From the IMG/VR virus record IMGVR_UViG_3300032032_000627, positions 1 to 31,789 of that record: DNA of 31,789 nucleotides; one strand, written 5' to 3'. This stretch comes from a virus. The notes beneath the pieces are model-generated. The model worked only from the letters and a program-made list of their open reading frames with translations, made no database searches and was not told the origin of the DNA. Numbering within the stretch: position 1 is the stretch's first letter; each line of letters begins with the position of its first letter. Positions 1 through 31,789 of the stretch are shown one piece after another. The position numbers and the translations under genes are program-made.

Positions 1-41
1 CAAGTTATTTTATGAATCGGTTTAAGAGATAACATAATAAA

Positions 42-115
42 TGGAGCGGGTTGAGAGAATCGAACTCCCTTCAAAAGATTGGAAACCTTTTATAATACCA
101 TTATACCAAACCCGC
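42..115 (-). tRNA. tRNA-Gly (anticodon UCC), CCA encoded
   Basis: Read on the minus strand, the segment folds as a complete cloverleaf. The acceptor arms GCGGGTT and AACCCGC pair fully, the anticodon stem AAAGG/TCTTT closes the loop TTTCCAA with anticodon TCC, and the T arm GGGAG-TTCGATT-CTCTC is intact. A discriminator T is followed by an encoded CCA. The gene starts at the very next base after the helicase stop codon, so it is probably processed from the uvsX-helicase transcript. It would help decode GGA codons in an A+T-rich phage. Confidence 0.93.
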
Positions 116-1501
116 TTAGTCATACTTTAAATTGTCTGCCTTTTCACTACTAATTCTTTTACCTGTTTCTGTCTGATCCATTACAGGTCCAATATCAACT
201 AATTCATCTTGTGCTGATTGTTCACAATCATACAGTCTCATTTTAGCTCTGTCAACACCCAATACAAATCTTTTATGATATGTTGGATCATTATATCTAT
301 TCTTTAACTGTTTAACCATTACTTGATCAAGTTCTTGCATGTCTTCTGTTGATATCAACGCGAACATAAAATCAGCTGTAGCGGGTAATCCGAATGATTC
401 AGAAGTATCTTCAAGTCCAACATCTGTAGATACAAATCCTGTTCTATTTGTTTGTGTTGCTGACATAATTGGAACATCAAATTCAACTGCTAATCCTCTG
501 AGTTCTTCTGCAATAGACTTGATATATGAATAAGTATTCACATTACTACCCGGTCTAATTCTAAATGAACTACAAATATTCAGATAATCGATATAAATCA
601 TATCAGGTTGAAACTCTCTTTTTAAATCCAATTCTTGTAATAGATGTCTAAAATGACCACTATGTGCAGTCGCTGTAGGATATTCTTTAATGATTAATTT
701 ACCTTTAGTCTTCTCTCTGACTCTTGTAATTTTCTTCTCATACATCATCTTAGGTAAATCTTGTAATTCATTTAATGATATATCTAATAGATTGGCGTCT
801 ATTCTTTCAGCAATCTTTTCTTCGGCCATTTCCATTGTAATGTATAATACATTCTTACCTTGAAGTAAAGATGATGAAGCACAATGACACATGAATAGAG
901 ATTTACCAACACCCGTTCCTGCCATACAGATATTCAATGTCTTATTCGGTAAACCACCTTTTGTGATTTTATTCATAAGTTCTAAATCAAAAGGTATTCT
1001 TTCTTCTTCTCTATGCATGAAGTCATATCGATCATTCCAATCTTCAATGAAATCATGACCAATATTACTATCAAAAGAAACAGATAATGCTTCTCTGAGT
1101 ATGTCAGGTATCTCTCCTGTATTCCCTTGTTTGTCTTGAATGATCTCAATAGAGTTCATTACACCATTGTATACTGCTCTATCTTTACACCACTTCTCTG
1201 TTGAATCAACCAACCATTCATCAGGTGTGTTTGTTGTATCTTGTTTGATCTCTCGAATTAAGACTGCCGTGTCTGATACTAATTGTTGATCCACATCAGT
1301 CTTTTCATCTATATCAATGATAAGAGCCTCTGGTGTAGGTGATGTTTGATACTTTAAGAAATACTCTCGAATTTGTTTAAATAGAAATTCTTCGTCCCTT
1401 TCACTAAAAAATTCTGATTTTATGTAAGGTAAAGTCTTTCTAATAAATTCTTCATTCTGTATCAGATTCTTGAGAATCGTCTGTTCTAATCGCGTTGCCA
1501 T
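116..1501 (-). CDS. 41: Replicative DNA helicase, T4 gp41 / DnaB family
   Basis: 461 residues, close to the length of T4 gp41. The N-terminal part matches the start of the gp41 family (a short helix, then the 'LPYIKSEFF' segment). The C-terminal RecA-type ATPase core carries a Walker A motif (AGTGVGKS, about residue 195), a Walker B-like strand ([10 protein letters not shown]) and a DnaB-type 'SATQTNR' motif. It would unwind the fork as a hexamer with the gp43 polymerase and the gp45 clamp encoded elsewhere in the window. The start ATG lies 50 nt inside the 3' end of uvsX, in another frame, with no clear Shine-Dalgarno, which suggests translational coupling. The stop is directly followed by tRNA-Gly. 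Confidence 0.95.
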
Positions 1502-2495
1502 ATAAAAATTCTTGTTTCGCTACTTCGTTAATTTGATCAAGTATTTCTGGTGTGAAATACTTCTCTGGATTGTTATTAATAGTTTTACCAAATTGTGTTG
1601 TTCCATCAGGTAATTCTATTCTTGTTGATGCTTGTTTAAAGATATCATACTTGACTGCTAAGTCTAATAGACCGTAATAACGATCTAGTCCAGAGTCATA
1701 TTTGAGTATAACATCTACCATCTTATTCTCCATAGTAAGTCTTGATTTCTCATTCTTACAATGAATAATATTTCCTATAACATCTTTTCCGTCTTTCTCT
1801 TTTTTCTTAGACAAAAATATAATTGATGATGCAGCGTATTTAAGACCACTACCACCACCCATTACTTTCTTCGCGAATAATCCCATTTCATCATAAGTAT
1901 GATTCGTTACAATTAATGGAACTCCTGCTTTACCTAATTTAAGAGTTAATACTCTAAAAGCACCTTTAACTAACTGTGCTCTCGTCATATCTTTTGTTTC
2001 AGAACCTGATGCTGTATCTTCAATCTCTTTAGTTGTTGATAACATACCAAGAGAATCTAAAACAAATAACATTTTCATATCTGTTTGATCTTTTATATAT
2101 TGATCAAGTATTTTAATTGATTGAGTTCTAAACTCTTGAACTGTTGTAACGGGAACAATGACGATTCTAGAGGAATCAATTCCCCTTTCTTCAATCATGT
2201 TTTTTGTAATAGCACTTTCAGATTCAAAGTAGATAACCGCTGAATCGGGATTATCATCTAAGAATTGTTTACACATTCCAAGTGCAAAGAATGTTTTACC
2301 TGTTGCAGATTCACCAGCAAGAGCTGTAATCTTATTATTAGGTAATCCATCATATATGGAACCAGATAACAACGCGTTAAAAATATAAGAACCTGTATCA
2401 ATATAACCACTGACATCAGCAGCTGCTACACCTTCTTCTACTATAGACGCGAATTCATTACCTGTAGTTTTGATTAAGTTTTTCAAATAACTCAT
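1452..2495 (-). CDS. uvsX: UvsX, RecA-like recombinase
   Basis: 347 residues. The ATPase core has Walker A 'GESATGKT' near residue 65 and a Walker B strand in '[11 protein letters not shown]'. The region '[16 protein letters not shown]' fits the loop/core segment of phage RecA homologues. It would catalyse strand exchange for recombination-dependent replication and repair. Minus-strand sequence just upstream of the ATG contains TTGGAGATATT, a good ribosome site. It is the second gene after the promoter at 2679-2706, behind a 54-residue membrane protein, and it overlaps the helicase gene by 50 nt. Confidence 0.94.
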
Positions 2496-2507
2496 AATAT
2501 CTCCAAT

Positions 2508-2672
2508 TTATCTTTTCGCTTTTATTTCTTTTCTTTTTTTCCTTAAAGTTGAATCATAATCTATATGTAATCTAACTTCTCTCTTAAAAGAATTTAGTTC
2601 AACTAAGACTATAATTAAGAACACCCAAGTTATTAGATGTAAACATAAAAAAATATAAGAAATTTCATTCAT
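2508..2672 (-). CDS. Small single-pass membrane protein (54 aa)
   Basis: An open frame beginning MNEISYIFLC that ends 12 nt before the uvsX start. It has one hydrophobic segment (about residues 5-26), then a strongly basic tail with repeated Lys/Arg, so it is probably an inner-membrane protein with a cytoplasmic basic tail. The ATG is exactly 6 nt downstream of a consensus TATAAT box, so the predicted mRNA begins at or within a base of the start codon. I do not recognise a family. That it is translated is an inference from frame length, membrane topology and promoter placement. Confidence 0.6.
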   Translation of the reverse strand: MNEISYIFLCLHLITWVFLIIVLVELNSFKREVRLHIDYDSTLRKKRKEIKAKR

Positions 2673-2678
2673 ATATCT

Positions 2679-2706
2679 ATTATACTACTGAACTCGTATT
2701 TGTCAA
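2679..2706 (-). promoter_or_regulatory. Sigma-70-like promoter, 16-nt spacer class
   Basis: Minus strand: TTGACA, a 16-nt spacer, then TATAAT. Both boxes are perfect consensus. It overlaps the last codons of the nuclease gene and drives the small membrane protein, uvsX, the helicase and tRNA-Gly. The same 'GTAGTATAATAGATA' core recurs at 27183-27210, and closely related cores at 5691-5719 and 7535-7562. Confidence 0.85.
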
Positions 2707-3159
2707 GCCCGCTTCTTCATAAGACATTTCTATAAGTCCTTCATCAATTAATCTTTTACGATTAACCATATGAGCGGATTTTATATCTTCTTTAGAGCCA
2801 CCATAATAATCTACGGCGTGTCCATCTTCAATCAAGGCATCAACAACACTTATACTCTCACCATGTCTATCAACAATAAAGTCACCAAGAATTCTTCCGA
2901 ATTTACCTTTCATGTCTTCACCGTCTCTATTAATTTGTGTTTTCAAAATTGATGTTTTACCTAACATATCTAGTAAAGCTTGTTTAGCAGCTTTACCAAA
3001 AACTTTTTCTACTTTATCTCTAGTTCTAGATTCTGGTGTGTCGATACCCATGATTCTAACTCTCTCGTCTGTAAGAGTTACACCGAACCCCAAATCAATA
3101 TCAACATCTACTGTATCACCATCTATCACTTTGATAATTTTTACTCTATATTCGTACAT
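2680..3159 (-). CDS. Staphylococcal-nuclease-like (SNase/TNase) endonuclease
   Basis: 159 residues matching one SNase OB-fold domain: 'VIDGDTVDVDIDLGFG' followed by 'VRIMGIDTPESRT', which carries the catalytic Arg and the Asp/Thr/Glu calcium-site residues, and 'KFGRILGDF' supplying the second active-site Arg. No signal peptide is present, so it should act in the cytoplasm, plausibly on host or damaged DNA. It lies directly downstream of the polymerase gene. Its ribosome site lies inside a perfect hairpin (3162-3179), so translation is probably restrained. The 3' end overlaps the promoter for the uvsX transcript. Confidence 0.85.
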   Translation of the reverse strand: MYEYRVKIIKVIDGDTVDVDIDLGFGVTLTDERVRIMGIDTPESRTRDKVEKVFGKAAKQALLDMLGKTSILKTQINRDGEDMKGKFGRILGDFIVDRHGESISVVDALIEDGHAVDYYGGSKEDIKSAHMVNRKRLIDEGLIEMSYEEAGLTNTSSVV

Positions 3160-3161
3160 TA

Positions 3162-3179
3162 ATTACCCCTTTGGGTAAT
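3162..3179 (-). promoter_or_regulatory. Hairpin enclosing the nuclease ribosome-binding site
   Basis: Minus strand: ATTACCC-AAAG-GGGTAAT, a perfect 7-bp stem with a 4-nt loop. The Shine-Dalgarno-like AAGGGG is formed by loop and stem, and the hairpin ends two bases before the nuclease ATG. It lies in the 26-nt gap after the polymerase stop. No U-tract follows, so it is not a terminator. A translational control element is the natural reading. Confidence 0.6.
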
Positions 3180-3185
3180 CAACTT

Positions 3186-5681
3186 CTACCCAAAAAATGA
3201 ATCAAGTGTGCTAACTGGTTCAGTTGTCCACCCGATCTTATTTAATATTACACCTAAAGGTTCAACGAATGACTTTTGAAATTGAGTATCATAATCAATA
3301 TAAGGTTCAAGTTCAAATTCTTTAGGCAGTGCTGAGACAAATGATATCACATTCTCATTCATAATATTAGGTAATTTCATATAACAAAATTTAACTTTCT
3401 CTCCATTCTGTATTACAGGATATTTCTTGTCTATATTGTATTTATATAAAAAGTTATTGTAAAGTAAAGAACCACGAACATGAATAGGTGTTCCTTTATT
3501 ATAAATTGATGCTGCGTTGTAATATTTCTTAACATTCTGCACACCTCTAGGGAATGATATTTCTTCTATTGGTAATTTATTAAACTCATTTCTAGCATCA
3601 GTAATAAACTCCCATACATCACTCTCTGTTCCTGTCATTAATGTTCTAATACCTTCTTCAAGTTTCTTTCTACACCACATTGGTGTTGAAGACTTGGCTG
3701 TCTCGATTCCCATCATTTTTAATTTGGGTTTTTTAAATCTAACACCTTCCGAATCATGAACATTAAGAATATATCTTTTCTTCGCTGTCCATATACCTTT
3801 ATCGGCTATCACTTCTCTACCCATTTCCATTTTGTTTTGATAAGCGTTCATATAAGAGGCTAGTTCTTCATATGAATTAGTAATATATGGTTCAAGTTTT
3901 TCTTTGGCTATTGTGTCTAAAAATTCTACAGGATTTTTCGGATTAACTCTATCAACTAAAGTTTCAAATGTTACATAAATTGAATCTGTATCAATCGCGA
4001 CAACATAATCTATATCAGTCTCTAATAATTTATTAAGATAATCATTAACAGCCTTCTCAACCCACTTGATACTTAACTGACCAGCTGTTGTAATTCCTTC
4101 GGCTATCTCTCTATTGAAATATCTGAAATATTGATTCCCCAAAGCACCATAACAACTGTTAAGTGAAATCTTTCTCACCATTTGATTATTATGATTCTTA
4201 ACAATATCATATTCAAGTTCTTTTCTTTTAACTAAATTATCTTTCGGAGTATTTTCAAGTTCCTGTTGAGATTGAATCATCTTTCTTTTGAACAAAACTC
4301 TTTGATCATACATTTCTTCTAATAGTTCAGGAAGAAATCCTTGTTTATCTGTTCTGAAAAGGGCACCATTGGGCGTCACAGTATTTGAGGTCAACATACT
4401 TAAATCAACTTCACCATTTAACAGTTTCTTCACATTAATTTCTTGACTGAATATTTTTCTTTGATAAGTATCTGGACTCATATTATATTGCATAATTAAA
4501 TGAGGATATAGACTATTCAAATCAAATGACATTACCCATTTATGTTGTCCCACTTGAGGTTCTTTTACATACGCACCGACTATTCTAGAATCTTGAGCCA
4601 TCTTCTTGGGTGGTGGAACCATTCCTCGTTTCTTTAAGAAGTTGTAGATAATCAAATCCCAATATCGAACAGAACCAAATACATCTTCAAAATTACACTT
4701 AGCTTGATAAGCCATTGTTATAACTAATTCCATAAGTTGTAACTTATTATCTAATTCTTCAACTAGTTCTGTATCTCTTACATTATAATCTAAAAACTTT
4801 TGATAATCATTCCTATAGAATAAATGCATAGCTCCAAACTCTGAGTAATCAATTTTCTTCTTACCCAATTCTATCTCTGCGATATGATCTAAACGATATG
4901 TCTCTCTAGTAATGTATGTAAACTTCTTATACATTTCTAAATAATCTAAAATAGCTATACCAGCAATGTTATATGAGACCATCTTCTTTTGTCCCATGTA
5001 TAACCACTCTCTTGATGTAACTAATTCATGAGGAGACAATTTCCTAACTGTATCCCAATCAAATAATTTCCAAATACGATTAACTAGATAAGCGATATCA
5101 AAAGTTTCAACATTCCAACCTGTGATAATATCAGGTTCTAAATCGTCCCACACTTTCATAAAGGTTGTTAATAACTCTTTCTCATGATGACATCTATGAT
5201 AAATTAGATTAGGATCATCAGATTTATAATCAAAGTTATCAACACCAATAACATGAGTTTCTTTATGACCAAAGAGTTTCATAGTTATCGCGTTAACTCT
5301 TTCTTCGGCTTCTGTTGGTTCTGGAAAACCATTTTCACATTCACACTCAATATCAATATTAAGTATGTTTATATTCTTAATATCAAAGTCTATATCACTT
5401 GGAAACGATTCTGATAGATAAGTATATTCCCATTGTTCTAAACCATGAATATCAATACCTGTATTATCGTATTGTTTCTTCCAATGTCTTGCGTCACTTG
5501 GAGATTTAAATTTCTTTGGTTGTAAATACTCACCAGATATTGATTTATTGGCAGTAGGTTTGTTTGTAGGTATATAAAGAGTAGGTTCATACTTTAATCT
5601 CTTAATATACTTCTCACCATTCTTTACACCTCGTGCAAGAATGAAGTCTTTGTATCTTTTTACATTTGTATAGTAGTGCAT
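3186..5681 (-). CDS. 43: Family B DNA polymerase, T4 gp43
   Basis: 831 residues, somewhat shorter than T4 gp43. The 3'-5' exonuclease signature Asp-Ile-Glu is at about residue 110 (NILNIDIECE), with further exonuclease motifs at 'GWNVETFDIAYL' and 'YNVRDTEL'. The polymerase motifs follow: 'SFDLNSLYP' (motif A, near 385), 'KISLNSCYGALGNQYFRY' (motif B) and 'AIDTDSIYVTF' (motif C, near 563). All catalytic acids are visible, so it should be active and proofreading. A dedicated promoter lies directly upstream, with the -10 box only 9 nt from the ATG. Confidence 0.97.
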   Translation of the reverse strand: MHYYTNVKRYKDFILARGVKNGEKYIKRLKYEPTLYIPTNKPTANKSISGEYLQPKKFKSPSDARHWKKQYDNTGIDIHGLEQWEYTYLSESFPSDIDFDIKNINILNIDIECECENGFPEPTEAEERVNAITMKLFGHKETHVIGVDNFDYKSDDPNLIYHRCHHEKELLTTFMKVWDDLEPDIITGWNVETFDIAYLVNRIWKLFDWDTVRKLSPHELVTSREWLYMGQKKMVSYNIAGIAILDYLEMYKKFTYITRETYRLDHIAEIELGKKKIDYSEFGAMHLFYRNDYQKFLDYNVRDTELVEELDNKLQLMELVITMAYQAKCNFEDVFGSVRYWDLIIYNFLKKRGMVPPPKKMAQDSRIVGAYVKEPQVGQHKWVMSFDLNSLYPHLIMQYNMSPDTYQRKIFSQEINVKKLLNGEVDLSMLTSNTVTPNGALFRTDKQGFLPELLEEMYDQRVLFKRKMIQSQQELENTPKDNLVKRKELEYDIVKNHNNQMVRKISLNSCYGALGNQYFRYFNREIAEGITTAGQLSIKWVEKAVNDYLNKLLETDIDYVVAIDTDSIYVTFETLVDRVNPKNPVEFLDTIAKEKLEPYITNSYEELASYMNAYQNKMEMGREVIADKGIWTAKKRYILNVHDSEGVRFKKPKLKMMGIETAKSSTPMWCRKKLEEGIRTLMTGTESDVWEFITDARNEFNKLPIEEISFPRGVQNVKKYYNAASIYNKGTPIHVRGSLLYNNFLYKYNIDKKYPVIQNGEKVKFCYMKLPNIMNENVISFVSALPKEFELEPYIDYDTQFQKSFVEPLGVILNKIGWTTEPVSTLDSFFG

Positions 5682-5690
5682 AATATATCT

Positions 5691-5719
5691 ATTATACTAT
5701 AGAAACGCCATAGTGTCTA
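5691..5719 (-). promoter_or_regulatory. Sigma-70-like promoter for the DNA polymerase gene
   Basis: Minus strand: TAGACA, a 17-nt spacer, TATAAT. The core GTATAATAGATATA is shared with the promoters at 2679 and 27183. The polymerase ATG is 9 nt past the -10 box, so the transcript should carry a leader of only about two bases. The promoter is embedded in the 3' end of denV. Confidence 0.78.
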
Positions 5720-6102
5720 TACCATTCTGGTTTCTGTAGTATCCTTTCTTCAATTCGTTGTCGAATTATCTTTTGATCTTCGACTGTTGGTTTCCAATCA
5801 TTAAAATATTCTATTGGAAATTGTGAGGTTTTGAAATGTCTATGATCATCTAATTTGAAATTTCTTTTCTTGAGTTCTTCTCTGATTTCGTCATATCTTT
5901 TAAATAGATATTTACCTTTATCATAAAAAAACAATACATGACCTTTATTTAAAGTAAAGTTCTTGGGTATTCTTTTAATATCCCAATTTTTTGAGTTGAG
6001 TGATCTCTGTAATGAAGAACCGATCATGAATATCTCACGATACTCCGCCATTAGGTGTTGATCGGTTAGTTCTTCAACAGGTATTATATTAATTCTGGTC
6101 AA
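5692..6102 (-). CDS. denV: Pyrimidine-dimer DNA glycosylase / AP lyase (T4 endonuclease V)
   Basis: 136 residues, very like T4 DenV from end to end. It starts MTRIN, giving the catalytic N-terminal Thr2 after Met removal. The 'DQHLMAEYRE' helix supplies Glu23, the second catalytic residue, and 'GHVLFFYDK' and the C-terminal 'KPEWYRHYG' match conserved parts of the family. It excises UV-induced cyclobutane pyrimidine dimers, fitting a phage of sunlit surface water. Its ATG overlaps the upstream stop as ATGA, so the two are translationally coupled. Confidence 0.95.
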   Translation of the reverse strand: MTRINIIPVEELTDQHLMAEYREIFMIGSSLQRSLNSKNWDIKRIPKNFTLNKGHVLFFYDKGKYLFKRYDEIREELKKRNFKLDDHRHFKTSQFPIEYFNDWKPTVEDQKIIRQRIEERILQKPEWYRHYGVSIV

Positions 6103-6314
6103 ATTACTCTTTCAGGTATAAAATGATTTTTTACACAAAGTAATTTTTCTTCGGCATGTGCCATCTTTTCTACTTGAGAATCTATGGCAGCGACAACATC
6201 AGGATGCTCTCCAATACCTACAGGATTCTTCATGTATACTGAAATGTTAGCCTTCGCTTCAGCAATCTCACCTTCATATTTGATTATGAGTGCTTCTCTC
6301 AATATTTTTTCCAT
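6099..6314 (-). CDS. Conserved small phage protein (71 aa), function unknown
   Basis: A mostly helical 71-residue protein with a central 'NPVGIGEHPDVV' segment followed by 'VEKMAHAEEKL'. I recall this GIGEHP pattern from small conserved proteins of marine T4-like phages, but no function is assigned. It lies between the lysozyme gene (3 nt away) and denV (ATGA overlap), in a tight unit. Confidence 0.75.
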   Translation of the reverse strand: MEKILREALIIKYEGEIAEAKANISVYMKNPVGIGEHPDVVAAIDSQVEKMAHAEEKLLCVKNHFIPERVI

Positions 6315-6317
6315 AAT

Positions 6318-6791
6318 TTATTTATCCGTTGTGTCTATATCCCTAAGACGATTCATCAATCGTTTGGCTCGATTATAGACTTGTTTTGCCCATTTACTGT
6401 CTAGACCTTCCTCTGAAGCTGTTTTATAATCACCTTCATTCAAAGCTTCAAACATTTTTTTGAATTTTACTAATCTAGTTAGTCCTAGATTGAAAGCCAT
6501 GTTAGCTATAATTAACTTAACTTCTTCTGGCCAATCTCTCCAGTTGTTGTGAAATCTATCTTCACATTCTTTTAGAACAGTATTTAAATCTTGAAATAAT
6601 AGTTCATCACATCTAGTTTGTGTTATAGGTGTTCCAACACCCATACCATATTCTTCATCAGATTCTAGAATTAAATGTCCTACTCCAACAGTTGGATATC
6701 CTAAATGATCTTTGTATACTTCTAATACTTGACCTTCATCAGATGTTATTTCTTTTTTAAGTCTTACTCTAAACTCTTTACTATATTCCAT
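6318..6791 (-). CDS. e: T4-type lysozyme (GH24 endolysin)
   Basis: 157 residues, close to T4 lysozyme (164). The catalytic triad has the exact family spacing: Glu19, Asp28 and Thr34, in 'DEGQVLEVYKDHLGYPTVGV', equivalent to T4 Glu11/Asp20/Thr26. It continues with 'GVGHLI' and a C-terminal helical domain ending 'YNRAKRLMNRLRD'. It cleaves peptidoglycan at lysis. There is no signal peptide, so a holin must release it; two holin-like proteins are encoded at 15460-16073. A TATAAATA late promoter lies about 290 nt upstream at 7083-7090, inside the preceding gene. Confidence 0.93.
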   Translation of the reverse strand: MEYSKEFRVRLKKEITSDEGQVLEVYKDHLGYPTVGVGHLILESDEEYGMGVGTPITQTRCDELLFQDLNTVLKECEDRFHNNWRDWPEEVKLIIANMAFNLGLTRLVKFKKMFEALNEGDYKTASEEGLDSKWAKQVYNRAKRLMNRLRDIDTTDK

Positions 6792-7110
6792 TTTTTAGTT
6801 CCTCTAGCCCTTGATTGGCTAGTAATTCTATGAGAATATTTCCCATAAGTTGATTAAATTCCTCGTCCTCTGATATTGTGTTTAACAATTCTTCTGGACA
6901 GGATCGAACAGCTCTTTCAAAATCTATAGTAGGTATTTCCTTTTCTTCTCTAGGTATAAAATTTATTTTACCATATTGATAAATTATATCTTTATATTTA
7001 CCTGTTAAGATTTTAATAGCCTTTTCACCATTCTGATGAACAACTTCTGTATAAAGTCCATCATCAAATAATGGATAATGAGTATTTATAGTATTATCTG
7101 CCTTGGCCAC
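6781..7110 (-). CDS. Hypothetical phage protein (109 aa), GTG start
   Basis: Unknown. The sequence begins after a GTG with 'MAKADNTINTHYPLF' and has a beta-rich first half and an acidic helical C-terminus ('NQLMGNILIELL'). I have the impression that similar proteins occur in T4-like cyanophages, but I cannot name one. No better ATG exists near the N-terminus. The start overlaps the 3' end of the upstream basic-protein gene, and the end overlaps the lysozyme start by 11 nt. A late promoter motif lies inside its first codons. Confidence 0.65.
   Translation of the reverse strand: MAKADNTINTHYPLFDDGLYTEVVHQNGEKAIKILTGKYKDIIYQYGKINFIPREEKEIPTIDFERAVRSCPEELLNTISEDEEFNQLMGNILIELLANQGLEELKNGI
7083..7090 (-). 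promoter_or_regulatory. T4-type late promoter motif TATAAATA
   Basis: Exact T4 late -10 octamer on the minus strand, in the first codons of the 6781-7110 gene. It would give a late transcript reaching the lysozyme gene, whose product is needed late. Because it is inside a coding frame, chance occurrence in an A+T-rich genome cannot be excluded. Confidence 0.45.
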
Positions 7111-7252
7111 GATATCTTTTTAAAGACCTTTTCTTAGCCTTGTTCATAGTTGAAGTTCCGATTTTAACTCGTCTACCTCTACCACCAACTCCAATAGAAC
7201 TAGTTTTTGAACCTTTAGAATCTCGAAGCGATTTACGATAAAGACTCGCCAT
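7094..7252 (-). CDS. Small basic Gly/Arg-rich protein (52 aa)
   Basis: Begins MASLYRKSLRDSKGSK, has a central 'GVGGRGRRVKIG' and ends in a Lys/Arg-rich tail. Its ATG overlaps the stop of the upstream AT-hook gene as TAATG, so it is coupled to it. Strong positive charge without hydrophobic segments suggests nucleic-acid binding. I recognise no family; the call rests on coupling, composition and an uninterrupted frame. Confidence 0.65.
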   Translation of the reverse strand: MASLYRKSLRDSKGSKTSSIGVGGRGRRVKIGTSTMNKAKKRSLKRYRGQGR

Positions 7253-7473
7253 TATTTTTTAGGTTTGTTTTTTGAACCTTTAGGTCTTCCACGACCTCTC
7301 TTGGCTGGCGCTTTCGCTTTAGTTCTTTTCTTAGGGGTTCTTCCATCAGTATATGCTTCGTTAGTATCTGCAGTAGATTTATCATCAGCGACATATCTAC
7401 CTTTATTATCACGAGCTCTTTCACCGCTAGGTTCACCAATTAGAAAAGTCACAAATTTATTCCATATTCCCAT
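7252..7473 (-). CDS. Small AT-hook basic protein (73 aa)
   Basis: The N-terminal part contains 'WNKFVTFLIGEP'. The C-terminus is a textbook AT-hook, RGRGRPKGSKNK, which binds the minor groove of A/T-rich DNA, preceded by Lys/Ala-rich linker. A good ribosome site (GGAG, 6 nt before the ATG) fixes the start. It is the first full gene downstream of the promoter at 7535-7562, so early expression is likely. A role in binding host or phage DNA is inferred from the motif alone. Confidence 0.8.
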   Translation of the reverse strand: MGIWNKFVTFLIGEPSGERARDNKGRYVADDKSTADTNEAYTDGRTPKKRTKAKAPAKRGRGRPKGSKNKPKK

Positions 7474-7489
7474 TTTCTTCTCCGATTGT

Positions 7490-7528
7490 TTATATTAAAT
7501 AAATGTTTATTTTTTTATTTTTAAACAT
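7490..7528 (-). CDS. Possible 12-residue leader peptide ORF
   Basis: ATG placed 6 nt after the -10 box opens the frame MFKNKKINIYLI and then a TAA. It ends 16 nt before the AT-hook gene. By itself it would not be worth calling, but an ATG at this distance follows all seven early-type promoters in the window. Confidence 0.3.
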   Translation of the reverse strand: MFKNKKINIYLI

Positions 7529-7534
7529 ACTACT

Positions 7535-7562
7535 ATTATACTATGGATTCCTCAGGTGTCAA
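7535..7562 (-). promoter_or_regulatory. Sigma-70-like promoter, 16-nt spacer class
   Basis: Minus strand: TTGACA, 16-nt spacer, TATAAT, both perfect. It reads into the AT-hook protein, the basic protein and the genes down to lysozyme. Its -35 box lies inside the perfect palindrome at 7551-7578. Confidence 0.85.
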
Positions 7563-7578
7563 GTTTTTAACACCTGAG
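7551..7578. repeat. 9-bp perfect inverted repeat over the -35 box
   Basis: CTCAGGTGT and ACACCTGAG flank 10 bases. The minus-strand -35 TTGACA lies across one arm. No U-tract follows on either strand, so it is a poor terminator. It could be an operator for a repressor of the 7535-7562 promoter, or the stable 3' end of the hsp20 mRNA. Confidence 0.6.
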
Positions 7579-7591
7579 TATCCAAATTTAT

Positions 7592-8047
7592 TTATTCAGA
7601 CAAGAATACTTTCTTATCTGACTTTTTAAGACTACCAATCTCAATAGTTCTAGCTTTCTTTTCTTCTGGAACTATTCTTTCAGCATAAATGGTTAGAATA
7701 CCATTTGAAAGATCGGAACCTTTAACCACAACATCATCTGCTAGAACAAAATTTCTAGAGAATTTTCTTTGTGAGATTCCTTGATGAACAAACCCAATAT
7801 CTTTCTCTCCAATATCACCGGCTACAGTAAGATTATTTTCTTTAACAGTAATTGTTAAATCTTCTGAACCGAAACCAGCTACTGCTAGTTCAATTAAGAA
7901 TGTATCCTCTGTAGAACCTTTACGGATATTGTAAGGTGGATAGTTAGTTTGTGGTAATGATCGGACTCTATCTAATTGTGTAAACACATTATCAAAGCCG
8001 ATTGTGAATGGAGATAAGTCTCTCCAGATTGCTTCATTTATAGTCAT
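7592..8047 (-). CDS. Small heat-shock protein, Hsp20 / IbpA-like
   Basis: 151 residues with an alpha-crystallin domain. The N-terminal 'FTIGFDNVFTQLDRV' matches IbpA-type proteins, followed by the beta-sandwich ('YNIRKGSTEDTFLIELAVAG', 'ISQRKFSRNFVLADDV') and 'LSNGILTIYAERIVPEEKK' near the end. It holds unfolding proteins and is common in marine T4-like phages, where a role in virion assembly has been suggested. The ribosome site (AGGAGGT) is the strongest in the window. A TATAAATA late promoter 65 nt upstream indicates late expression. Confidence 0.93.
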   Translation of the reverse strand: MTINEAIWRDLSPFTIGFDNVFTQLDRVRSLPQTNYPPYNIRKGSTEDTFLIELAVAGFGSEDLTITVKENNLTVAGDIGEKDIGFVHQGISQRKFSRNFVLADDVVVKGSDLSNGILTIYAERIVPEEKKARTIEIGSLKKSDKKVFLSE

Positions 8048-8076
8048 ATTGACCTCCTCTTCTTAAGCAAGGTTAT

Positions 8077-8105
8077 TAAAAAAAGTAATCCCTTTCGGCG
8101 ATTAC
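8077..8105 (-). terminator. Rho-independent terminator or 5' hairpin of the hsp20 late mRNA
   Basis: Minus strand: GTAATCGCC-GAAA-GGGATTAC followed by seven T. The stem has one bulged G and a GNRA tetraloop. It would end the transcript of the 8996-8127 genes. The predicted start of late transcription from 8112-8119 falls at the first base of the stem, so late hsp20 mRNA would carry this hairpin at its 5' end. Confidence 0.75.
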
Positions 8106-8111
8106 ATTATA

Positions 8112-8119
8112 TATTTATA
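8112..8119 (-). promoter_or_regulatory. T4-type late promoter TATAAATA for hsp20
   Basis: Exact late octamer on the minus strand in the gap between the 48-aa gene and hsp20. It is intergenic, correctly oriented and directly upstream of the hairpin at 8077-8105. Confidence 0.75.
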
Positions 8120-8126
8120 ACAGTTA

Positions 8127-8273
8127 TTATTTCTGTTCTAAATAAACTTTCATTAATTCATCTTTTTTTGATTCCCAAAGTTCTTTCATTTCAGGATTCT
8201 GAGCTCTTTCTTCTGCTCTTTTTAAGAAAAATATTCGTCTTGTTAAAGACTTTTTTAAAAAATTATTCTTCAT
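8127..8273 (-). CDS. Small charged helical protein (48 aa)
   Basis: Begins MKNNFLKKSLTRRIFF and continues with a Lys/Glu-rich helix ('LKRAEERAQNPEMKELWESK'). It overlaps the 3' end of the upstream gene by 11 nt and ends just before the late promoter of hsp20. No family recognised. The frame, coding-like composition and lack of other content support it. Confidence 0.6.
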   Translation of the reverse strand: MKNNFLKKSLTRRIFFLKRAEERAQNPEMKELWESKKDELMKVYLEQK

Positions 8274-8811
8274 TATTTTTATTACCAAGATATTTATTAT
8301 ACTTGATTCTATTTAAAACTGTTTGTTTGAATTTATTTGTTGGGTCAAATGCATTAATCGAATGTCTATTGACTGTCGCTCTACAAGTGAAACAATCACC
8401 ATCTACTAACTTATGTTCTTGACCTAAGTAAATTCGTTGACTATCAGCGAAACACATTAATGAATTACCATGTTTATCTACAAATTGGTGTATGTAGAAC
8501 CCTCGACTTGTAGCAGACCAAGAAATATATTTCAATGTCATATCGTATCTTTGTTTTTCTTTACCTACATAAGAACCTGAGGGAGTATCATCTTTATGAT
8601 CTTCTCTAAGTTGTTCTCTTTCTTGTTTCTTCTGATGATATAACATAGAATTTTGAACACCATTAATCTGTTTAATAGAGATTTCTCTCTTTTTTATAAG
8701 GTGTGACCAAACATCTTGTAAAAAATGATTTCCTTCTCTTAATTCATTATCTTGTAAAAAGATATAAACATCTTCATAAGATTCGTGAAATTCTTTAATA
8801 TTTATTTTCAT
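8263..8811 (-). CDS. Hypothetical protein (182 aa) with CxxC and C-terminal 'TVLNRIK' motif
   Basis: Unknown. The N-terminal third is helical and acidic, the middle is Lys/Glu-rich ('HQKKQEREQLREDHKDD'). The C-terminal half has a beta-rich part with 'GDCFTCRATVNRHS' and ends 'FKQTVLNRIKYNKYLGNK'. The 'TCRATVNRH...KQTVLNRIK' pattern resembles a short domain that I recall from several unrelated phage proteins, but I cannot assign a function. Its ATG overlaps the upstream stop (8808-8811). Confidence 0.75.
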   Translation of the reverse strand: MKINIKEFHESYEDVYIFLQDNELREGNHFLQDVWSHLIKKREISIKQINGVQNSMLYHQKKQEREQLREDHKDDTPSGSYVGKEKQRYDMTLKYISWSATSRGFYIHQFVDKHGNSLMCFADSQRIYLGQEHKLVDGDCFTCRATVNRHSINAFDPTNKFKQTVLNRIKYNKYLGNKNNEE

Positions 8812-8996
8812 TCAACTTGAGGGGATTCATCAAATCGTTTTTCTGTCAATGCATCTACTAATGAATCATAGTCATTCAGATCAAATGTTTTTACATAATC
8901 TGTTCCTCCTAATTCTTCAATCATATCTGCTTCAGACATGCCTAAAATACCCATCATGATATTTTCTTTTACTGCTTCATTGTGGTGACAACTCAT
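8808..8996 (-). CDS. Small acidic protein (62 aa)
   Basis: Begins MSCHHNEAVKENIMMGILG and is then acidic with 'DMIEELGGTDYVKTFDLNDYD'. The ribosome site AGGAG before the ATG is good. It is the first gene after the promoter at 9026-9055, and its ATG overlaps the stop of a 7-residue leader ORF. No family recognised. Confidence 0.7.
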   Translation of the reverse strand: MSCHHNEAVKENIMMGILGMSEADMIEELGGTDYVKTFDLNDYDSLVDALTEKRFDESPQVE

Positions 8997-9016
8997 TTAT
9001 TCTCCTGATTTTTCAT
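8993..9016 (-). CDS. Possible 7-residue leader peptide ORF (MKNQENK)
   Basis: ATG lies 9 nt after the -10 box at 9026-9031. The frame MKNQENK ends in TGA that overlaps the ATG of the 8808-8996 gene as ATGA, and it contains that gene's Shine-Dalgarno. The same arrangement recurs at 30865-30903, which makes translation plausible. Confidence 0.35.
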   Translation of the reverse strand: MKNQENK

Positions 9017-9025
9017 TATATACAT

Positions 9026-9055
9026 ATTATAACAAAAGTGTTCCCGCGGTATCAA
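9026..9055 (-). promoter_or_regulatory. Sigma-70-like promoter, 18-nt spacer class
   Basis: Minus strand: TTGATA, 18-nt spacer, TATAAT. The spacer contains GGGAACACTTTTGT, nearly identical to the spacers at 9240-9269 and 30913-30942. It overlaps the last ten codons of the 9027-9194 ORF. Confidence 0.82.
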
Positions 9056-9194
9056 GTTTTAATTCATGGGAGTCTTCAAACTGTAACCCATTTTCATCTC
9101 TCAGCTTTTTTAATGTCGTAAGGCCTCGACGCGAAGTTGTGTTCACTCTTTCCCAACCAGACCGCGGGTCCAGCATTTCCAGTTTCGTTTTCAT
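9027..9194 (-). CDS. Small hypothetical protein (55 aa)
   Basis: Begins MKTKLEMLDPRSGWERV and continues 'TTSRRGLTTLKKLRDENG'. It is charged and hydrophilic, and looks richer in G+C than its neighbours. Upstream TTG and GTG codons are in frame (to 9212), but I prefer the ATG at 9194, two bases after the stop of a possible 11-residue leader ORF. Its C-terminal codons are also the 9026-9055 promoter. No family recognised. Confidence 0.5.
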   Translation of the reverse strand: MKTKLEMLDPRSGWERVNTTSRRGLTTLKKLRDENGLQFEDSHELKLDTAGTLLL

Positions 9195-9196
9195 CT

Positions 9197-9232
9197 TCAA
9201 CCAACCAACCACTTTTCAAGATTCAACTTCAT
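9197..9232 (-). CDS. Possible 11-residue leader peptide ORF (MKLNLEKWLVG)
   Basis: ATG 7 nt after the -10 box at 9240-9245. It stops two bases before the ATG of the 9027-9194 gene. It is called only because the promoter plus mini-ORF arrangement repeats in the window. Confidence 0.3.
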   Translation of the reverse strand: MKLNLEKWLVG

Positions 9233-9239
9233 TATGTAT

Positions 9240-9269
9240 ATTATACAAAAAGTGTTCCTGTGGTATCAA
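9240..9269 (-). promoter_or_regulatory. Sigma-70-like promoter, 18-nt spacer class
   Basis: Minus strand: TTGATA, 18-nt spacer containing CAGGAACACTTTTTG, then TATAAT. The -35 box overlaps the TGA stop of the cyclase gene. It starts transcription of the 9232-8127 small genes after the curli operon. Confidence 0.82.
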
Positions 9270-11098
9270 GTTTTTGGGGAATATATTTCTATTGGTTCGT
9301 CTTTGCCTTTGACTTTAATAGTTCCGATACTGTGACATGGATAATCTTTAGATAGTTGCTCCATTGTAAAAGATGATATAATAGTCTTATAATCTACATA
9401 CTCATGTCTAGCTGCAGTTGCTTCTAACCTAGCGGCAAGGTTGACTGCATCTCCAATAACCGAATAGTCAAATCTGGTTTCACTACCCATGTTACCAACA
9501 ATACAAGTTCCGGTATTGATACCAGTGCCAACATTGATATCAGGAAGATTCCTGTCTTTGTAGATTCTTTTAAGTTCAAGTGTTTTTTTCTCTATTTCTA
9601 TTGCTGATTTAACTGCCATCTCTGCATGATTTTCACATGGTAATGGAGCATTCCAAAATGCCATTATACAGTCGCCCATATATTTATCTATAGTTCCACC
9701 ATTATTTAGTATTATCTTAGTCATAGCATCAAGAAATTCGTTAACTAAATCAACTAATCCTTCTGGATCATCATTCTCTTTATAATGTTCGCTTATGGGA
9801 GTAAACCCGCATATGTCCATAAAAAGAAATGTCATTTCTTTTCTATCACCACCTAGTCTCATTAATGAAGGATCTTCAACTAACATATCTACCATGTCTG
9901 GAGATAAGTAAGTTCCGAACTGTCCTTTAATTTGTTGTTTTAATTTGAACTGAACATAGAAGTTGTTAAAGCTAGAATGACTAAATATAAGTATCAACAA
10001 GATAAGGGGATATGAAAAATCAATCAAGACTCCAGAAGCGAAGACTTCAAACCCAGCGAAGACAACGCCGAATACACTCCCACCGAAAACTAAAGCAGAT
10101 AACCATATCGGTAAATGATATACCGATAGGAGAAGTATCAATCCCACAAAAAACATTAGACTTACCTCACCCAGCAGAGCCCATTGAGGCCTGGTAATCT
10201 GCTTACCGCCTGTAAGAGTATGAATTACTGAAGCTTGAATTTCGTGAGGATATTTAAGTCCGTCTGGTGTTGTAACTAGAGGTGATATTCCTTCTGCTGT
10301 TACTCCAATAATAACTGTCTTACCTTGTAAATCAGGTAACTGTTCTCCATATTCATATCTCTCAAAAGTATTAGTCCAATCTACATATATTGAACCTGTA
10401 TAATCAGTAACTACAGGTTCGTATGGTGGTATTCTCATATTCTCAATACCTGTTTCTTCTACTTTCATTGTGTAAGATTTTTTATCAGCCATTACACGAA
10501 CAACTTCCATTCCAAAACTTGGATATAATTTGTCTTCTACTGAGATGACTAAAGGTATTCTTCGAACTGAACCATCAACTTCTGGAGATGAGGAAAGCAT
10601 CCCTGTACCAGATGAGACTTCAGAATGGATATTATTTACCACCGAGTTGTATCTGTATGCAAAGGTTGTGGCATCACCATTACCTAGAGTAGCTGTTCCT
10701 ACATGAGGTGCGACACTTTCGACTCCTCGTACGCTTGTGGTACTAGCCAGTACGATACCATTATCTTTTACCCATGATGCGAATACTTCATCTCCACCAA
10801 ATCTATCTACATCAGCGAACATTGGTGTGAATGATATAATACCTGCATTAGTATTTCTTAAATCTGATATTAATTGTGCGAATTGAACTCTTGGAAATGG
10901 CCATTGACCAAATGTTTCTAGAGATTTTTCTCCGATATCAATAAGAACTATTGATTCGTTTTGAACTTGTTCTTCTGCTTTCTGATAATAATCAAAATTG
11001 ATTACTCTGAGTTGTTCTACTATATCTGGATCACTTACGCGTAATCCTATCAATCCAACAAGAACAATTATACATGACCAAATAGAAGTTAGTTTCAT
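9266..11098 (-). CDS. CHASE2-domain class III adenylate cyclase, membrane-bound
   Basis: 610 residues from the ATG at 11098 (MKLTSIWSC), which overlaps the preceding mini-gene stop as ATGA. An in-frame GTG at 11164 would add 22 residues. Order: an N-terminal membrane helix, a CHASE2 sensor domain (about 30-300, starting 'LRVINFDYYQKAEEQ'), three membrane helices (about 310-380), then a class III cyclase domain. Both metal Asp residues are present (about 428 in 'FMDICGFT' and 476 in 'DKYMGDCIMAFW'), as are the substrate Lys (about 472) and the transition-state Asn/Arg (about 553 and 557, 'VNLAARLE'). The purine-specificity position in 'FDYSVIGDAVN' is Ser where adenylate cyclases usually have Thr or Asp, so ATP is the likely but not certain substrate. 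CHASE2 lies in the periplasm. In bacteria, CHASE2 cyclases often neighbour FecR-domain genes, as here. Confidence 0.92.
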   Translation of the reverse strand: MKLTSIWSCIIVLVGLIGLRVSDPDIVEQLRVINFDYYQKAEEQVQNESIVLIDIGEKSLETFGQWPFPRVQFAQLISDLRNTNAGIISFTPMFADVDRFGGDEVFASWVKDNGIVLASTTSVRGVESVAPHVGTATLGNGDATTFAYRYNSVVNNIHSEVSSGTGMLSSSPEVDGSVRRIPLVISVEDKLYPSFGMEVVRVMADKKSYTMKVEETGIENMRIPPYEPVVTDYTGSIYVDWTNTFERYEYGEQLPDLQGKTVIIGVTAEGISPLVTTPDGLKYPHEIQASVIHTLTGGKQITRPQWALLGEVSLMFFVGLILLLSVYHLPIWLSALVFGGSVFGVVFAGFEVFASGVLIDFSYPLILLILIFSHSSFNNFYVQFKLKQQIKGQFGTYLSPDMVDMLVEDPSLMRLGGDRKEMTFLFMDICGFTPISEHYKENDDPEGLVDLVNEFLDAMTKIILNNGGTIDKYMGDCIMAFWNAPLPCENHAEMAVKSAIEIEKKTLELKRIYKDRNLPDINVGTGINTGTCIVGNMGSETRFDYSVIGDAVNLAARLEATAARHEYVDYKTIISSFTMEQLSKDYPCHSIGTIKVKGKDEPIEIYSPKT

Positions 11099-11181
11099 AG
11101 ATATAATAATACTAATAGCATAAGGCCACCACCAATCGTATAGACTAGTATTGCGATTAACCACATTGGAAGTTTATTCAT
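11095..11181 (-). CDS. Mini membrane protein (28 aa)
   Basis: MNKLPMWLIAILVYTIGG, then a Leu-rich end: almost all of it is one membrane helix. The ATG overlaps the preceding mini-gene stop and the TGA overlaps the cyclase ATG, both as ATGA. Such coupling argues that it is translated. It could be a membrane partner of the CHASE2 cyclase or simply a coupling device. Confidence 0.55.
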   Translation of the reverse strand: MNKLPMWLIAILVYTIGGGLMLLVLLYL

Positions 11182-11243
11182 AATCTTGTTATCTTAATAA
11201 GTAAATACTCTAGAAACCTAATTATTTTCGCTTTCATACTCAT
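11178..11243 (-). CDS. Mini-gene (21 aa), amphipathic
   Basis: MSMKAKIIRFLEYLLIKITR plus a final Leu: a short, basic, amphipathic helix. It is joined by ATGA overlaps to the mini-genes on both sides. No family; support is the overlap pattern only. Confidence 0.45.
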   Translation of the reverse strand: MSMKAKIIRFLEYLLIKITRL

Positions 11244-11353
11244 GTGATTTGCATTGAATATTTTATAGTTGAACCTATCATCCATCCACAAAAGAAGAAT
11301 GCGGCTGCCCAACCAGGATATTCTTTACAAAATTGCCAAATATTATATAGCAT
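11240..11353 (-). CDS. Small membrane protein (37 aa)
   Basis: Begins MLYNIWQFCKEYPGW and has one membrane segment ('AAAFFFCGWMIGSTI'). A Shine-Dalgarno GAGG lies just upstream of the ATG, 12 nt after the curlin-like gene stop. It ends with an ATGA overlap into the next mini-gene and so heads a coupled chain into the cyclase. Confidence 0.6.
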   Translation of the reverse strand: MLYNIWQFCKEYPGWAAAFFFCGWMIGSTIKYSMQIT

Positions 11354-11365
11354 AATGTCCTCATA

Positions 11366-12205
11366 TTATTGTTGTGTAACTCCTATAGTGCACCCACTTG
11401 ATGTATTACAAGTTTGTGTTAATGAATATGTTTGATCAGTGCTACCTTTCTGCAGTAAATCTAAATCTGTTCCATATGGACCATTTAAAATTATATTCGC
11501 GTTGTGTTCTCCTGTTCCTTGTTGTTCATAATCCACTGTATTATTACTATTATTAGCTCTGAAAGTAAATGTTTTTTCTCCGTCATGAACTTGTTTACCA
11601 TATACAGAATTATTATTTCCATAAAGATATATAGTAGCGGTGTGTCCATCACATGCTCCTGTTGAACAATTATTTTGATGTCCTACAACCACATTATTAC
11701 TACCATGTATATCTGCTGTAACTTTGTGGCCACCCTTATCATAAGTGTCTTTTGACCATGATGTATCAGTTCTACTGTCTATTGTATATCCTTGAGCCCA
11801 CCAAAATTTATTATTTGTTCCATAACTTATATGAAACTGAATATCATTTTTATTACAAACTGTTTCTGAACAGTTCTGCCATAACTTTAACTCTTGATCA
11901 TCATAATCAACATCTCCACCCCAAGCTGCACCAGAACCCCAACTTGGAGAATCATTAGTCCAACCTAACTCATTATTATTACCTTCTTGTTTTATATTAA
12001 TATTCATATCGTCGCCATCACCTATAGAGAAAAATATCTTGTTATTATACCCTATTTGATCAATAAGTAATACCAAGTTCTCACCACCACTGGCGACTTG
12101 ATCTATCTGAATACTATTAGTATTATCAGCCAGACTGTTTAATGATAATAACGACACTATCGCCATCATTAACAATGATTGAATTTGTAACACCTTCATT
12201 TTCAC
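11366..12205 (-). CDS. Secreted curlin-like repeat protein 1
   Basis: 279 residues. A signal peptide (about 1-26, MKMKVLQIQSLLMMAIVSLL, cut near 'SLA-DN') precedes a repeat region rich in Asn, Gln, Gly and Ser. Units resemble curlin repeats: 'IDQIGYNNKI', 'IKQEGNNNELGW', 'IYLYGNNNSVYGKQ', 'VDYEQQGTGEHN' and 'LDLLQKGSTDQ'. 'IDQIGY-NK' is shared with the second curlin-like protein. Six cysteines form three close pairs (CX4C, CX4C, CX5C), which E. coli CsgA lacks. The assignment as a fibre subunit rests on repeat style and on the neighbouring CsgG and CsgF. The first 80 nt are read in another frame as the end of the FecR-domain gene. Confidence 0.75.
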   Translation of the reverse strand: MKMKVLQIQSLLMMAIVSLLSLNSLADNTNSIQIDQVASGGENLVLLIDQIGYNNKIFFSIGDGDDMNINIKQEGNNNELGWTNDSPSWGSGAAWGGDVDYDDQELKLWQNCSETVCNKNDIQFHISYGTNNKFWWAQGYTIDSRTDTSWSKDTYDKGGHKVTADIHGSNNVVVGHQNNCSTGACDGHTATIYLYGNNNSVYGKQVHDGEKTFTFRANNSNNTVDYEQQGTGEHNANIILNGPYGTDLDLLQKGSTDQTYSLTQTCNTSSGCTIGVTQQ

Positions 12206-13286
12206 TCTCTATTTTTACACTCGACTCTATTGGTATTCTGATATCTATGATTCCATTAACTTCTCTATAAAACCATATTTGACCAGCACCTTCATCTATT
12301 ATTGTATTATATTGCGTTGTCTTATCAAAACCTAGTGATGTTCCAATTATGTTTCCAGAAGTATCACCTGACCCCGCTTTTGCTCTTTGTCTTTGTTTTA
12401 CTATATTTATTTCTTCAAACAGTTTAAGCACATCTTGAAGAAAGTCAACATCTAATAAATCCATATCCAATTCATTAAAATCTAAATCTTCTTCACCCTC
12501 GTCCCAATCTTCTTTTAAATAATCTATATCTAAATCATTAAAATCTAGAAGACTGTCGCTACTATCATCACGAGCTTCCGCTTCGTCATTTGTAGCGTCT
12601 TGAACAGCTGCAGGTGGTGAAACAATAAACATATTATCTATTGAATCTAAATTCATAATATTATCTAACACTACAGGTTGTATTGGTGGTGTCGATAAAC
12701 TTGACACCATTGTAGCCTGAAATGCTTCATTCAAAACAACTACGCCACCTTCATTCGTAACTGTTATTTCTCCAGACGGACTACAATCTCCGTCTATCGT
12801 ACATTCTGTTTCGGGTAAAAGAATCACTAAACTTCTACCGAGTTCATCAACACTAGTTGTAAAGCTCGTCCCTCTGACACCAATCGTTGCCGTTGGTGTT
12901 GTGATTACAATATTTTCCTTTGGAACTAGACCCAACTTACCTGTTGTAAATCTAGCTGTTCCAGATACAAACTTCATAGCCATTCTTGACTTTGAAGGAT
13001 CTGGATCAAAGTAATATTCATCTATTACTACCTCAGTATGCTCTGTAAGCTTCAGGTTTGTTTCATCAATAAACTTGATGTTCATTCTACCTTGAGCTGT
13101 TTCTATAGAATCTTTAAAGAATATATCTTCTCCGATTCCACCAGCTAAAGTTTCACCTGTATCTCTTACTATACCTGAACTACCATTGTGTTCAGTTATA
13201 TCACCTATATCATTTGCATAAACAAAAGTAGTAAATAGACAAACATTAATCGCCAGTATCTTTTTGATTAATTGTAATCGTTGCAT
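12126..13286 (-). CDS. Secreted FecR-domain protein with acidic repeat tail
   Basis: 386 residues from the ATG at 13286; an in-frame TTG would add four. A signal peptide (MQRLQLIKKILAINV..., cut near 'VYA-ND') leads into a FecR domain (about 25-180) with the hallmarks 'GEDIFFKDSIETAQGRMNI', 'GTARFTTGKLG' and 'ITTPTATIGVRGTSF'. A strongly acidic segment follows (about 235-290) containing two similar units, 'LDFNDLDIDYL' and 'LDFNELDMDLL', and then a beta-rich C-terminus. In bacteria this FecR type often stands beside a CHASE2 cyclase. There is no TonB receptor or sigma factor here, so a classical ferric-citrate signalling role is unlikely. It overlaps curlin-like genes at both ends in different frames. 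Confidence 0.85.
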   Translation of the reverse strand: MQRLQLIKKILAINVCLFTTFVYANDIGDITEHNGSSGIVRDTGETLAGGIGEDIFFKDSIETAQGRMNIKFIDETNLKLTEHTEVVIDEYYFDPDPSKSRMAMKFVSGTARFTTGKLGLVPKENIVITTPTATIGVRGTSFTTSVDELGRSLVILLPETECTIDGDCSPSGEITVTNEGGVVVLNEAFQATMVSSLSTPPIQPVVLDNIMNLDSIDNMFIVSPPAAVQDATNDEAEARDDSSDSLLDFNDLDIDYLKEDWDEGEEDLDFNELDMDLLDVDFLQDVLKLFEEINIVKQRQRAKAGSGDTSGNIIGTSLGFDKTTQYNTIIDEGAGQIWFYREVNGIIDIRIPIESSVKIESENEGVTNSIIVNDGDSVVIIIKQSG

Positions 13287-13977
13287 TTTCACTATCAAAA
13301 TCCGCTATTAATTCACTATGACATGAACTTATACCTGTAGGACAAGTTCCAGAACTTTGAACAATATCAATATTACCACTAGATTGAATTAATTCTAAAT
13401 CAATTTTATGATATGCTCCATCTGTCATATTTGTATTAACATCATTAGAACTACCTGTAACATCTACATCATATCTTGCATCGTCAACTTCGATAACAGT
13501 TGTAAATACATTAGAACTACCTGAAACATCTAAATCAAAATCTAGTCTTTCAGAAGATTGAGCTGCTCCCCAATCTAAGTTCATAGTATTTGAACTACCT
13601 GTCCAAGTTGCTAACAAGTTTGATGCATCGGCTGAACCTGATGCTCCAATAGTTTGATCCCATATATTACTATTACCTGTCAAATTAACACTATAAGTAG
13701 ATTGGTCGAGAATCATTGGTCCATATATTTGGTTAAGATTACCGATCATATCCATGTTAATTGTATTAGTTGTTCCTGTAATTACCATTGCTGTTCCACA
13801 AACACCACTAGATATAGTTCCACAGATTTTGTTACCATAACCAATCTGATCAATCGTTAATGTAAGAGTATCACCTGTTTGATCAAGTTTAATTTCGTTA
13901 TCCGTTGTGGCGGCAGCGAACAATAATGTAGGTGTGAATAATGTAAAGAATAATACCTTATTCAATATTTTCTTCAT
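13246..13977 (-). CDS. Secreted curlin-like repeat protein 2
   Basis: 243 residues. A clear signal peptide (MKKILNKVLFFTLFTPTLLF, cut near 'AAA-TT') is followed by short beta-type repeats, most centred on G(S/N)xN: 'ITGTTNTINMDMIGNLNQI', 'VNLTGNSNIWDQT', 'WTGSSNTMNLDW', 'VSGSSNVFTT', 'VTGSSNDVNT'. 'LTIDQIGYGNKI' matches curlin-like protein 1. Two close Cys pairs occur (CX7C near the start, CX6C near the end). It follows CsgG with a 20-nt overlap. It is a plausible amyloid or adhesive fibre subunit exported through CsgG; which of the two is major and which is nucleator cannot be told from sequence. Confidence 0.75.
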   Translation of the reverse strand: MKKILNKVLFFTLFTPTLLFAAATTDNEIKLDQTGDTLTLTIDQIGYGNKICGTISSGVCGTAMVITGTTNTINMDMIGNLNQIYGPMILDQSTYSVNLTGNSNIWDQTIGASGSADASNLLATWTGSSNTMNLDWGAAQSSERLDFDLDVSGSSNVFTTVIEVDDARYDVDVTGSSNDVNTNMTDGAYHKIDLELIQSSGNIDIVQSSGTCPTGISSCHSELIADFDSENATITINQKDTGD

Positions 13978-14896
13978 TTTTATTTTCCTCGTTATTATTT
14001 TCCTCTTCCTCAGTAACTACAACGATTTCAACTTCTTCAAAAACCTCAGAAACTTCTTCTTTAATTTTAGTTTCTGTTACAGGCCATTGAATGGTCCAAA
14101 ATCCTCGTTCATCACCTTGGAGTATTAATTCGTAAACAGCAGCTTCGATCGCTGATCGAACACTTCTGGTTACACTCTCATTCTCGGTCATTCCGTCTTC
14201 GACTTCTACTAATTGAGTATCCATCTCAACGAATTTAAAAACATCAAATCCCTGTGCGACCGATAAAATAGTCTTTGATGTTTGTACATTTAATATAATT
14301 TCACCGGTAAGAACACTAACGGCTCTCAAGTGAACTACTACGATATCTCTCCTATAGGCTTGTTGTGCACCTATGCCAAGATATCTAGCACCTCTTCCTC
14401 CAGTTTCAATATTGGTATCATACCCAATAATTCCACCTTCTAAAATAATTCCTGCGAATAATAATGGAGCTAATTTCTTTTCTTCTCCATATGATTCTCT
14501 AGTTGATCTTACTATTGAACGCTCTCTAGTTAAGTGATCAACTCCAACTCTTTCTACTACTCTAAACCATGTTCCGTTCCCAGCAGTCTTCAATGCATCT
14601 ATTAACATTGTTTCACTACCTTGTGTTACTGCCGTGCTAAACATGGCCGCGTCACCTTTTTGTTTTCTTTGACCAGTCTTGTCTAAAAACTTGTATATTG
14701 CTATAACCGGTTTTTCTACAGCTGGTGGTAACCCCAATAATTTTTCGTGTGTTGGTAATTCTATAACTTCTGGTTCTTCTGAACATTCAACAAATCCAAC
14801 ACAGTTTTTATCGTGCACACCTTTAACACTTACTACGGATGCACAACCCGATATTAGCAGTAGGCTAATAATACCTAATCCTATTTTAAGATTCAC
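13958..14896 (-). CDS. csgG: CsgG, curli secretion channel lipoprotein
   Basis: 312 residues, GTG start directly after the csgF TAG. A lipoprotein signal peptide has lipobox LISGC (Cys18). The body aligns with CsgG: 'VIAIYKFLDKTGQRK', 'FSTAVTQGSETMLIDALK', 'WFRVVERVG', 'GIILEGGIIGYDTNIETGG', 'GARYLGIGAQQAYRRD', 'TSKTILS' and 'GFDVFKFVEMD'. CsgG forms a nonameric outer-membrane pore that passes unfolded curli subunits. In the constriction loop the Phe equivalent to E. coli Phe56 is kept ('MFSTAV'), but Tyr51 and Asn55 are not. A Cys pair (CX5C) near the N-terminus and an acidic Glu/Asn tail ('EEENNNEENKNEENIE') are additions to the usual family length. Confidence 0.94.
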   Translation of the reverse strand: MNLKIGLGIISLLLISGCASVVSVKGVHDKNCVGFVECSEEPEVIELPTHEKLLGLPPAVEKPVIAIYKFLDKTGQRKQKGDAAMFSTAVTQGSETMLIDALKTAGNGTWFRVVERVGVDHLTRERSIVRSTRESYGEEKKLAPLLFAGIILEGGIIGYDTNIETGGRGARYLGIGAQQAYRRDIVVVHLRAVSVLTGEIILNVQTSKTILSVAQGFDVFKFVEMDTQLVEVEDGMTENESVTRSVRSAIEAAVYELILQGDERGFWTIQWPVTETKIKEEVSEVFEEVEIVVVTEEEENNNEENKNEENIE

Positions 14897-15463
14897 CTAG
14901 CCCCCGAATGTTCCATTCCCGATCGGAATGGTTATTACTGTCTCTGTTCCATCCTCAGCTACGATAGTTAATACTATTACTTCTTCACCAGTTATACACC
15001 CTGTCATTGTGCTTGTGTCACAAGCGGTCTTTGTATAACTAATAGTATTACCTTCTAATGCAAAACTACCAAATGTAGCTGCTACACAACTAGGGTCTAC
15101 TGTAAGATCACATTGTTTAAATAATGACTCAACTAACTGTTTAGAAAGTTGAGAATAAATTCTACTCTCTAAATTCCTCATGAACTTAGCCATAGTAGTA
15201 TTTTCAGCCTCTCTTTGAGCTGCTAATAAGGCTGATTCTATATCTTTCTGTATAGCATCTCGCCTTGATTTTTCCTGGTTTTCAATAGTAAGATAGTGTG
15301 CCGATGTGCCTATACCACTAAAACTAGGATTTTTAAATTTGTGTGCCATTTCATCTCCACTAACAGCGAGGCTGATTAATAAAGACATTAAACATATAAA
15401 TGTAAAAAATACCCAACCAATATGAAATTTAGCTGATATTAATTTATTCCAGAATTTCTTCAT
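14897..15463 (-). CDS. csgF: CsgF-like curli assembly factor
   Basis: 188 residues. After a long hydrophobic N-terminal export signal (about 17-36) comes 'HKFKNPSFSGIGTSAHYLTI', matching the start of mature CsgF (FRNPNFGG...), the part that inserts into the CsgG pore. The C-terminal domain ('GNTISYTKT', 'EEVIVLTIVAEDGTETVITI') also fits CsgF. Two CX7C pairs are extra. In E. coli, CsgF caps the channel and anchors the nucleator at the surface. The ATGA overlap with the upstream holin-like gene and direct abutment with csgG show a tight unit. CsgE is not visible. Confidence 0.85.
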   Translation of the reverse strand: MKKFWNKLISAKFHIGWVFFTFICLMSLLISLAVSGDEMAHKFKNPSFSGIGTSAHYLTIENQEKSRRDAIQKDIESALLAAQREAENTTMAKFMRNLESRIYSQLSKQLVESLFKQCDLTVDPSCVAATFGSFALEGNTISYTKTACDTSTMTGCITGEEVIVLTIVAEDGTETVITIPIGNGTFGG

Positions 15464-15759
15464 TTCTTTTTCTTCTCCGCCAGAGCTTCTTTTTCCTCTG
15501 CATCTTCTAATAACATTTGTCTTTCACGATATTCTAATACTACTTTAACCTTTTGTTGAAGGCGTATCATATCGTTATCTAACATTCTATTAGCGTCTAT
15601 ACACTTAATAAGAGCATAATGCATAGTCTCTAATTCTGGCTCTAGTTTATCTGTGATATATTTCCATACAAAATATATGAAATATCCCATTCCCAAAGCC
15701 AATATAATTGGAAATCCAAAATCACTTATAGCTTGTGCTAACGCGTCCATTCCGTCCAT
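15460..15759 (-). CDS. Small membrane protein with coiled coil, holin-like (paralogue B)
   Basis: 99 residues: one N-terminal membrane helix (about 12-33, 'GFPIILALGMGYFIYFVWKY'), then a long charged helix ('NRMLDNDMIRLQQKVKVVLE') ending in a Lys run. This matches the topology of BhlA/UviB-type holin-like proteins. It aligns with the neighbouring 15759-16073 product across membrane and helix regions, so the two arose by duplication. I recall similar 'LDNDMIRLQ' proteins in marine T4-like phages without known function. Holin activity is inference. Confidence 0.7.
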   Translation of the reverse strand: MDGMDALAQAISDFGFPIILALGMGYFIYFVWKYITDKLEPELETMHYALIKCIDANRMLDNDMIRLQQKVKVVLEYRERQMLLEDAEEKEALAEKKKK

Positions 15760-16073
15760 CAGTCTCGCCTCACATCTAATTTAACATTCTGTGGGATACC
15801 CTTTTCGTTTGTTCTGTAGTTTTCAGCTCTTGCTACTCTATCGATTGGTGGTGTTAACTCTAATGCACTACTTACTAATAAGTCAATCTTAATCAACTCA
15901 TTACTCCCAACTCTTGCTCTATCTTCTAACATTTTACAGAAACCTGTTAATGTTTTGATATCATCTATCACTCCGTCTAAAATCTGTTTTAGAACTAGAA
16001 AGATAAAGAACCCCATTACTAGAGCTCCTGCAATTGGTGCACCGACCTCTGCGATCAGTCCTAATATATCCAT
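15759..16073 (-). CDS. Small membrane protein, holin-like (paralogue A)
   Basis: 104 residues. An N-terminal membrane helix (about 11-30, 'GAPIAGALVMGFFIFLVLKQ') is followed by a helical, charged tail ('NELIKIDLLVSSALEL'). It is the first gene after the TATAAATA late promoter at 16099-16106, with GGAG upstream of the ATG. Its stop overlaps the next start as TGATG. It is paralogous to its neighbour. It could be a holin for the lysozyme at 6318-6791, or an inner-membrane part of the curli machinery. Confidence 0.7.
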   Translation of the reverse strand: MDILGLIAEVGAPIAGALVMGFFIFLVLKQILDGVIDDIKTLTGFCKMLEDRARVGSNELIKIDLLVSSALELTPPIDRVARAENYRTNEKGIPQNVKLDVRRD

Positions 16074-16098
16074 CTTATAAATTCTCCATTAATACTAG

Positions 16099-16106
16099 TA
16101 TTTATA
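16099..16106 (-). promoter_or_regulatory. T4-type late promoter TATAAATA for the curli operon
   Basis: Exact late octamer on the minus strand, 25 nt before the ATG of the first gene. It lies immediately after the terminator of the Fe-S carrier gene, so the operon 16073-9266 should be transcribed late and independently. Confidence 0.82.
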
Positions 16107-16137
16107 AAAAAAGAGAGACACAAAAGTGCCTCTCTTT
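16106..16137 (-). terminator. Rho-independent terminator after the IscA-like gene
   Basis: Minus strand: AAAGAGAGGCAC, loop TTTT, GTGTCTCTCTTT, then more T, giving a 12-bp stem with one G-U pair. The U-tract runs into the TATAAATA late promoter. Confidence 0.88.
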
Positions 16138-16152
16138 AAGTTTTTAATAAAT

Positions 16153-16476
16153 TTATATTGAGAATGATTCACCACAACCACAATAGGCTGAGGCGTTAGG
16201 GTTTATAAAAGTGAAACCTTCATTGATACCCTGATATTGATAGTCTAGTTGCATACCATGTAGATACTCTACTGATTCTCGGTTTGTCCAGATACTAAAA
16301 GCTCCATAATTTACTTCTAGATCCAATTCTTCTGGTTCGCCTTTTAAAAAATCGAACTCATAAGAATAACCATTACAACCACTACCCTTAACTCCAATTC
16401 GAATGTTTCTGTTGTTTTCTTTTGAAGTTTTCTCTTGAAGCTTGACTATAGCTTCCTCAGTTAATTCTACGATCAT
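16153..16476 (-). CDS. A-type iron-sulfur carrier, IscA/ErpA/HesB family
   Basis: 107 residues, the normal family length. The three cluster-binding cysteines are present: one in 'GSGCNGYSYEFDF' and two in the C-terminal 'YCGCGESF'. 'LTEEAIVKLQ' at the N-terminus and 'GFTFINPNAS' near the end are typical. It would carry Fe-S clusters to apo-proteins; such genes are common in marine T4-like phages. One local client could be the radical-SAM QueE at 24000-24869. Confidence 0.94.
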   Translation of the reverse strand: MIVELTEEAIVKLQEKTSKENNRNIRIGVKGSGCNGYSYEFDFLKGEPEELDLEVNYGAFSIWTNRESVEYLHGMQLDYQYQGINEGFTFINPNASAYCGCGESFSI

Positions 16477-16638
16477 CTATTCTTCTGAATAGATAGTCCA
16501 GAGTCCATAAACTAAAGCTGGCCAAGCCAATAATTTGACTACAGGTGCTGCGACAATTACTAATAGTGCCATTCCACATATTGTAATGCCGTCCCATGAT
16601 GTTCTTTCGGCTAATCTAGCCTTAATGAAATCTATCAT
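16477..16638 (-). CDS. Small two-helix membrane protein (53 aa)
   Basis: I take the ATG at 16638 (MIDFIKARLAERTSWDG) because GGAG lies just upstream and a TATAAATA late promoter is 30 nt away; a longer frame to 16701 would run past that promoter. 'AERTSWDGITICGMALLVIV' leads into hydrophobic segments with a short C-terminal 'WTIYSEE'. I recall very similar short proteins in T4-like cyanophages, without known function. It ends one base before the IscA-like ATG. Confidence 0.75.
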   Translation of the reverse strand: MIDFIKARLAERTSWDGITICGMALLVIVAAPVVKLLAWPALVYGLWTIYSEE

Positions 16639-16667
16639 ATTTACTCCTTTTTTTAGGTTTGCTATAG

Positions 16668-16675
16668 TATTTATA
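16668..16675 (-). promoter_or_regulatory. T4-type late promoter TATAAATA
   Basis: Exact late octamer on the minus strand, 4 nt after the RimK-like gene stop and 30 nt before the ATG at 16638. It drives the small membrane protein and the Fe-S carrier up to the terminator at 16106-16137. Confidence 0.8.
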
Positions 16676-16679
16676 AGAG

Positions 16680-17738
16680 TTATGGCGTCAAAACCGGCCA
16701 AATTGTCCTATCTTTATATGAATTTAGTATCTTTTTGGTGGGTGAATCTGAGACTTCTTCGATACCATTTAATCCCGGATTAGCGTTAACTTCTAGACAA
16801 TATGGTGGTTCTTTTTCTCTGTTGTTAGAAGGTAATAAATCAACTCCAAGTATTCTACCTCCGAATTCTTCGGCTATTCGAATTGATTCTGATATTTCTA
16901 AATCTGTTAGTTCTATTGCTTCGGCCGTAGCTCCTAAAGATACATTACTTCTTACATCATCACTCATAACATTTCTTTTCATGGCCCCGACTACTTTACC
17001 TTCACTAACTACAACTCTTATATCATAATCTATTTTAATATATTCTTGAATTATAACAGGAAGATACTTATTGTATAATAATATCATTTGAACTAATGAT
17101 TTTAATGAACGCATACTTTCTACTACAACAACTCCAACTCCTGTTTGTGTTCCTGTTGATGATTTTAATATTACTGGAAAGTCTGTATCTAGTCTTTCAA
17201 AAGATTCTTCAATAGTTTCTGAATGAACAATAGCTTCTGTTTTTGGTGTTCTTATATCGTGCTGTAAAAATTTTAAATAACTTCTGTATTTACTATTACA
17301 TAAGTCAAAACAATCAATAGAATTTAAAATAAAATAACCTTCGTCTTCTAAATCTGATATCATATCATACCAATTTCTACTACCTGTAAATCCAAGTGTT
17401 CCTAGCCCTCTTGGCATAATTATCCAATCAGCTGGATTTATTTTTATTGGTTTTTGATATTTAACATTACCTTGTGAATCAGGTAGTTGAACTTCTAAAT
17501 CATCATCTAATGGAAACGAATAAACCTCATGTCCTCCATTAACTTTATTAATATGTAAACCTACAAAGTCAGCATGAGACATTTTAATACCCAATGACTT
17601 TGCTACTTTATCAATTATTGGTGTTGATGGTGTTTCTCTACTAGTGTCTCTAACACCAGCTGCAGAATGTCCTATAACTAGAATGTTATAGGGTTTAATA
17701 TCTTCCGATAAATTTGTAAATTCTTTAAGACTTTTCAT
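16680..17738 (-). CDS. RimK-like ATP-grasp ligase
   Basis: 352 residues. After an N-terminal Rossmann-like region ('KPYNILVIGHSAAGVRD') comes an ATP-grasp fold: 'FPVILKSSTGTQTGVGVV' (ATP-binding lysine and glycine loop), 'VIIQEYIKIDYDIRVVV' and 'YCLEVNANPGLNGIEEVS', where Glu and Asn are the Mg-binding residues. RimK-type enzymes add amino acids (often glutamate) to carboxylates of proteins or small molecules; the substrate here is unknown. Similar genes occur in marine T4-like phages. It overlaps the upstream small gene by 14 nt. Confidence 0.87.
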   Translation of the reverse strand: MKSLKEFTNLSEDIKPYNILVIGHSAAGVRDTSRETPSTPIIDKVAKSLGIKMSHADFVGLHINKVNGGHEVYSFPLDDDLEVQLPDSQGNVKYQKPIKINPADWIIMPRGLGTLGFTGSRNWYDMISDLEDEGYFILNSIDCFDLCNSKYRSYLKFLQHDIRTPKTEAIVHSETIEESFERLDTDFPVILKSSTGTQTGVGVVVVESMRSLKSLVQMILLYNKYLPVIIQEYIKIDYDIRVVVSEGKVVGAMKRNVMSDDVRSNVSLGATAEAIELTDLEISESIRIAEEFGGRILGVDLLPSNNREKEPPYCLEVNANPGLNGIEEVSDSPTKKILNSYKDRTIWPVLTP

Positions 17739-17973
17739 TTACTTTCTTCTCTATTTCTTCTATCCTTTTCATCATTAATGGATAATCAGCTTCAAACTTT
17801 GATTGCTTCTTTGCCAGTTCTATATCATATTTATCTGACAAATACTCCATGAATGAATTTAATTTAGTTTGAAACCAGATACCGAAAGTTGTAGTTCTGA
17901 ACCAATTATAAAAACTTGAACCGATAATAGAGGAAAGAATACTCTTTAATGATAATATAAGAAGAAAATACAT
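17725..17973 (-). CDS. Small membrane-anchored coiled-coil protein (82 aa)
   Basis: A hydrophobic N-terminal segment ('MYFLLILSLKSILSSIIGSS') is followed by a charged helix ('MMKRIEEIEKKVNEK') that looks like a coiled coil. It lies between the lipase and the RimK-like gene. No family recognised. Confidence 0.65.
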   Translation of the reverse strand: MYFLLILSLKSILSSIIGSSFYNWFRTTTFGIWFQTKLNSFMEYLSDKYDIELAKKQSKFEADYPLMMKRIEEIEKKVNEKS

Positions 17974-17974
17974 T

Positions 17975-18757
17975 TTAGTCTTTGGTTAATTCTTCAAACA
18001 ACTGATCATTTTCTAGATGTAGTATATAATCATCTATATTATGATCAGCGATCAAATCTAATCTCCCTTTAAAGATAGTTTTTAATAATGACCAACCCTT
18101 ATCTCTAATTCTTTCAGAAGACCAACGGCCTAAATTTGTTACTTGACCTGTTGATTTAATATAATGACATTCTCCATTATGTCTCCAACGAAATACTGTA
18201 GGAACACAAGGAACTACATCATTATTGTTTACAAATCTTTGATGATTTAAGTGTTTATCACACCAACTAGAAAATTTTGGGCCACCTGCTCTTGGAGATC
18301 CATATGTGAATAGAGTATCGATATCATGACCATCTTTATATTCTAATCTTTGTGCTAGAATAGTTGCCATGGCTCCACCTAGTGAATGACCACATGCCCA
18401 TATATCTTTATTGATTGCTACTCGATCTAGAAGTTTTTCAACTTCACTATAGACTTTATCAACTTCTTCTTTAAATCCTTGGTGTATTTTATTACCTGAT
18501 ACTGAATCTGCTTTGAATATTTCTAAGTCTGCATAGACATCATTCATTTCAGAAGGTTCAGTTCCACGACATGCTATAGCACAATCAGTCTTACTAGTGA
18601 AGACATAAGTTTGTGCTCCTTCTATATCGATTAATACTGTTTTTGTGAAACCTAGTAGTTTTGCTTCTCGTCTAGCGTCTTTAACATCATGATATGCTAT
18701 ACCTGCTAACTTTGCGAATAAAACTCTTTTTTCTTTGAGAGATAATTCATTGATCAT
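17975..18757 (-). CDS. Class 3 lipase-like alpha/beta hydrolase
   Basis: 260 residues. The nucleophile elbow 'ACGHSLGGAMATILAQRL' gives the catalytic Ser. 'FTYGSPRAGGPKFSSW', 'RFVNNNDVVPCVPT' (catalytic Asp) and 'RHNGECHYI' (catalytic His) follow in the order of class 3 lipases. The N-terminal half has the usual 'CAIACRGTE' oxyanion strand and 'KIHQGFKEEVDKVYSEV'. There is no signal peptide, so it acts inside the host cell, perhaps on membrane lipids. It starts 3 nt after regA ends. Confidence 0.88.
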   Translation of the reverse strand: MINELSLKEKRVLFAKLAGIAYHDVKDARREAKLLGFTKTVLIDIEGAQTYVFTSKTDCAIACRGTEPSEMNDVYADLEIFKADSVSGNKIHQGFKEEVDKVYSEVEKLLDRVAINKDIWACGHSLGGAMATILAQRLEYKDGHDIDTLFTYGSPRAGGPKFSSWCDKHLNHQRFVNNNDVVPCVPTVFRWRHNGECHYIKSTGQVTNLGRWSSERIRDKGWSLLKTIFKGRLDLIADHNIDDYILHLENDQLFEELTKD

Positions 18758-19156
18758 TTATTTGGCTACTCCGATATTATACTTAGCCACCAATTTCCAT
18801 TCATCTTTCTCTTTATGTGGTAATACTTTAATTTGACTCATTGGTGCTAAAGGTGTTGATGCTTGTTCACTTCGAACAATCTTTAACAGATTCCATTCAT
18901 CTAACAGTCTTGCTATAGCGTTTCTTCTTGCTAAATCATTTTCTGTTATTGAAGAATCTTTTCCATCTAATGCAAACAGTTCTTTGAAATGAACAAGGTA
19001 ATATTTTCCTCGTTTATGTAAAATATGACACGATTGATATAATGTTTTATCTTTCCTTGATGCGACACCAATTCTTGTTAATGTCTCTCTAATCTTTAGA
19101 AAATCATCATTTTCTTTAAATGATATTTCTAACATATTGTCTATGTCATAGCTCAT
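18758..19156 (-). CDS. regA: RegA translational repressor
   Basis: 132 residues aligning with T4 RegA: 'FLKIRETLTRIGVASRKDKT', 'LYQSCHILHKRGKYYLVHFK', 'DLARRNAIARLLDEWNL' and 'EWKLVAKYNIG' near the end. RegA binds mRNAs around start codons and lowers translation of early genes. I keep the ATG that overlaps the gp62 stop (ATGA); an internal ATG at 19135 gives a protein closer to T4 in length. The 62-regA order is the T4 order. Confidence 0.95.
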   Translation of the reverse strand: MSYDIDNMLEISFKENDDFLKIRETLTRIGVASRKDKTLYQSCHILHKRGKYYLVHFKELFALDGKDSSITENDLARRNAIARLLDEWNLLKIVRSEQASTPLAPMSQIKVLPHKEKDEWKLVAKYNIGVAK

Positions 19157-19527
19157 TTCACTCCACCCTTATTCATTCTTGTTTTAAGAATCCCGATATC
19201 TCTTTTACTCAAAATAGTTAAATATTCTTCTGCTTTCTCTCGGGATACTAAATAGTATTCCATAACGATTTTCAAATCGTCTGCTAACTCAGGTTTACTC
19301 CATTTGGCAAACCTTTTTCGTTTTCTAATACTATTTAGTAAATAGTGATATTGTAACTTATGTGAAATATCGAATCTACGATTCATTTCATTAGCATAAA
19401 GTAGGGTATCTTGGTGATATGACAATGAACGATTTACTAGAAAAGGTGCATATTCCTTCTCATTGATATCATTCATAATATCTTTTTTGGTGTATGTAAT
19501 GGAGTTTACAAAATCAAATGGGTTCAC
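19153..19527 (-). CDS. 62: Clamp loader small subunit, T4 gp62
   Basis: 124 residues, GTG start. Assigned from position (directly before regA, as in T4) and from content: 'MNPFDFVNSITYTKKDIM', 'EYAPFLVNRSLSYHQDT' and 'LQYHYLLNSIRKRKRFAKW' resemble gp62. It joins gp44 subunits to load the gp45 clamp. In T4 it is adjacent to gene 44; here about 5.7 kb of DNA-modification genes separate them. Confidence 0.88.
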   Translation of the reverse strand: MNPFDFVNSITYTKKDIMNDINEKEYAPFLVNRSLSYHQDTLLYANEMNRRFDISHKLQYHYLLNSIRKRKRFAKWSKPELADDLKIVMEYYLVSREKAEEYLTILSKRDIGILKTRMNKGGVK

Positions 19528-19990
19528 TTAATGTCTCCCATGGAAAAACAATCCAGGAGCCATCATGAGATTGACTGTAAACAATATCTTTTGCGTTCTG
19601 TTTACCGAACAAACAATACCCAAATACTCTAGGCATTGGGGAGGGTTTAGTTCTTGATCTTTTAACAAAGTCTATAACTTTATTCATTGTGTATCCTGTG
19701 TCGTAAATATCATCTACGATTAAATATGTTTGTCCTTCTGCGTATTCATCAATCTTCATTGTTTCTGTTGCATTATGTATCCAATAAGGCTTTTTGTCTT
19801 CTGCGTCTCTAGTTTGAAATCCTACAATAGACATTGGAACTTCTCTCACATTTGATAAATGTGTTGCCATGCATAAACTTCCACGATATATTCCTATTAC
19901 ATGATCAAACTTTATCCAATCAGTAGCTCTCATATCTTTATTGTAGTCTTTCCAACTATAATATACTTTATTGTTTTTTATCTGTTTCAT
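19514..19990 (-). CDS. Phosphoribosyltransferase family protein
   Basis: 158 residues with the PRPP-binding signature 'YLIVDDIYDTGYTMNKV' (two acidic residues before a Thr/Gly loop) and an upstream 'HVIGIYRGSLCMATHLSN'. It resembles xanthine/hypoxanthine phosphoribosyltransferases. It is coupled to the transglycosylase gene (ATGA). It may salvage purines, or handle a base in the 7-deazaguanine pathway; the latter is inference from position. Confidence 0.85.
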   Translation of the reverse strand: MKQIKNNKVYYSWKDYNKDMRATDWIKFDHVIGIYRGSLCMATHLSNVREVPMSIVGFQTRDAEDKKPYWIHNATETMKIDEYAEGQTYLIVDDIYDTGYTMNKVIDFVKRSRTKPSPMPRVFGYCLFGKQNAKDIVYSQSHDGSWIVFPWETLSEPI

Positions 19991-21273
19991 ACATCTAATC
20001 TAGTTGGCCAATACTCTGGAACTTTCTGTGGTGCCCTTTGTCTTGGTAACCAATATCTCGTAAACTCGTCATAAGTTTTTATATGAGATAACCCATTTGT
20101 ATCAGTTGGTGTTTGAATCCTTCTATCTAATTCATCCATAAAATGTTGAATAGTATTCATAACCCAATGCCATACTAATAAATGATATCCCGGCATACAA
20201 CCATCTTTAATAAATTTTCTTTCTTTATCTTTATTATCAACTGACCATTTTGTTGAATCATTTATTAATCTCATAGGATCTGTAATACCAAATTCTTTGA
20301 ATGCTTCTTCATGATCGTTCATAATATCTTCAATAATAGGTAATAATTGATTCTGAACAATATCAGTTAAACTTCTTTTACTAGAAATAGGTATATCCAT
20401 TGTTCTTTGAATATAATTCTTATCCCTATATCTAGAGAAAAACCAAGATGAAGCATGTGAACTAGAATCATACGACACAGTATCAACAAAATCAAAGTAA
20501 TCAGGTGATACTAAAAATGGCATCAACGCCTGTGGATTACCTACACCCAACAAGTGAATATTTTTCTTTAAAGAATCTGGAACTTGATATTCTTTTATTG
20601 AATAAATCATTTCCATTCTATGAACAAAATGATTACCTATTGCCTGAGAACCCGGAGCGACTCCACAACACATTGTTTCTATTTCTTCATCATCTAATCC
20701 ATTACAAACTGTTTCAATATATCTACTCCAAGAATCAACATCAGCACCTTGTGAGATTAACATGATCTTTGCATCTGAATCATTCTTTTTAAATATTTCA
20801 ATTTGTCTCTTAACATTATCAGATGTTTCTACCGCACATCTATCTATATCACTTCGATTAAATCTTCTACCAACAGAAGAAGTTTTCATAGAATTACCAC
20901 CTGTTAGTGTTAAATCATATTCAACAGGTAATAGATCAAAAATCATGGCGACATCACAATACTTAGATTGATGTTCATAAACTTTATCTTTTACTTCTGG
21001 TGTGATTCCTTTTGGAGTTCTGGCTAATTGTAATCCACCTGAATCAGCAAATATTCTATTCCAACTATGTTTCATGGTATCATTCATTGTAATACCATGT
21101 CTTTTTTCTGTATGAGCATTAAACAAGATTGACATATTCTGATTATCATATTTTGTATCCATACTAATAATCTTTTCATTCATTCTATGAATATATGGTT
21201 TGGCTGTCTCGGCGTTATAATAGAGATCATCAATCCCCATAGTTAACCCGGATACTACATACTCAAACTTCAT
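19987..21273 (-). CDS. dpdA: DpdA-like DNA 7-deazaguanine transglycosylase (TGT family)
   Basis: 428 residues. The TGT-fold active site is visible: 'IFADSGGLQLAR' (general acid/base Asp of the DSGG motif), 'MIFDLLPVEYDL', 'LISQGADVDSW', a Gly-rich 'CCGVAPGSQAIGNHF', and 'FDFVDTVSYDSSSHASSWF' containing the candidate nucleophile Asp. The CXCXXC zinc site of bacterial tRNA-TGTs is not seen, as in phage DpdA enzymes. It would exchange guanine in DNA for a 7-deazaguanine base. The context (folE, queD, queE and queC just upstream in the same operon) strongly favours DNA modification over tRNA modification. Confidence 0.87.
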   Translation of the reverse strand: MKFEYVVSGLTMGIDDLYYNAETAKPYIHRMNEKIISMDTKYDNQNMSILFNAHTEKRHGITMNDTMKHSWNRIFADSGGLQLARTPKGITPEVKDKVYEHQSKYCDVAMIFDLLPVEYDLTLTGGNSMKTSSVGRRFNRSDIDRCAVETSDNVKRQIEIFKKNDSDAKIMLISQGADVDSWSRYIETVCNGLDDEEIETMCCGVAPGSQAIGNHFVHRMEMIYSIKEYQVPDSLKKNIHLLGVGNPQALMPFLVSPDYFDFVDTVSYDSSSHASSWFFSRYRDKNYIQRTMDIPISSKRSLTDIVQNQLLPIIEDIMNDHEEAFKEFGITDPMRLINDSTKWSVDNKDKERKFIKDGCMPGYHLLVWHWVMNTIQHFMDELDRRIQTPTDTNGLSHIKTYDEFTRYWLPRQRAPQKVPEYWPTRLDV

Positions 21274-21926
21274 GATGTTGCCAAACTCATAAATTCTGAT
21301 CTTACAGAATGTTTGTGAAAAAAGTATCCACCCAACTTAGATGTAGTCATACCAGAAGCTTGATCTCCAATCCCTCTAGACTTTACACAAAGATGTTCTC
21401 CTTGAACAAGAACAGCAATATTATCAGTCCCTAAAATATATTCTAATGCATGATAAATTTGTTCTGTCATTCTTTCTTGAACTTGTGGTCTTCTTGCAAA
21501 GAAGTTTACAATTCTATTTAATTTTGATAACCCTATTACATGACCATTAGGAATATATGCTACTTGAGCCATACCATTAAAATTGACTAAGTGATGTTCA
21601 CATAATGAATGAAATGTAATATCTTTTTGTATAATCATTTGATCATATCCCATTTTGTTTTCAAATACTGATACTTTTGGAAAGTTAGTATATGATAATC
21701 CTGAACACAATTCAGAAACATACATTTTAGCAACTCTATCTGCAGTTCCTGATATTGAATCATCTTCTCTATCTAAACCTAAAACATCAACAACAATTTC
21801 CATGTTGTCTCTGATTAGTTCTATCTTCTCCTCGTCTGTTAACGCGGTTTCTGTAATTGGTGTCTCTACACCATTTTGGACTAAATGTTCTGCAACTTTT
21901 AATCCCAATTTTCTATCTGTCTTCAT
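21270..21926 (-). CDS. folE: GTP cyclohydrolase I
   Basis: 218 residues, normal FolE length. 'FHSLCEHHLVNFNGMAQVAY' holds the zinc Cys and His and the catalytic His; 'VIGLSKLNRIVNFFARRPQ' and 'VLVQGEHLCVKSRGI' (second zinc Cys) are standard FolE motifs. It makes dihydroneopterin triphosphate from GTP, the first step of preQ0 synthesis. The ribosome site GGAG is good, and the stop overlaps the dpdA start (ATGA). Confidence 0.96.
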   Translation of the reverse strand: MKTDRKLGLKVAEHLVQNGVETPITETALTDEEKIELIRDNMEIVVDVLGLDREDDSISGTADRVAKMYVSELCSGLSYTNFPKVSVFENKMGYDQMIIQKDITFHSLCEHHLVNFNGMAQVAYIPNGHVIGLSKLNRIVNFFARRPQVQERMTEQIYHALEYILGTDNIAVLVQGEHLCVKSRGIGDQASGMTTSKLGGYFFHKHSVRSEFMSLATS

Positions 21927-21944
21927 AATTTCTCCATAATATAA

Positions 21945-22589
21945 TTACCCAAAGTAATATGGGTTTTCTTTAGTCTCAAACCTAGACATTGGTTCAAGAT
22001 TATTTTTCACTAAATCCATTAGATACATAACACCTGCTTCTGTTTCTAATGAATCATTAAATTTAGTTGACGATATATTCATATCATCATCATAAAACAA
22101 AGGACTAATTTCATTTCTAAATAGATACAAATTATCCTTTGAGTATCTAGCACAACTAAATGTGCCGTCAACATTATCTAACTTACCACCTAGAACTAAA
22201 TGTCTATGTAGTAATTCAGTATCCCAATCTACATTACCAAGTTCTTCTTTCCATTCTTGAACTTGATAATCTTTTATAATTCCGTTGTGCCATAGTAAAT
22301 CGCCATCAATTTTTGACGGGTGTGTTTCTATACTATCTGTCGTTGGCGCTTGAACATGACCAAGATAATATGTTGTTTTGTATTCATCTTCTGCCATTGT
22401 TATTGAATCTTTAAACTCACCTTCACCTGTATTAGTTGTTATATGAATAACCTTTTCAGCGTCATGATAATGTTGAAACTTACCCGTCTGAAATACAGTT
22501 GTCGAATGAGCAAAGCTTCCTCTATATTGATTAAGTTCTGCAAGTTCTAAAAACTTGTCTTTATCTTTACTACCAAATATTGCACACAT
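21945..22589 (-). CDS. Class II (Ntn) glutamine amidotransferase
   Basis: 214 residues from the ATG at 22589, which overlaps the queC stop as TAATG and has GGAG 6 nt upstream. An upstream in-frame TTG is rejected because it would bury the nucleophile. Starting here gives MCAIFG, so Met removal exposes the catalytic Cys. 'YLGHVQAPTT', 'LLWHNGIIKDY' and 'DTELLHRHL' match the Ntn glutaminase pocket. The downstream half lacks a recognised synthase domain. In some phages a glutaminase fused to QueC converts preQ0 to the amidine G+; other phages with separate amidotransferases have been linked to an amide form. It probably supplies ammonia to QueC or to the 23311-24003 protein. Confidence 0.85.
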   Translation of the reverse strand: MCAIFGSKDKDKFLELAELNQYRGSFAHSTTVFQTGKFQHYHDAEKVIHITTNTGEGEFKDSITMAEDEYKTTYYLGHVQAPTTDSIETHPSKIDGDLLWHNGIIKDYQVQEWKEELGNVDWDTELLHRHLVLGGKLDNVDGTFSCARYSKDNLYLFRNEISPLFYDDDMNISSTKFNDSLETEAGVMYLMDLVKNNLEPMSRFETKENPYYFG

Positions 22590-23314
22590 TATAATCTCCA
22601 ATCTATTTCTTTATCGTATGGAATAGGGTCTTTACGACCTACTTTCATAAAATTCATTATTCTTTCTGCACATGACGGACACTCACCACATGACAATACT
22701 CCAATAGGATCATAACAAGTTAATGTATGTTTAAGTAAATCGAATTGTCCTAACTCTATGGCCACTTCTATTTCTTCCGCCTTTGACATTTTACTAAAAG
22801 GAGCAACTATCTCTATATTCTTTTGTCTATTCTGACTAGCAACGGCATTCATTGAATCTACAAATTTTTGAGTTGTATCCCAATAACCATATTCGTCATG
22901 AACCTGTAATCCTGTATAAATCTTTTTACAATCATGAACCTCTGCGTGTGATAAGGCCAAGGATAGTAAAATCATATTTCTAAATGGAACATAAGTTACA
23001 GGTTGTGGATCTCCCAACACTTCTTTAATGTTTGGCATGTTAACATCTGTTCCTGATATATTAGCCGACATAGGTGCTGCTATCTCTCCTAATACTGTTA
23101 AATCAAGAATTGTATGTTTAATACCCAACTCGCTTGTTAGTTCTTTTGCTTTCTCAATTTCTAATTTCTGTTTCTGATTATAATCAAAAGTGATAGCGTG
23201 AACTCTATCGTTTCCGTATTGATTAACGCACATCATTGTAGTAACTGATGAATCTAATCCACCAGATAAAACCACTAATACATTTTCATCTATATTTTTT
23301 GTTTCTATTTTCAT
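22589..23314 (-). CDS. queC: QueC, 7-cyano-7-deazaguanine (preQ0) synthase
   Basis: 241 residues. The ATP pyrophosphatase loop 'VVLSGGLDSSVTTMMCV' lies near the N-terminus, 'FDYNQKQKLEIEKAKEL' and 'YVPFRNMILLSLALSHAE' follow, and the zinc site 'CYDPIGVLSCGECPSCAER' near the C-terminus is complete. It converts 7-carboxy-7-deazaguanine to preQ0 with ATP and ammonia via an amide intermediate. It is coupled on both sides (ATGA and TAATG). Confidence 0.96.
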   Translation of the reverse strand: MKIETKNIDENVLVVLSGGLDSSVTTMMCVNQYGNDRVHAITFDYNQKQKLEIEKAKELTSELGIKHTILDLTVLGEIAAPMSANISGTDVNMPNIKEVLGDPQPVTYVPFRNMILLSLALSHAEVHDCKKIYTGLQVHDEYGYWDTTQKFVDSMNAVASQNRQKNIEIVAPFSKMSKAEEIEVAIELGQFDLLKHTLTCYDPIGVLSCGECPSCAERIMNFMKVGRKDPIPYDKEIDWRL

Positions 23315-24003
23315 AAGTCAAATATTGTTTTTGGTAATTTGGATTTATCATATCCAAATCGTTCTACTTCATTTATAATATCATTCAAAATAAATTTATG
23401 TAAATCTGGAAACATATCTCCAGCACCATTCGGACCTCTAAATCCATCTTGTTGAGCCTTTTTATATAACTCTGAACTTGGTGTTAAAACATAATCTTGA
23501 ATGTAACCTTCTTCCTTTAGCTCTCTTAATGACTGTTCTGCAGGTTCATAGTTCCGCTGTCGTGGATTAAAATTGGCTATGACATACTTATATGCGTTTG
23601 TTTTAAAGAATTTATGCATTCTTTTATACATTACTTTCTTATATAAGATATCATCTTCATGTGGACCAGCTTCATAATTTAAAAACGGCCAACTCTCCCA
23701 AAAAGATTCTGGTATAAACCCACCATTAGATACAACAATCATATCAACTTTATTTTTAAAATGATAAATATATTTCTCCCACTTCTTACTATGGTAATAT
23801 GGTCTAGTGGCTGTGCATAAAGATAAGAATACTGTATGTTGTATAGGTTGATGTTGTATTGTTACTCTATCAAACGCGTCATGTAATAGTGGGAGATTTA
23901 AAACTTTATTCTCACAATCCATTTGGTCAGATGATATCCATTCTTCTTTCTTAAAAAGTTTTTCATCACCTTTTGGTAAAAATTTATCTCTATCTATCTT
24001 CAT
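23311..24003 (-). CDS. Unknown protein in the 7-deazaguanine cluster (possible DUF5591/ArcS-like)
   Basis: 230 residues, coupled by ATGA overlaps to queE and queC. The core 'TVFLSLCTATRPYYHSKKWE' followed by 'VDMIVVSNGGFIPESFWESW' resembles the 'PCS..KPY' and 'SPLG.VP.E' parts of the DUF5591 domain of archaeosine synthase, which acts on the preQ0 nitrile. 'YVIANFNPRQRNYEPAEQ' and 'FRGPNGAGDMFPDLHKF' are further conserved-looking stretches. This likeness is from memory and weak; the gene could instead be a novel base-tailoring enzyme. Position argues for a role in this pathway. Confidence 0.6.
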   Translation of the reverse strand: MKIDRDKFLPKGDEKLFKKEEWISSDQMDCENKVLNLPLLHDAFDRVTIQHQPIQHTVFLSLCTATRPYYHSKKWEKYIYHFKNKVDMIVVSNGGFIPESFWESWPFLNYEAGPHEDDILYKKVMYKRMHKFFKTNAYKYVIANFNPRQRNYEPAEQSLRELKEEGYIQDYVLTPSSELYKKAQQDGFRGPNGAGDMFPDLHKFILNDIINEVERFGYDKSKLPKTIFDL

Positions 24004-24869
24004 GTTCCTATTTGATTACCAAAGATATAACAATGAACTCTAGCGGCTACATTATATCCTCGTTCCATTGTTTGTATTGTTATTTCTTTAGCCAATTCAT
24101 CTTGTGATTCTTCTGTAGCTCCAACAGGCATAATCCAAATTGGATACATAACTCCAGAATGTCTGAATGTGGCTATTGCGTTTTCTATTTCGTCCCAAGA
24201 TGCATCACTTCCATTACATACAAATTTTAATTGTCCAACACCATCTGATAAATCATAATATTCTTTTACTATATCTGGACACACTGCGTCTTTCTCACCA
24301 CTTGTATTAAACATCTTCGGACTAACTGAAAAGAAATATTCTACTTGATCTTTAAATTGCATTAAATAGTTTTGTAATGATGGCTCTAGAGGTCTAGTTC
24401 CATTTGTTTCCCAAGTAATGTATTTAAATCTTTTACCAAATGTTTCAATACAAAGTCCTTCCATTTCTGTTAAAATCTTTATAGTTTTCTTTTGTGCCGC
24501 TTTCATCAAAGGTTCACCACCTGTAAAAGCTATATGAGTATTTTGATCATACATTTGATCAAATAATTTCTTCGCGACTTCCTTTTCTGTTTCTTTCTTT
24601 TGAAGTTTAGCATATTTCTTACTCCAAGAATAAGATGAATCACACCCATACTTCCATACAGGTAAATCTTCAACAGTCTTAACATCAATTAAATCATGTT
24701 CTAAATAAGGAAGTTTATATGTTGAAGGATCAGTTGGATCATCTTGGCCAAAACCTTGACATTCAAGATTACAACCAAAGAATCTCAACCAAGTTGTTGG
24801 AACACCTGTATAGTGTCCTTCACCTTGAATACTTTTAAAAATTTCCGAATACAGCACTGTTTGCTCCAT
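24000..24869 (-). CDS. queE: QueE-like radical SAM 7-carboxy-7-deazaguanine synthase
   Basis: 289 residues from the ATG at 24869 (MEQTVLYSEIFKSIQGEG); a GTG four codons upstream is also in frame. 'SIQGEGHYTGVPTTWLRFFG' and 'AFTGGEPLM' are QueE/radical-SAM hallmarks. The cluster motif is odd: 'GCNLEC' is followed after 38 residues by 'YGCDSSYSW', whereas standard QueE has the third Cys two residues after the second. The flanking residues match, so this looks like an insertion within the cluster loop. The start overlaps queD by about 35 nt. The Fe-S carrier at 16153 may serve it. Confidence 0.92.
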   Translation of the reverse strand: MEQTVLYSEIFKSIQGEGHYTGVPTTWLRFFGCNLECQGFGQDDPTDPSTYKLPYLEHDLIDVKTVEDLPVWKYGCDSSYSWSKKYAKLQKKETEKEVAKKLFDQMYDQNTHIAFTGGEPLMKAAQKKTIKILTEMEGLCIETFGKRFKYITWETNGTRPLEPSLQNYLMQFKDQVEYFFSVSPKMFNTSGEKDAVCPDIVKEYYDLSDGVGQLKFVCNGSDASWDEIENAIATFRHSGVMYPIWIMPVGATEESQDELAKEITIQTMERGYNVAARVHCYIFGNQIGT

Positions 24870-25272
24870 GTTCGAATACACGAACGGATTTTATTTTAAC
24901 TCTATCGTCAGCTAGTTCTCTCTCACAAAATTTATATACATACTTAGCGAACGCTTCACACCCTACATTATCCATTAATCTTAAATCAATTAGATTAAGA
25001 GTTTTCAAAGTTATAAAGTGATCTAACATTGGATCATCAGCTGCTATTACAGTTGTATGATCAAACATTTCTTTTAACATTTTTTTCAAAACACCTAAGT
25101 CTCCGAAATCAATTACCCAATTTCTATCGTCTAACTTATCTGCTTCGAATGTTATTTCAAATCCTAAAGCATAACCATGAATTAGATTACAATGAGAGTC
25201 TGCTCTCCATTGTCTAAATGCACATGAATGACCTGTCTCATTCCCGTATGTTTTTATTACTTGATACTTCAA
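24835..25272 (-). CDS. queD: QueD-like 6-carboxy-tetrahydropterin synthase
   Basis: 145 residues, TTG start overlapping the gp44 stop. 'FRQWRADSHCNLIHGYALGF' is the family segment with the catalytic Cys and zinc-binding His; 'NWVIDFGDLGVLKKMLKEMF' and 'DHTTVIAADDP' (catalytic Asp-His) follow, and 'SVRVFEHGANSA' supplies the substrate Glu. The usual HGH is HGY here, so one canonical zinc ligand is changed; I recall this FRQ/HGY form in a minority branch of the family. It converts dihydroneopterin triphosphate to 6-carboxy-tetrahydropterin. Confidence 0.9.
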   Translation of the reverse strand: MKYQVIKTYGNETGHSCAFRQWRADSHCNLIHGYALGFEITFEADKLDDRNWVIDFGDLGVLKKMLKEMFDHTTVIAADDPMLDHFITLKTLNLIDLRLMDNVGCEAFAKYVYKFCERELADDRVKIKSVRVFEHGANSAVFGNF

Positions 25273-26207
25273 TTTAATTTACACTCCATCATCAATTCAG
25301 TCATACATGCTACCATGTTAACTTCCTGATCAGCTACAAATGCTGACTTGTATGTATAATCACTCAAGATAATAATTGCTTGAGGTATACTATTATTTTC
25401 CATTCTAAGAAACAACGCATCATATATTTTTCTATAGATCGCTTGTGGATCATTATGTATATTTAGCGCTACCCATTTTCTCATTTTTGAGAATTCTTTG
25501 TCTCTGATAAATCCTAAAACTTCACTTAATGATTCATCATCTAAGTTAGCTAGAACTCCACTATCAATTTTTCCAGAAGCTGAATACTTCTGTAATTCGT
25601 TTAGAACTCGTCTAAAGTCTGGAAAGAACTTTTGAATTAATTGAACAACAACCTGTTCATTATAATCTATGTTCTCTCCTTTAAGAATATCTAATATTCT
25701 TTGAAAAATTCCATTAGCTATTTGTGGTTTCTGACTTGATTCAATAGTAAAATCAACAACACTACATCTTGAATGTAATGGAGAAATGATTCTGTTTTTA
25801 TAATTACAAGTAAAGATGAATCTACAATTCTTTGAAAATTCTTCTATAAAACCTCTAAGTGCTGGTTGAGTAGATTGAGGATTTAGATAATCGGCTTCAT
25901 CTAATATTACAATCTTTGGACCACCACCTAGTGAAACTGTTGATGCAAACTGTTTAATTTTGACTCTTAGAGTATCAATGTTTCTTTCTTCTGAACCATT
26001 GATCATTACAAAGTCTGCATCCAATTCATTACATAGTGCTTTCGCTACAGTTGTTTTACCAACACCAGCTGTTCCACACAATAACAGATTTGGAATTTCT
26101 TTATTATCTACAAAATCTTGAAATATCTTTTTTGTTTCTGTTGGAAGAATACAATCTGAAATATTCCTAGGTCTGTATTTTTCAACCCAAAGGAAATCTT
26201 CTTTCAT
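25269..26207 (-). CDS. 44: Clamp loader large subunit, T4 gp44 (AAA+ ATPase)
   Basis: 312 residues. 'LWVEKYRPRNISDCILP' is the clamp-loader N-terminus, Walker A is 'CGTAGVGKTT' (about 44-53), Walker B 'IVILDEADYLN', and the arginine-finger motif is 'LHSRCSVVDF'. It is an ATP-driven loader that opens the gp45 clamp. It lies two bases downstream of gp45 as in T4, but is followed by the DNA-modification genes instead of gp62. Confidence 0.96.
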   Translation of the reverse strand: MKEDFLWVEKYRPRNISDCILPTETKKIFQDFVDNKEIPNLLLCGTAGVGKTTVAKALCNELDADFVMINGSEERNIDTLRVKIKQFASTVSLGGGPKIVILDEADYLNPQSTQPALRGFIEEFSKNCRFIFTCNYKNRIISPLHSRCSVVDFTIESSQKPQIANGIFQRILDILKGENIDYNEQVVVQLIQKFFPDFRRVLNELQKYSASGKIDSGVLANLDDESLSEVLGFIRDKEFSKMRKWVALNIHNDPQAIYRKIYDALFLRMENNSIPQAIIILSDYTYKSAFVADQEVNMVACMTELMMECKLN

Positions 26208-26209
26208 TA

Positions 26210-26878
26210 CTACCCTTCATTATAATTTGAATCGGGTTCTAGAGCTATGAAGTATTCAACTGCAATGTCTCTATTAGTAAAGTGAGCTATTCCTTTTGAT
26301 GATACAAAGACTGTATAATTACCACTCAAAACTTTAATGTTTTCCATTCTCAAAAACATTTCAAAAGTTGAACCATTACCTTGAGCAACCGTTCTACTAT
26401 AAACATTAGATGTAGCGTTCTTCTTGTCTTTGACTGTTAATTGAACTGTTGTTCCATCACTAGATAATACCATATCAGGTAAAGATAATACTGACGAAGC
26501 TTTTAATAAACTTGTTAATACTTCATCATCTAAATCAAAACTAATTTCTGGTTCAGGCATTGTTATATCTTTCTGTGGTGATATAACCATTTGAGGGTCA
26601 GCGTAATAATATGTAACAGAATTATCGCCTTCTATTACATTAACTGATTCTCCATTGAACTCGAAGTCTGGTGTATCAAACAATGATACTGCTCCGAGAT
26701 ATTCTGATAAGTCATAGATTGAATGTTCTTGTTCGAATGTTTCATCTATGACGGCTTTCGCGAAGATATTTTTCATCGCTGATACAGTTGATATTTGATT
26801 ACCGGCCTTAACTGTTATACCGGAATTTATTGTTGAAAAATTATTCAACAAATTAAGTGTATTGTTACTTAATTTCAT
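26210..26878 (-). CDS. 45: Sliding clamp, T4 gp45
   Basis: 222 residues from the ATG at 26878 (MKLSNNTLNLLNNFSTINSG), preceded by GGAG; a longer frame to 26908 lacks this support. T4 gp45 has 228 residues. The N-terminal helix, 'GITVKAGNQISTV' and the C-terminal 'FVSSKGIAHFTNRDIAVEYF' fit the phage clamp. It tethers the polymerase to DNA and in T4 also activates late promoters, which matters here because several TATAAATA promoters are present. It overlaps the upstream gene by 14 nt. Confidence 0.93.
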   Translation of the reverse strand: MKLSNNTLNLLNNFSTINSGITVKAGNQISTVSAMKNIFAKAVIDETFEQEHSIYDLSEYLGAVSLFDTPDFEFNGESVNVIEGDNSVTYYYADPQMVISPQKDITMPEPEISFDLDDEVLTSLLKASSVLSLPDMVLSSDGTTVQLTVKDKKNATSNVYSRTVAQGNGSTFEMFLRMENIKVLSGNYTVFVSSKGIAHFTNRDIAVEYFIALEPDSNYNEG

Positions 26879-27176
26879 CACTTTCTCCATTATTAATGTC
26901 ATGCACATGAAGTGCTATTATACCATAATGTAAAACCTTTAATAAGTCTTTACGATTATAGCCTTCTTTTTTACCATAGCGTTGAGCATACTTGAGAATG
27001 TTTCCTATACAGAATCCTTCTCCATGACCACCATCTATTATAAATTCGGTTGCTTGAAATTTATTTTGATTATAATGTGAACCTTTATCTCTAGAATATG
27101 TTGAATCAATATATTGACCCAACTCCTTTACTAGTTCTCCTTCACTAAATTTATAATCTATATTTTTCAAACTCAT
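26865..27176 (-). CDS. DUF3310-like phage protein
   Basis: 103 residues. The C-terminal half 'CIGNILKYAQRYGKKEGYNR' followed by 'DLLKVLHYGIIALHVHD' is the DUF3310 pattern found in many phages, usually described as nucleotide-kinase-like but of unproven function. Its ATG is 6 nt after a TATAAT box, so the mRNA is predicted to be leaderless; there is no upstream ribosome site. It heads the replication and DNA-modification operon. Confidence 0.8.
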   Translation of the reverse strand: MSLKNIDYKFSEGELVKELGQYIDSTYSRDKGSHYNQNKFQATEFIIDGGHGEGFCIGNILKYAQRYGKKEGYNRKDLLKVLHYGIIALHVHDINNGESDEIK

Positions 27177-27182
27177 GTATCT

Positions 27183-27210
27183 ATTATACTACAAAACGCT
27201 GTAGTGTCAA
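27183..27210 (-). promoter_or_regulatory. Sigma-70-like promoter for the clamp / DNA-modification operon
   Basis: Minus strand: TTGACA, 16-nt spacer, TATAAT, both perfect. The core is nearly identical to 2679-2706. It lies in the 38-nt gap before the DUF3310-like gene and is the only clear promoter for the genes down to about 18758. Confidence 0.87.
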
Positions 27211-27214
27211 GCCC

Positions 27215-27433
27215 CTATCCACCTTTACCACCATTAAATGGTTGATAAACATTTTCTGGTCTTGTAAGCGTCTTTCTATTATATTTTGTTTTGTCTCTAT
27301 GAACTTTAGTCACAGCATGTTTGGGTGTCTTTTTGTGTTCTTTAACTTCTGGTTTTTTCTTGCCAAAGATTTTCTCCCATTGATCTTGGTATTGTCCGTC
27401 TTTCTCTGGTCTTCTTCTACTTCCCTTACTCAT
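27215..27433 (-). CDS. Small basic conserved phage protein (72 aa)
   Basis: MSKGSRRRPEKDGQYQDQW, then 'KIFGKKKPEVKEH' and 'DKTKYNRKTLTRPEN'. It is very rich in Lys and Arg. I recall short 'MSKGSR' proteins of this kind in many phages, with unknown function. Its ATG overlaps the SET-gene stop (27430-27433). Confidence 0.72.
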   Translation of the reverse strand: MSKGSRRRPEKDGQYQDQWEKIFGKKKPEVKEHKKTPKHAVTKVHRDKTKYNRKTLTRPENVYQPFNGGKGG

Positions 27434-27765
27434 ACTTCTACAATATCATCATATCCTACTGTATAGAATACTGTTAATTCCTCACCCGCTTTAATTGGTT
27501 TAGTTGTATATAATTCTCTTTGTTGGCCATCATGATAATGTATGTTCATATTAATAAAACAATTAGGATTATCTGAATGATTTATAAATCCGCCAAGAGG
27601 CGTTCTTATCCAATCCCACCTTTTTGTTTCCCATACATGAGTTACTCCAAGAAAAACACCAGCCTTTAAATCTTCTGTTGCGTGTAATCCCAAACCATTT
27701 ATTCCTGATTCTTTTATTGTCAACTCCTCGATAAGAGGTCTGTAATGTTCTGGTCCAAATTTCAT
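27430..27765 (-). CDS. SET-domain protein (possible protein lysine methyltransferase)
   Basis: 111 residues, essentially a minimal SET domain. 'GINGLGLHATEDLKAGVFLG' is the N-terminal SET motif, 'GGFINHSDNPNCFIN' holds the NHS cofactor/pseudoknot motif, and 'IKAGEELTVFYTVGYDD' ends with the catalytic-type Tyr. Pre-SET and post-SET cysteines are absent. Targets in a phage-infected cell are unknown. It is coupled by 4-nt overlaps to the genes on both sides. Confidence 0.85.
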   Translation of the reverse strand: MKFGPEHYRPLIEELTIKESGINGLGLHATEDLKAGVFLGVTHVWETKRWDWIRTPLGGFINHSDNPNCFINMNIHYHDGQQRELYTTKPIKAGEELTVFYTVGYDDIVEV

Positions 27766-28043
27766 AGTGCTTGTATTTCCCTCAGAATTTTAGATACTTG
27801 TTTCCATTCTAAATGTCCAATAACATCATTTGTTATTTCTGTAGAATAATCTATCTCTCCAGTTTCATTTAAAACAGCTAATTCCCATTTACCACTATCG
27901 TAACCGTAAGAGCCTTCGTGTCGAATAACACTAGCTCCTTTTTTGTTATCGAACTGATAAAGTTTTTGAACGCCACCAAAGAAATCGCCTTCTTCATAAC
28001 AATATTCTTTAAGTGGTCTTTTGTAATTGTATTCTTGTATCAT
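27762..28043 (-). CDS. Conserved hypothetical phage protein (93 aa)
   Basis: Central 'GGVQKLYQFDNKKGASVIRH' and 'YGYDSGKWELAVL', then 'ITNDVIGHLEWKQVSKIL'. This layout recurs in small proteins of many unrelated phages as far as I recall; function unknown. The ATG and stop each overlap neighbours by 4 nt, so it belongs to the 28279-27215 unit. Confidence 0.72.
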   Translation of the reverse strand: MIQEYNYKRPLKEYCYEEGDFFGGVQKLYQFDNKKGASVIRHEGSYGYDSGKWELAVLNETGEIDYSTEITNDVIGHLEWKQVSKILREIQAL

Positions 28044-28279
28044 AATTTTTTCTCACTCTTTTCATTATCTTTTTCAAATATCATTCGGATTATATACACT
28101 CTAACAAGTGCGACAATAGTAAATCCCATTGTCATGTATACCGATGCTTCTAATATACCCAACTTCATTATATCTATAAACAAATATAAAAAGACAATAG
28201 ATACAGGCCAATTAATCAACATGCCGGTGAACACCGTAACTACTGATTCTTTTAACGCTTTCTTTTGTCTTTTATTCAT
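28040..28279 (-). CDS. Small two-helix membrane protein (DUF7220-like)
   Basis: 79 residues: 'ESVVTVFTGMLINWPVSIVF' and a second membrane helix leading into 'VALVRVYIIRMIFE' and a charged tail. The 'VR.Y..R..F' ending fits the small phage membrane proteins labelled DUF7220, by my recollection. Function unknown. It lies just after the two tRNA genes. Confidence 0.7.
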   Translation of the reverse strand: MNKRQKKALKESVVTVFTGMLINWPVSIVFLYLFIDIMKLGILEASVYMTMGFTIVALVRVYIIRMIFEKDNEKSEKKL

Positions 28280-28288
28280 AATATAAAC

Positions 28289-28364
28289 TGGAGCTATCGG
28301 TCAGATTTGAACTGACGGCCTGCTGATTACAAATCAGCTGCTCTACCAACTGAGCTACGATAGC
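28289..28364 (-). tRNA. tRNA-Thr (anticodon UGU), CCA encoded
   Basis: Minus strand: acceptor arms GCTATCG/CGATAGC pair perfectly. The anticodon stem GCTGA/TCAGC closes loop TTTGTAA with anticodon TGT. The T arm is GTCAG-TTCAAAT-CTGAC. Discriminator T is followed by CCA. It lies 5 nt downstream of tRNA-Ala. Confidence 0.95.
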
Positions 28365-28369
28365 GAATC

Positions 28370-28445
28370 TGGTGGAGCGAGAGGGAATCGAACCCACGAC
28401 CTTCTGGATGCAAACCAGACGCTCTCCCTACTGAGCTACCGCCCC
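28370..28445 (-). tRNA. tRNA-Ala (anticodon UGC), CCA encoded
   Basis: Minus strand: acceptor GGGGCGG pairs with TCGCTCC using two G-U pairs. Anticodon stem TCTGG/CCAGA closes loop TTTGCAT with anticodon TGC. The T stem GTGGG/CCCTC has one T-T mismatch. Discriminator A and CCA follow. Its first 10 bases overlap the 3' end of the zinc-ribbon gene. Confidence 0.93.
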
Positions 28446-28627
28446 GAAACTTTTTCATAACATTTCTCACAAAACTCTGGATCAATTAATACTAATTGAT
28501 CTTTAACTAAACTTGGTCTACCTGAAAGATTAGTTGCAACATATAGTTCAACATCTTCTTCAATGTATACACCACATTTGGAACATTTACCTGGTCCAAA
28601 TTTACTTTTAAACTCAATCGGAGACAT
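28436..28627 (-). CDS. Small zinc-ribbon protein (63 aa)
   Basis: Two CxxC knuckles, 'KCSKCGVYIEEDVELYV' and 'PEFCEKCYEKV', predict one zinc ribbon. Function unknown; such proteins usually bind nucleic acid or protein. The stop codon lies inside the mature tRNA-Ala sequence, so tRNA processing would cut the 3' end of this mRNA. Confidence 0.75.
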   Translation of the reverse strand: MSPIEFKSKFGPGKCSKCGVYIEEDVELYVATNLSGRPSLVKDQLVLIDPEFCEKCYEKVSGR

Positions 28628-28766
28628 CTGCGTAAACTACATCCATTAGTTCTTCAAACATTGTCCTAAAGTTTTCTTTAGATATGAAAGCAGCATCATG
28701 TTTAATTTGATTCTTTCTATAAACATCATATGCTTCATCTAATTGTTTTTCTAAATATAAAATCAT
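28614..28766 (-). CDS. Small hypothetical protein (50 aa)
   Basis: MILYLEKQLDEAYDVYRKNQ, then 'HDAAFISKENFRTMFEELMD', acidic and helical. It overlaps the zinc-ribbon start by 14 nt. Its ATG overlaps the TGA of the orphan frame at 28763-28873 as ATGA. No family recognised. Confidence 0.65.
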   Translation of the reverse strand: MILYLEKQLDEAYDVYRKNQIKHDAAFISKENFRTMFEELMDVVYADVSD

Positions 28767-28873
28767 AATTCAAAATCTGGCGGGATGGAAACGCTGTCTA
28801 TACTACAAGAGCTAGAATAAATTGTCCTCTTTGTATAAGGTCGATTTCCTGTCCCTGCCCGAGCCGAAGCCCC
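28763..28873 (-). other. Orphan coding-like frame without a standard start, or structured RNA
   Basis: Between the 41-aa membrane protein and the 50-aa gene lies a segment richer in G+C than its surroundings. One frame is open for 36 codons, includes 'RPYTKRTIYSSSCSIDSVSI' and ends in a TGA that overlaps the next ATG, as true phage genes here do. No ATG, GTG or TTG occurs in the frame before the upstream in-frame stop. The same DNA can also fold: a GGGC-TTCG-GCTC tetraloop hairpin, then a long imperfect stem in which GGCAGGGA and GGAAA pair with TTTCC and TCCCGCC. It may be a frameshift extension, a gene with an unusual start, or a small RNA. Confidence 0.4.
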
Positions 28874-28875
28874 TA

Positions 28876-29001
28876 TTATTGTTCTCTGTATTTACGAACA
28901 CCTTCGTAAATTATATAACCTACTAAAGCCCATAATCCTAAATTGAATATTAATTCAAGTGAGTTTATTGGCAACCAAAATAAGTTTGTTAAAAATTCCA
29001 T
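28876..29001 (-). CDS. Small membrane protein (41 aa)
   Basis: MEFLTNLFWLPINSLELIFN, then a membrane helix and a basic end 'YEGVRKYREQ', followed by TAA TAG. The ribosome site GGAG lies 5 nt before the ATG. Its 3' part contains a perfect hairpin at 28891-28910 (8-bp stem, 4-nt loop). No family recognised. Confidence 0.7.
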   Translation of the reverse strand: MEFLTNLFWLPINSLELIFNLGLWALVGYIIYEGVRKYREQ

Positions 29002-29009
29002 TGTTTCTC

Positions 29010-29315
29010 CTAAAATGAATCATCAACTATTTTCTTATGTGTCTCATAGTTGAATCCTATTTGTAATTCATATGGGTCATTCCCTTGACCCACATATAAA
29101 AAATTCTTTTGAACAGTTGATGGATTAACATGATCTAAATATCGATCAACCCACAACTCCTCTTTCTCTGCATACGCTTCTACTTCTTCGTATGTCCCAT
29201 AAACATATCTTACTGGTTTGCTGCACTTGTCTTTAAGAACACCAAATTCCATTTGAGATATTTTTCCAGTGACTTTTCCGGTCACAGTATTTTCAAACAA
29301 ATCCATCTGTTGCAT
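29010..29315 (-). CDS. Hypothetical protein (101 aa)
   Basis: MQQMDLFENTVTGKVTGKIS, then a mixed alpha/beta sequence with 'RYVYGTYEEVEAYAEKEELW' and 'VGQGNDPYELQIGFN'. No family recognised. Its ATG overlaps the upstream stop as TAATG. Confidence 0.68.
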   Translation of the reverse strand: MQQMDLFENTVTGKVTGKISQMEFGVLKDKCSKPVRYVYGTYEEVEAYAEKEELWVDRYLDHVNPSTVQKNFLYVGQGNDPYELQIGFNYETHKKIVDDSF

Positions 29316-29587
29316 TAGATACCACCTCTTGTATAAGCATGAATTAATTCTTCACCTTTTACTTGTTCACCGAACCAAACAACTTTACCCGTTGCTTGAA
29401 TTTTTCTTTCAATTCTACCATCGTTATATTGAATATCCATTACAGGACTTTCATCTGTATCTTGAGGTCTATCGTCATACCACATAGATTTTATTTGATG
29501 TGCATGTATAGATTTTATACCATTGGCCCATTGTTCTGCTTCTAATTTTAGTCTTTGGTGTTCTACCCTATCATCAAATTGTGTCAT
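29315..29587 (-). CDS. Hypothetical protein (90 aa)
   Basis: The N-terminal helix 'HQRLKLEAEQWANGIKSIHA' is followed by a beta-rich part ('SPVMDIQYNDGRIERKIQAT', 'KVVWFGEQVKGEEL'). No family recognised. It is the first gene after the terminator at 29621-29665 and the late-like motif at 29609-29616. A second ATG 15 nt upstream opens a 7-codon frame overlapping the start. Confidence 0.7.
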   Translation of the reverse strand: MTQFDDRVEHQRLKLEAEQWANGIKSIHAHQIKSMWYDDRPQDTDESPVMDIQYNDGRIERKIQATGKVVWFGEQVKGEELIHAYTRGGI

Positions 29588-29608
29588 ACTTTGTCATACC
29601 TCTTATAG

Positions 29609-29616
29609 TATTTATC
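29609..29616 (-). promoter_or_regulatory. Near-consensus late promoter GATAAATA
   Basis: One mismatch from the T4 late octamer. It is intergenic, on the correct strand, 21 nt before the 29587 start and just after a terminator, the same layout as at 16099-16137. Confidence 0.5.
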
Positions 29617-29620
29617 TCGG

Positions 29621-29665
29621 AAAAAATCCCTCTCCCTTTGTTCAGAACAAACTCTAGGAGAGAGA
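29621..29665 (-). terminator. Rho-independent terminator after the CobS-like gene
   Basis: Minus strand: TCTCTCTCC pairs with GGGAGAGGGA (one G-U) and is followed by TTTTTT. The internal arm TTTGT/ACAAA extends the stem. It ends the 31789-29678 transcript. Confidence 0.88.
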
Positions 29666-29677
29666 CCGAGGTAATCA

Positions 29678-30865
29678 TTAAAATAAATCTTCTTCATTAT
29701 TTGGATCTTCATAATCCTTTGATTCTACATAATCAGCAATTGATGGGTCTTCATCATCTTCTGTAACTTCGACTGCCTCGGCATCTACTTTAGTGTAGAG
29801 GTCTAGGAAAGTCGCTTTAGTTTCAGAATCGAATCTCGCGACACACATTTCAATCGCTTTCATTTTGTTATCAAACATTTTGAAAGCTTGGGCTATGTGA
29901 ACTAATCTTCTTGTTGAAATTAATTCATCAATCGCTCCTTCGTAAAAACTTTTTCTAATAACATCAGCCCAAGTGACTAAGTTATTAACAAAGTCTCCAG
30001 AATCTATAACTTCAAGTTTTTCAAATTCTTTAACAAGAATTTTTTTCTCAATAGCGTTTGATGGATATTCTTGTTCCATTGTGATTGAGAATCTTTCTAA
30101 GAAAGCTTCGTTTAAAACATTAGTTCCGATGAATCTTCCATCATCTGAACCTTTACCTTTAGTATTCGCTGTGGCGATTACTGTAAATCCTTTTTCTGGA
30201 GAAACATATTCTCCTGTTTTTTTGTTTAAGTATCCTTTACCTTCAAGAATTGATTGAAGACACATAATTTTGTTTGACGCTAAATCTATTTCGTCAATTA
30301 AAAGAACTGCTCCTTTTCTCATGGCTTTAAGAACTGGACCTTCTCTGAAAACAATGTTTCCATCGACCAAAGTATTTGAACCGATTAAATCATCTTCATC
30401 AGTCTCAACTGTAACATTAACTCTGTAACATTCTCTTTTGAGTTTGGCACATATTTGTTCAACCATCATAGTTTTACCATTTCCTGATAAACCTGTTATA
30501 AAGACTGGAAAGAATAATCCAGAGCTAACGATTGATTTTAAATCTGTAAAATGTCCGAATGGAACATATTCTTTAACAGTTTCTGGAATAACTGATATAT
30601 CATTCATCAGAACATTGACTGCTCCTGTTGATGTAGGACTTACTGGAAGATCAACTACATTGTTTTGAACTGCGACTCCCGCTAGTTCTAATGAATAAGT
30701 CCCATGACCTACTCTGTAATTTGGTTTTTTTAACCAAGAAGGATTTGGACATCCTGTTTCTTTCACGATTTTTTTAATTTGTGAAAGTGAAAACTCAGCT
30801 TGTCCCGGATAAAGTCCGGCCGCTGCGTCTATAAATTTCTCATGTTGAGCTGTTAATTTAATCAT
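29678..30865 (-). CDS. cobS: CobS-like MoxR-type AAA+ ATPase
   Basis: 395 residues. The N-terminal 'KIVKETGCPNPSWLKKPNYR' is followed by an AAA+ core with Walker A 'GLSGNGKTMM', Walker B 'AVLLIDEIDLAS', sensor 'TVIATANTKGKGSDDGRF' and an Arg-rich 'LISTRRLVHIAQAF'. The tail is acidic. Phages of this kind carry CobS-like genes annotated after cobaltochelatase CobS, but with the adjacent VWA protein it fits a general MoxR-VWA chaperone pair, so a role in cobalamin synthesis is not proven. The ATG has a GAGG site and overlaps a 12-residue leader ORF (TAATG). Confidence 0.88.
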   Translation of the reverse strand: MIKLTAQHEKFIDAAAGLYPGQAEFSLSQIKKIVKETGCPNPSWLKKPNYRVGHGTYSLELAGVAVQNNVVDLPVSPTSTGAVNVLMNDISVIPETVKEYVPFGHFTDLKSIVSSGLFFPVFITGLSGNGKTMMVEQICAKLKRECYRVNVTVETDEDDLIGSNTLVDGNIVFREGPVLKAMRKGAVLLIDEIDLASNKIMCLQSILEGKGYLNKKTGEYVSPEKGFTVIATANTKGKGSDDGRFIGTNVLNEAFLERFSITMEQEYPSNAIEKKILVKEFEKLEVIDSGDFVNNLVTWADVIRKSFYEGAIDELISTRRLVHIAQAFKMFDNKMKAIEMCVARFDSETKATFLDLYTKVDAEAVEVTEDDEDPSIADYVESKDYEDPNNEEDLF

Positions 30866-30903
30866 TATATATTTACCTCACTATTTAACTGATTATTTTT
30901 CAT
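30865..30903 (-). CDS. Possible 12-residue leader peptide ORF (MKNNQLNSEVNI)
   Basis: ATG 9 nt after the -10 box at 30913-30918. The frame ends in TAA overlapping the CobS-like ATG as TAATG and contains that gene's ribosome site. It parallels the leader at 8993-9016, which also starts MKN. Confidence 0.35.
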   Translation of the reverse strand: MKNNQLNSEVNI

Positions 30904-30912
30904 TATGTATAT

Positions 30913-30942
30913 AGTATAACAAAAGTGTTCCTGCGGTTTCAA
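30913..30942 (-). promoter_or_regulatory. Sigma-70-like promoter, 18-nt spacer class
   Basis: Minus strand: TTGAAA, 18-nt spacer containing CAGGAACACTTTTGT, TATACT. It lies between the VWA gene stop and the CobS-like gene. Confidence 0.78.
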
Positions 30943-30950
30943 GTTTTTTA

Positions 30951-31789
30951 TCATACTGCCATTTGTCCTACGAACTGATTCAAGATCACTCTTTGTTTCA
31001 TTTTACTATTACCTGCTTTTACAAGAGCTCTTTTTAGAGTCCCTTTGTTAGCACCTTCTTCTATTGATTTTACATTGAGTTCATCTTCATTGTAATTCAA
31101 CTTTAATTTCTTTTGATTAATTAGAATGGCTAAATCATAACAACCATCTGTAAATGATGTTGAAAGATTATTAAAATCTTTTTTATGTTTTTCGTATTCA
31201 TCACCGAAATAGTCATAATCAGTTCCACAGAAGTTAGAACCTTCATAAGTAACATTAGTGCCTTTACAGTTAGTTATATAAAATCCAATAGTTCTAACAC
31301 CAACTGTTTCTTGAATCCACTCTAGAAGTCTGTGAGTAGCTCTTCTACTACCCTTCATATTGAAAACCCTATTAATTTGTCTATCAACAATATGAGCGTT
31401 TCCTGACATGCAACCATGTGAGGAACCATCAGTCAATGTAATTAGACTTAAAATATCTATATTGTGATTAAGTTTGAAATCTTCTAAGTAATCTCTCATA
31501 ACAACTAAAGAATGATCAAGTGGAGTTCCACCTAAATGTAATCTTGTTGGAGTATGGAAGTTAACATCAAAATTTACATCTTCGTCATAATAACTATAAT
31601 AATTTTCAATCGACTCAGCCAACTGGAACCAATTTTCCATCGCTGTATTAAATTCAGTATTATTCATTTTTTCGTTATAAACTTCTAATAGTTTAAGACT
31701 TCCTACATTCAATAATGAATCTGTTTCTTTACCAAACAACTTAGTTGCTTTTATTTTTTGAATTTCTTTTTGAATTTCATTGTATTCGT
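30951..31789 (-). CDS. VWA-domain (CobT-like) protein, 5' end outside the window
   Basis: The frame is open to the window edge; a TTG at 31739 is in frame but coding-like sequence ('NEIQKEIQKIKATK') continues upstream, so the start lies beyond 31789. About 279 residues are visible. 'LHLGGTPLDHSLVVMRDYLE' and 'LSLITLTDGSSHGCMSG' carry the later metal-site (MIDAS) Thr and Asp of a von Willebrand A domain; the DxSxS part should lie upstream. With the CobS-like ATPase it forms a MoxR/VWA pair. I recall similar pairs in other T4-like marine phages. Confidence 0.75.
   Translation of the reverse strand, partial: EYNEIQKEIQKIKATKLFGKETDSLLNVGSLKLLEVYNEKMNNTEFNTAMENWFQLAESIENYYSYYDEDVNFDVNFHTPTRLHLGGTPLDHSLVVMRDYLEDFKLNHNIDILSLITLTDGSSHGCMSGNAHIVDRQINRVFNMKGSRRATHRLLEWIQETVGVRTIGFYITNCKGTNVTYEGSNFCGTDYDYFGDEYEKHKKDFNNLSTSFTDGCYDLAILINQKKLKLNYNEDELNVKSIEEGANKGTLKRALVKAGNSKMKQRVILNQFVGQMAV

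Follow-up and report, generated by a model that had tools for sequence, protein, structure and literature searches.

Genes and features of the operon

The DNA analysed here, referred to as the window, is a viral stretch of 31,789 nucleotides. Its minus strand carries a single operon at positions 9266-16106, as the initial annotation had proposed, in the order MP1-MP2-CsgF-CsgG-CUR1-FecR-CUR2-CHASE2 cyclase (Table 1). The operon is approximately 7 kb in size, its genes are tightly spaced or overlapping, and a lysozyme gene is located 2.5 kb downstream. Every gene named in the initial annotation was recovered at its coordinates; the ten products counted there are replaced by eight genes and two mini-ORFs. 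The synteny survey suggested alongside it found the order to be kept in essentially all of the approximately 160 related phage loci, as far as the contigs reach.

Table 1. Features of the operon and of its 5' border in the window.
Feature	Position	Strand	Evidence and remarks
Intrinsic terminator of upstream Fe-S carrier gene	16110..16137	-	MFE -17.7 kcal/mol, z -6.9
Predicted T4-type late promoter core TATAAATA	16099..16106	-	25 nt upstream of first gene; GGAG ribosome-binding site follows
MP1, 104 aa	15759..16073	-	phrog_18771, E 3e-21; hydrophilic tail preceded by a single hydrophobic segment at the N terminus
MP2, 99 aa, paralogue-like small membrane protein	15460..15759	-	phrog_18771, E 2e-23
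CsgF	14897..15463	-	PF10614, E 8.6e-9 (over cut-off)
CsgG outer-membrane lipoprotein pore	13958..14896	-	PF03783, E 1.8e-50
CUR1, curlin-repeat subunit 1, 243 aa	13246..13977	-	Signal peptide and beta-solenoid; conserved among close phages
Secreted FecR-domain protein	12126..13286	-	PF04773, E 6.3e-12; phrog_37870; ATG start at 13286
CUR2, curlin-repeat subunit 2, 279 aa	11366..12205	-	Hypervariable cassette; 80-nt overlap of its start with fecR
Putative mini-ORF, 37 aa	11240..11353	-	Single hydrophobic segment; coding putative
Putative mini-ORF, 28 aa	11095..11181	-	Hydrophobic; overlaps cyclase start; coding putative
CHASE2-domain class III nucleotidyl cyclase, 610 aa	9266..11098	-	PF05226, E 3.2e-34; PF00211, E 1.4e-19

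The 5' border of the operon is set by the terminator of the Fe-S carrier gene, the T-tract of which abuts the predicted late promoter. The window contains no excess of the motif TATAAATA (5 observed versus 6.2 expected), and enrichment was consequently dropped as an argument for the promoter. The prediction, already made in the initial annotation, is retained on comparative evidence because the position of the core upstream of the operon is conserved across phages. Of approximately 51 distinct upstream regions, 23 have the core no more than 75 nt from MP1, against a background of 1.3%, and the core precedes the other operon genes, from MP2 to the cyclase, in only 2 of 497 cases. Similarly, TAAATA is found within 60 nt upstream of MP1 in 40 of 50 regions (background 5.5%).

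The operon genes are under purifying selection. In comparisons with close relatives, omega is 0.03-0.22 for seven of the eight genes and 0.33-0.53 for CUR2. It is extremely unlikely that the module is decayed or a passenger, functionless in the phage and kept by linkage. This explanation is contradicted by the selection data, and the order and frames are intact in approximately 160 loci, as is the active site of the cyclase.

Profile searches bore out the earlier identification of CsgF, CsgG, the FecR-domain protein and the CHASE2 cyclase, all of which matched their families (Table 1). CsgG also matches the solved E. coli CsgG structures (E 3e-44), and its lipobox cysteine, C18, is invariant in 19 alignment rows. 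In the CsgF alignment, a conserved F-x-NPSFSG segment, corresponding to the N-terminal part that binds the pore, follows the signal/anchor sequence; a single-sequence search of CsgF against PDB chains gave no match. CsgE (PF10627), noted as missing from the outset, was found neither in the window nor in the complete genomes of two relatives, HTVC008M and Melnitz. In E. coli, this periplasmic gate is not essential (PMC7029224). Its absence would agree with an uptake pore, as suggested in PMC7029224 and PMC9599517, in which CsgG without CsgE would stay open and admit nutrients or macromolecules. Such a role is very unlikely, leaving CsgF, the two curlin subunits, the swapping of CUR2 and the late timing unexplained.

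Curlin-repeat subunits and membrane proteins

Taken individually, CUR1 and CUR2 of the window score under the Pfam cut-off. It is at the family level that the curlin character proposed for both becomes visible. Among the relatives of both, Curlin_rpt is the predominant or sole family detected, with matches in 8 of 25 CUR1 members (best E 9e-6) and 12 of 26 CUR2 members (best E 5e-8). When family profiles were compared with the PDB, solved curlins ranked top for CUR2 (8c50, E 2e-5; 8enq CsgA, E 0.003) as well as for CUR1 (8enq, E 0.022). Both families have a 22-residue Asn period, which for CUR2 is significant only at the family level and not from the single sequence (1188 of 2000 shuffles). 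A C-terminal Cys pair is invariant in the CUR2 alignment. Structure prediction, proposed earlier as a check, yielded all-beta AlphaFold2 models with regularly repeated strands and pLDDT values of 79 (CUR1) and 78 (CUR2). A Foldseek search of both models against the PDB returned generic beta-solenoids only, none with E below 0.001. With CsgG, CsgF and the curlin-repeat families all detected, the genes support the proposed phage-encoded type VIII (curli) secretion system with its own subunits.

Sequence comparison shows CUR2 to be a rapidly swapped hypervariable cassette, which is a new finding. It is approximately 50% identical between phages with flanking genes that are approximately 90% identical. 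Between the window and one close phage locus (L003), identity is 97% for CUR1, 91% for FecR and 91% for the cyclase, but 49% for CUR2. In 148 of 219 close pairs, which are not mutually independent, conservation is lowest for CUR2, and at the DNA level the cassette is sharply delimited, at about 12000-12150 and 11100-11400. The hypervariability of CUR2 and its expected surface location are compatible with superinfection exclusion, suggested in PMC9599517, in which a solenoid coat would mask receptors against competing phages and CUR2 variation would reflect an arms race. This reading is rather unlikely. Late expression is late timing for exclusion. In addition, no exclusion factor using a type VIII secretion system is known to us.

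The small membrane proteins MP1 and MP2 were initially described as holin-like, and Wittmers et al. 2022 (PMC9599517) label the small membrane proteins of the module, present in one or two copies, as histidine kinases (HK). Neither label was supported. MP1 matched no Pfam family, and MP2 shows weak YvrJ similarity in 5 of 18 members (best E 0.05). No Pfam holin family was matched by either protein, and the best PHROG holin match (MP2, E 0.034) is not above chance. Both proteins, at approximately 100 aa, have homologues without any histidine-kinase profile match and alignments without an invariant His. They are limited to the neighborhood of csgF, which always follows MP1/MP2 (75 of 75 loci with DNA available). 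MP1 is a phage-only accessory protein of the curli module.

Under a proposal of Buchholz et al. 2022, extended in the initial annotation, the operon is a lysis device. In such a device, CsgG-CsgF would form an outer-membrane pore, or a gated secretin/pinholin, timing lysis, with MP1/MP2 as holins. The predicted late promoter, the lysozyme gene downstream, the weak YvrJ and holin similarities of MP2 and the fact that fibres were not seen in Melnitz agree with this proposal. However, MP1/MP2 are confined to the csgF neighborhood, unlike generic holins, and two curlin-repeat subunits kept by purifying selection, one of them fast-swapping, would be superfluous in a lysis pore. Furthermore, CsgG is an outer-membrane pore and by itself leaves the inner membrane closed. 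A lysis device is improbable.

The FecR-cyclase pair and its cellular counterpart

The FecR-domain protein consists of a signal peptide, a FecR domain (residues 60-153) and an acidic tail. Judged by homology, the start of the cyclase is most likely ATG 11098 rather than GTG 11164. In the numbering of the 632-aa frame, D450, D498, K494 and R579 are invariant and N575 is nearly so; the predicted catalytic residues, namely the metal-binding Asp pair, the adenine Lys, and the transition-state Asn and Arg, are thus intact. "Sensor pair", the term used in the initial annotation, is a reasonable name for the two proteins. Most sampled genomes of the SAR11 order, the likely host lineage, are without a cyclic-nucleotide receptor domain through which the pair could act. 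PF00027 (cNMP-binding) is absent from 137 of 147 such genomes and from the complete HTVC008M and Melnitz genomes, so that the product has no obvious receptor in this lineage. Class III cyclases are also missing from almost all SAR11-order genomes sampled.

The nearest cellular counterpart is an intact CsgF-CsgG-curlin-FecR-CHASE2 cyclase operon in Hyphomonas sp. TMED17 (L091, 9456-15479), located on a 705-kb contig with ordinary bacterial genes on either side. The genes shared with the window are in the same order, and all phage cyclases have the Hyphomonas cyclase as their sister. This operon has a single 504-aa Asn-rich curlin-like protein, whereas MP1/MP2 and the second curlin are absent. 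PMC9599517 states that FecR and the cyclase (AC) are not found in bacterial type VIII secretion operons; both are present in this one. This suggests that the sensor pair arrived with a curli operon rather than as a phage invention. At the thresholds used, no other operon of this type was found in the remaining ordinary bacterial csgG loci, or in the 385 genomes of the class and 398 of the order that were sampled. Further "bacterial" matches (L084-L090, L092-L094, L096, L097, L101 and L102) were not counted as cellular because their gene content looks like that of phage contigs binned into MAGs. A match to Salmonella phage S.Kent 1-2-1, an unannotated record of 1499 b, was set aside as probable host DNA.

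Proposed function and comparison with known systems

It is somewhat probable that, late in infection, this T4-like marine phage, of the pelagimyophage group, uses export to place two beta-solenoid subunits of the curlin type on the surface of its host cell. From these genes we infer export, surface assembly, sensing and a benefit to the phage. The late promoter would drive a stripped-down type VIII secretion system together with both subunits. Signal peptides would carry CUR1 and CUR2 across the inner membrane, and exit would take place via the CsgG pore. CsgF may cap this pore and guide assembly into beta-solenoid fibres or a coat on the infected cell. CUR1 would be the constant part. CUR2, the variable and swapped part, is most likely outward-facing and may set the binding or masking specificity of the coat. 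Together with the CHASE2 cyclase, the secreted FecR protein would sense the state of the envelope; both would have arrived with the module, from a source resembling an alphaproteobacterium. MP1/MP2 would have been added by the phage and would act at the inner membrane in association with the pore. As the benefit to the phage, adhesion to neighboring cells or new hosts is slightly favored over superinfection exclusion. The lack of a CsgE gate, the purely generic Foldseek matches and the absence of an evident receptor for the cyclase product speak against this reading. Melnitz cultures, in which cytograms and TEM showed no clumping (PMC9004378), also count against it.

A tentative extension of the export reading, which is possible but doubtful, is that the module serves surface display and is not a copy of bacterial curli. 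A CUR1 scaffold would carry a swapped, host- or competitor-specific CUR2 in the manner of a tail fibre, and FecR and the cyclase would bring cAMP signaling to a lineage largely without class III cyclases or known receptors. Under the export reading as a whole, phages that infect the ocean's most abundant bacteria spend approximately 7 kb on exporting amyloid-type proteins, a system that their hosts lack. The purpose of the module is narrowed by the predicted late promoter, the hypervariable subunit presumed to be exported, the pore-tied MP1/MP2 and a cyclase product without an obvious receptor in the likely host lineage. These features point to CUR2 as the component in which binding or masking should be sought, and the rapid swapping of this fibre protein makes the purpose easier to test.

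The curli module itself is already known, and CsgF/CsgG had been found in phages by earlier papers. The initial annotation regarded the whole assembly as less described. This does not hold, as Wittmers et al. 2022 (PMC9599517) give HK(1-2)-CsgF-CsgG-CsgA/B-FecR-CsgA/B-AC, with both curlins, FecR and the cyclase, for podo- and myo-pelagiphages. That module, from HTVC023P-type podophages and myophages, has the same genes and order as the window and is likewise without CsgE. The words "promoter" and "hypervariable" are absent from the text of that paper; the swapping of CUR2, the cellular counterpart, the mismatch of MP1/MP2 with both earlier labels and the scarcity of class III cyclases and cNMP-binding domains in SAR11-order genomes are added here. 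Gene order is also identical in HTVC008M (gp011-gp019, L082) and Methylophilales phage Melnitz (L083). Their records already bear most of the labels, namely CsgF, CsgG, curlin proteins and cyclase, with FecR in Melnitz. Identity to the window is 49% (HTVC008M) and 46% (Melnitz) for CsgG, and 43% and 33%, respectively, for the cyclase. With the E. coli csgDEFG/csgBAC system, the operon has in common the CsgG pore, CsgF and curlin-repeat subunits. In contrast to E. coli curli, the phage operon is without CsgE, CsgD and CsgC, its subunits of 243 and 279 aa have degenerate repeats, and a FecR protein and a CHASE2 cyclase are added.

The phage and its operon

The window is a complete IMG/VR record (31,789 bases). 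It encodes replication proteins of the T4 type (gp43-like DNA polymerase, UvsX, gp41-like helicase, clamp and clamp loader), and its polymerase shows approximately 49% identity to cyanomyophages and also to Methylophilales phage Melnitz. These features mark the contig, as judged from its genes, as a T4-like marine myophage; by CsgG, the closest isolate is Pelagibacter phage HTVC008M (49%). The FolE/QueC/QueD-like cluster and its neighbours probably serve 7-deazaguanine synthesis for DNA modification.

Features of the window and their positions
Feature	Position	Strand	Remark
Operon: MP1, MP2 (small membrane proteins), CsgF, CsgG, CUR1 (curlin-repeat subunit 1), FecR-domain protein, CUR2 (subunit 2), CHASE2-cyclase	16073-9266	minus	eight genes in succession; first seven overlap or nearly touch
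Cyclase start (ATG)	11098	minus	probable, from start position of relatives
A-type Fe-S carrier (PF01521)	16153-16476		directly upstream of operon in the window's phage group; elsewhere in other phages
42-nt direct repeat (86%)	9019-9060 and 9233-9274		just downstream of operon; contains TTGATA-N18-TATAAT on minus strand, resembling paired early promoters
FolE, QueC, QueD-like (PTPS), radical-SAM protein	21270-25272		one cluster
Cluster neighbours without known family	19987-21273 and 21945-22586		
tRNA-Gly(TCC)	42-115		
tRNA-Thr(TGT)	28289-28364		
tRNA-Ala(TGC)	28370-28445		

In a profile search of the window products, CsgG, CsgF, FecR, CHASE2 and the cyclase domain all passed the Pfam cut-offs, as the initial annotation had proposed; CsgE, which it had reported missing, was found neither in the window nor in two complete relatives. 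The catalytic residues of the cyclase are intact, and two mini-ORFs with hydrophobic segments are located between CUR2 and the cyclase. The same gene order extends to the contig ends in the best 80 CsgG-found IMG/VR loci (from a larger set of matches, in which rarer arrangements may exist) and in 78 further loci found with MP1, and agrees with HTVC008M and Melnitz. MP1 occurs without csgF in three loci only, each ending within 337 bases. Mean identity across 31 full operons decreases from MP1 (70%), CsgG (67%) and CsgF (63%) through MP2 and FecR (both 58%) and the cyclase (54%) to CUR1 (50%) and CUR2 (46%).

Predicted late promoter upstream of MP1

The late promoter proposed initially is supported by its conserved position but not by abundance: the window shows no enrichment of the core TATAAATA, but 23 of about 51 distinct regions have it no more than 75 nt ahead of MP1 (background 1.3%), compared with only 2/497 for the other operon genes, MP2 through cyclase. 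Within 60 nt upstream of MP1, TAAATA occurs in 40/50 regions (background 5.5%), ending 4-6 nt from the start codon in 21 of the 50. Sixteen distinct TATAAATA sites (loci L015, L044, L061 and others) lie exactly 5 nt before this codon; given the usual distance of the T4 late transcript start from the promoter core, such spacing predicts leaderless late MP1 mRNAs in this group of phages. The window and related phages instead have a spacing of 25 nt, with a Shine-Dalgarno sequence, between TATAAATA and the MP1 start, and in the window a strong predicted terminator immediately precedes the core. Late-promoter prediction in pelagimyophages was unsuccessful for Zaragoza-Solas et al. (PMC7029224).

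Curlin character of the subunits and probable replacement of CUR2

The curlin-style repeats noted earlier are borne out for the families, but not for the single window sequences, each of which falls under the Pfam threshold. Curlin_rpt was matched by 8/25 CUR1 members, which matched no other family, and by 12/26 CUR2 members; solved curlins are the first matches of both family profiles, and in both families Asn recurs with a period of 22 residues. The AlphaFold2 models are all-beta with repeated strands (pLDDT 79 for CUR1, 78 for CUR2). Since Foldseek returned generic solenoids only, none significant, the fold is curlin-like on the evidence of sequence period and profile and not of a close structural match.

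Compared with close relatives, omega is 0.33-0.53 for CUR2 and 0.03-0.22 for every other operon gene. Of 219 phage pairs with similar CsgG, 148 have CUR2 as their least conserved gene, although the pairs are of shared ancestry and do not count as independent, and change is tolerated in repeat proteins. Despite these reservations, the sharp borders of the divergence point to replacement of the mature part of CUR2 between phages: DNA identity falls sharply after the signal-peptide region and recovers inside the cyclase gene. Between the window and locus L003, identity is 97% for CUR1 and 91% for both FecR and cyclase, against 49% for CUR2. We infer CUR2 to be both exposed and specific. Loci L041, L026 and L033 have an additional 1.6-3 kb close to where CUR2 lies, in the interval from CUR2/FecR to the cyclase; consequently, this slot may take further cassettes.

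Cellular counterparts and known systems

A CRP/CsgD route is known from enterobacteria. The 147 genomes sampled belong to the same order as a Candidatus Pelagibacter MAG, an order taken to be that of SAR11; among them, a class III cyclase and a phage-type CsgG occur only once each, both on a phage contig of this MAG itself. Because a cNMP-binding domain was not found in 137 of the 147, nor in the complete HTVC008M and Melnitz genomes, a CRP/CsgD route in a SAR11-order host is unlikely.

On a 705-kb contig, Hyphomonas sp. TMED17 carries CsgF, CsgG, a curlin-like gene, FecR and CHASE2 cyclase in phage order, flanked by FAD oxidase and FAA hydrolase genes on one side and by 2OG oxygenase and TonB receptor genes on the other. 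With strong support, its cyclase branches as sister to the phage cyclases as a whole, and its CsgG groups with phages on a long, weakly placed branch. This operon is the nearest cellular form found, and transfer may have run in either direction. Four further alphaproteobacterial loci in the sample pair a FecR-domain gene with a neighbouring, divergently oriented CHASE2 cyclase gene, and no csg genes were seen in their short flanks. Contigs with the operon that look, from gene content, like phage DNA (L084-L090, L092-L094, L096, L101, L102) have been binned into MAGs assigned to Bacteroidota, Planctomycetes, cyanobacteria and other groups, a trap for bacterial curli surveys.

The operon is confirmed as a further instance of an already known phage module, contrary to the initial view that the assembly was little described. 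The HTVC008M record's own annotation together with Zaragoza-Solas et al. (PMC7029224, 2020), Buchholz et al. (PMC9004378, 2022) and, foremost, Wittmers et al. (PMC9599517, 2022) covers the module, curlins, FecR, cyclase, alphaproteobacterial affinity and most proposed functions. Two points of PMC9599517 look wrong here. Its 'histidine kinases', if they correspond to MP1 and MP2 as position implies, have neither such a profile match nor an invariant His. It also states that FecR and AC do not occur in bacterial T8SS operons, whereas the Hyphomonas operon has both FecR and a CHASE2 cyclase. The additions to the known module are the missing cAMP receptor, the relabelled MP1/MP2, the conserved predicted late promoter, the hypervariable CUR2 cassette and the Hyphomonas operon.
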